Source: Aggregatilinea lenta (GTDB lineage: Bacteria; Chloroflexota; Anaerolineae; Aggregatilineales; Aggregatilineaceae). From it: 64,000 nt of DNA. Where the stretch lies: positions 1,426,001 through 1,490,000 of the forward strand of contig NZ_BFCB01000003.1 of NCBI RefSeq assembly GCF_003569045.1, written 5' to 3'. The notes below the pieces were generated by a model, which was given only the letters and a program-made list of their open reading frames with translations, did no database searches and was not told the origin of the DNA. The translations under genes and the position numbers were made by a program. Shown here piece by piece: positions 1 through 64,000 of this stretch. Position 1 is the stretch's first letter; every line of letters starts with the position of its first letter.

Positions 1-1358
1 CCATCCCCTGCCAGACCGTGACAATGAGCACAGTTTTGCAGGAAGGTCACGCGCCCGCGTTCGAACGAGACGGTGTCGGGAAGCGCCTGCGCCTGGTACA
101 CTTCCGGAAACGCGAAGTCTTGTCCCTGCGGCGGAGGATCTGGCCGTTCCTCGGTGTGCGTGAAAATCACACGAATATAGTGCACCAGCTTCCAGCGATC
201 TTCCTCCGAATAGCGCAGCTTCCAGACAGGCATGGCGCTCCACGGCAGCCCTTCGCTGATCCGCCAGAAGTAGTCGGCATCGGTGTAGGATGGATCTTGC
301 AGGGTACCATAGCTGCCGTCGCTAAAATCGGGAGGTGACGGCTGGAGGAAATCTCCGTAGGGGCCATGCCCGGTACCGGCATCACCGTGACATACCATAC
401 ATTCACGGGTGAAAATATGCTTGCCTTCATCCAATGTGGCAACCGTCAGTTCCACGGGATTTGTCAGATCGGCGTAATCGCCTGACGGATCGCCTTCAGC
501 CGGATCGCGCATGGAAGGACGCGCAAAGATTTGCTGGATGTACCGGATGACCTTCCAGCGATCCTCCGTGGTCAACTCATCCTTCCAGGGCGGCATGACC
601 GATCCCTGGACGCCCTCGGACACATGCCAGAACCATTGGTCGTCGGGCATGCTGCGGAACGGTTCTTGTTTAAAGTCCGCAGGCGTGATGATCAGGCTCT
701 GGGCATAGCTTCCCAGACCGTTGCCGGAACATCCGTGGCAGGTCAAACACCGGTCAACGTAGATCTCTTTACCATCCTGCAAGCCTGCATCAGTCCAGGT
801 TTGCCAGCCCTGATCGGACTGAGTGACCGTGACAAGCGGGTACTCGATGGGATCACTCTCATACGCATATTGCTCTGGCGGCAGGATCATACGCTCGCCA
901 GCCACCCGGTCGCCGAGCGCAAACAGATAGGCAGCGATATCGCTCAGCTCCGAGTCCGAGAGAAACTCAAAGCTCGGCATGATCGACATGGGCGAGTACT
1001 GCCGCGGATCTTTGAGATGATCGATCTCCCAGGTTTCGCTGCGCTTGCGCCCGATATACGAAAGATCGGGACCGGTTCGCTCGGACCCCAGGATCATGGG
1101 GTCATCATAGACGTAATTGCCGCCTTGAGAAACGGGTCCCATGCCCGTATCCTCTTCACGCACGTACTGCGTGTGGCAGTAGTTGCAGCCGTTGGAATAA
1201 AACTGTTCGCGTCCCCGTGCTTGTTGATCGGTATAGGGATGCGCAATCGTGGTTTCTTCCGGGTTCCAGATCAAGCCGGGCACAAACACCGCAACTGTGA
1301 CCACGGCGAAAAACACGATCAGCCCCCCAATAACGATGATGGGAAAGGTCATTTTCAT
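1..1358 (-). CDS. Multi-heme cytochrome c, CcoO-like subunit of cbb3-type oxidase (3' end outside window)
   Basis: Translating the minus strand from the ATG at 1358 gives an open frame to the window edge. It has an N-terminal membrane anchor (about residues 4-27) followed by a CcoO/FixO-like segment with the heme motif CNYCH and the typical TQYVR continuation. Three further CxxCH motifs follow: CLTCH, CMVCH and CAHCH, the last within the first 40 bases of the window. Ordinary CcoO carries one heme and CcoP two, so this protein looks like CcoO fused to several further cytochrome c domains. It lies 11 bases downstream of ccoN and is surely co-transcribed. Role from family knowledge: it passes electrons from the quinol/cytochrome side to the CcoN active site on the outer face of the membrane. 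The C-terminus is not visible, so more hemes are possible. Confidence 0.88.
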   Translation of the reverse strand, partial: MKMTFPIIVIGGLIVFFAVVTVAVFVPGLIWNPEETTIAHPYTDQQARGREQFYSNGCNYCHTQYVREEDTGMGPVSQGGNYVYDDPMILGSERTGPDLSYIGRKRSETWEIDHLKDPRQYSPMSIMPSFEFLSDSELSDIAAYLFALGDRVAGERMILPPEQYAYESDPIEYPLVTVTQSDQGWQTWTDAGLQDGKEIYVDRCLTCHGCSGNGLGSYAQSLIITPADFKQEPFRSMPDDQWFWHVSEGVQGSVMPPWKDELTTEDRWKVIRYIQQIFARPSMRDPAEGDPSGDYADLTNPVELTVATLDEGKHIFTRECMVCHGDAGTGHGPYGDFLQPSPPDFSDGSYGTLQDPSYTDADYFWRISEGLPWSAMPVWKLRYSEEDRWKLVHYIRVIFTHTEERPDPPPQGQDFAFPEVYQAQALPDTVSFERGRVTFLQNCAHCHGLAGD

Positions 1359-1369
1359 GGCTGTACCCT

Positions 1370-2770
1370 CTAGCGCCCCGCTGCAACTGGCTCGACGACC
1401 GCGATAGGCATAACGGGTCGCGAGACGGGTCTACGCTGCCAGACCGTCGCAAAGATGTTGTAGGAGAACAGCACAAAGCTGATAACCAGCAGTCCTCCAC
1501 CCGACGCACGAAGTGCCATATAGGGTCGCAAACCCGGCAGCACTTCCCAAACCGGCAGCCCCTGGTGTACCCAGGAGGTTCCCTGTACCAGTCCGGTCAA
1601 CAGGAACCCGGCGAAGAAAAAGATGAAGCCAACGACATAGATGCTGTATTGAACATTAGCCAGCGTCCGGCTGTAAATCTCGCAATCGTAGATGCGGGGG
1701 ATGACGTAATACATCCCGCCGATGATCACTGAAGCAGAAAAGAACATCAGGGCCAGGTGCGCATGGCCTGGCACATATTGGGTGAAATGGGTCAGCAGAT
1801 TGATGCCACGCAGTGCCTGGTGCGATCCCTGGTAGGACACCAAAATGTACGCTGCCCAGCCGGTGATCACGAAACGCAGCGGAACACTGGAAAAGAAGCG
1901 ATTCCAGTTGCCGCGCATCGTCAGGTAAATATTCATCATGAACGCCACCACGGGCAGAATCATGCCGATGCTTTCGGCGACAGCAATCGTCTTGAGCCAG
2001 TAGGGAATAGGCGCCCATAGGAGGTGGTGCGCGCCAACCCCGGTGTAAAAGAAGGCGATGCCCCAAAACGCCACCAGCGACAGGAAATGGCTATAAAGCG
2101 GGGTGCGCGTCTCGCGGGGCACCACGTAGTAGATGACGGGCAGCAAGCCGGTCGTGAACCACAAGCCAAGTACATTGTGCCCGTAGAACCAGTTGAAGAT
2201 GGTATCGTTGATGCCCGTCAACGCGCCTGTCGGCGGGTTCCACATGACGTTGCCGATAAAGTAAAGGAGCGGCATCCAGATCAGCGTACCGCTGATATAC
2301 CACAGCGAAACGTACAATTTTTGCTCGACCCGGTGCGTGATAGTCATGTAAAGGTTAAACATGTTCAAAACCAGCACGACCATCACCGCGATATCGATGA
2401 ACCAGATCAGCTCGGCATATTCACGGCTCTGAGTATGTGCGGTCAGAATGCTAACAATCCCGACCAACAGCGCGATATTCCACAGCGCCATGCACACATT
2501 ACCGAGCGTCTCGCTCCAGAGCCTGCGGCCAGTGAGCCGGGGCACAATATAGAGCCACAGCCCCATCATCCCCCCAGAGAGCCAGGCAAACATGACCGTA
2601 TTGGTATGTGCCTGGCGCAGACGCGGGAAGACAAGCCATGAAATTCCCCGAAACAGATCGGGGAAGACGAACTGCAGCGCCAGCACCAATCCCATACTCA
2701 CGCCGATAATGAGCCACAGGGCTGCGCTGAGCATGAAATTGGCACTTGCGCTGTTCTCCCTCGTAAACAT
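1370..2770 (-). CDS. ccoN: cbb3-type cytochrome c oxidase subunit I
   Basis: This 466-residue polytopic protein (about 12 membrane segments) is the catalytic heme-copper subunit, reducing oxygen to water with proton pumping. Candidate metal ligands lie where CcoN needs them: H55 in RQAHTN and H338 in GHAHL for the low-spin heme region, H198 in FYGHN (the C-family Cu_B helix), the H248-H249 pair, and H336. FYGHN followed by a YYVVPRE-like segment is characteristic of CcoN and argues against the related NorB. The length matches the family. It begins the operon and is followed by the multi-heme CcoO-like gene; no separate ccoP or ccoQ is visible. cbb3 enzymes usually serve microaerobic respiration, but the sequence gives no direct evidence of regulation. 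Confidence 0.92.
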   Translation of the reverse strand: MFTRENSASANFMLSAALWLIIGVSMGLVLALQFVFPDLFRGISWLVFPRLRQAHTNTVMFAWLSGGMMGLWLYIVPRLTGRRLWSETLGNVCMALWNIALLVGIVSILTAHTQSREYAELIWFIDIAVMVVLVLNMFNLYMTITHRVEQKLYVSLWYISGTLIWMPLLYFIGNVMWNPPTGALTGINDTIFNWFYGHNVLGLWFTTGLLPVIYYVVPRETRTPLYSHFLSLVAFWGIAFFYTGVGAHHLLWAPIPYWLKTIAVAESIGMILPVVAFMMNIYLTMRGNWNRFFSSVPLRFVITGWAAYILVSYQGSHQALRGINLLTHFTQYVPGHAHLALMFFSASVIIGGMYYVIPRIYDCEIYSRTLANVQYSIYVVGFIFFFAGFLLTGLVQGTSWVHQGLPVWEVLPGLRPYMALRASGGGLLVISFVLFSYNIFATVWQRRPVSRPVMPIAVVEPVAAGR

Positions 2771-3370
2771 TATTCCCTCCCCTAGTATTCAAAAAGATCG
2801 CTTCGCACAGTCTTACTCGCAGATGGAGGCGATCAGGGTGTCGAGCAAGGCGCAGTTTCTGGCGCATCGACCAACCGTTGCCGATCTGGAAAGGGGGAGC
2901 AATGTATGGGGGACGGTTTCGAAACGCACGTAAGAGCCATTCGGTCGCACTCCATTCCGGGGGGTAAAACCCAGGAGTTGGTGCCCCAAAAGGGACCCGT
3001 CAGGGCCTATTCGAAGAGCAGTATTTCGGTGTTTGTACCCTGGCGCTCATCCCGGCTGAGATCTAAGGCGGCTCAGCTCACAGCGACAAAACGCGCTGCA
3101 AAAATGGATGATAACAGGATTGCTTGTGACAATTTACGCTCGCAGAGCACTGGCGTTCATGACAGGCCTGGGAGCAATGGGGTATGGTGAGATTCCGAAA
3201 TGGGGAGGCGGCGTTGGGAAACGGCCTGAAACGAAAGCACTACTGATCTTTCGATATGGAACCGATAATATTTATTATTGTAATTAAATTCACATGCTAA
3301 AGCAACTCATACAGCGAAATTGATCGCATCCACGCCTTGATTAATTGAGGTGCGGTCATAAATCGTTCAG
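2771..3370. other. Gene-free region upstream of ccoN
   Basis: About 600 bases hold no convincing gene. Short open frames here (for example 2906-3190 plus) have no recognisable protein pattern. The part next to 2770 must carry the promoter of the ccoN operon, but I could not pick convincing -35 and -10 boxes. The stretch near 3260-3300 is very AT-rich. Confidence 0.5.
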
Positions 3371-3476
3371 GCCGAAACACCGAATGAAAAGACACCGCGC
3401 CAGGGCATAGCCGAAGCGCTGGGCATCAGTCGCAGAAACATCTATCGCCAGTGGAAGCGGCCAGCCAAAGACCAGG
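3371..3476 (+). pseudogene. Left fragment of a helix-turn-helix gene broken by an insertion sequence
   Basis: This frame encodes a recruiter-type helix-turn-helix (IAEALGISRRNIYRQWKRP) with no start codon and a stop just upstream, so it is already truncated at its 5' end. It stops making sense exactly where the insertion-sequence inverted repeat begins at 3477. A second HTH fragment resumes after the element at 4665. The two may come from one transposase-accessory or regulator gene, but that link is inferred only from position. Confidence 0.5.
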
Positions 3477-4664
3477 CTGTGGGGGCCAAAAAGTCAATCC
3501 ACGGTGAAAACGGGTAGAATACCTCACAGTATCACATTGTAAAGATCAGCAACTCCCCGCAAGGTTATCAATTAGTGATCGTCAACCAAATAGAACGAAA
3601 GATAGGCCAGATCATACGACACGGTATGACTTGGCTTGAGACACGGTTCAAGCAATGGACCCGACCAGCGAGCCATCAGTTGATCATGCTGGAACGACAG
3701 GTCGTTCGTTCGAAGCTGACCCAACGCAATCGACAGGTGCTGATGTTACTGGCGAGTCAGATCAAAGGTTGGAAGGAAGCCTTGATCGTGGTGAAGCCGG
3801 ACACCTTGATCGGCTGGCACCGCTTGGGGTTCAAGTTATTCTGGCGACGAAAATCGCGAGGCAGGCAGGGTAGGCCACCGATCGCGGCGGAGATGATTGC
3901 GCTGATCGAGGAGATGGCGATTAACAACCGCACCTGGCGGGCCAAACGGATTCAGGGTGAGCTGCTCAAGCTGGGGATCAAGGTGAGCAAGGAAACGATC
4001 AGGAAGTATATGCGACGAGCGAGACAAGCGTTGCCGCCGCTCAAATGGAGCCAGACCTGGGCGACGTTCCTGGCGAATCATGCCAGTGAGACCTGGGCGT
4101 GTGATTTTGTGCAGACCTATGACTTCTTCTTCCGAACGGTGTTCGTGTATTTCATCATTGAATTGGACTCGCGCAAGGTTCTGCACTATGGGGTGACATG
4201 TTCACCCAGGGTGGGTTGCCCAGCAGGCCAGGGAAGCCACGCCCTATGCGGAGGGACTCTGCTTTTTGATCCGAGACAATGACAGGAAGTATGGACAGCG
4301 CTTCACCCGAGTAGCCGAGGACCGTCAGATTATGGTGCTCAAAACGCCGGTGGAGGCACCGCAAGCCAAGGCGATCTGCGAGAGGTTCATCGGCAGTGTG
4401 AGACGCGAATGCCTGGAACACATCCTCATTCTGAGTGAGCGACATCTCAATCGTGTCATCGGAGAGTATGTCGCATACTTCAATCACGCGCATCCTCATC
4501 AAGGGATTGGTCAGCGGATTCCGGTTCCACCAGAAAGCACTCTGAGTGCAGATAGATCGACATCACGAACCGTTGGGTATCCGGTCCTTGGGGGTCTGCA
4601 CCACGACTACCGACGAGCTGCTGACCGAAGAATCGGCTACGGATCAACTTTTTAGCCCCCACAG
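3477..4664 (+). mobile_element. Insertion sequence with 24-bp terminal inverted repeats and a frameshifted transposase
   Basis: The left end (3477-3500) starts CTGTGGGGGCCAAAAAGTC. The right end (4641-4664), read in reverse complement, starts CTGTGGGGGCTAAAAAGTT. The two 24-base ends differ at only a few positions and bracket one integrase-core transposase, giving an element of about 1188 bp. No clear target duplication is visible. The same terminal sequence recurs alone near 4985-5007 and 20787-20813, so the family has been active here before. The transposase is of the DDE integrase-core type (IS3/IS481-like); I cannot assign the family exactly. Confidence 0.85.
3575..4655 (+). pseudogene. 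Transposase, DDE integrase core, frameshifted
   Basis: The first part (GTG start at 3575) has an N-terminal HTH region, a basic stretch, and the first catalytic Asp in WACDFVQTYD. Similarity then jumps frame near 4200-4225. In the next frame the protein continues as VAQQAREATPYAEG and RDNDRKYG (second Asp), then the Glu-bearing CERF region and the usual tail with YFNHAHPHQGIGQ. A one-base lesion near 4215 explains the break. It is not a standard slippery site, so I call it a disabled transposase and not programmed frameshifting. The stop at 4655 lies inside the right inverted repeat. Confidence 0.85.
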
Positions 4665-4796
4665 CCCGAAAACACTCGGCGCAATGCCGAAATCAGAGAG
4701 CGTCACTCTCATGGCGAAGCGATTGGAGAACTAGCGAGTGCATTCGGTATTTCTATCCAGCGCGTTTCACAAATCGTGCACGGTTGGCGCCGTTGA
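4665..4796 (+). pseudogene. Right fragment of a helix-turn-helix gene
   Basis: Directly after the insertion sequence an open frame encodes about 43 residues ending in TGA at 4794-4796. The core ELASAFGISIQRVSQIV is a clear helix-turn-helix of the resolvase/sigma-region-4 kind. It has no start codon of its own and is read as the C-terminal part of a gene cut by the element; the matching left fragment is at 3371-3476. Confidence 0.5.
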
Positions 4797-4929
4797 GCAC
4801 AGCATCAAAAGGGATCTCAAACAAGAGACACCTCTGGAACGACTTTATTTGATCGTTACGAACATGCTTTGCGACTACTATCGCGATGCCTCGTGGGTGA
4901 AAATCGGCTATCGAATCAATTGTCTGAGA

Positions 4930-5008
4930 CTACGGGGGCTGCGCCATGACTACCGACGGGTGCTTGAGCGAAGAATCGGCTGCTGATCGACTTTTTGGCC
5001 CCCCAGTC
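4930..5008 (+). mobile_element. Solo 3' remnant of the same insertion-sequence family
   Basis: This stretch encodes GLRHDYRRVLERRIGC and a stop, matching the tail of the transposase at 4590-4655 (GLHHDYRRAADRRIGYG). It then carries the terminal repeat GATCGACTTTTTGGCCCCC. It is a second, truncated copy of the element at 3477-4664. The 130 bases before it (4797-4930) show nothing I recognise. Confidence 0.75.
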
Positions 5009-5118
5009 AACTATGTCCACTTCATAGCAAGCTACAAGAATATATGTTCATATATTTAGATATCTTCATCTCGCCTGTCAAGCCTACCGCACGCACCAAC
5101 CACCGGATGATCCCGTCG

Positions 5119-6315
5119 CTACACCACCAGAAATGCCGTGAAATACATGATCGCTACACCGATCAGGAAACCCAGGCTGTTCACGGTGTTCAGCGCGCTT
5201 TCTTCGTGGCTGCGGCTGTCCCGGATCAGCAGGCGCGCCACTTCATAGACAACCTGGAAAATCGCGCCGATGCCAATGCTCAAAAACACAACCGCCAGCA
5301 GTGGATTGAAGCTGAACCCGCCAATCCACACGCCAATCACCGCTGGCCCGCCTGCCAACAGCGCCAGCGCGACGAAGTGGTAAAGCGGGGGGCGTTTGGT
5401 CGTGATAGGAGCAGCGATGCCGATCCCCTCGGTGATATTGTGCAGGGTGAAGCCGATTACCAGAAAGGTACCCAGGCTCACCTGCCCGATCGCAAACGCC
5501 GCGCCCACCGCCAGCCCTTCGCCCAGGTTGTGAAATCCAATACCGAGCGCAATCGTATAAGCCAGCAGCAGCCGCGAATCGCCGGACCTGAATATGCCGC
5601 TCACCAGCTTGATCGCGATTAGACTGATCGGGACCAGCAAAAACACCAGTGATTTGCCCTGAAACGTGGCCGGTACTTCCGCCGCCAGATCGAGCGCTTC
5701 CTCGAATGTGTCGATGCCCAGGAACACCAGCAGCCCAATCGTGAGCGCCAGCGCGAAGTTCATCCACTCGCGCCGCAACCGCCGCAAAAACGGGTACCAG
5801 AGCAGACCCAGCGCAACCGGCAAGACGCCAACGTACACACCGAGCAGCCCATACGCGCGGAACTGGCGCGCCGACGGCTCGGGTGTTGCGAGCGCTACAT
5901 CCACCGCAAATGGGAACACCACCCCGGTAGCAGTGATCACCACGATCTCGTGCGCCTCTCCTTCCACCCAGGGATACGGGATACGGATCGAGGCGGACTG
6001 AAAACGGTCGAGCACGGCATCGCCTGCCTCAAAGCTGTAGTTCCAGTACGCACCATCGACCTGGATCTGGGCTATCGAAATAGGATCGGGACCGCTGTTG
6101 AACACGTCCAGCCGGAAGCCTTCGTTGTCGAGGGCCACCCGCTGGGACTCCAGTACCTCGACCGGGGGCACGTCGCCGCTGAAAATGGATACCGGATCGG
6201 TGAACAGGAAGAGCGTGAGCACGGCGACGAGAGCGACCAGAGGCAACAGGCCCATCAGCCAGAACTGGATTCCGCGCGTATCGGGACGTTCGACAGTGAC
6301 ATCAGGCGTCGCCAT
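5119..6315 (-). CDS. ZIP-family divalent metal transporter with an N-terminal extracytoplasmic domain
   Basis: A 398-residue membrane protein. The transporter core carries both metal-binding motifs of ZIP proteins: HNLGEGLAVG (H262, E266) and HNITEGIGIA (H292, E296). ZIPs move zinc, iron or similar ions into the cytosol. Before the core lie a membrane helix (about residues 18-38) and a roughly 110-residue predicted beta-rich segment, making it longer than a minimal ZIP. I chose the ATG at 6315 because a strong GAGGAGG ribosome site sits just before it; an upstream in-frame start at 6384 would run deep into the preceding gene. It overlaps the multicopper oxidase stop by 14 bases, so the two are translationally coupled and probably work on the same metal. 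Confidence 0.88.
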   Translation of the reverse strand: MATPDVTVERPDTRGIQFWLMGLLPLVALVAVLTLFLFTDPVSIFSGDVPPVEVLESQRVALDNEGFRLDVFNSGPDPISIAQIQVDGAYWNYSFEAGDAVLDRFQSASIRIPYPWVEGEAHEIVVITATGVVFPFAVDVALATPEPSARQFRAYGLLGVYVGVLPVALGLLWYPFLRRLRREWMNFALALTIGLLVFLGIDTFEEALDLAAEVPATFQGKSLVFLLVPISLIAIKLVSGIFRSGDSRLLLAYTIALGIGFHNLGEGLAVGAAFAIGQVSLGTFLVIGFTLHNITEGIGIAAPITTKRPPLYHFVALALLAGGPAVIGVWIGGFSFNPLLAVVFLSIGIGAIFQVVYEVARLLIRDSRSHEESALNTVNSLGFLIGVAIMYFTAFLVV

Positions 6316-7378
6316 GGTGTTCCTCCTCGGTGACGTGGAACATCCCCATCCAGCCCAGTTCGGCAAATTCGCTCTGGTGAGCATGGAACATGTACATGCC
6401 TGGTTTCTGATAGTTGAACTCCAAAATTCCGCGCTGCCCCTGGCATTGCATGATCGTATCGACCCGGCGCTGCGTGGGTGTCAGAGTCGTGCCGTGGTCG
6501 TAGTAGTCGAAAAACTCGGCATGCAGATGGAACGAGTTGATCAGATCGAACTCCGTCAGATTGATGAGGTAGAGGCGCACCCGCTCACCCACCTTCAGAG
6601 GAATCACGTCGTTGTTGTAGGCAAATGCGACCGTGTTGACGGCGTAGACCTCGTTCTCGTCATCGAAATTGGTGTCGAAGCCGTTCATCACCATGACCAG
6701 CTCCGTAGCCTCGGGGCGACCTTCAGGAGGGTCGACGATAAACGCGCCATACAGACCCTTGTGAATGTGGCGCTTGAGCGGGATCGCATGGCAGTGATAC
6801 AGATGGCACCCAAAGGGCTCCGCGACGAACTCATAGGTGAAGGAGTCGCCCGGCTGGATCATGCCTGGCCCAACCATATCGAAGGGCATCCCCGGCATGG
6901 CGGGTATCCCATCCATTACGGCAGCGTGGATGCCGTGAAAATGTATTGTATGCGGATGCGATCCTGCGTTCACGAAGTGAATCCGCAGCAGGTCACCTTC
7001 CGTGCAGCGGATTGTTGGCCCAGGAATACGACCGTTATAGGTCCACGCCGGGAAGAAGAGCCCGGGTGCTATCTCGACCTCTTTATCGACGGCTATCAGG
7101 TTGTACTCGCGGACCGTGCGCCCGTCTTCCTGGTACACCTGATCACCGTAGTTGAAATCAACGAGCAACTCGCTCGGGTGAAAACCGTTGCGCTCGTGGT
7201 CTACCTCTCCCATCGCGCCAAAGACGCCGCCACTATGCGAGCCGCCGTGTCCGTTCGGAGACTGGCGGGGTGGCGCCGCATCGATGCGCGGCAGCACGCG
7301 TGATCCACCAAGTGCAGCCAGCGCGGTGGATATCGCACCTACGATGAACTGCCGTCGTTTTACGTTTGCAGTGGACAT
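6302..7378 (-). CDS. Two-domain multicopper oxidase, probably exported
   Basis: A 358-residue protein with a twin-arginine-like N-terminus (RRQFIVGAIS, then a hydrophobic stretch). Four HxH motifs expected for a trinuclear copper cluster are present: HFH at 146-148, HCH at 195-197, HLH at 284-286 and HAH at 332-334. C196 is placed for a type 1 copper in domain 1. Domain 2 has no equivalent cysteine between its histidines. Two-domain multicopper oxidases act as trimers and oxidise phenols, metals or other one-electron donors with oxygen. The overlap with the ZIP gene suggests a role in metal (copper, iron or manganese) oxidation and uptake; that is inference. The 281-base gap to 7660 upstream is AT-rich and should hold its promoter. 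Confidence 0.88.
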   Translation of the reverse strand: MSTANVKRRQFIVGAISTALAALGGSRVLPRIDAAPPRQSPNGHGGSHSGGVFGAMGEVDHERNGFHPSELLVDFNYGDQVYQEDGRTVREYNLIAVDKEVEIAPGLFFPAWTYNGRIPGPTIRCTEGDLLRIHFVNAGSHPHTIHFHGIHAAVMDGIPAMPGMPFDMVGPGMIQPGDSFTYEFVAEPFGCHLYHCHAIPLKRHIHKGLYGAFIVDPPEGRPEATELVMVMNGFDTNFDDENEVYAVNTVAFAYNNDVIPLKVGERVRLYLINLTEFDLINSFHLHAEFFDYYDHGTTLTPTQRRVDTIMQCQGQRGILEFNYQKPGMYMFHAHQSEFAELGWMGMFHVTEEEHHGDA

Positions 7379-7659
7379 AGTTAGCCTTTTTCAATATTAG
7401 CCTTGCCGCAATTTCAATTTTACAGTTCTGAAATCATATTGTCAATTAATATAAAATCAATCTGAAAAATAGAAGTCGGGGTCATTTTCAGTCCAGTTTA
7501 TGTCACAGGATCACGGGTGACTGGCTATCGGCGGAACCTCTATATCGCCAGCGTCAGGGGAGGTTTTCGGTTCTGAGGCCGAAGATCTAAATAAGCGGGG
7601 TAATTGTTATAAAAATCGGTGGGGGCAAGCCGGATCTACGAGAGAGAATTATTCTGACA

Positions 7660-8682
7660 TTACCTGCTCGTCAATGACAACCTCGTTCTCCACGTTGGCG
7701 ATGATTTAGTGTCACGATACACTGGTCCCATGCAGGTATTCGCCTGAGTCAGGTCAACTAAGTTTTCATCTTCCTCTGCTAAGTCATGAAAGTCGAGTTT
7801 GGCCAATTGCCCGAGCAAGCCCTGTTTGCGACAGATTTCTAGCAGACTCTGTTCCCGCACGTTGCCACAACGGAACTCGCGACTGGTTAACACATGACAT
7901 GGGAACACATCCCCATTTGGCATGATATTGAGAAATTGTCCGACCCCACAGTTGGCACATGACTCTGATTCCGGCGGATCAGGCGGTAGTGATTGATCAG
8001 GATAGCACCGAAGCCACGCTCGTTGCACGGCTTCTCTTGCTTTATGCGCATTTGCTCGCCATTCCGCGTACTTCTTGCCACGCCCAACAGGTCGAAAAGC
8101 ATTGAGGTTGATTCGTGTGAGTTTTTTCTGAATTAGAAACACGAGTAATTCCTCTAAATCTGGCAAACCGTGCGCGGTTACAGTCACCAGTACTTTTGGC
8201 TCAAACCCAACTGCATAGTAGGTTTCCAGCGCTCGCACCGCCGCATCGAAATTGCCCTTTCCTCGCAGCGCATCATTACGTTCTCGCAGGGCATCGAGGC
8301 TTACCCGCACTTCATCGGCCAATCCAACCAGTTGTTTTGCCAATTCAGGCGTCACCAGGTGTCCGTTGGTATTCAGACAGCGCAACACATGGTGTTGAGG
8401 ATCGGCCTCTTTCAGACCCTGAAGCAAGTCCAGGATATCAGGGCGGAGAAGAGGCTCCCCGCCAGTAAATATCACCTTTTGTGGTCTGATAGCAACTATG
8501 TGCGACCAAAGGCGCATGAACTCCTCTGTACGCATTTCATCAGGCAAGGGACGACTTGCGGAAAAATAACAGTATTTGCAGTAGAGGTTGCAGGCTTTAG
8601 TGACATGAAGAAAAACATTCCGTAGTGGGACTGTCTCTGTGGAACTATCAGGCTCCAGCCAAGGGAAAGCGGGTGTGTCCAT
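7660..8682 (-). CDS. Radical SAM/SPASM-type protein of the HEAT-repeat operon
   Basis: A 340-residue enzyme with the radical SAM cluster motif CNLYCKYC (C31, C35, C38) and the SAM-binding GGEP at 74-77. A C-terminal cysteine-rich region of SPASM type follows (C242, C245, C262, C272, C284, C317) with the usual NIMPNGDVFPCH segment. SPASM proteins bind extra iron-sulfur clusters and generally modify peptides or proteins. It is the last gene of a six-gene operon. Its ATG overlaps the stop of the preceding HEAT gene by one base (TAATG), so it is translationally coupled to a possible substrate. The last 15 residues look unlike a family tail, and a neighbouring frame ends VENEVVIDEQVMSE, so a late frameshift is possible. 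The reaction is unknown. Confidence 0.87.
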   Translation of the reverse strand: MDTPAFPWLEPDSSTETVPLRNVFLHVTKACNLYCKYCYFSASRPLPDEMRTEEFMRLWSHIVAIRPQKVIFTGGEPLLRPDILDLLQGLKEADPQHHVLRCLNTNGHLVTPELAKQLVGLADEVRVSLDALRERNDALRGKGNFDAAVRALETYYAVGFEPKVLVTVTAHGLPDLEELLVFLIQKKLTRINLNAFRPVGRGKKYAEWRANAHKAREAVQRAWLRCYPDQSLPPDPPESESCANCGVGQFLNIMPNGDVFPCHVLTSREFRCGNVREQSLLEICRKQGLLGQLAKLDFHDLAEEDENLVDLTQANTCMGPVYRDTKSSPTWRTRLSLTSR

Positions 8683-10091
8683 TAGGCATGTTCTCCCCGA
8701 CGGATGAGTTCCTGGCGGGCGAGCTGTCTTATGTAATCAACCCTTATGTGTTCTGGGCCTAGTTGGCCTAAGTCGCACGTACCTTTATATTCCCAGTGAT
8801 ATTTCACATCATCAAGCGATACAACTGCCCGAAGATCTTCATTGGTTGCCCTGCCAGCATTGCGCTCCAATATTCCTTGCAGTGCATGGACAATCGACTT
8901 GGCGTGCGCTTCATTAGAAAAACTAGTCAATCTAGTGTCGTGACACATTTTGACTATCGGAGCGATAGCCTGCACTTCCCCTATCCATCCAAGGGCCACC
9001 AAGGACTTGATGGATTGACTGCTTTCGCCATGTAAGTACTTGGTCAGAAATGCAAAGGATCGACCATCTGATAGCCGCCCAAGCGCTTCGCCGAAAATGT
9101 CGTAATCGAAAGGACTATCCTCTTGTAGAAGCGTCATCATAGGTTCGATGGCATGCTTATCTCCGAGCTTGCCAAAGACCTCAATAATTTTGTTGTTGAT
9201 TTCATAATCATTTTTTTCACTGAGTAGGTCAATCAATGGCTCAACTGCCGAGGCGCCAAAGCTGATTATTTGATCCAATTCGTTGCATGCAATGCAAACC
9301 ATGATCTCATCTTTCTTATCCTTTGGCTTAAATCGCAGACTGCGTAACGCTTGACCTGCGGCTTCACGCACATCCACAGACCGATGGTTCTTTGCTGCAG
9401 CCAGTAGAGGTTCAATGGCACGATCGTCGCCAAGTTGGCCGAGTATCTTGGCTACTGCTGTCGAATCTCTATTGTCCGTATTGAGTGTAGCTATCAATGG
9501 TTCTACGGCAACATCCCCAATCTGAACGAGTGCTTGAGCTACAAATTCACCGGGAAGTGCTTCAATTAAAGGTACGGCAGCAGCGTCCCCGAGGTGAATT
9601 AGCGCTTGAGTTGCAACCTCGCGCACTTCGGCATCGTCAAGCTCCTTAATCAAGCGTTTGACGCCAGCATCCCCAAGTTGAGCTAGCGCCAGAGATGCAC
9701 CCTCACGAACTGCTTCGTAACGACTCTTCAGACCTTGTGTACACAATGATTCAATTGCCGCATCTCCGAACTGAGCAATCGCATGTATTGCAGCCTGACG
9801 TACAGCCACATTTTCATTGCGCAATAGATGGATCAATTGCTGTACAGTAAACTTATCTCTAATCGGCGACAATGCTTCTATTACGGCTATCAGAACAATA
9901 TCTGGTGCGAATATATACGCCAATTGATGAACTAATGCCCCGCTTGCTTGCACATCCTCGATCTCTCCCAATGCTTGTGCCGCATGCTTCCGTACTACAG
10001 GTTTATTTTTATGTTCCATAGCTTTAATTAAGCCCTTGACGTCGCCCTTCGCTTTCATCTTCTCGATATTAGGTGGTCCAAAGAGTGGCAT
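8682..10091 (-). CDS. HEAT-repeat protein, paralogue 1 (closest to the radical SAM gene)
   Basis: A 469-residue protein made almost entirely of helical HEAT/PBS-lyase-like repeats of about 31 residues, with motifs such as VEPLIATLN and DVREAAGQALRSL. It starts MPLFGPPNIEKMKAKGD and ends with the operon-wide tail RQLARQELIRRGEHA. In this copy the residues before the tail read VDYI where the three others have DCS plus two residues, although one cysteine (GTC) is kept about 15 residues earlier. HEAT solenoids bind proteins or nucleic acids; no catalytic motif is present. The ATG at 10091 follows a leader (AACAGGAGCGAATATC) shared with the other paralogues. Confidence 0.87.
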   Translation of the reverse strand: MPLFGPPNIEKMKAKGDVKGLIKAMEHKNKPVVRKHAAQALGEIEDVQASGALVHQLAYIFAPDIVLIAVIEALSPIRDKFTVQQLIHLLRNENVAVRQAAIHAIAQFGDAAIESLCTQGLKSRYEAVREGASLALAQLGDAGVKRLIKELDDAEVREVATQALIHLGDAAAVPLIEALPGEFVAQALVQIGDVAVEPLIATLNTDNRDSTAVAKILGQLGDDRAIEPLLAAAKNHRSVDVREAAGQALRSLRFKPKDKKDEIMVCIACNELDQIISFGASAVEPLIDLLSEKNDYEINNKIIEVFGKLGDKHAIEPMMTLLQEDSPFDYDIFGEALGRLSDGRSFAFLTKYLHGESSQSIKSLVALGWIGEVQAIAPIVKMCHDTRLTSFSNEAHAKSIVHALQGILERNAGRATNEDLRAVVSLDDVKYHWEYKGTCDLGQLGPEHIRVDYIRQLARQELIRRGEHA

Positions 10092-10105
10092 GATATTCGC
10101 TCCTG

Positions 10106-11554
10106 TTATGCCTCTTCTCGACGACGAATGAGTTCCTGGCGGGCGAGCTGGCGAAGATGAGAGCAGTCAATTTTCTCGAACCTCACTTCGCTACAAGTGT
10201 CGGGAATGACAATTTGATAAGATGGGTTGCTCATGTTGAGTATAAGTCGCAAGTCATCCCCACTGATAGCGCTCGATTCGCGTTCAAATATCATTTCCAA
10301 ACCCTTTACAACGAGTATGGCTGTGTTTCCGATACCGGAAAAGAATGCTGAATCGTCTTCGATACCGGAAAAATCAACAAGAGCTTTCACCGCTGCTGGC
10401 CCCAGATCTACGACTTGCTGCAACTGACCGCGAGCGATAGCAAGAAATGCACGTTTTCTATCATCAGTGGGCCATCCAATTCCCTCGAGCGCATCGGCGG
10501 CGGTAGCACGGACTCTGACATCACCTTTGATCATCTCAAGTAATGTTGCGACAGCTCGAGGATCTCCGATATCTCCGAATGCGTGTACAATGGCCATACG
10601 CTCGTCAAGATTAGGCATTCTTGGGTCTAGCTGTTTGAATATCGCGCTTAAGGGTTCTATCGCACGCGGATCTCCGAGTTTTCCTAGTGCGGCTATGCCG
10701 TATTGATACCCCTCGATGGCGTCCTTGAGAAGAGGCTCGACAGCACGCACATCACCGAATTCTGCAAGTGCATCAGCTATGGTTCGTTTCACCCAATATT
10801 CGCGGCGTTGACTCAGAGCCTCAATCAACGGATCCACAGCCCGTAGGTCTCCAATATGACTCAATGCTCTCACTATGTCTTCGAGAACGTGAGTATCACC
10901 TTGCTTTTGAAGGGCCTCAATCAAAGGTTCTACAGCAAGTGGGTCTCCTATTTGACCGAGAATTAAGGTGGCGTTCTTTTGCACATCTCTGTCCGAATTT
11001 TTGAGAGCGGCGATTAGGGGCGGCAGGGCTTCTTTCCCGAATTCCGCGGCGAGTTTCCAATCCATGCGAGCGACGGCAAGAGTGGCCCGTTTTGTATCAT
11101 CTGTAGCCCACCCTAGTTTCTCTAACGCATCAGCGATTCTCTCGCGATCACCTCGTCCTAGATCATAGTTGTTTAATAACTCAACCAAGGGTTCCACGGC
11201 ACGCGCTTCACCTAGTTGGGCCAGTGCTTCAGCCAATTGAGAATATGAGTTGAATTCTTCTCGAGACTCCTGAATTGCGTTATTCAGTTTGTCGAGTAAT
11301 GGCTCCGCGGCGCGTGGTTCGCGCAATTTCCCAAGAGCTATTATTGCGTGATACCATTCACTGCCGCTTTTGAGCATTTCGATCAGTGGCTCAACAGCAC
11401 GGACATCACCAATTTCTGCTAATGCGTCAATGGCCTTTCGACGTACTTGTTGGTCAGGATAGCCTGATCCCTGATGTTTGAGCGCTTTGATTAATCCTTT
11501 TACGTCGCGCTTCGTTTTCATCTTCTCGATATTGGGTGGTCCAAAGAGTGGCAT
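10106..11554 (-). CDS. HEAT-repeat protein, paralogue 2
   Basis: A 482-residue HEAT-repeat protein. The start at 11554 is chosen because it gives the shared MPLFGPPNIEKMKTKRD opening and sits behind the shared AACAGGAG leader; the frame stays open upstream, but that overlaps the previous gene. Repeats such as AVEPLIEMLKSG and AVEPLIEALQKQG cover most of the length. A recurring GWATDDTKRA/GWPTDDRKRA spacer divides the solenoid into blocks and also occurs in modified form in paralogues 3 and 4. The end holds TCSEVRFEKIDCS followed by RQLARQELIRRREEA, so two cysteines precede the conserved tail. Fourteen bases separate it from paralogue 1. Confidence 0.86.
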   Translation of the reverse strand: MPLFGPPNIEKMKTKRDVKGLIKALKHQGSGYPDQQVRRKAIDALAEIGDVRAVEPLIEMLKSGSEWYHAIIALGKLREPRAAEPLLDKLNNAIQESREEFNSYSQLAEALAQLGEARAVEPLVELLNNYDLGRGDRERIADALEKLGWATDDTKRATLAVARMDWKLAAEFGKEALPPLIAALKNSDRDVQKNATLILGQIGDPLAVEPLIEALQKQGDTHVLEDIVRALSHIGDLRAVDPLIEALSQRREYWVKRTIADALAEFGDVRAVEPLLKDAIEGYQYGIAALGKLGDPRAIEPLSAIFKQLDPRMPNLDERMAIVHAFGDIGDPRAVATLLEMIKGDVRVRATAADALEGIGWPTDDRKRAFLAIARGQLQQVVDLGPAAVKALVDFSGIEDDSAFFSGIGNTAILVVKGLEMIFERESSAISGDDLRLILNMSNPSYQIVIPDTCSEVRFEKIDCSHLRQLARQELIRRREEA

Positions 11555-11568
11555 GATATCTTCTCCTG

Positions 11569-13173
11569 TTAGGCTTGTTCCCCGCGCCGGATGAGTTCCT
11601 GACGGGCGAGTTGTTTGATCTGGGAGCAATCAAATGTCGTTGTAACGTCTGGTCCTTGACAGGAAGGCCTCCAAAGATAAATCTCTAGCTGGGATTCCAT
11701 GGAAGCCATACGATGCAAAGTGCCTAAATTGAACAGGGTTATATGCGTTTCAAGGAGTTTGGTGATTCTCGTGATCTCGTTCTGAAGGCTGACGCCATGT
11801 GCTTCATATTCCCTGATTTTCCCATCCTGGTGAGTGGCTTCATATCGCGCACCATGTAACCGCCCCATGATATCTTCGACTATGATTTCTACGGCAGTTG
11901 TTGCCCCTGGCATCGTCCCTGATTCAGGGTCCGCTTGTGGCGACCATCCTGATTTCAAGAGCGTTTCAGCAGCTTTAAGGCGCATTTCCGAAAATAACTT
12001 TTCATTACCTGCAATCCGTACTAATGGAGCAAACGTGCGCCTATCTGAAAGCTGACCTAGTATTTCAATTACTTTCTCAACCTGACCCTCAAAGAGTTTG
12101 CCAGAAACATTATCAAACAATTCGCCGAGGGCGCTGGCAGAGGACTCTGCCAAACCTGCTACCTTTTCCCAATCTTTGTTTATGACAGCAACCAGAGCCT
12201 TTTCGCGCTCGGTTTTTGGCACCCAACCAACTCTCTCAAGTGACTCAGCTGCTTCTGCTTTCATTCCCCAAGATCCGTTATTTAGTACAGTAACCACTGA
12301 ATCGACAGATTTTAATTCAGCCAGTGCTCTAACAGCGCCCTTCCGCACAGTGTATTCCTTATCCTCAAGTGCTTGAATCAAAGGTTCCACTGCTTGTCCG
12401 TCGCCAAGTTGGCCTAGAGCTTCAATGGTTGTTTCTCGTACTCTCCAATCTTCATCCCTCAGGGTCTGGATCAGAGGATCTACTGCTCGTGAATCACCTA
12501 GCTGTCCTAATGCACTGGCTGCTTGCTGTCGTACATTACTGTCGTTATCCTCCAATGTCTGAATCAGCGGATCTACTGCCCGTGCATCGCCCAGTTGCAT
12601 GAGCGCTCCTGCTGCTGCAAGCCGTACATCGCCGTTTTTATCCTGTAGCGCCTGAATCAATGGCTCAACTGCTCGTGCATCGCCCAACTGCCGCAGGGCT
12701 TTTGCTGCCTGGCGTCGTGCAGGTTCGTTTTCATCCTGCAGCGCACGGATCAGCGGTTCCACTGCCAGTTCGCTATCGATCTCTTTTGTTATTTTTATTG
12801 CACTGTCACGACCTTTGGTAATTTGACGAACCAGAGGCGCAATCGCCCGGCTATCTTTGAGCTGTGCCAGGGCATCTGCCGCAACCTGGTAGACGCGGTC
12901 GTTATCATCGAGGGCGTCAATCAAGGGCATTACGGCATCTGGATTACTCAGCTTTCCTAGCGCTTGAGCCGCTGATTCTCGAATATCGGATGCCCTCTTC
13001 ATATTTCTTTGTATTCGCTCAACGTCTTTGGTAGCGCCCCTGGCATATGAACTTCCCGAAAGTTTTCTGCGTTCGTTTTCTTTGTCACGTTCGTATTCCA
13101 GCGCTCGAATCAACCCTTTTATATCTTTTTTGGCTTCTAATTTCTTGACATCTGGTGGCCCGAAAAGTGGCAT
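11569..13173 (-). CDS. HEAT-repeat protein, paralogue 3
   Basis: A 534-residue HEAT-repeat protein beginning MPLFGPPDVKKLEAKKD at the ATG at 13173. An N-terminal charged segment (about residues 28-60) precedes six or more regular repeats of the type AVEPLIQALQDKN and QAASALGQLGDSRA. The C-terminal third is less regular and ends in a segment with a predicted coiled stretch. It has a PSC...FDCS cysteine pair and the shared tail QLARQELIRRGEQA. No enzymatic motif is visible. It shares the leader sequence and the 14-base spacing with its neighbours, which indicates in-operon gene duplication. Confidence 0.86.
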   Translation of the reverse strand: MPLFGPPDVKKLEAKKDIKGLIRALEYERDKENERRKLSGSSYARGATKDVERIQRNMKRASDIRESAAQALGKLSNPDAVMPLIDALDDNDRVYQVAADALAQLKDSRAIAPLVRQITKGRDSAIKITKEIDSELAVEPLIRALQDENEPARRQAAKALRQLGDARAVEPLIQALQDKNGDVRLAAAGALMQLGDARAVDPLIQTLEDNDSNVRQQAASALGQLGDSRAVDPLIQTLRDEDWRVRETTIEALGQLGDGQAVEPLIQALEDKEYTVRKGAVRALAELKSVDSVVTVLNNGSWGMKAEAAESLERVGWVPKTEREKALVAVINKDWEKVAGLAESSASALGELFDNVSGKLFEGQVEKVIEILGQLSDRRTFAPLVRIAGNEKLFSEMRLKAAETLLKSGWSPQADPESGTMPGATTAVEIIVEDIMGRLHGARYEATHQDGKIREYEAHGVSLQNEITRITKLLETHITLFNLGTLHRMASMESQLEIYLWRPSCQGPDVTTTFDCSQIKQLARQELIRRGEQA

Positions 13174-13187
13174 GATATTCACTCCTG

Positions 13188-15173
13188 TCAGGCTTTTTCA
13201 CCACGCCGAATGAGTTCCTGGCGGGCGAGTTGACGGACATGTGAACAGTCAACAGCGACCTCCCCATAGCACAAAAAGGTTCCCATACTACAGGAAACTG
13301 TTCCTTTTATGATTGACTCCGTAGCTTGAAGCTTAGCGATCTTTTGCAACTCTGGTATTTCAACATCACCAGCATAACGAGTGAGTATTTTCAATAGCGC
13401 TTCAACTGAGGTGTTTGAACGGTGATTGTCTCGTACGCCAAACTCCAGGATAGGGCCGATGGCGCGGGCATCACCGATTTCCCCAAGTAGCTGGATTGAC
13501 CTAAGACGCACCTTGTTTTTTGTGAGGTTAGGCACAAGCAAATCGATAGCGGATTCGCTCAATGATTTAGAGATTTGATCATATTTCTCATGACTTGTGG
13601 GGGCGCACAAGAGCCAAGATAACCTTTCAGAATCAGTAGACGGTCGCCATCCCAACTTTTCAAGCGCTTCTGCCACGCTTTCTTCCACGAGTATGTCATC
13701 GTTGACCAAGTTAATCAGGGGTTCAATTGCACGTACATCCCCAAGTTCTCCAAGTGCCATAGTTGCACCTTCGAGCAGATTATGATCGTCACCCCTGAGG
13801 GTCATAATCAACAGGGCACCTGTTTGCGAATATCCAATTTTCTTCAGCGATTCTATCACCTTCCTGCGCAACTCCTCACTCGTATCCTTGAGCGCAGCTA
13901 TAAGAGGCATCACCGAGGATCCTCCCAAACTAACTACCTTGTCCCACTCTCCAGCGGAAACCGCAAGGTTAGCTTGCCTAAGGTCGTTATTGGTCCAGCC
14001 GAGTTTATTGAGTAATTCGGTGATAGCTTGCGTCTCCTCTTTGAAACCTAGAAAAAACGCAGTTCGGTCACCATCGTTCACATCTCTTATGAGAGCTCGG
14101 TAATATGCCTGTCTGCCATCGCTCATTTCCTCCAACGCCTCAAGTGCTTCCCAGCGAACAAAGTCATCGGGATCATTGAGCATAGAAAAAAGCGGCTCCA
14201 CCGTACGCAAATGAGGACGTTGTCCCAGAACCTTCACTACGATCCTACGCACAGAGGGATCTTGGTCCTTGAGTGCGGCAATGAGTGGTTCCATCGCCCA
14301 GACACCAACTTCCATGAGAATGCTCTCCGCCGACTTACGCACGCTGTTGTTGTCATCTTTGAGTGCGGCAACAAGGGGTTCTATTGTCTGGGAATTCTTA
14401 ACCTGTTTTAGAGCCCAGCTAGCATCGTGACACACCAAGTCATCTTGATCCTTGAGCGCGGCAAGAAGGGGTTCTACAGCGCGTGAATCCCCAATTTTTC
14501 CTAGTGCTTGCGCCGCAATCCCGCGCACAGAGGGATCTTGATCCTTGAGTGCAACAATGAGTGGCTCTACAGCACGTGAATCCCCAATTTTTCCTAGTGC
14601 TTGCGCCGCAATCCTGCGCACAGAGGGATCTTGATCCTTGAGTGCAACAATGAGTGGCTCTACAGCACGTGAATCCCCAATTTTTCCTAGCGCTTGCGCT
14701 GCAATCCCGCGCACAGAGGCATCTTGGTCCTTGAGTGCGACAATGAGTGGCTCTACAGCACGCACACCAATTTTAATAAGAGTACTATCCGCTCGTTTGC
14801 GCGCATTTCCGTTGTCATCTTTGATAACCATAAGCAACAGTTCTATCGTCCGCGGATCCCCAATCTCTTCCAAAGCTTGTGCAGCAGCATAAGAATTTTC
14901 GTTGAGCATGGCTATAAGCGGCTCCACCGCTCGAGTATCCCTAATTTGTCCCAATGCCGCCGCCGCTTCATTGCATACCACAATTGATTCATCCTTGAGG
15001 CCGACGATCAGGGATTCGACAGCCTGTACATCACCCAATTGTCCCAACGCCGTTGCGGCCGCGCAGCGAATTTTCTCATTCTTGTGTTGGAGTGCTTTGA
15101 TCAACCCCTCCACATCGCGCTTTGCCCGTAATTTCTCGACGTTTGGCTCAAACCATGGGTCCCAGAGTGGCAT
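13188..15173 (-). CDS. HEAT-repeat protein, paralogue 4 (longest, first in the series)
   Basis: A 661-residue protein, the longest of the set, with about 15 HEAT repeats. The opening MPLWDPWFEPNVEKLRAKRD is a diverged form of the shared N-terminus. Residues near 150-245 contain three almost identical repeats (AVEPLIVALKDQD, IAAQALGKIGDSR). A GWTNNDLRQA block and a GWRPSTDSER block mark internal divisions as in paralogues 2 and 3. The tail carries several cysteines (SCS, LCYG, VDCS) before RQLARQELIRRGEKA. It begins 4 bases after the NTPase stop, so the two are coupled. Its solenoid has clearly grown by recent tandem duplication. Confidence 0.87.
   Translation of the reverse strand: MPLWDPWFEPNVEKLRAKRDVEGLIKALQHKNEKIRCAAATALGQLGDVQAVESLIVGLKDESIVVCNEAAAALGQIRDTRAVEPLIAMLNENSYAAAQALEEIGDPRTIELLLMVIKDDNGNARKRADSTLIKIGVRAVEPLIVALKDQDASVRGIAAQALGKIGDSRAVEPLIVALKDQDPSVRRIAAQALGKIGDSRAVEPLIVALKDQDPSVRGIAAQALGKIGDSRAVEPLLAALKDQDDLVCHDASWALKQVKNSQTIEPLVAALKDDNNSVRKSAESILMEVGVWAMEPLIAALKDQDPSVRRIVVKVLGQRPHLRTVEPLFSMLNDPDDFVRWEALEALEEMSDGRQAYYRALIRDVNDGDRTAFFLGFKEETQAITELLNKLGWTNNDLRQANLAVSAGEWDKVVSLGGSSVMPLIAALKDTSEELRRKVIESLKKIGYSQTGALLIMTLRGDDHNLLEGATMALGELGDVRAIEPLINLVNDDILVEESVAEALEKLGWRPSTDSERLSWLLCAPTSHEKYDQISKSLSESAIDLLVPNLTKNKVRLRSIQLLGEIGDARAIGPILEFGVRDNHRSNTSVEALLKILTRYAGDVEIPELQKIAKLQATESIIKGTVSCSMGTFLCYGEVAVDCSHVRQLARQELIRRGEKA
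14445..14723 (-). repeat. Three tandem 93-bp repeats inside HEAT paralogue 4
   Basis: Units at 14445-14537, 14538-14630 and 14631-14723 are exactly 93 bases each (one 31-residue HEAT unit). The second and third differ at only four positions; the first differs at somewhat more, and a partial fourth unit follows from 14724. The DNA-level identity shows recent expansion, in contrast to the diverged repeats elsewhere in the gene. Confidence 0.93.
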
Positions 15174-15177
15174 CGTA

Positions 15178-15768
15178 TTATCTCCTTTTATTCTTTAACC
15201 AGTTCGTTAGTGTATGGTGCGCTATTTGTGATTTGGCATCCCAATCTCGTTTATTATTATCGACAAATGCATAATTCGGATGCTCTTGCCATGCATAGGT
15301 GCACAGCAAATCTGTTTGAGCGGCTTGTTCAATTGTTTCGGGGCGGTGGGCGTGAGGCCAGCGTATGTAGAACGCATCTGCGCCTATTGCGGCGGTTTGC
15401 AGATGCACAACGCCGTAGTAACGATGGAAATGTTCCTCACGAGTCATGTCGATAAAATCAAAGAACGTGTTTTCATTCCAGCCATTTCGCAACCAGTAAG
15501 CCAGTGGATCAAGTGTTCCTCTGTGGCAAAGAAGTACCTGATCAGACGTTGCCGATTCGGCACAAATCTCTTCGAGTGCGATCTGTAATCGAACGACTGC
15601 ACGTTGAAATGCTGGCTCGTGTCCATTTAAGCCTGCCTGAAACAGAAGCGGTGCAGCTTCAGGGACAAGTATCCAGCGTTTTGCTGACGGATCGTCAGCG
15701 CGCAATTCGCGCATCAGTGTCGTCTTGCCACCGCCGGGACCACCGGTTAAAACGATACGGATCGCCAT
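15178..15768 (-). CDS. Small P-loop NTPase (AAA_28-like) heading the HEAT operon
   Basis: A 196-residue protein with a textbook Walker A motif, GGPGGGKTT (residues 9-17), at the N-terminus. EAAPLLFQAG, AFQRAVVRLQ and CHRGTLDPLAYW segments follow, typical of the AAA_28/ATPase-kinase-like family whose members often sit in phage or accessory loci. An Asp in the VLLCHRGTLD region may serve as Walker B. It is the first gene after the promoter and ends 4 bases before HEAT paralogue 4. It could phosphorylate a small molecule or protein, or act as a switch; the sequence does not say which. Confidence 0.82.
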   Translation of the reverse strand: MAIRIVLTGGPGGGKTTLMRELRADDPSAKRWILVPEAAPLLFQAGLNGHEPAFQRAVVRLQIALEEICAESATSDQVLLCHRGTLDPLAYWLRNGWNENTFFDFIDMTREEHFHRYYGVVHLQTAAIGADAFYIRWPHAHRPETIEQAAQTDLLCTYAWQEHPNYAFVDNNKRDWDAKSQIAHHTLTNWLKNKRR

Positions 15769-15802
15769 GCTCTTACAGGACCTCTAAAACGACGGTGTCA
15801 AA

Positions 15803-15839
15803 CATGTGAATAATAGTCCCTCAGGAATGCGGTTGTCAA
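15803..15839 (-). promoter_or_regulatory. Near-consensus sigma-70 promoter of the NTPase/HEAT/radical-SAM operon
   Basis: On the minus strand, TTGACA (15839-15834) is followed after 18 bases by TATTAT (15815-15810). Transcription should start near 15803, about 35 bases before the NTPase ATG at 15768. The -35 box lies only about 24 bases from the left end of the IS3 element. Confidence 0.7.
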
Positions 15840-15929
15840 TTTGGGTAAAACCGGCTGCGGTGTTGACCTGCCCCCCACAAACGGATCCAGTTTGTATGTT
15901 AGGATTGGACAACTAAGGAGGTGGGGGAA

Positions 15930-16205
15930 ATGCCACGTAAGCGTTACGCATCCGACGAGATCATCCACAAGTTACGCGAGGCTGAGGTGTTGCTCAGCCA
16001 GGGCCAGACGGTGCAAGAAGCGGTGCATCAACTCGGGATTGCAGAGCAGACGAACTACCGCTGGCGCAAAGAATACGGCGGTCTGGACAAGAGTCAGGCA
16101 GCACGGCTGAAAGCGCTGGAACGCGAGAATCTCAGGCTAAAGCAGCTGGTGGCGGAGCTATCGCTGGATAAGTCGATTCTGGAAGAAGCGCTGTCAAAAA
16201 AGTAG
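15930..16205 (+). CDS. IS3-family transposase OrfA
   Basis: A 91-residue protein starting MPRKRYASDEIIHKLREAE at the ATG at 15930, behind a strong AAGGAGGTGGGG ribosome site. It carries an N-terminal helix-turn-helix (QTVQEAVHQLGIAEQTNYRW) that binds the element ends. A leucine-zipper-like C-terminus (LERENLRLKQLVAEL) follows for dimerisation, as in the IS407-like branch of IS3. The frame could also open at a GTG at 15921. It ends TAG at 16203-16205, directly after the slippery heptamer. Confidence 0.88.
   Translation: MPRKRYASDEIIHKLREAEVLLSQGQTVQEAVHQLGIAEQTNYRWRKEYGGLDKSQAARLKALERENLRLKQLVAELSLDKSILEEALSKK
16196..16202 (+). promoter_or_regulatory. Programmed -1 frameshift site AAAAAAG
   Basis: The heptamer A-AAA-AAG lies right before the orfA stop. 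A slip by one base back joins orfA to the orfB frame without a stop, giving the OrfAB fusion that acts as IS3 transposase. Confidence 0.75.
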
Positions 16206-16234
16206 TCAGCCCGGCCAGGCGGCGCGAGGTCGTA

Positions 16235-17065
16235 GTGCACGTTCAACAGCAGTTGGGCGTGTCGGAGCGGCGTGCCTGCCGGGTGTTGAGACAACCACGC
16301 GCCACGCAGCGCTACGTTAGCCAACGTGGCGCGGAGGAAGTGCAGCTAACGATACGGATTGTGGACCTCGCCCGTGCCTACGGTCGCTACGGCTACCGGC
16401 GCATCACCGTGCTGCTGCGGACCGAAGGGTGGCACATGAACCACAAGCGCGTGGAACGGATCTGGCAGCAAGAAGGCTTGAAAGTGCCGCTCAAACAACC
16501 CAAGCGGGGTCGGCTGTGGCTGAATGACGGGTCCTGCGTCCGGTTGCGGCCTGCCTATCTCAACCATGTCTGGAGCTACGACTTCATGCAGGACCGTACC
16601 CACAACGGCGTGCCATTGCGCATCCTGAATATCATCGACGAATATACGCGTGAATGCCTCGCCGTGCGCGTAGAACGACACTTATCTCGCCGGGAGGTGC
16701 TGGAGGAACTGACCTGGCTGTTCTGCGCGCGTGGGCTGCCTGCCTACATCCGCTCTGACAGCGGCCCGGAGTTCACCGCTGAGCGCGTCCGCGACTGGCT
16801 GTCACGCCTCAACGTGGGGCCGCTGTTCATCGAGAAGGGCAGTCCCTGGGAGAATGGCTACCTCGAGAGCTTCAATGGCAAGATGCGCGATGAACTGCTC
16901 AATGGCGAGATCTTCTGTTCGCTGACAGAAGCCCAGGTGCTGATTGAAGACTGGAGGTGCCACTACAACACCCGACGACCCCACAGCTCGCTCGCCTATC
17001 GTCCACCGGCTCCCGAGGCTATACCGGTCTCACCACCCGCCACACCCGTCCGGAGTCTCACTTAG
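16235..17065 (+). CDS. IS3-family transposase OrfB (DDE integrase)
   Basis: Independent translation could begin with GTG at 16235 (276 residues), but the frame is open from the slippery site at 16196, so the functional product is probably the OrfAB fusion. It has a HTH_21-like region (YGRYGYRRITVLLR), the first catalytic Asp in WSYDFMQD, the second in IRSDSGPEF, and the Glu in GSPWENGYLESFNGKMRDE. The C-terminal NTRRPHSSL is typical. All DDE residues are present and there is no internal stop, so the element looks competent. Confidence 0.9.
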   Translation: MHVQQQLGVSERRACRVLRQPRATQRYVSQRGAEEVQLTIRIVDLARAYGRYGYRRITVLLRTEGWHMNHKRVERIWQQEGLKVPLKQPKRGRLWLNDGSCVRLRPAYLNHVWSYDFMQDRTHNGVPLRILNIIDEYTRECLAVRVERHLSRREVLEELTWLFCARGLPAYIRSDSGPEFTAERVRDWLSRLNVGPLFIEKGSPWENGYLESFNGKMRDELLNGEIFCSLTEAQVLIEDWRCHYNTRRPHSSLAYRPPAPEAIPVSPPATPVRSLT

Positions 17066-17095
17066 CGAGTGGTATAGACTCTGGGGGCAAGTCAA

Positions 17096-17647
17096 TTCAC
17101 CACTTTTACCGCGAGCTTTTATTCTATCATCGCAACTGCGGCTGTAGTACTAGGTGACCTGGAAGATGCTTTTTGGCAGGGGGGCGTGCAAGTATGACGT
17201 CCGGATGAGGGTTGCTCTCCGCCGCGCGGGGACTGGTCGCGCTGCCAAGTGTGTCCAGAAACTACACGCACCGCAGCGCCCAATGCATCCCTACTTTCAC
17301 AACCAATGATATGACGTAGAATCAGACTAAGGCGATACGCGGAGAGGGAGCGTACTACAAGAAAGGGGAGATAATTTAGGAAAAGGTTGTTTGAAAGCTA
17401 ATCGAAGGAATGAAACGGCTCGTCACAGCAAATCTGCCCGATCACGTTTCCTCTCTGACCACTAGTTACAGGGCTCACCCGGCGCTGAACCCTTACCCTG
17501 GAACCACAACCCAGGTTCCCAATGCCCCAAGTACCTGCAAATTCGATGCCACGCCACCCTTTTTCAGACAATTTCTGACTTGACCGTCCATTTGACCCGG
17601 GACATGCTGCGTTCCCTAGGTGACTCTTCAATAAGTCCAATTCAAAA
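17096..17647. other. Gene-free region between the IS3 element and the acyltransferase
   Basis: About 550 bases with no convincing gene. A minus-strand frame at 17398-17667 lacks any family pattern and runs into the 3' end of the MBOAT gene. I see no clear terminator. The region may be residual sequence displaced by insertion of the IS3 element. Confidence 0.5.
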
Positions 17648-19069
17648 TCAAAATCCCTGGTATACAAAGGGTGGTACTGACCCCTGTTGGAGGATAGTCG
17701 CCAAAATCACAGCGATTAGCGCCGCGTCGATCAGAATGGCTTTGGCGAACTTAGAACGTTTTCGAAAAATAGACGAGACAACGTGTATTCGCATGTGCAA
17801 GCTATCGATCACGAACGACAGGCCGATCAACACAGTCGTGGCCATCGTGACGCTATTGATAGTCAACCCATCCAACCAGCTTACAGGAGAAAACAACCCG
17901 ATCCAATAATCGGCTGTAGCGGACAGCGAGGCGCGAAACGGTACCCATGTCAGGGCTACCAGCCCAAACACTATCAGCATTGATGCCATCGAACGGGACT
18001 TCATTGTCTGCGGACGATGCCTAGAATACAGTCGTTCGATCACCAGGTAACAGCCGTGTAGTGCACCCCAGAGCATCATGTTCCAACTGAGATTGTGCCA
18101 CATCGCGCTGACGAACATGGTGACCAGCGGCGGCAGCAGCAAGGCCAGCACGATGTGTTTACGCCGGAGCAGTGCACGGGTCAATGGCAGAAAGCTGTAG
18201 TCGCGTAGCCAGTTGGACAGGGAAATGTGCCAACGCTGCCAGAACTCGTTGAAATTATGGGCAAAATACGGTGCATCAAAATTAGAAACTAGTCGGATAC
18301 CAAATAACCCACTGACTCCCCGAACGATCAGGGTATACCCAGCGAAATCATTATAAAGTGCCACAGCATAGGCCACCAGCCAGAGCGCCAGCTCGGGCGC
18401 GGTGTAGCTGCGCGGCTGGTCGAAAATGTTGGTTGGCATAGAAATAAATAATAGATCTGCAATCACGATCTTACGCACCAATCCCTGCAGAATTAGGGCG
18501 GCGCTTGTGTCGATCTGTGCAGAGTCTACGATGCGTTTTTGCTCAAATTGTGGCATCAAGTCGCGCGCGCGCTCAATTGGTCCGGATACCATGCGCGGAA
18601 AATAGACCATATAGAGTGCGAAGTGGAGCGGATCTGTTGGTGGTTGTGTGATGCCTTGATAGACATCGAGCAAGTACGAGATTTCCTGGACGACAAAAAA
18701 GGACAGCCCCACTGGCAGCCAGATTGCGATACTGTCCGTGTTGAGCGGCAAATCCAGCGTATGGGCCAAGTTTGCCGCCTGAGTGATGAAGAAGCCGGTG
18801 TACTTGAAGTAGAGTAACACCGCGACATTAAACGCAATTCCTGCGTAGACGGTATAACCGGTCTTCCCCTGTTGCGCGATCCGTCGGGCTAGAGCGAAAT
18901 TAACTAGCGTGAGCAGCGCAAAGACGACTACAAACCGGATATCCCAAGTGGCGAGAAACACATATGAAGCGGCGAGCAGTAGATTGTTCTGGGCACGACG
19001 AGGCAGTAGATAGTATAAAATCAGGACTACTAGGACGAACCCCGCAAAAGCCAGCGATGTCACACTCAT
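17648..19069 (-). CDS. MBOAT-family O-acyltransferase (AlgI-like)
   Basis: A 473-residue polytopic membrane protein of the AlgI/PatA/DltB branch of MBOAT, which moves acyl groups from the cytosol to an extracytoplasmic glycan or other acceptor. The signature FNEFWQRWHISLSNWLRDY and the catalytic His in AMWHNLSW are present, and the C-terminus ends PPFVYQGF like other AlgI proteins. Length is normal. It overlaps the upstream gene by four bases (ATGA), so the two act as a pair: this protein carries the acyl group across the membrane and the partner attaches it. Acetylation of an exported polysaccharide is the likely outcome, given the sugar-handling genes nearby. Confidence 0.9.
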   Translation of the reverse strand: MSVTSLAFAGFVLVVLILYYLLPRRAQNNLLLAASYVFLATWDIRFVVVFALLTLVNFALARRIAQQGKTGYTVYAGIAFNVAVLLYFKYTGFFITQAANLAHTLDLPLNTDSIAIWLPVGLSFFVVQEISYLLDVYQGITQPPTDPLHFALYMVYFPRMVSGPIERARDLMPQFEQKRIVDSAQIDTSAALILQGLVRKIVIADLLFISMPTNIFDQPRSYTAPELALWLVAYAVALYNDFAGYTLIVRGVSGLFGIRLVSNFDAPYFAHNFNEFWQRWHISLSNWLRDYSFLPLTRALLRRKHIVLALLLPPLVTMFVSAMWHNLSWNMMLWGALHGCYLVIERLYSRHRPQTMKSRSMASMLIVFGLVALTWVPFRASLSATADYWIGLFSPVSWLDGLTINSVTMATTVLIGLSFVIDSLHMRIHVVSSIFRKRSKFAKAILIDAALIAVILATILQQGSVPPFVYQGF

Positions 19070-20700
19070 GGCACCATCCCCACATAGAACAGGTGGTACT
19101 GATCAGAAAAGGGCGCATAGCCCCAGCTTCGGATCGCTGTGTATGCCGGGTTTTCATAGACGGCAGGAGGACAGTGTAGCTGTGTCACGACTTCGGATTC
19201 CTGGCGGCACATGAGGTATGTAATCCCCGCCGCACGCAGAATAACTGGATCGGCGGACTCATACCAGCCGGTCAACGCGGGTTGATCGAGTTCGGATCGA
19301 TAGCGCATCCGGTCGAAAATAACCATTAAGTCCAGATTTTCTTGCCAGACATCAGGCGGCATCTCCGGCTGTCTCTCCATCAAAAGCCCCAGGTTGGACT
19401 GCAAGAACACACGATCCAATTCAACCGGGCTGGGATTGAAAATAACGGTTTCAGCGGGCAAAAGCGTGAAAGCTTTCTGGCGCGTTTGGTACTGTTGGTA
19501 ATGTTCTCTAGAAAAGCCCAATGTCGCCTCATAGTCGGGGGTGAGAGTCTGTGCGGAAGGCGTCCACAGAGGATGGTGTACGTCATCGAATGCATCATTA
19601 GCAAATGCATCTCCGATCTGCGTTCCCAACCATCCGCTGAACAGGATGCTGCCGCTTACATGAAAATGATTGTGAATATAATGCTGCGTGGTGCTTTCAA
19701 CTGTATCTGTATATGCTGTGATCGGGAGGCCAATCGTCTGCGTCGAAAGAAATGGAATGCCACGTGCCTGCGCATACGCTGCCGCTTCTGCCATCACCGC
19801 GCGGGAGGATCCATCGGTCGCCATTGTTGGAAACTCGACCAGCACCAAGCGAAAATTGTTATCTTTGCTCAGTTGTCCCATCACGTCAATCGCCTGCCAA
19901 TCCGCGTGCGATGGTGCGGAAAGAGACGTGAGGTAGTGGACAAACGCATCCTCATCTGGGGCAAACAGCGGAGCCGAACTCCGATAGGTCAGGATCGCGT
20001 TATAACCGCTCTCCTCTGGACTCTTGATGACATGCCGGTCGCGTTCGGTTTGGGCGGAGGCATCCACTTGTATGAGTGAATCAGGAAAATAGAGCAGGGG
20101 GAGATAGATTTTTAACGCGCGGAAGAGATAAGAATGCTCGTTTAACCATCCCTCAAAATTGAAGTCGCCTAACCGGTATTGAATCCAGGTGGACTCCGAA
20201 AAATAGTTTTCATTCGATTCGGCGAGCGAGTAAAAACTATGCGCCTGCAAACCCCATATAATCAGTTCGAAATCATAGTCTTGTACAAGGAGGGATACCA
20301 ACTGCGCGACTGTAGACGCGGACGCATCCATTAGGGCAAAATTAAAGCAGTTGAGCGAAAGCTCCGCCCGATTCTGCATCGCTACCTCGACTCGCGCCGG
20401 GTCGAGATATTCCACCAGGGAACTGCCTACTAATAGGCAATTGAAGTGCTCTATCTTAGTGAGGGATGCAAAATCTTCGAGTTTTGTTATTGCAGGTGCG
20501 TATCGGGTACTCAGCAGCGGATGGATCAATGTCATCGAATAAAGCGAACTGTTTGGCACCAAAAGCCTTAATAGTCCTTCACAAGGCAACGTCATCAGCA
20601 GGAAGATGCAAATTATCAGGATAATGCGCTTAATATATCGCGACTGTGGGATTTGTAGGGTTCCGTTCAACCAAGGTACTCCATAGATGGGAAGTTTCAT
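19066..20700 (-). CDS. Membrane-anchored SGNH/AlgJ-like partner of the MBOAT acyltransferase
   Basis: A 544-residue protein with one N-terminal membrane helix (about residues 25-48) and a large outer domain. LLVGSSLVEYLDP near residue 92 resembles the GxSxxE-like nucleophile block of DltD/AlgJ/AlgX-type proteins. A later HNHFHVSG segment could supply the distal histidine. The gene sits directly upstream of the MBOAT gene with ATGA overlap, the usual arrangement for such pairs. I do not see a complete SGNH triad with certainty. It is longer than typical AlgJ, with an extra C-terminal domain (about residues 440-544) of unknown role. Confidence 0.72.
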   Translation of the reverse strand: MKLPIYGVPWLNGTLQIPQSRYIKRIILIICIFLLMTLPCEGLLRLLVPNSSLYSMTLIHPLLSTRYAPAITKLEDFASLTKIEHFNCLLVGSSLVEYLDPARVEVAMQNRAELSLNCFNFALMDASASTVAQLVSLLVQDYDFELIIWGLQAHSFYSLAESNENYFSESTWIQYRLGDFNFEGWLNEHSYLFRALKIYLPLLYFPDSLIQVDASAQTERDRHVIKSPEESGYNAILTYRSSAPLFAPDEDAFVHYLTSLSAPSHADWQAIDVMGQLSKDNNFRLVLVEFPTMATDGSSRAVMAEAAAYAQARGIPFLSTQTIGLPITAYTDTVESTTQHYIHNHFHVSGSILFSGWLGTQIGDAFANDAFDDVHHPLWTPSAQTLTPDYEATLGFSREHYQQYQTRQKAFTLLPAETVIFNPSPVELDRVFLQSNLGLLMERQPEMPPDVWQENLDLMVIFDRMRYRSELDQPALTGWYESADPVILRAAGITYLMCRQESEVVTQLHCPPAVYENPAYTAIRSWGYAPFSDQYHLFYVGMVP

Positions 20701-20770
20701 TGAAATATGGAAAGCTTAGTAAGAAGGCAGACTTAACGTTCCACAATGTACAGTTTGAAAATGAAGAACA

Positions 20771-20816
20771 GTTTGACTGAAGAATCAACTCTGGATCGAC
20801 TTTTTGGCCCCCACAG
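20771..20816 (+). mobile_element. Solo right end of the 3477-4664 insertion-sequence family
   Basis: This stretch matches the transposase tail and right terminal repeat of the element at 3477-4664 (GGATCGACTTTTTGGCCCCC followed by ACAG). No transposase body precedes it, so only the end remains. Confidence 0.75.
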
Positions 20817-20858
20817 GCCTTCGTCATCCGATTTGGTCGTCGTCCAAGAATTATTCTC

Positions 20859-20886
20859 GGCGGGATCCAGGTGTGGCGATCCCGCC
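20859..20886. repeat. Perfect 9-bp inverted repeat (GGCGGGATC / GATCCCGCC)
   Basis: Arms at 20859-20867 and 20878-20886 with a 10-base loop would form a stable hairpin. No long T-run follows on either strand. It could be a terminator relic or an intergenic repeat. Confidence 0.6.
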
Positions 20887-20915
20887 TGACGCTCTTAGGA
20901 TGACGCGCGAGGAGG

Positions 20916-20944
20916 AAAAACAGGGCCAAGCTGATTAGTTTGGC
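20916..20944 (-). terminator. Intrinsic terminator downstream of the WD40 fragment
   Basis: On the minus strand GCCAA...TTGGC (20944-20925) is followed by CCTG and a run of five T (20920-20916). It lies just after the WD40 stop at 20957 and would have ended that gene. Confidence 0.5.
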
Positions 20945-20956
20945 TCTTCTACCAGA

Positions 20957-21096
20957 TTAAGGCAAGCTATAGACCCGTGCCGTGTGGTCCTTGCCCGCCG
21001 TTGCGATCATCGTCTGGTCCGGGCTGAATACCACCTCGTTCAACCAGTCGTTGCTCGGAAAAAATGCCAGTTGTGCCTGCGATGACACATCGAACA
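20957..21096 (-). pseudogene. C-terminal WD40-repeat fragment cut by an IS200/IS605 element
   Basis: The minus strand encodes WLNEVVFSPDQTMIATAGKD followed by HTARVYSLP and a stop at 20959-20957. This is one clear WD40 blade (SPDQ...ATAGKDHTARVY). The frame ends at the right end of the IS200/IS605 element. Nothing WD40-like is found beyond the other end of the element, so the rest of the gene was lost or lies elsewhere. Confidence 0.75.
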
Positions 21097-21105
21097 CGTG
21101 ACACT

Positions 21106-21126
21106 CCCCACGGCTAAAGCCGGGGG
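21106..21126. repeat. Right-end hairpin of the IS200/IS605 element
   Basis: CCCCACGGCT-AA-AGCCGGGGG folds into a stem with one mismatch. The tnpB stop codon (21116-21114) lies in its loop, typical for IS605-type right ends. Confidence 0.75.
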
Positions 21127-22289
21127 CTTCTGACGGACGCTTGCCCTTGCCCGCCCGCAGATGGGGCGAACAGCGGGGTTACGTTCTCCGGCACGGATGT
21201 GTCCCACCCGGCTCGACTTAAAATGTTCAACGCGGCATTGTGGTCCCGGTCGAGCGACAGGCCACAGTCGCATTCAACCCACCGGGTCGAAAGGTCGAAG
21301 TCTTGGAACGCGGCACCGCAAGCGCTACAGCATTTGGACGTGTAGGCGGGGTCTACGAAAGCGATCTCACGCCCGGCGCTTTCAGCCTTGTACGTGAGAT
21401 ACTGCCGGAACGCAGACCAACCGCTGTCCAGGATGCTCTTGCTCAGGGGGTGGTTACGGACCATGTTGTTCACGCGCAGGTCTTCCAGCGCAATGCAATC
21501 AAAGTTGCGCACGAGATAGGCGCTCAGCTTGTGGAGGTAGTCGGCCCGCTGAGCTGCGACGTGAGCCTGCTGGCGCTGGACCGCGCGCAGCGCTTTGCGC
21601 CGGTTCTGACTGCCACGCTGGGCGCGCGCGAGCTTGCGCTGCAGGACGCGCAATTTCTGCTGCCCGGCGCGGTAGTAGCCCGGATGCGCCACTTTCTCGC
21701 CGTCGCTGGTGGTGAGCAGCGCACTAATCCCCACGTCGATCCCGACCGCGCGCCCGGTAGAGGGCAAGGGGTCGGGCTTCTCGACCTCGCACGCAAAGCA
21801 GGCGTACCATTGGCTCGCTTTGTGTTGGATGCGCACCGTTTTGATCTCGCCCTCGATGGGCCGGTGCCAGCGCACCCGCACCCGACCAATGCCGAACAAC
21901 TTCAGTCGCCGCCCGTCCAGCTTCGCCCCCACGCCGAACTGCTTGAACAGGAAGCTGTTGTACCACCCGCGCCCTTTGAAGCGCGGATAGCCGGGCGTCT
22001 CGCCCGCCTTCACGCGGCGAAAGAACGCCTGGAACGCCAAGTCAACCTGCTCGATGACGCTCTGCGCGGTCTGGCTGAACATCTGGTCGGCGTAGGGGAA
22101 CGTCTGGCGGTAGTGCCTAGCAAGCTCGTACAACTCAGCTTTGCTCACGCCGCGCCCTTCGAGTTGGTAGGCGTACTTGCGCTCGGCCAGCGCCAGGTTG
22201 TACAGCCCCCGGCAGGCGTCCAGAATGAGCCGCAGGTTCTTTTCCTGTGCGGCAGAGGGGTAGAGGCGATAGCGGTAGCTGCGCAGCAT
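21114..22289 (-). CDS. tnpB: RNA-guided endonuclease TnpB
   Basis: A 391-residue TnpB of the IS605 OrfB family. It has an N-terminal HTH_OrfB-like region and a split RuvC nuclease with its acidic residues in GIDVGI, ALEDLRV and DRDHNAALN. A four-cysteine zinc finger (CSACG and CDCG) lies between the last two. All active-site residues are intact, so it is probably functional as an RNA-guided DNA nuclease that promotes retention of the element. Its start overlaps the tnpA stop by one base (TGATG). Long open frames on the opposite strand (21240-22784) are shadows of this gene. Confidence 0.95.
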   Translation of the reverse strand: MLRSYRYRLYPSAAQEKNLRLILDACRGLYNLALAERKYAYQLEGRGVSKAELYELARHYRQTFPYADQMFSQTAQSVIEQVDLAFQAFFRRVKAGETPGYPRFKGRGWYNSFLFKQFGVGAKLDGRRLKLFGIGRVRVRWHRPIEGEIKTVRIQHKASQWYACFACEVEKPDPLPSTGRAVGIDVGISALLTTSDGEKVAHPGYYRAGQQKLRVLQRKLARAQRGSQNRRKALRAVQRQQAHVAAQRADYLHKLSAYLVRNFDCIALEDLRVNNMVRNHPLSKSILDSGWSAFRQYLTYKAESAGREIAFVDPAYTSKCCSACGAAFQDFDLSTRWVECDCGLSLDRDHNAALNILSRAGWDTSVPENVTPLFAPSAGGQGQASVRSPRL

Positions 22290-22714
22290 CAGACGCCTTT
22301 CTGGTCTTCGATGTACTGCCGGATGGTTGCCAACGGCGCACCGCCCACCGTAGCGACAAAGTACGAGTTGGTCCAGAGTGTAGGCAGGCGACTTCGGAGC
22401 GACTTGAACTCTTGCCTTAGTAGCCTGGAACTGCGCCCTTTCACTCGCTTCACAAAGATGTGGATACCCAACTGTGGGTCAACTTCACAGAGCAGATGCA
22501 CGTGGTCGGGCATCACTTCGATCTCTATCACATCGCTGCGCAGTTCTTCCGCAACCTCATGCACGATATGTTTCATGCGTGCACCTATTTCATCGCTCAA
22601 AACCGCGCGGCGATACTTGGTGCAAAAGACCACGTGGTACTTGCACGAGTACACCACATTGTGGTTGCTCTTGAACGTTCGTTCTGTAGGCATGAAAGGA
22701 TTATACTGCGCCAT
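22289..22714 (-). CDS. tnpA: IS200-type Y1 transposase TnpA
   Basis: A 141-residue HUH single-strand transposase. The HUH motif is in MPDHVHLLCEV, and the nucleophilic tyrosine is in IRQYIEDQ near the C-terminus. Length is normal for IS200/IS605 TnpA. Translation may start at 22714 or at the second methionine (22693, MPTERTFKSN). It is transcribed away from the left-end hairpin at 22742-22762 and is coupled to tnpB. It looks complete and possibly active. Confidence 0.95.
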   Translation of the reverse strand: MAQYNPFMPTERTFKSNHNVVYSCKYHVVFCTKYRRAVLSDEIGARMKHIVHEVAEELRSDVIEIEVMPDHVHLLCEVDPQLGIHIFVKRVKGRSSRLLRQEFKSLRSRLPTLWTNSYFVATVGGAPLATIRQYIEDQKGV

Positions 22715-22741
22715 GTTGTATAATGCTAGTACGCCTTATAT

Positions 22742-22762
22742 CCCCATACCTAAAGGTAGGGG
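22742..22762. repeat. Left-end hairpin of the IS200/IS605 element
   Basis: CCCCATACCT-AA-AGGTAGGGG forms an imperfect hairpin upstream of tnpA with one bulged base, the expected subterminal structure recognised by TnpA. Confidence 0.72.
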
Positions 22763-22849
22763 CTTTACGGCGCTTTTCCGGTAAGGGAAGTCATCAGGAC
22801 AGTCCTGAGCAAGCGAGTGCCAGATGGTCTGGCGGAAAGGGGCACGATT

Positions 22850-23527
22850 GTGGACGTTTTGCTCAAGCATAAACCGTCGTATTCATTGGCCGTGGTAACG
22901 CTCGCCGGTGGCGAAGAAATCCGCGCGGAATCGGGGGCAATGGTCAGCTACAGCGAGGGCGTTGTCACCGAGACGTCGTCCAAGGGCGGACTATTCGGAG
23001 GGCTCAAGCGCATGGTGGGCGGCGAGAGCTTCTTCCAGAATGTCTGGAAAGCGCCCGGCCAGGGCGGTGAGGTGACGCTCGCGCCAGCGCTGCCGGGCGA
23101 CATGATGGTCATCGAGCTGACCGACGGCGAGTTCTACCTGCAGAGCGGCGCATTCGTCGCCAGCGAAGCAACGGTGGAGACGGACACGAAGTGGGGTGGG
23201 GCAAAAGGCTTTTTCGGCAGCAACAGCCTGATTCTGCTCCGCATGAGCGGTCAGGGGAAAGTCGTCCTTGGGGCCTATGGCGCGATCGAGGAACGAACCC
23301 TGCAACCGGGGCAGAAGTATACCGTCGATACGGGCCACATCGTGGGCTTCAGCAGTTCGACGCAGTTCCAGGTCCGACGGGTGGGGAATTGGAAATCGAC
23401 CCTGCTAAGTGGCGAGGGGTTAGTGTGTGAGCTAACAGGACCCGGGACTGTCCTCATGCAAACCCGCTCAGAGGAAGCTTTGATTGGCTGGATTGCACCG
23501 CGGCTGCCGGATAAGCGGGGAGACTAG
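22850..23527 (+). CDS. AIM24/TIGR00266-family protein
   Basis: A 225-residue protein of the AIM24 family with a double beta-helix-like fold. The typical segments are AESGAMVSYS, a glycine-rich GGLFGGLKRMVGGES, an LQSGAFVA stretch and a GWIAPRLP-like end. The family is widespread in bacteria and its biochemical role is unsettled; mitochondrial AIM24 helps organise inner-membrane complexes. I prefer the GTG at 22850, which gives VDVLLKHKPSYS and has a purine-rich GGAAAGGGG before it; the frame is open further upstream to 22817. It is a single gene, read away from the IS200/IS605 element. Confidence 0.87.
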   Translation: MDVLLKHKPSYSLAVVTLAGGEEIRAESGAMVSYSEGVVTETSSKGGLFGGLKRMVGGESFFQNVWKAPGQGGEVTLAPALPGDMMVIELTDGEFYLQSGAFVASEATVETDTKWGGAKGFFGSNSLILLRMSGQGKVVLGAYGAIEERTLQPGQKYTVDTGHIVGFSSSTQFQVRRVGNWKSTLLSGEGLVCELTGPGTVLMQTRSEEALIGWIAPRLPDKRGD

Positions 23528-23537
23528 AAGCTCGCAG

Positions 23538-23571
23538 AAAAAAAGCAGCCACGTGTTTATCACATGGCTGC
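23538..23571 (-). terminator. Intrinsic terminator of the tRNA-Ala transcript
   Basis: On the minus strand GCAGCCA (23571-23565) pairs with TGGCTGC (23551-23545) and is followed by seven T (23544-23538). It lies 10 bases after the tRNA 3' end. The hairpin could also end transcription of the AIM24 gene from the other side, though with a weaker T-tract. Confidence 0.78.
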
Positions 23572-23581
23572 TTCTGTTTGC

Positions 23582-23657
<76 letters not shown>

Positions 23658-23772
23658 GTTAGGCCGCCGGAGAATGCATTCCCCAGTGCCCTCACATTCT
23701 ACCGATCCGCGAGGTTAAAGTCAAGGCGCAATTGGCCAAGGCAAATCGTCTGTTTGTGGCATCCACTTATCG

Positions 23773-24969
23773 CTAGGCCGACACGGTGGACACCGTGATG
23801 CTGGTGGGTTGTGTGTAGGGCTGCTTCCACCGAAGCCACTGGTACGTCAAGAGGCCAGCCAGCAGCACCGGGGTCAGGAACTGCTCAACCTGCGAATCAT
23901 GCCCCATGTTTGCCCCCACCGCGTTATAGATCCAGGGCGAGATCAGGATAAGAAGGACTCCCCCCGTGTTCCAGGGCTGCTTTCTGCCGGCCCAGGCAAT
24001 GATCCAGATCGGGAGCAATGCGTAGACCAGCGTGTAGTCCTTTGTCTGGCGGAGGGTGAGGAGCGCCACCAGGATGAATACGGATAGGCTCCATGGCAGG
24101 CGGTACTGCATGGGCAATGAGTACATTTGATACAGCATGTATATGCCCCAACCGACGATGATCGCGATCATAAGGTATGTAAGCCAATTCACCCCGAAGA
24201 TTGCAGGCGCAAAGGTGGTCGCTTGATTGGCTTCATACCCCCGGATGTCATGCAGAAAATCCGGAATCCAAAATCCAATCTGCGCCACCGAGAGGAAAAA
24301 TAATACGCTCATTATCCCCGCCCATCGCATCACTACTTTGTAGTGCCGAGAGAGCAGGAGGAAGAGCAGGAGTGCGGCAGTGAGCACAATTCCCTCGGAA
24401 CGCACTGTTGATCCCACCAATGCTATGGCTGCGAACCACGGCCGATCTTCAAGTACCATCCACCAGCTGATCACCAGGCATGCCAAGATAAAGATCGTGT
24501 ATTGACCGATCACATACGAGTTGGCCGAATGCCTCCAAGGAACTGCTGAAAACACTGTGATTAAGGCCAGAAGCAGTGGCGGGAGTCGCCAACTCAAGAG
24601 CGTAAACACGAGCAAGGGTAAAACCAGTACCAGAAGGAGTTGAAGTCCACACCAGAGAATAATCGATAATGAAAATGGCAGGAGCCAAAAGGGCAGCAGA
24701 ATCCAGGTGACCGTGGCGGGATAGTAGAAGCGGTGAATGTACTTGTCGTACAGCGGATAGCCCATTGCCTTTAGCATGGGGTAGGTAACGGCATCTGTAT
24801 AAGGGTTTACTCCCTGCAGCATCTCGCGCGCGCCGTACCAGCGCGGGAACAGGTCGTAATCGTGTGGCATCTTCTTGGGAATAAGCCACAGCTGTGTTGT
24901 GACCGTTAAGACAAACCACAACCCAAGTAGAATAAGTAACAGTGAGGTCTTTTGGCGCGAAAGATGCAT
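23773..24969 (-). CDS. GT87-type polytopic glycosyltransferase
   Basis: A 398-residue protein with about ten hydrophobic helices. The first outer loop carries DLFPRWYGAREMLQGVNPY, matching the Asp-containing loop and GxxPY motif of the GT87 (DUF2029) family, which uses polyprenyl-phosphate sugars such as mannose at the outer face of the membrane. The C-terminal helices are followed by a short basic tail. It starts 12 bases after the stop of the ligase/TPR gene, so the two are one transcription unit, probably for surface glycan or glycoprotein synthesis. The precise sugar cannot be told from sequence. Confidence 0.8.
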   Translation of the reverse strand: MHLSRQKTSLLLILLGLWFVLTVTTQLWLIPKKMPHDYDLFPRWYGAREMLQGVNPYTDAVTYPMLKAMGYPLYDKYIHRFYYPATVTWILLPFWLLPFSLSIILWCGLQLLLVLVLPLLVFTLLSWRLPPLLLALITVFSAVPWRHSANSYVIGQYTIFILACLVISWWMVLEDRPWFAAIALVGSTVRSEGIVLTAALLLFLLLSRHYKVVMRWAGIMSVLFFLSVAQIGFWIPDFLHDIRGYEANQATTFAPAIFGVNWLTYLMIAIIVGWGIYMLYQMYSLPMQYRLPWSLSVFILVALLTLRQTKDYTLVYALLPIWIIAWAGRKQPWNTGGVLLILISPWIYNAVGANMGHDSQVEQFLTPVLLAGLLTYQWLRWKQPYTQPTSITVSTVSA

Positions 24970-24981
24970 GCGGAATCGCCC

Positions 24982-27477
24982 TCAGTCGAGTGGGTCGGTT
25001 GACAACTGTTTCTCGGTGGATAGATGCTGGACATGTTGTTGAATGTCCCATGCATAAGGATCGCGCTGCAAGATATCTTGATAAAGCGCTTCCGCCTCAT
25101 CCCATCGGTGATCAACTTCGAGACGAGCAGCGAGATCTAGCCAGGGGACATAGTCCATCTCGTTCAGCGTTGGAATACGGGCTTGCGGTAAAACATCAAG
25201 CTTATGGGTGACGTTATACACCGCCGTGATCTTCGGGGGATGATACCCTGCTCCCTGTGGGACGCTGCGCCGCAACCATGCCTCTATCGTTTCTTCACTT
25301 TCTCCCTCAGCGTCGGCTACACGCGCCAGCACGTACCACGCACGCTGATTACCGTTGCTAAAGATGACTTCGAGCGCGGCTTCGCGGGCTATGGGATCGG
25401 CGTCCTGATAAAGCATCTCTTCGGCCTGGAGGAGCAACGGATCCTTTCGGATGTAGTAGCACCGGACGCAAGGGATTGAGCTGTCTGTGGGCCACAGAGC
25501 TTCTGCTCTGTCGCGGATAGCTTGAGATGGAACGGTGCGGCTGAGATCCCGCGCCGTTTCAAAGTCGCCTGAGTAGACGGCTAGATCGAACGCGAGCGCC
25601 GGATCGTCTTTAAAATGCTGAACTGCAAGTGCCAAAATACCCGCTCGCTCAGGATACTGTGGATTAGACCAGAAGCCGGAATTAGCGATCATAGGATCAC
25701 GTTGCAGGGCCTCAAAGTAAGCGTCTTGAGCGCGATCCGATTCCCCTAGCGCTTCATGATAAACGCCAAGCTGCAACCAAAATGGGGCTGAAAACGAGTC
25801 GCGGGCAAGTGCTTCTTCTTCCGCACTCACTGCGTCCCAGGACCGTCCTGCCTGATTGTAGAGGGCAGCTAAATTGTGCCAGACAACCGGCCACATTGGC
25901 ACAAGGGCGGTGGCCTCTTCATGGGCGGTAATGGCCGGCGTTAGATACTGCTCAGGGTTCTGATAGGCCAGCACACCAAGGATATAAGCTTCTTGCACCT
26001 CGTACAGGTCCAACCAGGGATCAGAAGCTTGCGCAGCTCGGATAGCTTCCAAGGCCTTCTCGGGATCTTCCGCATCAAGGGCGAGCACGGCACGCCGTTG
26101 TGCCAGCCCACCGCGGTGAACAGGAATAAAGGCGACTTGGGCAATCAGGAGCATGCTCAAAAGGAGAGGCGCTGCACACGAGCGCCGCCCTGTTCTTCTG
26201 TTGGATGGCTGCTGAATGGGCGCGACTATATAGGCGGTCCAGATTGCGAGCACCGCGATAAACTGCAATTGAGTAAAGACGTCCACCATATTCTGAACAC
26301 CAAACGCGAGTATGGCAATCAGGACACCTTCTAGCCTGCGTTTGCGGGTGGCATTGGCTTGACGATATTGTTGCACCCATGTTTTTCCGAGGCGGATGAT
26401 CAGCCACATTACGCTTGTAAACACGATCAGTCCACCCTCGGCGAGAAGGTGGAAGACCAGATTGTGGGCATGGGGATGGTCCATATAGACTGAGCGATCC
26501 CAAATGGCATACTGATATCGCGCAATGGGAAACAGGTTGGGCCCGACACCGGAGAGAAGGTGATGACGGAAGATCTCGATAGCGCTGTACCAGAGATCCA
26601 GCCGCGCAATGTCACTGGCATCGGTGAAAAATCCCAGAACCAACAGAACAGCCATGAAACCAGCTATACATGTTCCAGCGATGAGTACTCGAGGCGCGAG
26701 CAACGGGCGCAGAACGGCTGGGAATCGGTCCCGCGTTTCTGGCTGCAGCAACCAACGGACAAGCTCCAGTCCCAAAATGGCAGCCAGAGCCATGAATCCT
26801 CCTCGCGATTGCGTAAAGACCAACACAGTGACAAAGATGCCGCTGAGTGCTCTCAGTGTCCATCGCAGGTCGCGCTGAGATGTTGTGTTTGACCAAGCCC
26901 ATACGACAGGAATAAAGATGGCCATGAACGCAGCCTCTGGATTGGGATTGAGGTTTGTCAGAGGTGGCGGTCGAGTAGGAATCGGAAAGCCCAAAATTTG
27001 AGGCCATTCTTCGAGACCTGATTTCGGTAGATTGATGTACCACAGAATAAGATTCGTGACGGCGAGGATCACATTAAAAACGACGGCGAAGAGCAGTCCT
27101 TCCATGAGCCAGCGCAGCCGTCCGCGTCGTGTCAAATCGACAAAGAAGTAGAACAACACAATTTCGATGTAGTACACCCAAAATTGCTCTAAACTGCGGC
27201 GTGGGTCCGGACTCGCGAGGGCTGCGATTGCCCATGCGATACCAAGAGCTAGAAACGGACGATCGAGCACGGTTCTCGGAAAATTACGTCCACTACGCCA
27301 GAGTCGAATAAGCCAGATACCAAGCACAAGGGTAATGCCGACTTGACTGATCGCTTTGGCCAGCGGATCGGGGCCAAAAGGCAAGCCAAACAGGACTAAA
27401 CAGACGAGCAGTAAGATTAAACCAAAACGGGCTAAAAAGCGGCGCATAGGATCACCAAGCAGACGGAACCCAATCAA
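24982..27477 (-). CDS. O-antigen ligase/polymerase domain with C-terminal TPR region
   Basis: An 831-residue protein. The first half has about a dozen membrane segments with the O-antigen ligase (Wzy_C) domain: a large outer loop with SRGGFMALA and HPHAHNLVFHLLAEGG, the usual Arg/His-containing functional regions. After residue about 450 comes a soluble tail with tetratricopeptide-like repeats (WHNLAALYNQAGRSWDAVSAEE, PFWLQLGVYHEALGESDRAQ). Such ligase-TPR fusions transfer glycan to lipid or protein acceptors, with the TPR part probably binding the acceptor. The start may be 27477 or MRRFLARFG at 27447. It heads the operon with the GT87 gene. Confidence 0.87.
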   Translation of the reverse strand: MIGFRLLGDPMRRFLARFGLILLLVCLVLFGLPFGPDPLAKAISQVGITLVLGIWLIRLWRSGRNFPRTVLDRPFLALGIAWAIAALASPDPRRSLEQFWVYYIEIVLFYFFVDLTRRGRLRWLMEGLLFAVVFNVILAVTNLILWYINLPKSGLEEWPQILGFPIPTRPPPLTNLNPNPEAAFMAIFIPVVWAWSNTTSQRDLRWTLRALSGIFVTVLVFTQSRGGFMALAAILGLELVRWLLQPETRDRFPAVLRPLLAPRVLIAGTCIAGFMAVLLVLGFFTDASDIARLDLWYSAIEIFRHHLLSGVGPNLFPIARYQYAIWDRSVYMDHPHAHNLVFHLLAEGGLIVFTSVMWLIIRLGKTWVQQYRQANATRKRRLEGVLIAILAFGVQNMVDVFTQLQFIAVLAIWTAYIVAPIQQPSNRRTGRRSCAAPLLLSMLLIAQVAFIPVHRGGLAQRRAVLALDAEDPEKALEAIRAAQASDPWLDLYEVQEAYILGVLAYQNPEQYLTPAITAHEEATALVPMWPVVWHNLAALYNQAGRSWDAVSAEEEALARDSFSAPFWLQLGVYHEALGESDRAQDAYFEALQRDPMIANSGFWSNPQYPERAGILALAVQHFKDDPALAFDLAVYSGDFETARDLSRTVPSQAIRDRAEALWPTDSSIPCVRCYYIRKDPLLLQAEEMLYQDADPIAREAALEVIFSNGNQRAWYVLARVADAEGESEETIEAWLRRSVPQGAGYHPPKITAVYNVTHKLDVLPQARIPTLNEMDYVPWLDLAARLEVDHRWDEAEALYQDILQRDPYAWDIQQHVQHLSTEKQLSTDPLD

Positions 27478-27703
27478 ATCCTATACTAACCTAGAATTGT
27501 GGAAAAGTGAAAGTCGCGAGCGCGGAGGGTAATCATTCAGCAGCACGCGGTGTATTGTAGTAGTCTAGCCACGCGGGAGAGGGAAGTTGTTAGAGTAAAC
27601 TCATAGATGGTTGAAGATAAATATCCGTTAAGATAACATAGAGGTATTGTCGGCAAGCACCAAAGAAACGGGGAAATCGAGGTAAGTAGTCAGCGGGGGA
27701 TCT

Positions 27704-29587
27704 ATGATTTCGCCACACCAACGAACACCCAGGCAGTTCGCTCGCATCAGCCCTCTTCTTGCAGCTGATCTTCTCGTTCTGCTCGCTGCGTACGTCCTCA
27801 CGCATGCTGTTCGCACCTTTGCCCCGCCACCACACATGGCTCGTGCCACCGCCTTTTTTGCAGCTGTGGCACTCTTCACCCTCGCACTGCTTTACTTATC
27901 TGGGGGGTATAATCGGATATGGTCGCGCACCAGCGGTCACGATGTTGTAGTTTTGTTTAGAGCATCGGTGATAGCGAGCTTTGTCCTGGTTGTTGCAGAC
28001 TTTGCACTCCGTCCACGGCCGCTTCCGCTGAGTGTTGTGCTGGTTGGGAACGGGCTGGGATTCTTTGGGTTTGTCGCCATTCGATATCGTTCGCGTGTAT
28101 TGAGTGGCGTGGAATGGCGATGGCGGGCCGTCTGGCATCATGAATTCCCCGAACACTCTGTGCGTGTCTTAATCGTGGGGGCGGGGGATGCGGGGCAGGT
28201 GACGGCCTGGCGCTTGAAGCATCGATCTCCGGGCAGCACCTACCAGGTTGTGGGCTTTGTGGACGACGACCCCGCCAAACAGAAGCTGTATATTGAAGGC
28301 TGTCGGGTGCTTGGAACCCGAGAGGACATCACACACCTGGTAGAAGACCAGCGAATCGACCTCATTATCTTCGCCATCCACAAAATTTCCGGCCCCGATT
28401 TCAGAACCATTCTGAGCCACTGTGAGCGCACGCGAGCCCGTATCAAGCTCGTACCGGATGTGATGGCCGCGATCGACGGCAACACGCATACCCCGCTCCT
28501 GCGTGATATCACGGCAGAAGACCTGTTGGGTCGCCAGACGATATCCTGGCATCCGAACGTAGACGCCACTCATGTATCCCATAAAGTCGTCTTGGTGACG
28601 GGGGCTGCCGGGTCAATCGGCTCGGAACTCTGCCGGCAGATGCTCACCTATGAACCCGCGAAACTCATTCTGCTGGACAATAACGAAAGCGGGCTTTACG
28701 ACCTCTTTGCCGAGCTCAGTCTCAACGCAGAGCCTGATAAGCTTGCCCTGGTCCTGGGGGATATCACCGATCGGGCCTCTTTAGAACGCCTTTTTGCTCA
28801 GTACCAGCCTCAGGTTGTGTTCCATGCCGCCGCTTACAAACATGTTCCCATGCTCGAACTCCATCCCCAGGAGTCGATTAGAGTCAATATTGGTGGCACG
28901 CTCCAGGTGGCGCAGCTCGCACAACACTATAAAGCCGAGCGGTTCGTCTTGATTTCCACGGATAAGGCTGTCAATCCATCTTGTGTGATGGGGGCGAGCA
29001 AGCGGATCTGCGAACTGCTGATGCATGCCCTTTCGGCCCAGGACCGTCCTACGCTGTTTACGGCGGTACGCTTCGGCAACGTTCTGGGCAGTCGTGGGAG
29101 CGTCGTGCCGATCTTCACACGTCAGATTGATGCAGGTGGTCCTGTGACCATCACGGACGCGGAGATGACGCGCTATTTCATGAGTATCCCCGAAGCCGTG
29201 AACCTGGTCATTCAGGCCGCCTGTGTAACGTCAGGGAATGACTTGTTCATGCTGAAGATGGGGGAGGTCGTTCGTATCGTGGACTTGGCCGAGCGCATGA
29301 TCCGGATGCATGGCTTGCGACCTTACATCGATATGCCCATTAGCTTTACGGGTGTACGATCTGGAGAGAAGCTGCATGAAGAACTGTACATGTCAGATGA
29401 GGAATTGCATGCAACAGTGCATCCGGATATCGTGCAGCTTGTGAACGACTGGAATGGCCTAGACGCGCCCGCATTTGTCGATTCGGTCTACGCTTTGCTG
29501 AAGACAGAGTGTGGCATTAGTAGCAACGTGCTAGTCCGGTTACAGGCCACGATCCAATCGGCGGAAGCAATGCTTGTTGGGCGGTAG
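27704..29587 (+). CDS. Membrane-bound NDP-sugar 4,6-dehydratase (CapD/WbpM/FlaA1-like)
   Basis: A 627-residue protein with four N-terminal membrane helices and a CoA-binding-like Rossmann domain (GAGDAGQVT near residue 160). A C-terminal short-chain dehydrogenase domain follows with the NAD-binding motif TGAAGSIGSE and the active-site region STDKAVNPSCVMGASKR, where Met replaces the usual Tyr of YxxxK, as in WbpM/PglF enzymes. These convert UDP-GlcNAc to UDP-4-keto-6-deoxy sugars for bacillosamine, QuiNAc or FucNAc. It is divergent from the ligase gene, with about 225 bases between that should hold both promoters. The gene is intact and of normal length. Confidence 0.92.
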   Translation: MISPHQRTPRQFARISPLLAADLLVLLAAYVLTHAVRTFAPPPHMARATAFFAAVALFTLALLYLSGGYNRIWSRTSGHDVVVLFRASVIASFVLVVADFALRPRPLPLSVVLVGNGLGFFGFVAIRYRSRVLSGVEWRWRAVWHHEFPEHSVRVLIVGAGDAGQVTAWRLKHRSPGSTYQVVGFVDDDPAKQKLYIEGCRVLGTREDITHLVEDQRIDLIIFAIHKISGPDFRTILSHCERTRARIKLVPDVMAAIDGNTHTPLLRDITAEDLLGRQTISWHPNVDATHVSHKVVLVTGAAGSIGSELCRQMLTYEPAKLILLDNNESGLYDLFAELSLNAEPDKLALVLGDITDRASLERLFAQYQPQVVFHAAAYKHVPMLELHPQESIRVNIGGTLQVAQLAQHYKAERFVLISTDKAVNPSCVMGASKRICELLMHALSAQDRPTLFTAVRFGNVLGSRGSVVPIFTRQIDAGGPVTITDAEMTRYFMSIPEAVNLVIQAACVTSGNDLFMLKMGEVVRIVDLAERMIRMHGLRPYIDMPISFTGVRSGEKLHEELYMSDEELHATVHPDIVQLVNDWNGLDAPAFVDSVYALLKTECGISSNVLVRLQATIQSAEAMLVGR

Positions 29588-29675
29588 TCGGTGACACGCT
29601 GCGCGTCTAACTTCGGAGCATGGTATAGTCGAGCAAAGTGGACGGCACTCTGCGAATTCGTTTTAAGGACATCCA

Positions 29676-31412
29676 ATGCGAGGCTGGATTCTGCGTTACG
29701 GAACGGCTCTCATTTGTCTCACCGTGGCGATTTGGATGTGGCTCCCAGCGCCTCGGCCCGCTGGGGGACAGGATGACGATTTACCCGCGGTTGTAGGGTT
29801 TTTATTTAACGAGCAGCGGCAACCTGTAACAGACGCTACGGTTGCTATTTTCCTTGACGGCGAAGAACAACCGACAGTGGAAACGGAAAGTTTCGAGAAC
29901 GGCCTGTGGGAGCTTGAATTACCTCGTCTGCCAGAACATTCTCTACAGATCGAAGCGCAGCATCACCACTATAAAACCTGGATCTATACCCTGGACATCA
30001 ACGACACCGCTCTAGAAAACCAGGAACGCATTCAGGCCTTGATGAGTGGGCAATCTGTGAACCTGGGCACTGTGCAACTTGACAATGATTACACGCTCGG
30101 TTTCTGGGTAACAGCCGGCACATTTTTACTGGTCTTGCTGCTCATCATCTTTGAGCGAATGGCGAACACCACCGCTGCGCTGCTTGGAACTGCGATTGTA
30201 TTTGCATCAACCTTCTTGGGCAGTAAGGTTGTGCCCGAACTCTATATATTCGACTTTGAGCGGGCGTTGACTTACATCAATTGGGAAGTCATCTTTTTAG
30301 TGTTGGGGATGATGATCGTGATCAGCGTGATCGAGAGTACGGGCTTGTTCCAGTGGCTCGCCTTTATGTCCTACCGCTGGAGTCGGGGCAGCCCTGTTTT
30401 GTTGGTGATTGTGCTGGTTATCATCACATCCCTGGCGTCCGCACTGCTGGATAATGTCACCACGATGCTGCTCATGGTCCCGATCACCCTCGAGGTTGCC
30501 GTGGCTGTCGGCTTGCCGCCCACGGCCCTACTCATAATCGAGATCATGGCCTCAAATATTGGCGGTACGAGCACCCTGATTGGCACACCGTCCAACATCC
30601 TGGTTGGCGTCTATGCCGATCTGTCGTTTAATGACTTTCTGGTTGACTTGACTTTGGGGGTGCTTCTCGCCCTGATCACGATGACGGCATTTGTGCTGTG
30701 GTACTACCGTAAAGAGTTCAGCCAAGGCAAAAAAGGCATCTCACCGAGGCTGTATGCCAAGCTAGCCGAAAATGCCACCATCAAAGATGTCACAGTCTTG
30801 CGGAAATCACTCGCAGTATTTGCCGTGACCATTGCGGCCTTTGCCGCCGGCGAGACGTTGAATATGGTTCCCGCTGTGACAGCTCTGCTCTCTGCGACGG
30901 TGATGTTGGTTTGGGTCGAGACGGATGTGGAAAGAATGTTGAGCCTGGTGGACTGGACAACCCTCGTTTTCTTCATGGCATTGTTTATGCTAGTGGGTGC
31001 CGTTCAAGAGGTAGGGCTGATGGGCACAGTTGCGAGCGCCATGGGCGAGCTCATCGGGACCAGTGTATTGATGGGTGTACTGGTCGTGGTCTTCGGGTTT
31101 GGACTGCTGTCGTTTTTCGTGGCGACGATTCCGCTCACAGCCTCAATGTTACCCGTCGTGGATTATCTCTCAGGAAATTTAGGGCTTAGCAGCAAGGTGC
31201 TCTACTACGGGCTTGCGATTGGAACCTCGTTTGGGGGGAATGCGCTGCTCATCGGCGGCGAAACGAATCTCATGACAGCAGGTGTCACCGAACGAGCGGG
31301 CTACAGGATTTCCTTCAAGCGTTTCGCCCAAGTTGGGTTGCCAGTGACCCTTCTCTCTCTTCTCGTAGGATGCATATGGCTTTTAGTCCGTTTTGAAGTG
31401 CTTGGAGGGTGA
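29676..31412 (+). CDS. SLC13/ArsB-type ion permease with N-terminal extracytoplasmic beta domain
   Basis: A 578-residue protein. A signal/anchor helix is followed by a roughly 100-residue beta-sandwich of carboxypeptidase-regulatory-like type (VVGFLFNEQRQPVTDATVAI), then about 12 membrane helices of the ion-transporter superfamily (SLC13, ArsB, NhaD). The paired motifs ALLDNVTTMLLMVPIT and GGTSTLIGTPSNILVG are the typical hairpin regions, repeated in the second half (GTSFGGNALLIGGETN). The substrate could be sodium/proton, a di-acid, sulfate or arsenite. The ATG at 29676 has an AAGGA site. It is followed after one base by a universal stress protein, so the two form an operon. Confidence 0.86.
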   Translation: MRGWILRYGTALICLTVAIWMWLPAPRPAGGQDDDLPAVVGFLFNEQRQPVTDATVAIFLDGEEQPTVETESFENGLWELELPRLPEHSLQIEAQHHHYKTWIYTLDINDTALENQERIQALMSGQSVNLGTVQLDNDYTLGFWVTAGTFLLVLLLIIFERMANTTAALLGTAIVFASTFLGSKVVPELYIFDFERALTYINWEVIFLVLGMMIVISVIESTGLFQWLAFMSYRWSRGSPVLLVIVLVIITSLASALLDNVTTMLLMVPITLEVAVAVGLPPTALLIIEIMASNIGGTSTLIGTPSNILVGVYADLSFNDFLVDLTLGVLLALITMTAFVLWYYRKEFSQGKKGISPRLYAKLAENATIKDVTVLRKSLAVFAVTIAAFAAGETLNMVPAVTALLSATVMLVWVETDVERMLSLVDWTTLVFFMALFMLVGAVQEVGLMGTVASAMGELIGTSVLMGVLVVVFGFGLLSFFVATIPLTASMLPVVDYLSGNLGLSSKVLYYGLAIGTSFGGNALLIGGETNLMTAGVTERAGYRISFKRFAQVGLPVTLLSLLVGCIWLLVRFEVLGG

Positions 31413-31413
31413 A

Positions 31414-31836
31414 ATGGACACCATCTTATGCGCGACGCGCGGTGGAGAGGAAAGCCTTCAAACACAGCGTCGGGCGATAGAGATTGCACAAGAACGGGAA
31501 GCCCAAATTGTTTTTGTTTTTGTGGCAGACGTACAGTTTTTAGAACACTACACAGCCCCCTACATTCCGGCCATGGCAGACGAAATCAAGCATATGGGCG
31601 AATTTCTGCTCTTGATGGCAGTCGAGCGCGCCGAACAGGCAGGCGTTAAAGCGGACTACATCGTGCGGTGGGGAAAACTAAAACCAACTCTGATTCAAGC
31701 TGCGAACGAATACGGCGCATCCCTGATCATATTAGGTCGTCCGGGCAACGAGAATGCCACCACTCTGGAGTACCTGGAGCAAAAGCTCCGCCCAGCCATT
31801 GAGGCTGAAGCTGGCGTCCCAACGATTTTGGTTTGA
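31414..31836 (+). CDS. Universal stress protein domain protein
   Basis: A 140-residue UspA-fold protein starting MDTILCATRGGEES at the ATG at 31414 (GGAGGG ribosome site inside the permease 3' end). The ATP-binding hallmark near the C-terminus is partly kept: LIILGRPGNENATT stands in for the G-2x-G-9x-G(S/T) pattern, so nucleotide binding is uncertain. The tight coupling with the permease suggests it regulates that transporter, as USP domains do for several ion antiporters; that is inference from context. Confidence 0.82.
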   Translation: MDTILCATRGGEESLQTQRRAIEIAQEREAQIVFVFVADVQFLEHYTAPYIPAMADEIKHMGEFLLLMAVERAEQAGVKADYIVRWGKLKPTLIQAANEYGASLIILGRPGNENATTLEYLEQKLRPAIEAEAGVPTILV

Positions 31837-32470
31837 CCTACCCAAGAAACTAGCACACTAATAGAAACAGTGGTTAGATCGAACTTAATGCATCGTTTTC
31901 ATAATTGTTACCCTTCTTAACCGTCCAAGCGCTGATCCTCCAGCCGTTACGCGATTGCCGTCATCCTCCCCCTAGCTGTGATCGTCCTTCGCCTGTGAGC
32001 CTCCTCCTGCCCCCATGAGATCGTCCGCATCGAACGACATGTGTAGCAGAGAGGTTACCCCCACGACTGCCCGTTTTTTGAAGTGTCTCGGATCCGTTGT
32101 GTTGATCGCTGCGCTGGCGCTGGCAATCGTTAGTTTTGCGTTTGTTCCCAAAGTACGCCGCCTCGAACGGTTTCCGAACGATGCTCTGCTGACTTCTGAA
32201 CGATTACCGATCGCCGTACTAATGGTGGCTTGCTAGACTGGGGTAAATGACGCTGGCATAGAACCGACGATAGAAGATGAATGGCTCACAGTACCCTGCG
32301 TTTCTACTGTAAAGCGTATACGCTCTTTGTTTTGATAAGAGTTATGGGCGTCCGCACGCTGTAGCCACTGCACTCCGCACTTCTCCTCAAGCTACAGGTC
32401 TCCTCTGGTTCGATATCTACTAGCGCCTCGCTCCGACCTCTACGGCATTTAGGAACAAGGAGAAGAGTCC
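31837..32470. other. Intergenic region with a possible relic of a hydrolase signal peptide
   Basis: About 630 bases without an intact gene. A short frame at 32015-32236 encodes ARFLKCLGSVVLIAALALAI, resembling the signal peptide of the second downstream hydrolase (LNKCLVSVALIAVLALTV), but then loses similarity. It could be the 5' relic of a third copy. The end of the region (32450-32470) carries the AAGGAG site for the next gene. Confidence 0.45.
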
Positions 32471-33691
32471 ATGTCTAGCAAAAAATGTGCGTGCGTACTC
32501 CTTTTGATCGTTACGCTAGCGATCCCCGTGCCTGCTTGCGCACAGGACGGCCCCAAGCCCGAAGCGGTGGGTTTGCGCCCCGACGCGCCGCCCTATGCGC
32601 TGCACGGTCCGTACTGGGTCGGCACGCGCGAATTCGTGATCGAACCGGACTCTGACCGCCCGCTGCCACTGACCGTGTGGTATCCAGCCGTGAGCGAGAC
32701 CCCCGAAGAGTCGCTTACCTATACGCTCGAGACACCACCCTTCTCGTTCATAGGAAAGGCGATCTCTGAAGCTGCTCCCGATGTAGATAACGGCCCTTAC
32801 CCACTGCTGGTGTATTCGCACGGTGCAGGGGTTTCACGTTACGAAGCGGTGTATCTCACCGAACACCTCGCATCGTACGGGTTTGTAGTGATGTCTGCTG
32901 ACCATACGGGCGATACCTTCGTTAACTCAGAAGAGGAAGGGGTGTTCCTGCGCAGCCACGCCACACGCCCTGTCGACATCACCCGCGTGATTGATTATGC
33001 GGACAGCGCGACGACAGCTGGCGGCTTGGAGAACCTGATCGACATGGACCATGTTGCTGTGATGGGCCATTCGTCGGGTGCATGGACTACATTTCTGGCT
33101 GGCGGGGCGCAGCGCGATTTTGGCGCTCTCAAGGTCTGGTGTGCCGACAATCCTGACGATTACTGGGTTTGTGGGACTCTGGTGGGTCAGGAAGAGACCC
33201 TTGCTGAACTACTGGGACTCGATGCGGTGCCGGAAGGGCTGTGGCCTGCCGTGGGTGACCCACGTGTAGACGCCATTATTCCTATTTCACCGGGCAATGC
33301 AACTGCCTTCGGCCCGCAGGGTCTCGCAGCCATCAAGGTGCCGGCCCTGCTCATGATTGGGGACCACGATCTGTTCCTGCCCTATGCCAGCTTTGGACCG
33401 CCCACCTATGAGGCCCTCGGCGGCGAACCCAAGGTGTTCGTCACCTTCGAGGGTGGCGACCACATGCTGTTCAGCAATGCGTGCCCTGCTGCTCCCTGGA
33501 TGGTAGAAATGGACTTGTCATTCTGGTGCTCAGACTCGGTTTGGGACATGGATCGTGCGCACGACCTGACCAACCATTTCACGACTGCGTTCCTGTTGGC
33601 GGTGCTCAAGGAGGACGCCGAAGCTGCCGCCGCGCTCGTGCCGGACGCGGTGTCGTTCCCGGGTATCACGTATGAGGCGCAAGGATTCTAG
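32471..33691 (+). CDS. Secreted alpha/beta hydrolase, PAF-acetylhydrolase/dienelactone-hydrolase-like (copy 1)
   Basis: A 406-residue protein with a signal peptide cleaved after about residue 24 (VPACAQ). The mature part opens DGPKPEAVGLRPDAPPY. The fold is that of PAF-acetylhydrolase-type esterases: an oxyanion-region SHGAG near 116-120, the nucleophile in GHSSGAW (S201), an Asp in MIGDHDLF, and a His in EGGDHMLF. It probably hydrolyses lipid or polyester esters outside the cell. A strong AGGAGAAGAG site precedes the ATG. It is duplicated directly downstream; the first and last about 40 residues of the two copies are far more alike than the middle. Confidence 0.85.
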   Translation: MSSKKCACVLLLIVTLAIPVPACAQDGPKPEAVGLRPDAPPYALHGPYWVGTREFVIEPDSDRPLPLTVWYPAVSETPEESLTYTLETPPFSFIGKAISEAAPDVDNGPYPLLVYSHGAGVSRYEAVYLTEHLASYGFVVMSADHTGDTFVNSEEEGVFLRSHATRPVDITRVIDYADSATTAGGLENLIDMDHVAVMGHSSGAWTTFLAGGAQRDFGALKVWCADNPDDYWVCGTLVGQEETLAELLGLDAVPEGLWPAVGDPRVDAIIPISPGNATAFGPQGLAAIKVPALLMIGDHDLFLPYASFGPPTYEALGGEPKVFVTFEGGDHMLFSNACPAAPWMVEMDLSFWCSDSVWDMDRAHDLTNHFTTAFLLAVLKEDAEAAAALVPDAVSFPGITYEAQGF

Positions 33692-33706
33692 TCAGCTGGT
33701 CCAGAA

Positions 33707-33739
33707 GGGCGATCACCAGTTTGCTCCTGATGATCGCCC
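33707..33739. terminator. Hairpin between the tandem hydrolase genes
   Basis: GGGCGATCA (33707-33715) and TGATCGCCC (33731-33739) form a perfect 9-bp stem, followed by CGTTTTCC. It lies between the first stop and the second ribosome site and may terminate or attenuate read-through. Confidence 0.55.
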
Positions 33740-33789
33740 AGAGGCGTTTTCCGCTCGTCCGAACGAAAAACACGACAGGAGGATATACC

Positions 33790-35058
33790 ATGAACGCGCG
33801 ATTAAACAAGTGTCTTGTGTCCGTTGCGTTGATTGCGGTACTGGCGCTGACTGTACTTCCCACAGCCTACGCACAGGACGGCCCCAAGCCGGAAGCGGTG
33901 GGTCTGCGCCCCGACGCACCGCCCTATGCGCTGCACGGCCCATATTGGGTCGGCACACAAGATTTTGTGATCGATGAGGGCGGTGAGCGCCCGCTGACCG
34001 TCACCGTGTGGTATCCGGCCCTGAACCCGGACGGTGCGGAGGAATCTATCGCATATCACATGGAAATTCAGGCCAAGCTGACTTTTGAACTGCCTGACTG
34101 GTACGAATCTATCATGCTGGGCCATGCTCTTGCGGATGCCTCGCCGGATATCGCAGAGGGCCCATATCCGTTGGTGATATTTTCTCACGGCTTTGGGGCC
34201 CACCGACACACGTATGCTTATCTGACGGAGCACCTCGCTTCGTATGGCTTTGTGGTCATTGTTCCGGATCATCTCGAAGTTTGGAATCCCGAAATGAGCG
34301 AACTTGGCGAGAGTGCCTTCGAGCGGCCTCTGGATATTCAGCAGGTGATCGCGTTTGCCGGGACGTTGGCCGCTTCAGACGGGGAATTGGCCGGACTCGT
34401 GGACATGAATCAGATTGGTGTGGCCGGTCATTCATACGGAGGCTATACCGCATTGACCGCTGGAGGAGCCCGATTCGATACGGCGGCGTTCAATGCCCGT
34501 TGCGCCGAGGCTGCACCAGGCACCGAATTTGCGACCGTGTTTTGCCCCATCATCATGCCGGCTGAAGCTGATCTGGCGGCCCTTGTCGGCCTGGATGAAG
34601 TGCCGGAAGGTTATTGGCCGTCGTGGGGCGATCCTCGGGTGAGAACCGTTGTGTCGCTAGCCGGTAGTCCACTTATTCAGGAAGACGGTCTGAAGGAAGT
34701 CACTGTGCCCCTGCTGGCTATGGTCGGATCGCTCGATACCGCAGGCGAGGGTGCGGAGGCCACCGAGTTTATCTATCAACAGGTGGGCAGCGCGACCAAG
34801 GCTCAAGTTATCTTTGCCAACGCCGAACACTACATCTTTCAGTGGAGCTGCGCGGATGCTGTGGGGTTGGCCGATTTAGGGTTCTTTCCAGTGTGTTCCG
34901 ATTCGGTCTGGGAAATGAGCCGCGCGCATGACCTGATCAACCACTTCACAACCGCTTTCCTGCTGGCAACGCTCAAGGATGACGCAGCCGCTGCCGCCGC
35001 GCTCTCGCCGGATGCGGTGTCGTTCCCTGGTATCACGTATGAAACGCAGGGATTCTAG
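33790..35058 (+). CDS. Secreted alpha/beta hydrolase, PAF-acetylhydrolase-like (copy 2)
   Basis: A 422-residue paralogue of the preceding gene. The start at 33790 is set by the AGGAGG site and by the clean signal peptide MNARLNKCLVSVALIAVLAL; the frame is open upstream but without support. The nucleophile is in GHSYGGY, the acid in MVGSLDTAGEG (moved relative to copy 1), and a His in NAEHYIF. The mature N-terminus (DGPKPEAVGLRPDAPPY) and the C-terminal end (SFPGITYE then QGF) are almost identical to copy 1, while the centre differs, suggesting duplication with altered substrate choice. A hairpin at 35070-35096 follows. Confidence 0.86.
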   Translation: MNARLNKCLVSVALIAVLALTVLPTAYAQDGPKPEAVGLRPDAPPYALHGPYWVGTQDFVIDEGGERPLTVTVWYPALNPDGAEESIAYHMEIQAKLTFELPDWYESIMLGHALADASPDIAEGPYPLVIFSHGFGAHRHTYAYLTEHLASYGFVVIVPDHLEVWNPEMSELGESAFERPLDIQQVIAFAGTLAASDGELAGLVDMNQIGVAGHSYGGYTALTAGGARFDTAAFNARCAEAAPGTEFATVFCPIIMPAEADLAALVGLDEVPEGYWPSWGDPRVRTVVSLAGSPLIQEDGLKEVTVPLLAMVGSLDTAGEGAEATEFIYQQVGSATKAQVIFANAEHYIFQWSCADAVGLADLGFFPVCSDSVWEMSRAHDLINHFTTAFLLATLKDDAAAAAALSPDAVSFPGITYETQGF

Positions 35059-35069
35059 CCCAACAAACC

Positions 35070-35096
35070 GAGGGGCAGTTACGCTTGCTGCCCCTC
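35070..35096 (+). terminator. Strong hairpin after the second hydrolase
   Basis: GAGGGGCAG (35070-35078) pairs perfectly with CTGCCCCTC (35088-35096) 12 bases after the stop. There is no T-run, so it may be a weak intrinsic terminator or an mRNA-end stabiliser. Confidence 0.55.
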
Positions 35097-36078
35097 ACAC
35101 CACATCACACTTCGGTCAAGCCGGTGCGACATGGCATATGTTAAGATGGTCCATCGCGCTTCCGGTAATGTCACGGTATCGCGTAGGCCGCACACCCGAG
35201 ATTCATGCCGCTACACAGAACGGCCTTTCCGTGATCTGAAATTCTAAGTCTGAAGTTTGCAGTCGATGTGTTCTAGCCTCCTTTTCGCGGTGACATGATT
35301 TCACAGAAGGTTATGCCTCTCACCTAGGGAGCGCCGCCGCAAAGAAGCGTCAAACTTAGCTTACTAGACACGCTCTCCATTGAGGGGAACGTGGACACTT
35401 ACTTTTCGCAGCTCGTTCTTTCCCTTGCCGTTTGTCAAAAACAAGCTCTTTTGCGGATATACAGCGCCTGGGAGTGAGGTGAGATGATCCTCACGATCAA
35501 GGCAGGAGCAAGCGGCGGCTATTTGGGGGCGGGGGAGAGGCGATTTGGCCAATGAGGGCGTCACTTGGGACGATACCGTATAAGGCTCGAAGGCCAGGAT
35601 GACTCTGGTTTCCGTCAGTGTTGTTAATCGCAACGCGCTCTGTCTGATGTGTTCCTCTTGTAATGCGATTGCCCACACTTATCGCATTGAGCGCTACGAA
35701 AAGTGTTCTATATGAGAAGTCCGGCTACCCAGGCAGACTTGTCATTTGCCAGAATTCATGCCTACGCGGCGGATCAGTCAGGCCAAATAAGGTGTAAACA
35801 ATTGCGACTCACACCATATTCCTTCACGCCGAAAAGGAATATACTAGGAGAAAGATAATCTCCGGGTAAGTTGACCGAGAAATCCTTCGCAGCTCAACAC
35901 CACACAAACCGATTTCTCCTCTTGGACTGATAAACCAGGAATTTGGGCATAGAGATTAGTTGCTGGCCTGGCTAAGGTCGGGCCTGCCGTAAATAACCCC
36001 TCCAATCCGAACATCTTTCACACTTAGTGTCTTGTCACCACGTACTGCCGTCAATAGATCCTTAAAAGGAAACAGCCC
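35097..36078. other. Long gene-free region upstream of the M28 peptidase
   Basis: About 980 bases with no gene I can support. The minus-strand frame 35364-35678 and a short plus frame from 35712 show no recognisable pattern. ACTAGACACGCTCTCC at 35363-35378 closely resembles the left arm of the palindrome at 42632-42659. The last 100 bases should carry the promoter of the peptidase gene. Confidence 0.5.
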
Positions 36079-38505
36079 ATGAACACGGTACAGACGGGAC
36101 GAACGCAGTGGTTTACCAGATTCTTGCACCACGTCCCCCTGGGCGCAGAGTCTGCGACGGGGATGAAGCGCCTCTCGAGAGAATCAGCGTTGCTCGCTGT
36201 CGTGACGGCGGTTATCCTGGCCGTGCTCACCTGGGTGAGCTTGCGCGTCACCGCGATGCCTGACGCCGTGCCCGCCTCTGCGCCGCTCGACCAGTTCTCG
36301 TCCGCTCGAGCCTTCGAGCACCTGAAGGCGATGCCACTCACTCCCGGCCCCACAGGCTCAGTTGAGAACGCGATCGTCCGCGACTACATCATCAGTCAGA
36401 TCGAGGCGTTCGGTCTGACGCCTGAGATCCAATCAGCGGTGGCGGTCCATCCTGATCTGGGCACCGCGTTTCAGGTCGAAAACATCCTTGTGCGTCTGCC
36501 CGGTACGGACAGTACTCGCGCGGTCCTGTTCGTCGGCCACTATGACGGCGTCGGCAGCGGTCCCGGCATTGGCGACAACCGGCTGAGCGTCGCGTCCATG
36601 CTGGAGGCCATGCGGACGCTTCAGGTGCACGAGCCGCTGCGCAATGACGTGATCTTCCTCTTTCCGGATGCCGAGGAGTACGGGCTGGTCGGTGCGAACG
36701 TGTTTGTAGAAGAACATCCCTGGGCGCGTGACGTGGGCGTGGTGTTCAACTACGACGCGTCAGACGGGCGGGGCCCGCTGGTGCTGATGCATACCGCCGA
36801 AGAGGACGGCTGGCTGGTTCGAAACCTCGTTGCGGCGGACTCCGGCGCCTTCCTCAAGTCGCAGCAAAACAGCGAGCGTGACGCTGAGCGCTGGGGCCAG
36901 GATTTCGACGTGTTCGAGGCAGCAGGCTATACCGGGGCCAACATGAACAACTGGACCAACCAGGCCTACTACCACTCACGGCTGGACAACGTTGATCACG
37001 TTGACGAGCGCAAGCTTCAGGCTTATGGTTTCAGCATGGTTCAGCTCGCGGAGCATTTTGGCAGGATCGATCTCAGCGAAACGCGAGCAGGGGACCGCGT
37101 CTTCACCAGCGTGTTCGACACGAATCTTGTCCTCCATTACTCCAACACATGGACATGGCCGCTGACCCTCCTGGCGATGGTTGGGGTAGTCGGCGTCCTG
37201 GCCTTCGGCCTGAAGCGGCAGCGGCTGAACCCGCTTGCCCTGGCGAAGAGCGTGGCGGCACTAGTCGGACTGCTGCTCGTGGGGACCCTGCTGGTGACGG
37301 TTGCCTGGAGCGTGATCGAGGGTATGCACCCTGAGGCCGTCTGGCAGCAGGAGGTAGACATCTATCAAGGCTCGCTGCTCCTCGACGGCCTGATCGCGTT
37401 CGTCGTGGCGGGCTTCATTGCGCTGCTCGGCTGGGGATCGCGGCGTCTCGGCGTGGACAATCTACAGGCGGCGGGCCTCATCCTGGTGCTGCTGCTCGCC
37501 GTGTTCGCTGCGTCAACCGATCCCCTATTCAGCTATGTGGCATTATGGCCGCTGCTTGCTTTTACGATCGCTGCCGGGCTGTCGTTCCTTCTTCCGCTGG
37601 ACCAGGCACCCTGGCATCGCTGGCTCCGCGCCGCCCTCTACTGGCTCGCGGCCATCCCCGCTTTCGGACTGTTCGTGCCGCTGCTGGAACAGGTGCTATG
37701 GCGATCGACCGAATCCGGGGTGGTCGCACCGGCCCTGCTGACCATCGTGTTCCTGGCTCTGATCGTGTCGCTGATTGACCTGGTGCTGCCTGCCGTCCGC
37801 TTCTGGGCGGTAGGAGTCGCCGTCGCTACCGGCATTGTCTTACTGATCGTTGGCATGGCGCGGTCCGGATTCAACGCCGAGCAGCCGCGGCCCCATACGC
37901 TGTTCTACGTGCTGAACGCCGATACGGGCGCAGCTCAATGGGTGACGCTCGACGAAGACCAGGACGCGTGGATCGCACAATTCGTTCCGCCTGCCACCGC
38001 CCAATCAACCACCTCAGGGGCTGTCCTCGGGCTTCCGGAGGGCTTTGAACTGGAGAATGACTGGCTGATACCTGTCGCCAATGCCTGGACAGGCGATGCG
38101 CCGGTGTTAGACGCGCCGCCGCCGCAGCTTGACGTGGTGGCCGACCGCCGCGAGGGTGACATGCGCACGCTCAGTCTGCGCGTGACGTCGCCGCGCCACG
38201 GTCGGGTGGTCTATCTCGCGCCGGACCAGGAGGTCGTGAGTGCGTCGGTGGAAGGCAAACCAATCCGTGTCTTTCCGGGTTGGCGGTTCGTCTTCGTCGG
38301 CCTGCCACCGGAGGGTGTTGAACTCGAACTGGTCGTGCGCGGCAGCGATCCCACCCGCCTAATTGTCTTTGACCAGACCGATGGCATCCCGGTGGCGCTG
38401 GCAGCGGAATACAGCCCTGAGCCGGAGGACATGATGACCGCCAACATGCCGCGCTGGGCACGCGGTTATCCGGCCTTTGTCAGCAAGACTTACGTGTTCG
38501 ATTAG
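36079..38505 (+). CDS. M28-family membrane zinc aminopeptidase
   Basis: An 808-residue protein. One N-terminal membrane helix (about 35-53) is followed by an outward M28 peptidase domain with likely zinc ligands in GHYDGVGSGPG (His, Asp), DNRLSVASML, the catalytic/metal pair in PDAEEYG, and YYHSRLDN. Then come roughly nine membrane helices (about residues 350-600) and a C-terminal beta-rich outer domain. The layout resembles ERMP1/FXNA-type M28 proteins. It probably trims exported peptides. It is read in the same direction as the ABC exporter genes 110 bases downstream and shares their high GC content, so joint transcription is plausible. Confidence 0.87.
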   Translation: MNTVQTGRTQWFTRFLHHVPLGAESATGMKRLSRESALLAVVTAVILAVLTWVSLRVTAMPDAVPASAPLDQFSSARAFEHLKAMPLTPGPTGSVENAIVRDYIISQIEAFGLTPEIQSAVAVHPDLGTAFQVENILVRLPGTDSTRAVLFVGHYDGVGSGPGIGDNRLSVASMLEAMRTLQVHEPLRNDVIFLFPDAEEYGLVGANVFVEEHPWARDVGVVFNYDASDGRGPLVLMHTAEEDGWLVRNLVAADSGAFLKSQQNSERDAERWGQDFDVFEAAGYTGANMNNWTNQAYYHSRLDNVDHVDERKLQAYGFSMVQLAEHFGRIDLSETRAGDRVFTSVFDTNLVLHYSNTWTWPLTLLAMVGVVGVLAFGLKRQRLNPLALAKSVAALVGLLLVGTLLVTVAWSVIEGMHPEAVWQQEVDIYQGSLLLDGLIAFVVAGFIALLGWGSRRLGVDNLQAAGLILVLLLAVFAASTDPLFSYVALWPLLAFTIAAGLSFLLPLDQAPWHRWLRAALYWLAAIPAFGLFVPLLEQVLWRSTESGVVAPALLTIVFLALIVSLIDLVLPAVRFWAVGVAVATGIVLLIVGMARSGFNAEQPRPHTLFYVLNADTGAAQWVTLDEDQDAWIAQFVPPATAQSTTSGAVLGLPEGFELENDWLIPVANAWTGDAPVLDAPPPQLDVVADRREGDMRTLSLRVTSPRHGRVVYLAPDQEVVSASVEGKPIRVFPGWRFVFVGLPPEGVELELVVRGSDPTRLIVFDQTDGIPVALAAEYSPEPEDMMTANMPRWARGYPAFVSKTYVFD

Positions 38506-38615
38506 GGCGTGTTACGCATTTGGGGGACTCCAACGGCTTCTGAGCAACAAGACATGCTTCACCTCAAAGCAGCCTTTGGAAGCAACACATTCTGTGAGGG
38601 GAAGGAGACAGCAGG

Positions 38616-39386
38616 TTGGACGAGGACAACATCATCGTAGAAACGCGGGACCTGACCAAAGATTTGCAGATGGGCCAGGTCACGATTCGAGCGCTGCGAG
38701 GGGTCACGCTGCAGGTGCGCCGGGGCGAGGTCCTGAGCATCATCGGGCCGTCGGGAAGCGGCAAATCGACGCTGCTGGGGCTTATCGGCGGGCTGGATAC
38801 CCCGACCGGGGGCCGGGTACTGATCGACGGTCGGGACATCACCGATCTCAGCGAACGCGAGCTGACACGGATCCGGAACGAAAAGATCGGCTTCGTCTTC
38901 CAGTTCTTCAACCTGCTCCCTACCCTCACAGCCGAAGAGAACGTCGCACTGCCGATCCAGGTCGCACGCAAACGACCGGCGCGCCCCGCACAACGCGCCC
39001 GCGAGCTGCTCGCCATGCTGGAGCTGGATGACCGGCTACATCACCGGCCCAGCCAGCTTTCGGGGGGCCAGCAGCAGCGGGTCGCCATCGCCCGCGCCCT
39101 GGCGAACAACCCGCCGCTGGTGATGTGCGACGAACCGACCGGCAACCTGGACACCATCTCCGGCGCGCTGGTGATGCAGGCCCTGCACGACGTCAACGTC
39201 CAGATGGGCACCACGATCATCATCGTCACGCATGACATGGACGTCGCCTCCCAGGCGCATCGGGTCGTCGCGCTGGTGGACGGCCAGATCGCCGACGAAT
39301 ATGATCCTCGTTCCAGCGCCCAGCGCGCGGGGCTTGAGGTTCTACGCCGGGAACGTGTCATGAGCAGCGAGGGTGCAGTCCGATGA
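38616..39386 (+). CDS. ABC transporter ATP-binding protein (LolD/MacB-type)
   Basis: A 256-residue ATPase with Walker A GPSGSGKST, Q-loop in FVFQFFNLLP, signature LSGGQQQRVAIA, Walker B VMCDEP and the H-loop in VTHDMD. The LolD/MacB subgroup pattern (LSERELTRIRNEKIGFVFQ) is clear. The start is a TTG at 38616 behind a GGAAGGAGA-like site; no ATG fits near the N-terminus. It overlaps the permease by four bases (ATGA). It powers the FtsX-type permease, probably for lipoprotein or peptide export or a mechanotransmission function, not sugar uptake. Confidence 0.93.
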   Translation: MDEDNIIVETRDLTKDLQMGQVTIRALRGVTLQVRRGEVLSIIGPSGSGKSTLLGLIGGLDTPTGGRVLIDGRDITDLSERELTRIRNEKIGFVFQFFNLLPTLTAEENVALPIQVARKRPARPAQRARELLAMLELDDRLHHRPSQLSGGQQQRVAIARALANNPPLVMCDEPTGNLDTISGALVMQALHDVNVQMGTTIIIVTHDMDVASQAHRVVALVDGQIADEYDPRSSAQRAGLEVLRRERVMSSEGAVR

Positions 39387-42367
39387 TCGAGCGACTATCG
39401 TTTTTCGTCCGGCATTCGCTCAACGACCTGCGCGTGAATCGCCAGCGATCGTTTTTCGCCATGCTGTGCATCGCGGCTGGCGTCGGCGCGATTGTCAGCC
39501 TGCAGACCCTCGGCGTCATGATCAACGAGACGCTGACCGGCAGCTTGCAGGAAAGCAACCGCGGCGACCTCCGCGTGATGCCCGGCGACAACTGGGGCAA
39601 CTACATCATCGAGCAAGAGGACTCGCTGGAGAGTACCGTCTTCACCCCGGCGGGCATCCAGCGCATCCAGGCGTGGTTCGACGAGCACTATCCGGGCAGC
39701 GTCATCACCTACCGCCAGGCGCTCAGCGGCCTCGGCACTGGGTGGAGCGCTTACGACCTGGATCGCGACACCAACAAGACGCTCATCCTGGGCCTGATCG
39801 TCGACGCGGACCTGTACCCAGTTTATGGGCAGGTGCGGTCCCTGGATGGCAAACCGCTGGACCAGTTGTTACAGGGTCCGGACGATATCGTGCTGTCGCA
39901 GAACCTGGCCGAGCCGCTGGAGGCCGAGATCGGCGACGCAATCCGCATCGCGGGCGCCAGCCAGCCCTTCGTGCTCAGCGGCATCGTCCCGACCGATGCC
40001 GAAGCCGGGTTCCGCAACTCCGCCACGGGCTTCCTGGCCGGGATGTTCGGTTTCTACTATCTGGACCACAGCGCGATCGCGCAGTTCGGACAGACGCAGC
40101 CGGGGCTGAGCGGCGAGCTGTACGTGCGGTTGGCCGACCCGGAACAGGTCGATCAGGCGCAGCGCCGCTTGCAGCGGGAGTTCTGGTCCGTCAACGTTGC
40201 TAGCACCTCCGATCTGAACGAGCAGAACAGCACCATCTCCGAGGCGCTCGATGACCTGGTGGTGGCTATGGGGCTGGTCTCTGTGCTCATCGGCGGGATC
40301 GGCATCATCAACACCATGCTGGTGATCGTCAGCCGCCGCATAACAGAGGTTGCCGTGCTCAAGACACTCGGGCTGAAGCCGAACGAGATCACGATCCTGT
40401 TCGTGGTGGAGGCGCTGATCATGGGCGTGTTCGGCAGCCTGATGGGCATCGCGCTCGGCTGGGGCTTGGCCCTGATCACGAAAGGGTTTGCCGAGACATT
40501 CCTGGGACAGTCCCTGGCGTTCGAGCTGGCGCCTACCCCGGCCCTCAACGGCTTCGTGATCGGGGTGATCATCACGGCGGTGTTCGGCTTCCTGCCGACG
40601 CTGGCCGCCGGGCAGATCCGGCCCGCGCTCGTGCTGCGTCCCAGCGACATGGCGCTGCCAAAGGCGGGCCGCCTGAGCGCGTTCGTGGCGCTCATCGTCC
40701 TGGTGATGGCGCTCAGCCTCGTGGCGCAAGGCTTGATGGGCGATCTGCTGGATGGCATCCCGCATCTGCATACCATCACCATGGCGATCGGCGCGGCATG
40801 CGGCGCGCTGATCGCCATCCCGCTGATCGCGAGTGACTACCTGTCCATGCGCGGGCGGCGGCGGGGGCGGCGCTGGCTCCCGCACGTCCTGGGCTGGCTC
40901 GTCGTGCTCGCAGCCCTGCCGGCGGGCGGCGCGGCCTTCGGCAACCGTGTCCCGGCACTCCTGCTGGTGACGCTCACCGGCGTGTTTGTGCTGTACCTCT
41001 ACATCATCTTGTGGCTGATCGTCTGGGCGGTGGGGGGCGGCTCGCTTTCCGAGATCCGGGCCGGGCTGCTGCTCTTCGCGGTCCCGCTGTTCTGGCCTTT
41101 GATCCCGGTGCTGCTGGCCATCGTGCTCCCGGTGTGGGTGCTGGGGCGTCTGATCCAGCGCGTCGCCTTCGTGGACCTCAAGATTGCCATGCGTGGAATG
41201 CTGGCGACTAAGGGGCGCGGGGCATCGACGCTGCTGGCGCTGGTGATCGGGATCTTCACCCTGAGCGTGATCACGATGCTGGTGGACAGCATCACCAACA
41301 CATTCGAACAACTGCTTGAAGAACTCAGCGGCGGCAACGCCATGGTCTTCACGGCGACCGGCAGCAACGAGATGGTTGACACGCTGCGCACGACGCTGGA
41401 AGCACAAGGCGACCATCTGCGCGGCTATTCGATCGTCGCTGCCTACAACAGCAGCCTCGTGAGCTACTACGATGCGAGCGCGGGACGCAACGCGCACCTG
41501 CAGCCCTGGGTGGCGGAGTTCCTCAACCCGATCAACGGGCGCGACATCACCTCCAATCTGCCTGACGCGAAGTTTGAGGCGGGCCGCAACCTGGACCCTG
41601 CAACCGATAACCGGCCAAACGCCGCGGGATACTGGCCCGTGGTCGTCCAGCAGTATGACCCGGAAGTCGGGGGCGGGCCGGGGCTAGAGTTCAGCCTGGG
41701 TGACGTCCTCACGCTGCGCCCCGAAACGGGCAGCGCGCCACTGTCCTTCGAGGTGGTGGGCGTGATCGCACGGTCCGGTATCTCCATCGAGGGGTCACAG
41801 ATCTACGCGCCGCTGGCGGCATTCGAGGGTGTTGATCCCAACGAAGTGACCGCCGTGCTGGACATCCGTGAGGCCGATCTGCGCCCGGTCCGGCGCGCGC
41901 TGGCCGAGGTCCCCGGTGTGTTCATGATCGAGACGCGCTTCATCAACGACCTGGTGAACCGCATCGTGGATCAGTTCACCTCGTTTCCGATCCTGGTGGC
42001 GGCTCTGTCGCTGTTCGTGGGCGGCTTCGTCATCGCCAACTCCGTCGCGCTCTCCACGATGGAACGGCGCCGCGAGATAGCCGTGATGAAGGCCGTCGGC
42101 TGGCAGCGCGAGCGTGTGCTGGGCATGCTCCTGCTTGAAAATGGGCTGCTGGGCTTCATCGGAGGGGTGATTGGCGTAGGCATCAGCTTTGTGATCCTGC
42201 TGCTGCTCCTCTACCTGATGTTCCAGGGCGAATTGGGCGATAAGATCCCCTATGGGATCGCCTTCGCACTGATGGGGCTGTGCATCCTGATCTCGCTGGT
42301 GGCCGCCATTGCCTCAGTCTGGACTGCCTCCGGCGAAAAGCCGCTCAACACCCTGCGATACGAATGA
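39383..42367 (+). CDS. FtsX/MacB-type ABC transporter permease, two-core protein
   Basis: A 994-residue permease with two FtsX cores. A MacB-like N-terminal helix and periplasmic domain (about residues 20-260) precede three helices with the FtsX pattern (MGLVSVLIGGIGIINTMLV, ITEVAVLKTLGLKPNEI). Extra helices in the middle, a second periplasmic domain (about 640-850) and a second FtsX core (ALSTMERRREIAVMKAVGW) follow. Such double permeases work with one LolD-like ATPase. It overlaps the ATPase gene and is the last gene of the unit. Large open frames on the opposite strand (for example 39869-41497) are composition-driven shadows in this GC-rich gene. Confidence 0.9.
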   Translation: MIERLSFFVRHSLNDLRVNRQRSFFAMLCIAAGVGAIVSLQTLGVMINETLTGSLQESNRGDLRVMPGDNWGNYIIEQEDSLESTVFTPAGIQRIQAWFDEHYPGSVITYRQALSGLGTGWSAYDLDRDTNKTLILGLIVDADLYPVYGQVRSLDGKPLDQLLQGPDDIVLSQNLAEPLEAEIGDAIRIAGASQPFVLSGIVPTDAEAGFRNSATGFLAGMFGFYYLDHSAIAQFGQTQPGLSGELYVRLADPEQVDQAQRRLQREFWSVNVASTSDLNEQNSTISEALDDLVVAMGLVSVLIGGIGIINTMLVIVSRRITEVAVLKTLGLKPNEITILFVVEALIMGVFGSLMGIALGWGLALITKGFAETFLGQSLAFELAPTPALNGFVIGVIITAVFGFLPTLAAGQIRPALVLRPSDMALPKAGRLSAFVALIVLVMALSLVAQGLMGDLLDGIPHLHTITMAIGAACGALIAIPLIASDYLSMRGRRRGRRWLPHVLGWLVVLAALPAGGAAFGNRVPALLLVTLTGVFVLYLYIILWLIVWAVGGGSLSEIRAGLLLFAVPLFWPLIPVLLAIVLPVWVLGRLIQRVAFVDLKIAMRGMLATKGRGASTLLALVIGIFTLSVITMLVDSITNTFEQLLEELSGGNAMVFTATGSNEMVDTLRTTLEAQGDHLRGYSIVAAYNSSLVSYYDASAGRNAHLQPWVAEFLNPINGRDITSNLPDAKFEAGRNLDPATDNRPNAAGYWPVVVQQYDPEVGGGPGLEFSLGDVLTLRPETGSAPLSFEVVGVIARSGISIEGSQIYAPLAAFEGVDPNEVTAVLDIREADLRPVRRALAEVPGVFMIETRFINDLVNRIVDQFTSFPILVAALSLFVGGFVIANSVALSTMERRREIAVMKAVGWQRERVLGMLLLENGLLGFIGGVIGVGISFVILLLLLYLMFQGELGDKIPYGIAFALMGLCILISLVAAIASVWTASGEKPLNTLRYE

Positions 42368-42779
42368 CGCGGGCGGCACTATATCGGGGGCGCAACAACG
42401 AATCTGAAGAACCGGAATGGACAGGCACTTAGTATATTGGGCTAGTTTGCCCTCAATGCACCTGCCTTTTACCGCCTCAACCGGGCGTGATACGAGTCTA
42501 GACTCGCGTTCCACTGCCGCGCCAAGTGAGATGTTACCGAGTTGAAGCACGGCTGTCTTTGTATTGAGAAGATTGGCCTGCCCCCAGTCTTTCGTACCAC
42601 CTCTTGAGGTCGGTGGCGGTCATTGTCAGCCACTAGACACACTCCCCCTTGTGTCTAGTAGACCTCGATTTGAGGGAAAAATTCGCCGCCGCGGGCGCTT
42701 GGCGGGCGTTCTAACTAGACATATTAGGTGTATAATATCAATGTGTCCGGTAGATTTCGTCATTTTGGAGACCGCTCAA
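42368..42779. other. Junction region upstream of the first tyrosine recombinase
   Basis: About 410 bases between the ABC permease and the recombinase. It contains the palindrome at 42632-42659 and a TATAAT box at 42731-42736 that could serve as the -10 element of the recombinase, with no good -35. A further CTAGAC lies at 42715-42720. No gene is apparent. Confidence 0.5.
42632..42659. repeat. Perfect 10-bp inverted repeat with 8-base spacer, next to a recombinase gene
   Basis: ACTAGACACA (42632-42641) and TGTGTCTAGT (42650-42659) are perfect reverse complements around CTCCCCCT. Arm and spacer size match a tyrosine-recombinase core site, or an operator for the gene at 42780. Confidence 0.72.
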
Positions 42780-43367
42780 ATGGACTTCGTCGAGCCGATT
42801 CGGGACCGGAAAAAGATTAGTCAGATCAAGAACACCCTGCGCGGCGAGGGTCGGGTCCGCGACCTGCTGCTGTTCGTGGTCGGCATCAACAGCGCGCTGC
42901 GGGTCTCGGACCTGCTGCAGCTGCGGGTAGGGTGTTTTCTGGATGCGGGGCGTGAGGTGCGGCCCAGCTTCGTGATCCGGGAGGAAAAGCGCGGCAAGCG
43001 CCAGGAGGTGGTCATCAACCGCAGCATCGGGGAGGCACTGGCCGAGTACCGGGCCGCGTATCCCGAGGTCGAGCAGGACCTCGACCACTACGTCTTCTTC
43101 AACACGCGCACGGGCGACTACACTGCGCCGATTGGCCGCAAGCAGGCCTGGGCCATTATCTCAGAGGTGTGTGGGGCCGTGGGCTTGCGGGGCAACTACG
43201 GCACGCACACCCTGCGCAAGACCTGGGGCTACCACGCCCGCATGAACGGCGTGGACTTGGCACTGATCATGCACATGCTCAACCACAGCGACCTCGCGTA
43301 TACCAAAAGGTATCTGGGCATTACGGATGAGGAGCTGGGGGAGGTCGTTAGACGTTTAAATCTGTAG
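42780..43367 (+). CDS. Small tyrosine recombinase (catalytic domain only)
   Basis: A 195-residue protein holding just the catalytic domain of the phage-integrase family. The active residues are R41 (NSALRVSDLL), a beta-hairpin Lys near K70-K73, H143 and R146 (THTLRKTW), H169 (LNHSDL) and Y178 (KRYLGI). The usual N-terminal core-binding domain is absent. I start it at ATG 42780 because of the GGAG eight bases before; ATG 42741 lacks a ribosome site. Minimal recombinases like this are known from mobile or accessory regions. A palindrome lies 120 bases upstream. Confidence 0.85.
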   Translation: MDFVEPIRDRKKISQIKNTLRGEGRVRDLLLFVVGINSALRVSDLLQLRVGCFLDAGREVRPSFVIREEKRGKRQEVVINRSIGEALAEYRAAYPEVEQDLDHYVFFNTRTGDYTAPIGRKQAWAIISEVCGAVGLRGNYGTHTLRKTWGYHARMNGVDLALIMHMLNHSDLAYTKRYLGITDEELGEVVRRLNL

Positions 43368-43471
43368 CTTGTTTGGGAGAATTGACGCCGCTTCTATAGG
43401 CTGCTGCCCTTTTCTTCGCTTTCTGGATATAACTGGCAGCATGAGAGATCTCCAGAAGGAAGGTTGATCGC

Positions 43472-44017
43472 ATGGTCCAGACGCATAACACCACCCTTGA
43501 GGAGTATTTACGGTTTATAGCTCTGCCGGAGAATGACGGCCGGCGCTTTGAATACGTCGAGGGGGAAATCACTGAGGTGGTCAGCAATAACTACTGCTCT
43601 CTGATCGCCGCACGGATCTTGGGCCGGGTGATAGCCTATGTTGAGGACCGGGACCTGGGTTACATTATGGGCGCTGACGGCGGCTTTCAGGTGGGCGAAG
43701 ATCGCTACATCCCGGATGTGAGCTTCATCTCCAAGAAACGACAGCTCACTCCGCCTCACGACACCTTCAACCCCAACCCGCCTGATCTAGCTGTTGAAGT
43801 GCTCTCTCCAACCGACAGGCCAAGAATAGTTCGGACCAAGATCCACAACTACACAGCCGCTGGGACGGTCGTTTGGGTGGTTGACCCAGAGGCGAAAATG
43901 GTTGAGGTCTATACCTCCGGCCAGCCGGCCAAGACGCTGCACCTAAACGATACGCTCGACGGTGGCGCTGTGCTGCCCGGCTTCACCCTGGCGATGAGGG
44001 ATATCTTCGCAGAGTAG
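43472..44017 (+). CDS. Uma2-family (DUF820) putative restriction-like nuclease
   Basis: A 181-residue protein of the Uma2 family with the PD-(D/E)xK-like core. It has the opening TLEEYLRF, ENDGRRFEYVEGEI, the PDVSFI strand, DLAVEVLSPTD (the E/D motif) and the KIHNYTAAGTVVWVVDP segment carrying the Lys. The family is strongly expanded in Cyanobacteria, Chloroflexota and Deinococci; its cellular job is not settled. It has its own GGAAGG ribosome site 100 bases after the recombinase and a terminator hairpin right behind it, so it is probably a single-gene unit. Confidence 0.88.
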   Translation: MVQTHNTTLEEYLRFIALPENDGRRFEYVEGEITEVVSNNYCSLIAARILGRVIAYVEDRDLGYIMGADGGFQVGEDRYIPDVSFISKKRQLTPPHDTFNPNPPDLAVEVLSPTDRPRIVRTKIHNYTAAGTVVWVVDPEAKMVEVYTSGQPAKTLHLNDTLDGGAVLPGFTLAMRDIFAE

Positions 44018-44033
44018 AACACTGCCTTAAACG

Positions 44034-44065
44034 AAAAGAACCAGGTTGCGTGCCCGGTTCTTTTG
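44034..44065. terminator. Bidirectional terminator between Uma2 and DUF4256 genes
   Basis: AAAAGAACC (44034-44042) pairs with GGTTCTTTT (44056-44064), extended inward by GG/CC with mismatches. The T-run forms part of the stem on both strands, so it can serve the two convergent genes. Confidence 0.72.
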
Positions 44066-44128
44066 TTCCAGGTGGCCGGTTACGGCGTGCGTTGGGAAGA
44101 TCCCCGCTTTAATGGGGAGAGTTGTCGC

Positions 44129-44728
44129 TTAGACCCTGAGCGAACCTCGGAACCCCCTGGCGGCATAGAAGGAAGGCGCACTATTATGAAACACAAAGAT
44201 ATGGCCGTAGCGATGACAAGCAAAGATGGCACCACCAAGTTCTCTAATATCAGGAGGCGTTTGTATCCAGCTCTCCGTTTTCGTGTCAAATTCGCCGAGT
44301 TTCTGCAACTCTCGATATTGATCTTCACTCAAAAGCTCGATGCCCATAGCGGCTGCGAGATCAACAGCGTTACCTGCTGGATGCACACCTTTCTTTTCTC
44401 TTTCTTGCTGCCCTTCTTTGTCGTAACAGATACTTCTGCGGTCTGGACTTTGCTCTGAACAATCATAGAAAATGTACTCATCCGACTTATTGTCATAACT
44501 AACAACATCCGGTTCACCGCCAGTACTTTCCATGGCATGCAGTGCCTTCAGTTTTTCAGTATTCGCTTCCAGCTTTGCCTGTACTTTCGCCCAGTTAAGC
44601 CCCTTATGGCGGTTCATGTTTTTCTCAAAACGGTCCTTCAATGTTTTTAGTAGTGTCTCACCCTTGTCCGATGGCAACTCTTTTTTTACCTTGACCTTCG
44701 GAATAGGTTTACCACTTCCTTTAGGCAT
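44129..44728 (-). CDS. DUF4256-family protein
   Basis: A 199-residue protein closely following the DUF4256 pattern: LLKTLKDRFEKNMNRHKGL, WAKVQAKLEAN, TGGEPDVVSYD, YIFYDCSEQSP, ELLSEDQYRELQKLGEFDT and a conserved end FYAARGFRGSLRV. The function is unknown. The ATG at 44728 (MPKGSGKPIPKVKVKK) is chosen because upstream codons of the open frame do not belong to the family; the N-terminus is lysine-rich. It is convergent with the Uma2 gene and stands alone. Confidence 0.88.
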   Translation of the reverse strand: MPKGSGKPIPKVKVKKELPSDKGETLLKTLKDRFEKNMNRHKGLNWAKVQAKLEANTEKLKALHAMESTGGEPDVVSYDNKSDEYIFYDCSEQSPDRRSICYDKEGQQEREKKGVHPAGNAVDLAAAMGIELLSEDQYRELQKLGEFDTKTESWIQTPPDIRELGGAIFACHRYGHIFVFHNSAPSFYAARGFRGSLRV

Positions 44729-45160
44729 AGTTTTTATCCCTCTTTTGGCTTTGAATATTTTTTCATCGTACCGCCTCGTTCCTTTGTGGTCAAGCAAATT
44801 CAACATGGCGCCTGCCAATACGTTTGCCAGGATTTGGTGTGTCGCAAGGTCTTCGATAGTCGCCAAATACCAGACTATGCCCCGATACTCAATGTGGCGC
44901 AGGTCGCTCCTGGCGCGGAAGCTCAACTCATACGCCAGGAAGCTAGAACGAGACCGTGTAGCACATTTGCTCTCAAGTGATTGAATTTTTACAAGCCATC
45001 CCCTACTCCAATCGTATATGATCTGGAATGCTTACACTCGACCTGGCGGATTGGGGTTGAGGATCTGAGAGAGCACATGAGCTTGTCTGTAAACTGATCA
45101 TCACTCTCGACGGCTTCGCCCCGGTCAGCAATCGACTCCAACTCCAAAGGAGGAGCTTTC
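44729..45160. other. Gene-free region before the DHFR-like gene pair
   Basis: About 430 bases. Minus-strand sequence 44740-44926 continues the DUF4256 frame upstream, but without family similarity. The last 20 bases contain the AAAGGAGGAG ribosome site for the next gene. Promoters for both flanking genes must lie here; I see no convincing boxes. Confidence 0.45.
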
Positions 45161-45772
45161 ATGCCGGAACTGTTAGTGGACTTCATCACATCTCTGGACG
45201 GCTACGGGGCCGCTGAAGGATGGCCCGGCTGGTGGGGAGTTCAAGGCCCCGAATATCTCAGCTGGCTTGGTGAGCAGTCTGAACACGACTACACGATCTT
45301 GATGGGAGCGAACACGTACCGGTTGATGTACGGATTCACTTCTCAATCTGGTACATCGGAATCGGATCTGGGAAGCGAAGAAGAAGCCAGCATGACTGAG
45401 CTTACCAATGCATCCAAGGTGGTCTTCTCCTCGACGCTACAGTCCCCGCTGCCGTGGGCCAATACTCGGCTCATCAGCGAAGATGCGGTCGAGGCTGTGA
45501 GAAAGATGAAGCAGGAAGGCGACAGCCCTTTGACCACCCTCGGCAGCGTCAGCTTGTGCCGGTCGCTGCTCAAGGCAGGTCTTGTGGATCGCTTCCGGGT
45601 GGTCATCTTCCCCGTGATCACTGGCAGCACCGGCACGGACCGGATTTATGACGGTTATCCCGATGTTGCCCTGGACATGGTTTCCAGCCGGACATTCGAC
45701 GGCAGGATTCAGCTGCTTGAGTACATCCCCAGGGTGCTTGCCGGGCCGCCGGACGCGCACAACGGTTCCTGA
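45161..45772 (+). CDS. Dihydrofolate reductase/RibD C-terminal-like protein (copy 1)
   Basis: A 203-residue protein of the DHFR/RibD_C reductase-like superfamily. It has the early strand ELLVDFITSLDGYG, the MGANTYRLM motif, KVVFSSTL, and TLGSVSLCRSLLKAGLVDRF with IFPVITGSTGTDRIYDG near the end, the NADPH-binding and dimer region. True folate activity is not implied; these proteins are stand-alone reductases of unknown substrate, common in accessory regions. A paralogue (46096-46683) follows after a palindromic insert. Compared with that copy, this one has a longer central loop rich in Ser and Glu. Confidence 0.85.
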   Translation: MPELLVDFITSLDGYGAAEGWPGWWGVQGPEYLSWLGEQSEHDYTILMGANTYRLMYGFTSQSGTSESDLGSEEEASMTELTNASKVVFSSTLQSPLPWANTRLISEDAVEAVRKMKQEGDSPLTTLGSVSLCRSLLKAGLVDRFRVVIFPVITGSTGTDRIYDGYPDVALDMVSSRTFDGRIQLLEYIPRVLAGPPDAHNGS

Positions 45773-45807
45773 CGGTCACATGAAGTCAGTATCGCCTATA
45801 AAATCTA

Positions 45808-45900
45808 AGAGGCCATTTGAATATTCAAGATCTGAGGGAAAACCAAACATCGGTTTGGCTGCTAACTCTCCCTCAAAAAAGCAATTTTCAAATGGCCTCT
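45808..45900. repeat. 93-bp stem-loop-forming inverted repeat
   Basis: AGAGGCCATTTGAA (45808-45821) is the perfect reverse complement of 45887-45900; flanking bases extend the match with few mismatches. It lies directly after the first DHFR-like gene and adjoins the next palindromic element with one base between. Confidence 0.8.
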
Positions 45901-45901
45901 A

Positions 45902-46081
45902 AGCTCGACTTTGCACATCTTAACAATTGCATTTCTAGACGTTCTTCGGTGAGCGGAAATTGGCTCGGTGATTTTTCAAATGTCTTGAAAACACACCGAT
46001 GTTGGAAAAGTCTGACAGGTTTTGACAGCCTTCTCTAGCCGAAGCATAGTGACAAAAGATTGTCATGTGCAAAGTCGAGCT
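45902..46081. mobile_element. 180-bp MITE-like element with 17-bp terminal inverted repeats
   Basis: AGCTCGACTTTGCACAT at 45902-45918 and its perfect reverse complement at 46065-46081 bracket a non-coding 180 bp. The TTTGCACAT core recalls ISL3-type ends. The right end touches the ribosome site of the second DHFR-like gene. It is probably a non-autonomous element; no transposase for it is in the window. Confidence 0.65.
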
Positions 46082-46095
46082 AAGGAGAAACTTTC

Positions 46096-46683
46096 ATGCC
46101 GGAACTACTAGTAGACTTCATCGCCACACTGGATGGCTACGGTGCCACAGATGCGTGGCCCGGCTGGTGGGGACTCGAAGGCCCAGAATTTCTCCGTTGG
46201 CTCGCTGAGCAGCCTGAACGCGACTACACGCTCTTGATGGGAGCCAACACCTACCGTCTCTCGTCCGAACTTCCACCCGAGAACTCCGACCAAGCTACTT
46301 TCGGGGACTGGCTTACCAACGCCCCCAAGGTGGTTTTTTCCTCGACGCTGCAACCTCCGTTGTCGTGGGCTAACACCCAGTTGATCAGCGGGGATGCAAT
46401 TGAGGCTGTGAGACAGATGAAGCAGGAGGGCGACAGTCCGATGCGTACTGTTGGCAGCCTTAGCTTGTGCCGGTCGCTCCTCAAGGCAGGCCTCGTAGAC
46501 CGTTTCCGGGTGGTCATCTTCCCCGTGATCAACGGGAGCACCGGCTACGACCGGATCTACGACGGTTATCCCGATGTCGCCCTCGATATGGTTTCGAGCC
46601 GGACGTTCGACGGCAGGATTCAGCTGCTTGAGTACGTCCCCAGGGTGCTTGCCGGACCGCCGGGCGCGCACGACGGTTCCTGA
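46096..46683 (+). CDS. Dihydrofolate reductase/RibD C-terminal-like protein (copy 2)
   Basis: A 195-residue paralogue of the gene at 45161. The N-terminus (MPELLVDFIATLDGYG), the MGANTYRL motif and especially the C-terminal half (SLCRSLLKAGLVDRF, DGYPDVALDMVSSRTFDG) are nearly identical, and the stop context is the same. The centre differs, lacking the Ser/Glu-rich insertion. The duplication must predate insertion of the palindromic DNA that now separates the two. The start has an AAGGAGAAA site derived from the edge of the MITE-like element. Confidence 0.85.
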   Translation: MPELLVDFIATLDGYGATDAWPGWWGLEGPEFLRWLAEQPERDYTLLMGANTYRLSSELPPENSDQATFGDWLTNAPKVVFSSTLQPPLSWANTQLISGDAIEAVRQMKQEGDSPMRTVGSLSLCRSLLKAGLVDRFRVVIFPVINGSTGYDRIYDGYPDVALDMVSSRTFDGRIQLLEYVPRVLAGPPGAHDGS

Positions 46684-46773
46684 CGGTCAACGGACATCTC
46701 GGCGCTAGAGACGTCAAAACAGCATCTTTTCAAAGAAAGATGCTTTGCCATCTGAAACTAGAGGAGGCAACGT

Positions 46774-47427
46774 ATGTCCAGGCTTCGGGTCAACTCATTC
46801 TCAATATCGATCGACGGATATGGTGCAGGACCGAACCAGAGTCTCGAGAACCCGCTCGGCGTCGGCGGCGAAGCCCTCCACGATTGGATCGTTGCGACCA
46901 GAACATTTCAACAGCTGTATGGGGACGGAGGCGGCACTACGGGTGATGATGACGAGTTTGTGGCCCGTGGCCTCAACAACATCGGCGCTTGGATTCTCGG
47001 GCGTAACATGTTCGGCCCGGTCCGAGGGCCTTGGCCGGATGACAGTTGGAAGGGATGGTGGGGCGATAGGCCACCCTACCACACCCCGGTTTTCGTGCTA
47101 ACCCATCAGCCGCGTGAGTCAGTTGCTATGGATGGCGGCACGACTTTCCACTTCGTTACCGATGGCATTTACGCGGCACTAGACCGTGCCCGCCAGGCGG
47201 CCAATGGGCAGGATGTGCGGCTTGGCGGCGGTGTGGCTACAATCCGCCAGTACCTCGAAGCCGGACTCATCGACGAATTGCATATCGCTATCAGTCCGAT
47301 GCTCCTCGGCTCCGGTGAACACCTTTTCGCCAATCTCGATACGGTTGCGCTGGGCTACCACTGCACCGAGCGCGTTGCCACTGCTGGAGCGATGCACTAC
47401 GTTCTTACAAGAAACGGCATAGGTTAA
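46774..47427 (+). CDS. Dihydrofolate reductase-family protein (third, divergent)
   Basis: A 217-residue DHFR/RibD_C-like reductase not closely related to the two upstream copies. It opens RLRVNSFSISIDGYGAGPNQ, has the LNNIGAWILGRNMFG motif, VFVLTHQPRE, and the NADPH-type GQDVRLGGGVATIRQYLEAG, with ELHIAISPMLLGSGE near the end. This subtype is common in soil bacteria, often next to SnoaL/DUF4440-like genes. A DUF4440-like remnant indeed follows at 47441. The AGAGGAGG ribosome site is strong. Confidence 0.87.
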   Translation: MSRLRVNSFSISIDGYGAGPNQSLENPLGVGGEALHDWIVATRTFQQLYGDGGGTTGDDDEFVARGLNNIGAWILGRNMFGPVRGPWPDDSWKGWWGDRPPYHTPVFVLTHQPRESVAMDGGTTFHFVTDGIYAALDRARQAANGQDVRLGGGVATIRQYLEAGLIDELHIAISPMLLGSGEHLFANLDTVALGYHCTERVATAGAMHYVLTRNGIG

Positions 47428-47440
47428 ACAGTTTGTGGAT

Positions 47441-47599
47441 AGGTGGACCACTGCAGTTCTCAGCGGCGAGATGGAGAAGCTCGATCAAATGTCGATTCCG
47501 GGCTTTGTGACGATTGGACCACGTGGCTTCGTACTCAATAAGCAGCAGTGGCTGGGCAGTTTTCAGTCGGGGGACTTGGAATATGACTCGCTGAAGTGA
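47441..47599 (+). pseudogene. Fragment of an NTF2-like (SnoaL/DUF4440) protein
   Basis: An open stretch encodes TTAVLSGEMEKLDQMSIPGF, then FVTIGPRGFVLNKQQWLGSF and QSGDLEYDSLK, and ends at TGA 47597-47599. The pattern (small residues, GPRG, K-Q-W, SGDL-Y-SL) is that of the middle of DUF4440/SnoaL-like folds. There is no start codon, and the family's C-terminal half is missing, so this is a decayed remnant. Confidence 0.6.
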
Positions 47600-47641
47600 C
47601 TAGCCCCCTGATGGTTGTATACCCGACAGGTCTCAAATATT

Positions 47642-49321
47642 ATGAACAAACCGATTTTAGTAGTCGTTGACAAACACGAAACATCGCTGCCCTTTGTTGA
47701 GCAGGAACTGCGTAAGCGCTACAGCGCGGATTACGAGGTCATCTGCGGCCCCTCGGCGGAGGCCGCGCTGTCAATGTTGCAAGCGCTCAAGGACGAAGAT
47801 CGGCAGGTGGCGCTGCTCTTCACTGATCAATCGTTGCCGGAAATGACCGGGATCGAATTTCTGAATCGAGCGCATAACCTCCATCCGAACGCGAAACGTA
47901 TCTTGCTGGTCGGATTGAATGCTTGGGAAAACCGTGAAACGATTTTACAGGCGATTACCTTTGGGAAGATAGACAGCTATCTGTGGAAGCCAACAGGTCC
48001 ATTGGACGAGCGATTTCACAGCCAGATCGCTGAACTTCTGGAAGCATGGCGGCATCTGAACTTGCCTCGCCTCGATTTCGTCAAGATGATTGGCGAGCGT
48101 TGGTCAGCACGCACTCACGAATTCAGGGCACTGCTGGATAGTTATGATGCTCCCTACCGATTTTATGATGCCTATTCAGAGGAAGGGCGGGCGCTCCTGG
48201 AAGAGGTTCAACTGTCCAGTGGTCCGTTCCCGGTGGCGATTGTGGGCGATGGCGCGTCGCGCCGTATTCTCACCAACCCATCGAACGAGGCATTTGGGCG
48301 CGTCATGGGCGTTAGCGGCGATATTCAGGGCGGAGACTATGACCTGGCGATCATCGGCGCTGGACCGGCAGGACTTTCCGCAGCAGTCTACGCGGCATCC
48401 GAGGGTCTACGAACGATTGTCGTCGAGCGCGGGGCGATAGGCGGGCAAGCGGGCACGAGTGCGCTTATTCGCAATTATCTCGGTTTTCCGTTGGGTGTCA
48501 GTGGTTTTGAACTGGCTAGGCGTGCCCAGGATCAAGCCTGGTTGTTTGGTGCAGAGTTTGCCACATTCCGCGAGGTGAGAGGACTCTGCTCCGATCGCGA
48601 CAAGCGCATCCTCAACCTCTCCAGTGGAGAAGAAATCGTCACCCGTTCGGTGATTCTGGCGATGGGCGCGACTTATCGGAGACTTGGGATTCCCGACCTC
48701 GAATCCCTGGTCGGTGCAGGCGTTTTCTATGGCGGTGCAGTCACTGAAGCCCAGGCGATGCGTGGGCGGCGGGTATTTGTTGCCGGCGCTGGGAACTCCG
48801 CAGGACAGGCGGCTATCTATCTGGCAAAGTTCGCTGACAGTGTAACGCTGTTAGTACGCGGGTCTTCCCTCGCCACCAGTATGTCCGACTATCTCATCAC
48901 GCAGATTGGCGCGACCAGCAACATTGAGGTGTCTTTGAATACGCACATCGTCAGTGGTCATGGAACACCATTCCTCGAACATCTCGTGTTACAGACCACT
49001 CCTTCGGGAGAGACTCGAACGGTTGCGGCGGCAGCATTGTTTATCTTCATCGGCGCACAACCTCATACCGATTGGTTACCCCCCACGATCCTGCGCAATG
49101 GGCCCGGTTTTATCCTTACAGGCACAGACCTCATCAACGATGGGCGATTGCCGGAAACATGGCAACTCGCGCGTACCCCGTTTGTGCTCGAGACGAGTAT
49201 GCCCGGTGTCTTCGCGGTGGGCGATGTTCGCCACGGATCGGTCAAGCGAGTCGCCTCTGCGGTCGGCGCAGGCAGTATCGCAATCCAATACATCCAAGAA
49301 TATCTGGGACAGCCCTTTTGA
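47642..49321 (+). CDS. Receiver / thioredoxin-like / thioredoxin-reductase-like fusion, lacking the redox CxxC
   Basis: A 559-residue protein with three parts. Residues 1-140 are a response-regulator receiver with phosphorylatable D62 (LFTDQSLP) and Lys in LWKPTG. Residues 145-225 resemble a thioredoxin/glutaredoxin fold (ERWSARTHEFRALLDSYDAP) without CxxC. Residues 230-559 are a thioredoxin-reductase-like flavoprotein with FAD motif GAGPAGLSAA, NADPH motif GAGNSAGQAA and a C-terminal FAD segment GVFAVGDVRHGSVKR. The CxxC expected after the FAD domain reads VFYGGAV instead, so classical thioredoxin reduction is unlikely. Similar RR/TrxR fusions are known in databases. The ATG at 47642 is preferred over 47615. 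Confidence 0.87.
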   Translation: MNKPILVVVDKHETSLPFVEQELRKRYSADYEVICGPSAEAALSMLQALKDEDRQVALLFTDQSLPEMTGIEFLNRAHNLHPNAKRILLVGLNAWENRETILQAITFGKIDSYLWKPTGPLDERFHSQIAELLEAWRHLNLPRLDFVKMIGERWSARTHEFRALLDSYDAPYRFYDAYSEEGRALLEEVQLSSGPFPVAIVGDGASRRILTNPSNEAFGRVMGVSGDIQGGDYDLAIIGAGPAGLSAAVYAASEGLRTIVVERGAIGGQAGTSALIRNYLGFPLGVSGFELARRAQDQAWLFGAEFATFREVRGLCSDRDKRILNLSSGEEIVTRSVILAMGATYRRLGIPDLESLVGAGVFYGGAVTEAQAMRGRRVFVAGAGNSAGQAAIYLAKFADSVTLLVRGSSLATSMSDYLITQIGATSNIEVSLNTHIVSGHGTPFLEHLVLQTTPSGETRTVAAAALFIFIGAQPHTDWLPPTILRNGPGFILTGTDLINDGRLPETWQLARTPFVLETSMPGVFAVGDVRHGSVKRVASAVGAGSIAIQYIQEYLGQPF

Positions 49322-49391
49322 TGTTTCGTCTCTGAGAGGCTCGATTATCCTCCCGCGTCGCCTGTTTTTACGATGTGAAAGGATCACTTCG

Positions 49392-49856
49392 ATGAATCAG
49401 CAGCAAGTCATGCGAATTCTCAGCGACCCACTTTCGCAGGAACTGCTTCGCTCGAATATTCCCGCGCGAATGGCCTATACTGGAACTGACGGCTTCCCGC
49501 GAGTCATCGCGATTGGCTTCTACTGGAACGGGACGGACTTCATCATGGCAACGCATCCCAAATCGCCCAAGGTGCGCGCCCTGACTCAGCAGCCCAAAGT
49601 CGCCCTGACGATTGACACCAATTCCTTCCCGCCGCATGTCCTGACCGTGCGCGGCGCGGCCAGCATTGAGATCGTGGATGGTGTCCCGTGGGAATATCTC
49701 GAAGCCTCGCACAAGTTCATCGCGCCTGAGCAGTGGCAGAACTTTGAAGCCAATGTTCGCGCCACCTACAAGCAGATGGCGCGCATTGCCGTCGCGCCCG
49801 AATGGGCGCAGGTCTACGACTTTGTCACCCGCGCGCCCCGAGCTATCCGATCCTAA
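49392..49856 (+). CDS. Pyridoxamine 5'-phosphate oxidase-fold protein
   Basis: A 154-residue split-barrel protein starting MNQQQVMRILSDPLSQEL at the ATG at 49392 (GAAAGGA site). The pattern RMAYTGTDGFPRVIAIGFYW, FIMATHPKSPKVRAL and VALTIDTNSFPPHVLTVRG is typical of PNPOx-like flavin or F420-binding proteins. True PdxH activity is not implied. The frame is open far upstream (48954) only because it overlaps the previous gene in another frame. It lies 70 bases after the receiver/reductase gene, so the two may form a small redox unit. Confidence 0.86.
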   Translation: MNQQQVMRILSDPLSQELLRSNIPARMAYTGTDGFPRVIAIGFYWNGTDFIMATHPKSPKVRALTQQPKVALTIDTNSFPPHVLTVRGAASIEIVDGVPWEYLEASHKFIAPEQWQNFEANVRATYKQMARIAVAPEWAQVYDFVTRAPRAIRS

Positions 49857-50255
49857 CACTATTCCTATTGCAAACGGCGCGTGTATCCCATCATCAGAAA
49901 GGTTTTTTGAATGGAGAAGGGAAGGGCACAATCCCCTAAGAGTGCAATTTGATATGCTTCTTAATGCTAAAGGGCATTGATCGGATTTGCGCAGAAAGAT
50001 AAACTAAATATACTGACGACATCGAAACCGATAATAACGTTGCGTTGCTGACCTTCAGGTACTTGACAGTGGGGAAGCTGTTGCTTGAGGGGATTGGGGT
50101 GGGTGGGTGAACTCAACAGGGCAACATGGCACGCGCTGTTCCTCCACCAAGTATTCCTCCACCTTAACAGCTTACTTATAAATCAGAGCGATTTGTTTAC
50201 AATAGGTGCTTGCATGCTTCCGGGCTCGGGGGTACATTGGAAGCACAGCATAATA

Positions 50256-50283
50256 ACGCATCATAATCTCCATTATGTTGCGT
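50256..50283. repeat. 12-bp inverted repeat upstream of the second tyrosine recombinase
   Basis: ACGCATCATAAT (50256-50267) and ATTATGTTGCGT (50272-50283) are reverse complements at 11 of 12 positions around a 4-base spacer. An exact copy of the right arm in the other orientation, ACGCAACATAAT, is at 50342-50353. It could be a recombination core or operator. Confidence 0.72.
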
Positions 50284-50341
50284 GGATTGACCTGAAATAG
50301 TAGTATTTGGGGCGATTTTAGCCCTTTAAGCGTAGAAATTT

Positions 50342-50353
50342 ACGCAACATAAT
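50342..50353. repeat. Third copy of the ACGCAACATAAT arm
   Basis: This 12-mer is the exact reverse complement of the arm at 50272-50283 and ends 20 bases before the recombinase GTG at 50374. A short GCGTA/TACGC inverted repeat overlaps its left edge (50330-50346). Confidence 0.68.
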
Positions 50354-50373
50354 ATTTCGAGGCTGATTTTTCA

Positions 50374-51270
50374 GTGCAACCAACCTCAGCAGATCTACTC
50401 CAGCAGTGGGTGCAAGACCTGGAGCGCAAAGGGCGGAGCGTGCATACCGTTGCCGCCTACCGCCGAGGTGTCCAGCATTTCATCGAGTGGAACCAGCAGG
50501 CCTACGACACGCCCTTCGACCCAGCAGCGATTATTCCCCGCGACGTGCGCGACTGGAAAGCCTACCAGCAGACGGTCGAGAAGGCCGCGCCTGCGACCAT
50601 CAACCAGCGGCTGGTAGCATTGTCCCGCTTCTTTACCTGGGCAATAGCCAGCGACTTGGCTAAGGATGACCCTACGGTAGAAGTGGGCAGCCTGCGATTA
50701 CCAGCCCGTCAGCCCAAGGGATTGTCGGACAAAGACCTCCGCAAGTTGCTCCGGGCCGCGAAAGCGGACGGGAATGCGCGCGACTACGCCATGATTGAGC
50801 TGCTGGCCGGTACAGGCTTGAGGGTAGGGGAGTTACTGGCCCTGCGTGTAGGGGATATCGAACTTCGGAACCGTTCCGGTCAGGTTACTGTGCGTCGGGG
50901 GAAGCATGGTAATTACCGCACCGTGCCGCTGACGCTGGATGTGCGCAAGGCGATGGAGGACCACCTCCAGAATTATTCTGAGGCCGATACGCCAGATGCT
51001 CCATTGTGGACGGGCGTACACGGCGAGCTCAGCCACCGCAGTTCGGTGATGCGCATTCTCAATAAGTACACGCAACAGGCAGGGATTGAGCCTGTCGGCC
51101 CCCATGTCCTACGGCACACCTTTGCGACACGCTACCTCAATGCGAACCCCGATGACTTACGGGGTTTGGCAGCGCTGCTCGGGCACGCGAGCCTGAATAC
51201 AGTCATGATCTACACGGAGCCAAGTCTCGACGATCTCGCTCAGCGCATGGAGCGGATTGAGACTGAGTAG
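50374..51270 (+). CDS. Tyrosine recombinase, XerC/D-like
   Basis: A 298-residue recombinase with an N-terminal SAM-like core-binding domain (SVHTVAAYRRGVQHFIEW, about residues 5-95) and a catalytic domain with R150 (GTGLRVGELL), K177, H244 and R247 (HVLRHTF), H271 (LGHASL) and Y280 (MIYTEP). All active residues are present and the length is that of XerC/D. The GTG start at 50374 gives the correct N-terminus. The palindromes upstream and its position at the border between the accessory genes and the capsule locus suggest a mobile-element integrase and not the housekeeping Xer protein. Confidence 0.9.
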   Translation: MQPTSADLLQQWVQDLERKGRSVHTVAAYRRGVQHFIEWNQQAYDTPFDPAAIIPRDVRDWKAYQQTVEKAAPATINQRLVALSRFFTWAIASDLAKDDPTVEVGSLRLPARQPKGLSDKDLRKLLRAAKADGNARDYAMIELLAGTGLRVGELLALRVGDIELRNRSGQVTVRRGKHGNYRTVPLTLDVRKAMEDHLQNYSEADTPDAPLWTGVHGELSHRSSVMRILNKYTQQAGIEPVGPHVLRHTFATRYLNANPDDLRGLAALLGHASLNTVMIYTEPSLDDLAQRMERIETE

Positions 51271-51371
51271 GAGGAAAGGCAGTCGCGAGACTAAACAAGG
51301 CCTACTCCTGATGATAACGGCAATTCGCCACGCAAGTGATATTTATGTCGAGCGGAAGAAAGGATACGACA

Positions 51372-52664
51372 ATGCCAGAAGAAGTATACTGCATTGAAGG
51401 CGGGAAACAGTTAGAGGGGGACGTACGCTTATCAGGCGCTAAGAATGCAACTCTTCCTTTATTGGTCGCGGCCTGTCTAGGCGAAGAACCCTCGATTCTA
51501 GACAATGTCCCTCTACAACTCAATGATGTTCAGTTACAAATTCAACTACTCCAATTAATGGGAGCAAAGATCGAGATCTCTCAGATCCACAACAGCGTAA
51601 CGTGTTGTCGGGGCCAACTATCAGGAGGAGAGGCTCCAACTCTAGTTGCCAGTGGGATACGGACTTCACTTCTCCTACTTGGTCTTTTTGCTGGTCTGGG
51701 GAAGTCGGTCACATTGCCAAGTCCTGGTGGATGCAATTTTGAGCGGAAGTACGATTTACATATTAGCGGACTGCGAAAGTTAGGAGCAAGTATAAGCGAG
51801 GACAGCAAAAGCATAACGCTGAGCTCGTCTGGATTGAAAGGGACAACAGTAGATTTTTACGTTCCTACTACTACCGGCACTGAAAATATCATGATTGGTG
51901 CGTCACTAGCTCAAGGCACAACAATCATTCGGAACGCAAATACACGCCCCGAGATTCAACAATTGGGGCAACTCCTTTCGCAAATGGGCGCTCGTGTTAG
52001 GATGCAAAATAGGATAGTAGAAGTTCGCGGGGTAAAGTCATTACGCGGCGGAGCACGCATTTCAGTAATGCCGGGTTGGGATGAGGCTCTCACCTATATT
52101 GTCGGTGCAGGTATCACTCAAGGGTCGCTTAGAATTCTAGACTTTGATCTCTCCAATATAGCTGAAGAGGCACGATATCTTCGTCAGGCCGGTATTGAGT
52201 TGTTTGAATGGCAGGGAGACCTGTATGTTTCCGGAAAGGGCAAGAAAGAAAGTTTCGATATTTTCACTGCTCCTTATCCAGGACTAGATACGGACGCACA
52301 ACCCTTATTTACTGTACTCGGCTTAGTGATTGAGGGTAGTAGTGTAATTACGGAAATGCGACACGCAAACCGTTTTCAGTACGTAGAACAGTTGCGCTGT
52401 TTTGGTGCTGACATTGGCGTTTATGGAAATACAGCAATCGTGCAAGGAGGAAAACCTCTAGTAGGGGCAGATGTCAGAGCCACTGATCTCCGTGGTGGGG
52501 CTGCGCTAGTTCTTTGCGGATTAGCGGCAAAGGGCCAAACGCGTATCTCCAATATCTACGAAATTGAACGGGGGTATGAGAATTTGCCCGAGAAGTTGAT
52601 TGCTCTTGGTGCAACGGTTATCCGAGAACGGAGTGACCATGATACTAATAGCGTATTACAGTAA
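51372..52664 (+). CDS. murA: UDP-N-acetylglucosamine 1-carboxyvinyltransferase homologue
   Basis: A 430-residue EPSP-synthase-fold enzyme adding enolpyruvate from PEP to UDP-GlcNAc. Key MurA marks are present: SGAKNATLPLLVA (substrate Lys/Asn), PGGCNFERKYDLH with the catalytic Cys (fosfomycin target), TGTENIMIG, LDTDAQPLF (Asp) and FQYVEQLRCFGADI. The start is the ATG at 51372 with AAAGGA upstream. Its sequence looks more diverged than a housekeeping MurA, and it heads a low-GC exopolysaccharide locus directly before murB. It may supply a muramic-acid-type sugar for the exported polymer or duplicate the cell-wall pathway. Confidence 0.88.
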   Translation: MPEEVYCIEGGKQLEGDVRLSGAKNATLPLLVAACLGEEPSILDNVPLQLNDVQLQIQLLQLMGAKIEISQIHNSVTCCRGQLSGGEAPTLVASGIRTSLLLLGLFAGLGKSVTLPSPGGCNFERKYDLHISGLRKLGASISEDSKSITLSSSGLKGTTVDFYVPTTTGTENIMIGASLAQGTTIIRNANTRPEIQQLGQLLSQMGARVRMQNRIVEVRGVKSLRGGARISVMPGWDEALTYIVGAGITQGSLRILDFDLSNIAEEARYLRQAGIELFEWQGDLYVSGKGKKESFDIFTAPYPGLDTDAQPLFTVLGLVIEGSSVITEMRHANRFQYVEQLRCFGADIGVYGNTAIVQGGKPLVGADVRATDLRGGAALVLCGLAAKGQTRISNIYEIERGYENLPEKLIALGATVIRERSDHDTNSVLQ

Positions 52665-52696
52665 TAACCGTCAAAAGTTTAGGGATAAAATACTGC

Positions 52697-53632
52697 ATGA
52701 TGCCTACACACCTCTCTAAACAACTTCGGGCGAATTTACGTGGTGAATTTCGAGAGAATGAGGATTTATCTCGGCACACCACTTGGCGCATAGGGGGACC
52801 AGCCGAATTATTTATAGTTCCGAGTTGCACTGAGGACATAGAATATGCACTTTCAATTGCACACAATCACCAAATCCCAGTTTTTGTGCTGGGTCGCGGT
52901 TCCAACGTGTTGATTGCTGACGCTGGTTTGCCTGGTATTACTTTATGTTTAGCCAAAAGCCTCCAAGATGTCGAGATTAAGCAAGGCATTCTGTATGCGG
53001 GAAGCGGTGTTGCCCTGCCCCGACTTGCGAGGATAACAGCTCGGCATGGATATAGTGGATTTGAATTTCTTGTTGGTATTCCTGGTACTGTTGGTGGAGG
53101 TGTTTTGATTAATGCCGGGACGGGGAATGGGCAGATCGCGGACGTTCTAGAGACAATAACATATATCGATCAGCTTGGTGATTTGCATACGAAACATTAC
53201 TCTGAACTTGAGTTCGGATATCGTAGGTCTGCGTTGCTTCAGCAACCCATTGTTGTAATCGGGGCTCAATTTAGACTGGAGCATTGCGAGGCTCGTGCAA
53301 AGATAGAGGCTAACCTCAGAGAAATCCTTAGACAACGTCGGCAGAAGTTTCCGCTAAATCTCCCCAATGCTGGCAGTGTATTTAAGCGCCCCCTCGGATA
53401 TCCTCCCGCAGGACGTTTAATTGAAGAAGCAGGGCTTAAAGGCTTCCGTATCGGAGATGCACAGGTCAGCGAAGTCCATGCTAACTTCATCACCAATCTA
53501 GGCCACGCGACATCCAATGATGTTAAGGAGCTTATCTTATTGATCCGTGAACGAGTTTATCAAATTCATGGCGTTGCGTTGGAACGAGAGATAGTACTCT
53601 TGCCCGGTGAGGATAACGGTAAGATGAAATGA
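52697..53632 (+). CDS. murB: UDP-N-acetylenolpyruvoylglucosamine reductase homologue
   Basis: A 311-residue FAD-dependent reductase with HTTWRIGGPAELFIVP and LGRGSNVLIAD (FAD-binding), GIPGTVGGGVLINAG, FGYRRSALL, and the catalytic Ser region NAGSVFKRP with SEVHANFITN. The layout and length fit type II MurB. It converts the MurA product to UDP-MurNAc using NADPH. The gene follows murA by 32 bases and overlaps the flippase start by four bases, so it is co-translated with polymer-export genes and not with other mur genes, which is unusual. Confidence 0.9.
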   Translation: MMPTHLSKQLRANLRGEFRENEDLSRHTTWRIGGPAELFIVPSCTEDIEYALSIAHNHQIPVFVLGRGSNVLIADAGLPGITLCLAKSLQDVEIKQGILYAGSGVALPRLARITARHGYSGFEFLVGIPGTVGGGVLINAGTGNGQIADVLETITYIDQLGDLHTKHYSELEFGYRRSALLQQPIVVIGAQFRLEHCEARAKIEANLREILRQRRQKFPLNLPNAGSVFKRPLGYPPAGRLIEEAGLKGFRIGDAQVSEVHANFITNLGHATSNDVKELILLIRERVYQIHGVALEREIVLLPGEDNGKMK

Positions 53633-54954
53633 ATCGGCAAAAGACTCTTCAATTGATAAAAAAAGTGCAATTCCATCAATTTGCGATAGATGTTGCTTTC
53701 CTGCTAGGTGGCCGAACTATTGTCCTTCTGCTCAGTTTTGCGGGTAGTATCTTACTGGCTCGAATTCTTGGACCGGAAAAACGAGGAATCATAGCTGCTA
53801 TAGTTGTCGTCCCCGGCATTGTATTGTCTCTCGCTGATTTGGGCGTTCGTCAAGCTACAACCTATTTCTTAGGAAAAAACCTATATTCGGATCAGGCGGT
53901 GATTTCAACAATACTATATTTGAGTGGAGTGTCTTTCCTTTTTGGTACAGTTGTTATATTTCTTGTCTACATAATTATCGGTGTCCCCCAGCAATATGGA
54001 TGGATAATCACTACCATACCATTGGCATTGCTCCCCTTTCGCCTACTAGTGTCTTATGGTAGCGGCGTGCTCTTGGCAAAACAGCAGATTACTAGCCTTT
54101 CATTAGCAATAATCCTGCCCGAAATAGTCTATTTTTCGCTTCTGCTTTTATTCGGTCTATTCGGCGTATTAGAAGTAAAAAGCGCGTTAATAATCGAAAT
54201 TGTGTCGGCTAGTGTTGCAGCGACGTATGTCCTTAGGAGAATTAAGCGTTTCGGGCGTCTTCGGATAGCTTACATCCCAAAGATGCCGCAGAAGTTCATC
54301 AAACTAGGCTTCGTCTATGCAATGGCGTTGTTTATTCTAGGGTTAAACTATCGGATCGATGTAGTTATTCTTGGGCATTTGTCAAGTGCAAAAGAAGTTG
54401 GGATCTATTCAGTTGGTGTATCTATTGCGGAGATGCTTTGGCTTGTGCCTGCGGCTTTAACTACTGTCAACTTTGGACGTAGCGCCGCATCAAGTGATTC
54501 CTTAGCGTATGCTCGCAAAACTGCGATTGTGTTGCGTGTCACTTTAGCGGTGTCTGTGTTCCCATGCATAGGATTGTACTTGATGGCACCTCGGCTTATC
54601 CCCTTTGTTTACGGAAGTGCGTTTTCCAATAGCGCAGTGGTGGTCCAAGCAATTCTGCCAGGAGTCTGGATGAGTCTCATTTTCAAGGTGCTGAATAGTG
54701 ATTTGGCAGGTCGAGGCTACCCCCAATTTGCTCTATGGGTTTACGGCGCAACTTTAGTACTGAATGTGCTGATGAACTTTTGGTTGATACCGTTATATGG
54801 AGCCGTAGGAAGTGGCCTGGCTTCCAGTGCGAGTTACTGTATCGGATCATTGACTTTCGCCCTGGTTTACTCACGAGTTAGTCATCTTAACATGAGAGAC
54901 TTACTAATCCCATTGCCTTCCGACTTTAAGCGTCTACTTCCGCAAAAAGCTTGA
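53629..54954 (+). CDS. Wzx-type polysaccharide flippase (MOP superfamily)
   Basis: A 441-residue membrane protein with about 12 helices. The opening LGGRTIVLLLSFAGSILLARILGPEKRGIIA is typical of oligosaccharide flippases of the MOP/MATE superfamily, as are GLNYRIDVVILGHLSSAKEVGIYSVGVSIAEMLW in helix 7-8 and the late LPGVWMSLIFKVLNSDLAGRGYP. It would flip undecaprenyl-linked repeat units across the membrane. It overlaps the murB stop (ATGA) and is followed by a glycosyltransferase that overlaps its own stop. The flippase specificity cannot be read from sequence. Confidence 0.9.
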   Translation: MNRQKTLQLIKKVQFHQFAIDVAFLLGGRTIVLLLSFAGSILLARILGPEKRGIIAAIVVVPGIVLSLADLGVRQATTYFLGKNLYSDQAVISTILYLSGVSFLFGTVVIFLVYIIIGVPQQYGWIITTIPLALLPFRLLVSYGSGVLLAKQQITSLSLAIILPEIVYFSLLLLFGLFGVLEVKSALIIEIVSASVAATYVLRRIKRFGRLRIAYIPKMPQKFIKLGFVYAMALFILGLNYRIDVVILGHLSSAKEVGIYSVGVSIAEMLWLVPAALTTVNFGRSAASSDSLAYARKTAIVLRVTLAVSVFPCIGLYLMAPRLIPFVYGSAFSNSAVVVQAILPGVWMSLIFKVLNSDLAGRGYPQFALWVYGATLVLNVLMNFWLIPLYGAVGSGLASSASYCIGSLTFALVYSRVSHLNMRDLLIPLPSDFKRLLPQKA

Positions 54955-56162
54955 GCCATAATTCGTTGTTGGATCCAACGCATATGAATCCTCAATCACA
55001 ACATTTTCTCTTTGTAGTAACCTTCTATTCTGATCTGGTAGGGGGGCATTTGTTGTCCGCTTTAGAGTTAGGCGAGTGCTTGTATAATCGAGGACATACG
55101 GTAGGCTTACTTGCAAAGCCATTTGACCTTCCGGATTTGACAGGAACGCATATCCGCTTACACAAGTCACCCTATAAAAAAAGCAGTGTCACTAGTCACA
55201 TCAGGCGGATACGAGATATTGGAACTGTAGTCAGAAAATATCAATATAATGTACTAGTGGCGATGGAGCCATATGCTGCACGGCATGCTGGTATCATTGC
55301 TGGTTTGTACGGACTCCCAATGATCCAAATTCTGCCGGGCGGCAGAGTGCCGGGGAGATCGGCCCCTCTTAAGCTACCGGGCATTGTAGTGTTTTCACAG
55401 GAACTTTTCGATGGATTGCAGAACCAACATAATATCTCACCCAATGATATTCTACTCTCTAGAGGACGCATAGATTTTAAGAGATTCCAGGAAGTTCCGC
55501 GATCTGTCAACGATCACTCTCTAGGGTTTAATGATTCGTCGCAGAGAATCCTTGCAATTTCACGACTTACTCCCGAGAAGAGCAAGGCTCTGTTCGCCTT
55601 GTTGGATCAAGTGGAATGCGCTGCAGCGGGAAGGCCCGTTCAATTGATCATTATAGGAGAAGGCCAGGCCAGGCCACGGCTAGAAGAGAGAGCGCGTGAA
55701 ATCAGTCAAAGAACTGGCCCAGCGGCCACCATTAAGTTTACAGGGTTCTTAAGGGTTCAGCCCTCACATCTAAGACAAGCTGATCTTGTCGTAGGACAGG
55801 GACGGACGGTACTTGAGGCAATCGCTGCCGGAACGCCAGCAGCGGTTAGTGGTAGCAATGGCTATCATGGATTGCTGACTTTCGCTACACTGCCTCTCCT
55901 AGAGAGAACTAATCTTACCGGTCGTTCTTTGCCCCCCAAGGGTGATTTGTTGAGCGATCTCCAACGTTTGACTGAATACCGCCAAAATGATTTCTTCTCG
56001 TTTCGCAACAAAGTCATTGAAATGTATGATGCTAACAGTGGAGCACGGGTTATTGAAGAGGCGCTCGCACTAATTCTTGCTCGACATTCGACGCCATGGC
56101 AGTTACGGGTTCAATTAACTAGTGCCTGGGCAGGTGAGTTGCAGCGAATGTGTCGCTATTGA
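54951..56162 (+). CDS. Glycosyltransferase, GT4-like
   Basis: A 403-residue GT-B protein. The N-terminal domain has the acceptor-side GGHLLSALELGECLYNRGH. The C-terminal domain has LAISRLTPEKSKALF, LIIIGEGQARPRLEE and GQGRTVLEAIAAGTPA. In this last motif the first Glu of the usual EX7E is replaced by Gly, while the second is kept, which is seen in some GT4 members. The TTG at 54951 overlaps the flippase stop; an ATG at 54984 (MNPQSQHFLF) is an equally good start. It probably adds one sugar of the repeat unit. Confidence 0.82.
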   Translation: MSHNSLLDPTHMNPQSQHFLFVVTFYSDLVGGHLLSALELGECLYNRGHTVGLLAKPFDLPDLTGTHIRLHKSPYKKSSVTSHIRRIRDIGTVVRKYQYNVLVAMEPYAARHAGIIAGLYGLPMIQILPGGRVPGRSAPLKLPGIVVFSQELFDGLQNQHNISPNDILLSRGRIDFKRFQEVPRSVNDHSLGFNDSSQRILAISRLTPEKSKALFALLDQVECAAAGRPVQLIIIGEGQARPRLEERAREISQRTGPAATIKFTGFLRVQPSHLRQADLVVGQGRTVLEAIAAGTPAAVSGSNGYHGLLTFATLPLLERTNLTGRSLPPKGDLLSDLQRLTEYRQNDFFSFRNKVIEMYDANSGARVIEEALALILARHSTPWQLRVQLTSAWAGELQRMCRY

Positions 56163-56242
56163 TTGTGATGATTAGCTATCGGGCTCAAGAGGTAGAGAGC
56201 ATTATGGGTAGTACCTGACCGCAGCGGTCTAGAGATGATTTG

Positions 56243-57292
56243 ATGCAGACAACAGATAAAAGTAGCGAAATACTGTTTTTGGGCGATTGGTATTTGACCT
56301 CGCCAGCGGATGCCAGTTCGATTGTTGGTTGTCGTCCGTTTATCTTCAACTTGGAGGCTCCGATATCTAGACGAGGAAGCCCAACGCCTGGCAAAATAAG
56401 CCTTCGAATGGAGAAAAATGAGATTGTCGCCTGTTTTGGAGCAAAACCAGCCGCAGTATGTCTTGGAAATAACCATATCATGGACTATGGCCCCGAAGCT
56501 TTCGAGGATACGCTGGCTGAGCTTAACCGGCTAAATGTACCTTTCTTCGGGTGTGGCTACGAAGAGGATAACTTTAATAATCCACTTACACTCAGTATGG
56601 GCGAACATAGATTGGCGCTTATGGGTTATGTATGTTCTTCTACGCATCCCATCTTTCCCAAGGCTGGGCACCCAGGCGTGTGTCAGTTAGAGATTAACCG
56701 AATACGCGCTGATGTTCAGAGAGCAAAAGATGCAGGCGCGACTCACGTTGTCGTGTCAATACACTGGGGAGCGGAAGATATTCCTCTACCTAAGCCAACC
56801 GATGTCACGCTTGCCCATCAGTTGATTGATATGGGAGTAGACGTTATTGTAGGGCATCACGCGCATGTACCTCAACCGATTGAACGATACAACGACAAGC
56901 CAATTGCATACGGTTTGGGCAACGTTGCTATGGATGATATCGTAGTCCCTAACGCTTGGGATGAATTCGGTCATCCAAAACGGATGTTCAGAAAGATCCA
57001 GTTGCCGTCCAATAGGACATCCTTAGGCCTGCAATGGAACGTTGCGACCGAACACTGGGAAGTAAAAGAGTTTTTGTATTGCGATAGAAAAGTGGTTCAA
57101 AAGACCTTCCGAGGCGATTCGATTACAAAAAAGAATGTAGGGTCTCGATTTTACGGTACTCACTACAATCTATACTCGCGCATCCGCCGGATTGCCCAGT
57201 TATATCGCACCTTCAGAGCGGAACGGCGTTTCCCTCATCTGCACCATGTCAGATCTCTAATCCGGATATTGCTCCGCGGCATACAAAGTTAA
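56243..57292 (+). CDS. CapA-like metallophosphatase-fold protein
   Basis: A 349-residue protein of the PGA_cap/CapA family. Its metallophosphatase-like motifs run in order: FLGDWYL, FNLEAPIS, LGNNHIMDYG (the NH motif), VSIHWGAE and VGHHAHVPQPIE, with AYGLGNVAMDD at the end. CapA-type proteins help make or anchor poly-gamma-glutamate and also occur in polysaccharide loci with unknown substrate. No signal peptide is visible, so it may be cytosolic here. The ATG at 56243 follows a TTG that also lies in frame. About 80 non-coding bases separate it from the preceding GT. Confidence 0.83.
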   Translation: MQTTDKSSEILFLGDWYLTSPADASSIVGCRPFIFNLEAPISRRGSPTPGKISLRMEKNEIVACFGAKPAAVCLGNNHIMDYGPEAFEDTLAELNRLNVPFFGCGYEEDNFNNPLTLSMGEHRLALMGYVCSSTHPIFPKAGHPGVCQLEINRIRADVQRAKDAGATHVVVSIHWGAEDIPLPKPTDVTLAHQLIDMGVDVIVGHHAHVPQPIERYNDKPIAYGLGNVAMDDIVVPNAWDEFGHPKRMFRKIQLPSNRTSLGLQWNVATEHWEVKEFLYCDRKVVQKTFRGDSITKKNVGSRFYGTHYNLYSRIRRIAQLYRTFRAERRFPHLHHVRSLIRILLRGIQS

Positions 57293-57343
57293 AGCGCTCA
57301 TTAGCTCATAGGGTATGTGTGGAATGTTGTATAACAGAACAGC

Positions 57344-58810
57344 ATGACTATTTCTACGAGCCCCCGCATCAATACTCGTCGGTCGCCCAAGAGCGTCATA
57401 ATTTTCATGGCATTTATGCCGCTACTGTTCATCATTTCAGGCGTTCTAGCTGCCGCAACCAACGAATTACTAACTGCCGCAATAGTGTTCGGTGTTCTTG
57501 TCACGGTGGCTGCAGTTATAAAACACGAAGAAGCTGCACTGCTTATTTTAGTCTTGCCATTCCGCGCCTTTGCGTTGTTCACACTTGGATTTGCCCACAT
57601 TCGCCTCGCTGATCCGATTCTATTAACTGCTGTGCTCGCGTGGTTAGTGCGCAAGTTGCAGAAGCAAGGCTCAACAACTTCGCAGCCCACCAATGCACTT
57701 GACGTTGTCCTTACAATCTTTGTGGCCCTGCATACGATTTCGATTTTGTGGGCTTCTGATACTAGCTTGGCCTTAATGAGGGCGCTCAGTCTGATCAGGA
57801 ACATAATGTTGTTTTGGGTTCTCCGTGATTGGCTAATAAGCGATTTCGAAAACCGCGTCAAGAAACTTGCAGTATGTGTCGCCTTAGTTGGGTGGATGAT
57901 GGGAATCGGATTCATGTATGCGATTTCTCAGCAGGGTGGACTTAGCGCTCTACGGGAGATTGCGGCGGCCGAACAACCGCTGACATCTCAGGGGGGCTTT
58001 CTTGTGGCAGTGCGCACTAACCGCAGCGCGGGCCTTTTTATGTCCAGTGTGAACAACTGGTATATCATGGGAATCGGCGTTGTTCTGGGCTCATGGTCTT
58101 TTTTCTGGAAGTCCCACGGAGCGATCAGGAGATGGTGGATTCCAGTCACTGCAATCATGATGATGATGTTGACCATCATTCACCTTCAGCGTGGGCCGTT
58201 GCTCGGATTGGCAGTTCTTGCCACGACTTCTCTCCTGTTACTTCGTAAGCGATTACCGCCTAAAGGTTATACAACCACAGTGTTGGTAATTGCTTTCGTA
58301 GTGCTATTGCTTGGACTAACCGGCTTTACTAATGCTATTGTAAAACGGGCTGCTTTCGAAACCCTTGCAGTTGATGCAGCAGTTGAGGGGCGGTTCCGAC
58401 TATGGACTATCGCATGGAATTCATTCCAACAGTCGCCCCTGCTCGGAATTGGCACGGGCAATGCCTTAGGGTGGAACAACATTGTGCACAACCTGTATCT
58501 CCAGCTTTTGGCAGAGACAGGCATTGTTGGAATAACTATCTTTAGTCTTTTGATTGGCCTTCAGGTACGCGCCCTATGGCGTGTGTATAGTGGTGAAACT
58601 GATAACAACAAGGCAGCATATGCCGCTTTGTTACTCGCCTCGCTTTTGGGACACCTCACAATGGCCATTACAGGAATCGATATGGAGACGCCTGAGTCGT
58701 GGATGGTGCTATCCGCTACTAGCGCCCTGCTAATAAACTACAAAAAGGAGTCTATGTCCAGCACCCCTAAACAGGCGGAGAATAGATTTCAACATCACAC
58801 TACATTCTAA
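57344..58810 (+). CDS. O-antigen polymerase/ligase-like membrane protein (Wzy/WaaL)
   Basis: A 488-residue protein with about 11-12 hydrophobic helices and the O-antigen ligase pattern in the large outer loop: VRTNRSAGLFMSS, LQRGPLLGLAVLA, WNSFQQSPLLGIGTGNALG and VHNLYLQLLAETG. In a Wzx-containing locus this is the likely Wzy polymerase that joins the repeat units outside the membrane. It starts at ATG 57344 about 50 bases after the CapA-like gene. A 210-base gap without features follows before the next GT. Confidence 0.86.
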   Translation: MTISTSPRINTRRSPKSVIIFMAFMPLLFIISGVLAAATNELLTAAIVFGVLVTVAAVIKHEEAALLILVLPFRAFALFTLGFAHIRLADPILLTAVLAWLVRKLQKQGSTTSQPTNALDVVLTIFVALHTISILWASDTSLALMRALSLIRNIMLFWVLRDWLISDFENRVKKLAVCVALVGWMMGIGFMYAISQQGGLSALREIAAAEQPLTSQGGFLVAVRTNRSAGLFMSSVNNWYIMGIGVVLGSWSFFWKSHGAIRRWWIPVTAIMMMMLTIIHLQRGPLLGLAVLATTSLLLLRKRLPPKGYTTTVLVIAFVVLLLGLTGFTNAIVKRAAFETLAVDAAVEGRFRLWTIAWNSFQQSPLLGIGTGNALGWNNIVHNLYLQLLAETGIVGITIFSLLIGLQVRALWRVYSGETDNNKAAYAALLLASLLGHLTMAITGIDMETPESWMVLSATSALLINYKKESMSSTPKQAENRFQHHTTF

Positions 58811-59022
58811 GCTTTGGAACAAAACTGATAATAGTAATTTGGGTTTTTCGAGCCTTCAAGGGCTCTCTAACCGGCTTCCAGCGCTTAAAAGACTTAAAAG
58901 ATTCTCCTCATTCTGGCTTGATGGGTAAAAGCCATTGAAGCCGAAGGCTCTAGTTATGCGCCCTCTTTATCACATAAGTAATTCACCTGTAGAAACCAAA
59001 CGACAGGCTAGGGGAACAGTTT

Positions 59023-60207
59023 ATGGCGAGAAACACAGATAAAGTGAGCGTTCTTCATGTACTCCCACGCGTAGCTCGTGGCGGCCCAGCGTTTGGAGTT
59101 CTGTGGTTACTTAAGTACTTGGATCACGAGCATTATGAACTTGCTATATGTAGCATTTCACCGCCTGAAGCAGAAATGGCAAGATTATTTGAAGAGCAAG
59201 GCGTAGCCTGTATAAGTCTGAACAGCCATCGCTTTTTGGACCTGTCAGTTATTATAAAGTTAACGCGATTAATGCGATCTAGAAATGCTACAATTGTGCA
59301 CACTCATTTATTGCGACCAGATTGGTATGGTCGTCTCGCCGCGCGAATAGCGAGAGTGCCCATTGTGTTTACGACTGTCCGCAACGAAGACGATAAGTGC
59401 TATCAAAGAGACTATGGGCCACATGCAGCCAATCTAATTGATTTGATTAACCGTATGACGGCCCACTATGCGGACTGTGTAGTAGCGGTATCCGATGAAG
59501 TTGAGCGTTATTTGGCCGAGAGACAGCGTGTCCCCGAGCGAAAGATCATTATGATCCCTAACGGCGTCGATTTGTCCGGCTTTACGTATCAGGCAGGAGT
59601 GTCAGCTAGGATCAAGCAATCGATGGGATTTGCTCGCGATCAATTGGTTATTGGAACAGTATGTCAGCTAAGGAAAGCCAAAGGCCTGCAATATTTAATC
59701 CAGGCCGCAAAAGTTGTAACCAGGCTCCGGCCTGATGCTGTGTTTGTTCTCGTGGGAAGCGGTCCACAGGAGCAGAATCTGAAGCAAACAGTTAAAGACG
59801 AAGAATTAGGAGATAAGATCATTTTCCTGGGGCAGCGTCGAGACGTTGGTGATTTGTTAAAAGGGATGGATTTATTCGTACTGCCCTCTTTATGGGAGGG
59901 CATGCCTCGAGCGTTACTAGAAGCAATGGCAACAGGACGTCCATGCGTGGTCACCGATATTGGGGGATCACGAGAGTTGGTTGTACATGAAAAATGCGGT
60001 TTGGTAGTGCCAGCGGCCGATAAGGACTCTTTAGCTAACGCTATCCTTCTGCTATTGAATTCGCCAGATCTTCGGGAGCAATATGGTATAGAAGCTCGAC
60101 AACGGGTTGCAAATACCTTTTCTGCGCAAGGAGTGGCCCATGCATACGACCACTTGTACAAGCGCTTCCTAGAGAAAAAGTGTGGCACGTACATAGATTA
60201 CCTGTAA
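59023..60207 (+). CDS. Glycosyltransferase family 4
   Basis: A 394-residue retaining GT-B glycosyltransferase. The N-terminus LHVLPRVARGGPAFGVLWLL carries the acceptor-side glycine loop. VHTHLLRPDWYGRLAARIARVP is the GT4 linker, IGTVCQLRKAKGLQYLIQA starts the donor domain, and EGMPRALLEAMATGRP is a complete EX7E motif for nucleotide-sugar binding. Length and order are standard. It has a GGGGAAC-type ribosome site. It probably builds the repeat unit of the polymer; the sugar is unknown. Confidence 0.92.
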   Translation: MARNTDKVSVLHVLPRVARGGPAFGVLWLLKYLDHEHYELAICSISPPEAEMARLFEEQGVACISLNSHRFLDLSVIIKLTRLMRSRNATIVHTHLLRPDWYGRLAARIARVPIVFTTVRNEDDKCYQRDYGPHAANLIDLINRMTAHYADCVVAVSDEVERYLAERQRVPERKIIMIPNGVDLSGFTYQAGVSARIKQSMGFARDQLVIGTVCQLRKAKGLQYLIQAAKVVTRLRPDAVFVLVGSGPQEQNLKQTVKDEELGDKIIFLGQRRDVGDLLKGMDLFVLPSLWEGMPRALLEAMATGRPCVVTDIGGSRELVVHEKCGLVVPAADKDSLANAILLLLNSPDLREQYGIEARQRVANTFSAQGVAHAYDHLYKRFLEKKCGTYIDYL

Positions 60208-60294
60208 AACCATTTAGGTTAAGGGCAAACCAACTGGCTCAGTTCCTCAATCTGTCGCCTAAGTGATGTTTCGAGCTACTTTGGGAGGCTTGCA

Positions 60295-61638
60295 GTGAAC
60301 GAAGTTAAATCAGTGTCACGCGGTGCATCGTGGTTTTGGGTCACTTTTAAAGGAATTACGCGCTATAAGCATTTAGAAGTGTTGCTAAAAAACGAAAAGT
60401 TGTCACAGGATCAGTTGCAAATTTTGCAGTGGCAAAAGCTGACAGCTTTGTTAACTCATGCGTATCAGAATGTCCCTTACTATCAGCGTGTATTTGAGCA
60501 ACTGGGAGCCACCCCAAGAGATATTCGGACTAAGGAGGACTTTGCTCAGTTACCCATCCTGACGCGACAGGACGTTCGCGACAACTTGGAGTTATTATAT
60601 GCCCGAAACGTCCCTGAATCCAAGTTGGTCATCAAGAGCACTAGTGGCTCCTCGGGCAACCCACTAGATTTTTATTATAGTCATGCCGATCGCGAAAGAG
60701 CTGAAGCGGGCGGTCTAAGAAACTTCACATGGGCTGGTCTCAGCCCATCAGATAAGAAAGCTCTTATATGGATTGGTCCTATTCGTTCTCCAATCAAGAA
60801 GTTTTTCACCCACACAATCTTGTTGGACTGTTTTGACCTTACAGAATCAAGAATGGAGGAATGGCTGGAAGAACTAAAACGGTTTAAGCCGCGATTTGTC
60901 TATGGTTATACCTCTGCTGTAGCACATTTTGCGCAATTTGTTGAAGGGAAACATGAGCGGTTGGATAGTATCAGTGCAGTATTCGTCAGCGCAGAAAAAT
61001 TATATCGGGAACAAAGAATCCTTATAGAAAAGGTCTTTGATTGTAAAGTCTATGATCATTACGGTAGTGTAGAAGTTCCAACTATAGCCTCAGAATGCGA
61101 AAAGGGTAGCATGCATATTCTCAACGATTTGGTTTACGTGGAATTTTTACCTTGGGCGCCTTCTGACAAATTGTTCGGCCTAGAGCAGGATAGAATAATC
61201 GTGACTTCTCTCGATAGCTATGCAATGCCTTTCATTCGGTATGCTAATGGTGATCTTGGCATGCCAAGTACAGCCGCGTGCTCTTGTGGACGCCCGTTTC
61301 CGACCATGTCCATGGGGGTGTCGAGGACTTTTCACAGTTTCCTTATGCCTGATGGACAGCTTGTAAATGGTATTTACTTTCAGAAATTGTTCCTCGGATT
61401 GCCAGGCGTAACGGACTTTCGCGTGCATCAGAAGTCACCTGAAATGATAACCGTATACGTTGTGCCAGAGACAGGGGTCCTATTGGATACAGAACAATTC
61501 TTGAAGGGTGTAATCAATACTATCAAGCAGCAGTGGCCAAGTGTGTCGGTCGATATTGAGTTTCTCTCGGAACTGCCGCCAATAAAGTCGGGTAAACGTG
61601 ATTTTGTGATTTCAGATGTGGTGCGCTCCATGAATTAG
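60295..61638 (+). CDS. CapK/PaaK-like adenylate-forming enzyme
   Basis: A 447-residue protein of the phenylacetate-CoA-ligase-like (CapK) family. The AMP-binding P-loop is STSGSSGNPLDFYY, followed by FVYGYTSAV, YDHYGSVEVP (adenine-binding acid region) and ITSLDSYAMPFIRYANGDLG. Cys residues CSCGRPFP lie in the insertion typical of this subgroup. CapK proteins of capsule loci probably activate an acid for attachment to, or modification of, the polymer; the substrate is unproven. The GTG at 60295 starts the frame and is supported by GGGAGG nine bases before. Confidence 0.86.
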   Translation: MNEVKSVSRGASWFWVTFKGITRYKHLEVLLKNEKLSQDQLQILQWQKLTALLTHAYQNVPYYQRVFEQLGATPRDIRTKEDFAQLPILTRQDVRDNLELLYARNVPESKLVIKSTSGSSGNPLDFYYSHADRERAEAGGLRNFTWAGLSPSDKKALIWIGPIRSPIKKFFTHTILLDCFDLTESRMEEWLEELKRFKPRFVYGYTSAVAHFAQFVEGKHERLDSISAVFVSAEKLYREQRILIEKVFDCKVYDHYGSVEVPTIASECEKGSMHILNDLVYVEFLPWAPSDKLFGLEQDRIIVTSLDSYAMPFIRYANGDLGMPSTAACSCGRPFPTMSMGVSRTFHSFLMPDGQLVNGIYFQKLFLGLPGVTDFRVHQKSPEMITVYVVPETGVLLDTEQFLKGVINTIKQQWPSVSVDIEFLSELPPIKSGKRDFVISDVVRSMN

Positions 61639-61866
61639 TGGTCTAGAAAGAAATGAGTTGCGCGCTCCGCAGCACGACTTTAAGCCAAATTGTCAGCCTC
61701 AAGTTAGTTTGCCGGCATGCATTAACCAATATGGCGCGGCACCATCGGATTCGTAGACCTTGAGCTTCAATTATGACTTAGTACTTTGTTCTGGCAAATG
61801 CACGGTTTCTTTGCGATAAGTCACTTAATTTGAGTGATATTCAGGCTAAAGCAAAAAGGCAAAGGT

Positions 61867-62748
61867 ATGCGCGTTCTGATTATGGGAATTTCTGGTATGT
61901 TGGGGCACAAGCTCTGGCAGGTCTTCAAGCCGCGTTTTGAAACGTGGGGAACCACCCGCGGAGACTTCGCTGAATTTGAGGTGTTTGGTGACCTTTTTGA
62001 TCGCGATCATATGGTATCTCACGTCAATGTGATGAACTTCGATAACGTTATTCGTGCCGTTGCCGTCGTTCAACCGGAGGTGCTCGTAAATGCTGTTGGC
62101 ATTATCAAACAACTGCCTTCATCAAAGGATTACATTACTTCGCTGACTATAAATGCCTTATTTCCACATCGGCTTGCCCAGCTTTGTCGAGCTGCAGATG
62201 TGCGGCTAATCCATATTAGCACTGACTGTGTGTTTTCTGGTCAGGCGGGCATGTATACCGAGAGTGATATTTCAGATGCCGAAGATCTTTACGGTCGCAC
62301 TAAGTTTCTAGGTGAAGTGACTGGATCAGGAAGCTTGACGATTCGCACTTCGATCATTGGTCGGGAATTAATTACAAACAATAGCCTGGTGGAATGGTTC
62401 TTAAGTAACAACGGCGGCAAGGTGCGCGGGTTTCGACAGGCGATCTATTCGGGTTTTCCAACAATCGTGCTGGCTAACATTATTGCCAATGCGATCGAAA
62501 ATTTCCCAGAGCTAACAGGACTGTATCAGATATCTGCCGATCCGATCAATAAATATGACTTGTTGTGCCTGTTGCGCGATGCTTATAAACAGCAAATTGA
62601 AGTCGAACCAACCGATGATGTAAAGATCGACCGCAGCCTAGATAGCACGCGTTTTCGCGAAGCAGTTAATTACTTGCCGCCCTCATGGCCGGAACTGGTC
62701 AACATTATGGTTGAAGATCCCCTTCCATATAAGAACTGGAGAAGCTAG
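61867..62748 (+). CDS. RmlD-type NDP-sugar reductase (SDR), probably in the FucNAc pathway
   Basis: A 293-residue extended short-chain dehydrogenase. It has the NAD(P) motif GISGMLGHKL, HISTDCVFSG, the catalytic YGRTK, and a substrate region GFPTIVLANII, matching dTDP-4-dehydrorhamnose-reductase-like enzymes. Beside a WbjB/FnlA-type dehydratase and a 2-epimerase it most likely fills the FnlB/CapF reductase step towards UDP-N-acetyl-L-fucosamine, but it lacks the cupin domain of CapF. The ATG at 61867 (MRVLIMG) is chosen over the open frame from 61834, with AAAGG before it. It ends three bases before the next gene. Confidence 0.85.
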   Translation: MRVLIMGISGMLGHKLWQVFKPRFETWGTTRGDFAEFEVFGDLFDRDHMVSHVNVMNFDNVIRAVAVVQPEVLVNAVGIIKQLPSSKDYITSLTINALFPHRLAQLCRAADVRLIHISTDCVFSGQAGMYTESDISDAEDLYGRTKFLGEVTGSGSLTIRTSIIGRELITNNSLVEWFLSNNGGKVRGFRQAIYSGFPTIVLANIIANAIENFPELTGLYQISADPINKYDLLCLLRDAYKQQIEVEPTDDVKIDRSLDSTRFREAVNYLPPSWPELVNIMVEDPLPYKNWRS

Positions 62749-62751
62749 GAT

Positions 62752-63819
62752 ATGCAGCAACTGCTTGAGGGAAAACATGTCTTGATTACAGGTGGAACGG
62801 GATCCCTAGGAAAAATTCTAACCCGTCGTCTGCTAAGCGGAGAACTGGGAACTCCCACTCAAGTCGTGATTCTTTCCCGGGACGAAGCCAAACAGCACTT
62901 TATGCGGCTTGAGTATATGCAAGTGGATTCTGCTACCGACGAGGTTATCTACCGGAATTTCCGCAATCTCCTGACCTTCCGAATCGGTGATGTACGTGAC
63001 TTTCATAGCGTCAGTTCTGCGTTACGTGGGATCGACATCGTGTTCAATGCAGCTGCGCTCAAACAGGTGCCAACGTGTGAATACTTTCCATATGAAGCTG
63101 TCCGTACAAATATTGAAGGCCCAGAGAATATTGTTCGTGCCATCCGCGAATTTGGGCTACCGGTACAAACAGTTGTTGGCATTTCAACCGACAAAGCCTG
63201 CAAGCCGATTAATGTTATGGGCATGACTAAGGCTATTCAGGAACGCGTTTTTATCCGTGCCAACCTAGACTGTCTCGCGACCCGTTTCATCTGTGTGCGT
63301 TACGGCAATGTGCTGGCTTCGCGCGGCTCAGTGATTCCGCTGTTTCATAAGCAAATCCGAAGCGGCGGTCCCCTCACAATCACTAGCCGTGAAATGACCC
63401 GTTACCTGATGAGTCTTAACGAAGCCGTCGATATTATCTTTACCGCGTTACGGGAAGCTAATCCAGGGGACACCTATGTCGCCAAAATTCCCTCCGCGCG
63501 GATTGTCGATTTGGCCGAAGTGCTTATCGGAGATCGTCAGGTTGACGTTCAAGTCATCGGAACACGCCCCGGTGAGAAGCTGCATGAGATTCTGGTCTCT
63601 GAGGAGGAAGTTTTTCGCACAGTCGAGCGCGGCAATTATTTCGCGATTCTTCCCATGCTGCCCGAGCTGCAGGTGAGCGGAGATGAAAAGCGGCCTTTGA
63701 CGGAGGAGTACAGTTCTGCCAGTCACCCGTTGGACAAAGACGGACTGTATAACATGTTAAAACGCCACCGCCTGTTTGTAGAAGACCAACCTGAATTCGA
63801 GAAAGAACTGCTACGGTGA
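62752..63819 (+). CDS. UDP-GlcNAc 4,6-dehydratase/5-epimerase, WbjB/FnlA/CapE-type
   Basis: A 355-residue soluble SDR. The Rossmann motif is TGGTGSLGK, and AALKQVPTCEYFP and GISTDKACKPINVMGMTKA follow. The active-site triad has the Met variant (VMGMTK), which with LKQVPTCEYFPYEA marks the WbjB/CapE/FnlA branch that makes UDP-2-acetamido-2,6-dideoxy-L-hexos-4-uloses, the first step to UDP-L-FucNAc. It lacks the membrane domain of the WbpM-like protein at 27704. It is preceded by the RmlD-type reductase and overlaps the start of a 2-epimerase (GTGA), so the three act in sequence. Confidence 0.92.
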   Translation: MQQLLEGKHVLITGGTGSLGKILTRRLLSGELGTPTQVVILSRDEAKQHFMRLEYMQVDSATDEVIYRNFRNLLTFRIGDVRDFHSVSSALRGIDIVFNAAALKQVPTCEYFPYEAVRTNIEGPENIVRAIREFGLPVQTVVGISTDKACKPINVMGMTKAIQERVFIRANLDCLATRFICVRYGNVLASRGSVIPLFHKQIRSGGPLTITSREMTRYLMSLNEAVDIIFTALREANPGDTYVAKIPSARIVDLAEVLIGDRQVDVQVIGTRPGEKLHEILVSEEEVFRTVERGNYFAILPMLPELQVSGDEKRPLTEEYSSASHPLDKDGLYNMLKRHRLFVEDQPEFEKELLR

Positions 63820-64000
63820 AAGTTATAACTCTTTTTGGAACTCGTCCGGAGATTATTCGCCTCAGTCAGGTTATTAAGCATCTAGACCAGTTCTGTGAAC
63901 AGATTCTCGTTCATACTGGCCAGAATTATGACCCGAATTTGAGCGATATTTTTCTTCGTGATCTAGAACTGCGTCAGCCCGATGTCCATATGAGTATTCG
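63816..64000 (+). CDS. UDP-N-acetylglucosamine 2-epimerase family, WecB/FnlC-like (cut by window end)
   Basis: The frame opens with GTG at 63816, overlapping the previous stop by four bases, and runs off the window after about 61 residues. VKVITLFGTRPEIIRLSQVI and ILVHTGQNYDPNLSDIFLRD are the typical N-terminal motifs of non-hydrolysing UDP-GlcNAc 2-epimerases (GTRPE, HTGQ). In this order of genes it should be the WbjD/FnlC/CapG step giving UDP-L-FucNAc. The C-terminal active-site half is not visible. Confidence 0.9.
   Translation, partial: MKVITLFGTRPEIIRLSQVIKHLDQFCEQILVHTGQNYDPNLSDIFLRDLELRQPDVHMSI

What the first reader, a model, noticed from the sequence alone, without database searches (positions are those of the whole stretch)
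7660..15768. Six-gene operon pairing a radical SAM/SPASM enzyme and a P-loop NTPase with four HEAT-repeat paralogues
Seen: NTPase, HEAT4, HEAT3, HEAT2, HEAT1 and radical SAM genes are all on the minus strand with gaps of 4-14 bases or a 1-base overlap, behind a single near-consensus promoter. Known: SPASM enzymes usually modify peptides or proteins, HEAT solenoids are binding scaffolds, and AAA_28-like NTPases often occur in accessory loci. Inferred: the HEAT proteins may be substrates or targeting subunits of the radical SAM enzyme, with the NTPase as switch or kinase, possibly in a conflict, signalling or protein-modification system. I know of no described system with this composition.
Basis: partly seen in the sequence, partly recalled or inferred. 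Interest (0 to 1): 0.88.

Follow-up and report, generated by a model that had tools for sequence, protein, structure and literature searches.

The report
Radical enzyme operon with HEAT proteins
A Chloroflexota genome carries a rare acquired operon of one radical SAM enzyme, four tandemly duplicated HEAT-repeat proteins and a small ATP/GTP-binding protein; the same pairing of radical SAM enzymes with this HEAT family turns up independently in distant relatives, which suggests that the enzymes chemically modify the tails of the HEAT proteins, something not described before.

Summary
The six-gene minus-strand operon is real: NTPase, HEAT4-1, radical SAM; gaps 4/14/14/14 nt, then a 1-nt overlap. 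GC3 is 0.42-0.49 against 0.56-0.76 in neighbours, and an IS element abuts it: acquired DNA. It is rare: rSAM and NTPase absent from 150 relatives, HEAT tail from 399 other Chloroflexota. The HEAT copies are tandem duplicates whose last ~15 residues are under strong purifying selection; 8 of their 16 cysteines lie in the last 35 residues.

The composition is not accidental. In distant Chloroflexota, HEAT proteins of the same N-terminal family lie beside a radical SAM/SPASM gene (G316, G406) and beside an NTPase 48% identical to this one (G316). These enzymes belong to TIGR04083, an orphan 'peptide-modifying' family. TIGR04083 was found in 2 of 251 Chloroflexota genomes; both, and G406, carry HEAT proteins with His-x-Asp-rich C-terminal tails.

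Best explanation: the radical SAM enzyme modifies the HEAT C-terminal tails, the solenoid acting as oversized recognition part; the NTPase has an accessory role. Unproven: the window enzyme is not TIGR04083, has an incomplete SPASM, and its tail differs. No defence signature was found. No paper found describes the pairing.

The parts
7660..8682 (-). Radical SAM protein, 340 aa, CNLYCKYC cluster motif, incomplete SPASM (keeps CANCGxGQ...PC, lacks the CxxCxxxxxCxxxC of the second auxiliary cluster)
   Evidence: Pfam Radical_SAM and SPASM; alignment with complete SPASM proteins
8682..10091 (-). HEAT1, 469 aa, tail TC...VDYIRQLARQELIRRGEHA
   Evidence: Pfam HEAT_2/HEAT_PBS; paralogue alignment
10106..11554 (-). 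HEAT2, 482 aa; only two Cys (454, 464), both in the tail; AF2 model solenoid plus C-terminal hairpin and helix
11569..13173 (-). HEAT3, 534 aa; only two Cys (505, 516), both in the tail
13188..15173 (-). HEAT4, 661 aa, tail SC...C...VDCSHVRQLARQELIRRGEKA
15178..15768 (-). AAA_28 P-loop NTPase, 196 aa, GGPGGGKTT, CHRG.LDPLAYW instead of the CDRG..DG of stand-alone relatives
   Evidence: Pfam AAA_28 72.3 bits; alignment; relatives
10092..10105 (-). 14-nt spacer with ribosome-binding site CAGGAGCGAATATC, one of three near-identical HEAT-HEAT spacers
11555..11568 (-). 14-nt spacer CAGGAGAAGATATC
13174..13187 (-). 14-nt spacer CAGGAGTGAATATC
15810..15839 (-). Promoter-like TTGACA-18-TATTAT, about 41 nt before the NTPase start
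   Evidence: consensus match only
15864..17094 (+). IS3-family-like insertion sequence (TGACCTGCCCCC...GGGGGCAAGTCA ends, two transposase ORFs 15921-16205 and 16235-17065), 24 bp upstream of the promoter
   Evidence: read from the sequence

Best explanation
The operon is a horizontally acquired protein-modification module. The four HEAT proteins are tandem duplicates with diverged solenoids, each probably binding a different or a cooperating partner, and with one conserved C-terminal cap. The radical SAM enzyme most likely binds the HEAT proteins and modifies that cap: a thioether or other bond at the conserved cysteines, or a change near them, in the manner of SPASM enzymes that mature RiPP precursors, with the solenoid playing the part of an oversized leader. 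The AAA_28 protein would be an ATP/GTP-dependent switch or small kinase that controls or uses the modified HEAT proteins. Shown: gene set, co-direction, duplication, tail constraint, recurrence of rSAM plus HEAT, and of NTPase plus HEAT, in other genomes. Inferred: that the HEAT tail is the substrate, the chemistry, and any role of the NTPase.
For: Operon and spacers. The tail is selected as protein sequence: pN 0.06-0.13 against 0.44-0.52 in the solenoid, while synonymous sites vary (pS 0.35-0.75); 8 of 16 Cys lie in the last 35 residues (hypergeometric P 2e-6), and HEAT2 and HEAT3 have no other Cys. Same N-terminal HEAT family beside rSAM/SPASM in G316 and G406, and beside a 48%-identical NTPase in G316. 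TIGR04083 occurs in 2 of 251 Chloroflexota genomes, both with HEAT proteins whose tails carry 2-4 HxD motifs at the same position after the last HEAT helix; G406 is a third such genome. Best solved-structure sequence match of the window rSAM is 5wgg, which from my own knowledge is the thioether-forming CteB.
Against: The window rSAM is not a TIGR04083 member and its descent from the second rSAM domain of G316/G366 is unresolved (AU p 0.22). The window tail shares no motif with the HxD tails; AF2 predicts it as a folded hairpin plus helix rather than a loose core peptide. HEAT1 lacks the second conserved Cys. The tail could instead be a docking or dimerisation element. The SPASM is incomplete. 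No second genome with this exact gene set is known.
Confidence: 0.42

Rival explanations
1. The rSAM acts on a small molecule or on another protein or peptide, and the HEAT proteins are scaffolds that bring enzyme, NTPase and target together; the conserved tail is the shared docking peptide for the enzyme or the NTPase.
For: The tail is predicted as a folded hairpin and helix, as expected of a docking element; HEAT solenoids resemble designed alphaRep binders; the Cys residues are not fully conserved (HEAT1 lacks one).
Against: Enrichment of Cys in the tail and, in the other genomes, HxD repeats, mostly with a Cys, in tails linked to an annotated peptide-modifying rSAM family fit a substrate better.
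Confidence: 0.28
2. Chance assembly in an accessory island: HEAT genes duplicated in tandem, and an unrelated rSAM and NTPase ended up co-directional.
For: The close set is unique to this genome; an IS element lies directly upstream; AAA_28 relatives elsewhere stand alone.
Against: 4-14 nt junctions and a coupled TAATG at HEAT1-rSAM, uniform low GC3, and independent recurrence of rSAM-HEAT and HEAT-NTPase adjacency.
Confidence: 0.15
3. A viperin-like or other anti-phage system: rSAM makes a modified nucleotide, the kinase-like NTPase phosphorylates it, and the HEAT proteins sense infection.
For: PADLOC pVip matches to the rSAM core (64 bits); some viperins come with kinases (PADLOC model names); the nearest relative of the rSAM, a broken fragment in a Solibacteraceae contig, lies beside a Cap4-nuclease/nSTAND gene.
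Against: The pVip match covers only the common rSAM core (23-151); viperin scores below CteB, SkfB and MoaA in solved structures; a SPASM part is present; the NTPase has no PADLOC match and no defence genes were recognised among the window proteins scanned.
Confidence: 0.1

Closest known systems
TIGR04083 family peptide-modifying radical SAM enzymes (NCBIfam hypothetical equivalog)
   Same: Radical SAM with SPASM; found beside or in the same genome as MPLFGPPN-type HEAT proteins in G316, G366 and G406
   Different: The window rSAM does not match TIGR04083; it resembles instead the second rSAM domain fused to TIGR04083 in G316 (33%) and G366 (27%), without proven descent
SPASM RiPP maturases (CteB, SkfB, StsB, MftC)
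   Same: rSAM core and first auxiliary-cluster cysteines; peptide or protein modification expected
   Different: No short precursor peptide or RRE/PqqD protein seen in the operon; incomplete SPASM; far below family cut-offs
His-Xaa-Ser (Hxs) system with paired HxsB/HxsC rSAM enzymes
   Same: In G316/G366 two rSAM domains plus a protein with repeated H-x-D motifs, reminiscent of repeated H-x-S
   Different: Motif is H-x-D at the end of a HEAT protein; scores far below the HxsB cut-off; none of this in the window tails
Phycobilin lyases CpcE/CpcF and other HEAT_PBS proteins; alphaRep scaffolds
   Same: HEAT solenoid type
   Different: 161 bits against a cut-off of 330 for CpcE; HEAT similarity only

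Membership tests
Radical SAM superfamily | CxxxCxxC motif and Radical_SAM model over gathering score | tested here: met
   88.5 bits against 29.5; C31, C35, C38
SPASM subfamily | SPASM model over cut-off and the full seven-Cys set for two auxiliary clusters | tested here: inconclusive
   32.1 bits against 21.5 but model positions 4-46 of 67 only; the CxxCxxxxxCxxxC part is missing
TIGR04083 | Score over 300 bits | tested here: not met
   No match of the window genome at E 1e-40 and not among the best 25 NCBIfam hits; met by G316 (470), G366 (441) and G406 (404)
Mycofactocin maturase MftC | Score over 265 bits and mftA/mftB neighbours | tested here: not met
   118 bits; no such neighbours seen in the operon
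Prokaryotic viperin (pVip) | Full-length match to viperin models | tested here: not met
   Match limited to residues 23-151, the common core
AAA_28 P-loop NTPases | Pfam AAA_28 over gathering score, Walker A | tested here: met
   72.3 bits against 27, GGPGGGKTT
AAA_28 P-loop NTPases | ATP or GTP hydrolysis or kinase activity | not testable with these tools
   AF2 model of the NTPase too poor to use (pLDDT 39)
MPLFGPPN-type HEAT family | Conserved N-terminal cap MPLFGPPN.EKLKAKRDV.GLIKAL followed by HEAT repeats | tested here: met
   Found in 12 other Chloroflexota genomes at E 1e-3, several with long HEAT ORFs
Phycobilin lyase CpcE/CpcF | Score over equivalog cut-offs | tested here: not met
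   Best 161.1 against 330

The most novel reading that the evidence does not exclude
A new class of radical-SAM protein maturation in which the substrate is the C-terminal cap of a HEAT-repeat solenoid, so that the solenoid is an outsized leader, in at least two flavours: TIGR04083 enzymes with HxD tails, and this Cys-cap flavour with four paralogous substrates and a dedicated NTPase. This would also give TIGR04083 a proposed target.
Probability: 0.35. Interest if true: 0.82.

Novelty: new variant of a known kind. Interest (0 to 1): 0.6.

Why it matters
Radical SAM/SPASM enzymes are a main route to unusual protein and peptide chemistry, and many families, TIGR04083 among them as far as the library searched shows, have no known target. 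A genome-level link between them and one HEAT family makes concrete, testable substrates available, and would extend maturation of this kind from short precursor peptides to the ends of large binding proteins.

Tried and rejected
Search for the RQLARQELIRR tail elsewhere: nothing in 400 Chloroflexota genomes, viral contigs or plasmids (one chance-level hit). Close rSAM relatives: one broken C-terminal piece in Solibacteraceae (L025) and a generic rSAM in a planctomycete; none at E 1e-35 in 347 genomes of the Solibacteraceae phylum, a search without a positive control. NTPase relatives in G278, G225, G154 and Photobacterium: no HEAT or rSAM beside them. Tree to tie the window rSAM to the G316/G366 second domain: unresolved. 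Structure of the NTPase from one sequence: unusable. Viperin, mycofactocin, Hxs and phycobilin lyase readings rejected on family cut-offs. Papers: only the eLife 2020 conflict-systems paper PMC7159879 holds all of radical SAM, SPASM and HEAT repeat, and it does not describe this pairing in the passages found; no paper names TIGR04083, none holds HEAT repeat, RiPP and radical SAM together.

Full report
Observation. The six genes are there as described: NTPase 15178-15768, HEAT4 13188-15173, HEAT3 11569-13173, HEAT2 10106-11554, HEAT1 8682-10091, rSAM 7660-8682, all minus strand, with gaps of 4, 14, 14 and 14 nt and a 1-nt overlap. The three spacers between HEAT genes are near-identical, with the same ribosome-binding site, so the HEAT genes most likely arose by tandem duplication of a gene with its leader. 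A promoter-like site lies upstream of the NTPase, although the scan as a whole finds no more such sites than chance. Family matches: Radical_SAM and SPASM, HEAT_2/HEAT_PBS, AAA_28.

Origin. Third-position GC is 0.42-0.49 in all six genes and 0.56-0.76 in the neighbours. An IS3-family-like element (15864-17094) ends 24 bp upstream of the promoter (read from the sequence). The rSAM and the NTPase have no close relative in 150 related genomes.

The HEAT proteins. All four share the N-terminal cap MPLFGPPN.EKLKAKRDV.GLIKAL and the C-terminal block RQLARQELIRR, while the solenoids differ (30-40% identity to HEAT1). In the last 15 codons non-synonymous differences are 0.06-0.13 per site against 0.44-0.52 in the solenoid, with synonymous differences at 0.35-0.75, so the tail is held by selection and not only by recent exchange. 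Of 16 cysteines in the four proteins, 8 are in the last 35 residues (P 2e-6); HEAT2 and HEAT3 have only these. The AF2 model of HEAT2 shows a solenoid, then a hairpin (445-449, 457-461, Cys454 in the loop), then a helix 465-477 with Cys464 just before it; block confidence there is 58-92. Its best solved neighbours are alphaRep and other HEAT scaffolds.

Recurrence. The N-terminal cap was searched in 301 Chloroflexota genomes and found in 12 besides this one. Neighbourhoods of the best were fetched. In G316 (another class) a gene of two fused rSAM/SPASM halves (6718-9123 of L064) is followed by a HEAT gene, an NTPase 48% identical to the window NTPase, a second HEAT gene, and a second, broken NTPase. 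In G406 an rSAM gene lies directly before a HEAT gene. In G366 a fused double rSAM gene exists elsewhere in the genome. The first rSAM half in G316 and G366 and the G406 enzyme are TIGR04083 members over cut-off: 470, 441 and 404 bits against 300. TIGR04083 was found in only 2 of 251 Chloroflexota genomes searched, G316 and G366. The HEAT proteins of G316, G366 and G406 all end in tails with 2-4 H-x-D motifs; three of the four also hold a cysteine there and end in a G[IV].. FP-type block, at the same place after the last HEAT helix. Among the other HEAT proteins fetched, none ended so. If the two TIGR04083 genomes were a random pair, both falling among the three HxD-tail genomes of 301 would have a chance of about 7e-5 (my arithmetic; the two samples overlap but are not identical). 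Caveat: HxD tails were found through the N-terminal cap, so others may exist.

The NTPase. Relatives in G278, G225 and Photobacterium stand alone and carry CDRG..DG; the two HEAT-linked ones carry CHRG.LDP. A HEAT-linked subgroup is plausible from two sequences, no more. No NTPase of this kind was found in G366 or G406, so it is not an obligatory part.

The window rSAM. It is not TIGR04083. Its best sequence matches are generic SPASM enzymes (StsB-like 152 bits, MftC 118, all far below cut-off). From the side of the G316 and G366 second halves it is the best match outside their own pair (101 and 90 bits, next best 76 and 79), but from its own side other SPASM enzymes score higher, and the tree does not resolve its place (AU p 0.22). 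It lacks the second auxiliary-cluster cysteines. Its nearest relative by identity is a broken C-terminal piece (56%) in a Solibacteraceae contig next to a Cap4-nuclease/nSTAND gene.

Reading. The set is a recurring association rather than an accident, and its common denominator is an rSAM/SPASM enzyme with a HEAT protein bearing a special C-terminal end. The likeliest mechanism is modification of that end. The alternative that the end is only a docking device remains open. Nothing here was tested experimentally. The literature searched holds no such pairing.

Noticed in passing
L064:6718-9123, L077:7994-10408: Genes fusing a TIGR04083 rSAM/SPASM to a second rSAM/SPASM, 46% identical between two Chloroflexota classes; a two-enzyme fusion that may install two modifications.
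   Followed up: partly
L064:12857-13537: The second NTPase copy of the G316 locus looks broken: its pieces lie in different frames.
   Followed up: no
window 15864-17094: IS3-family-like element with clear ends but no obvious target-site duplication, so a rearrangement may have happened here.
   Followed up: no
window 3575-4655: Remains of another transposase, split over two ORFs, on the other side of the operon beyond a multicopper oxidase and a ZIP-like transporter gene.
   Followed up: no
window 21114-22289: TnpB-type protein (OrfB_IS605 with Cas12f1-like TNB domain).
   Followed up: no
L025:1944-2254 and 2425-6412: Broken rSAM fragment 56% identical to the window enzyme beside a Cap4-nuclease/nSTAND gene and an unknown 669-aa gene in Solibacteraceae SbA4.
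   Followed up: partly
L061, L062, L063: In one Chloroflexota genus the same HEAT family ends in a CPSC-type zinc-ribbon-like tail; the C-terminal end of this HEAT family seems exchangeable.
   Followed up: no
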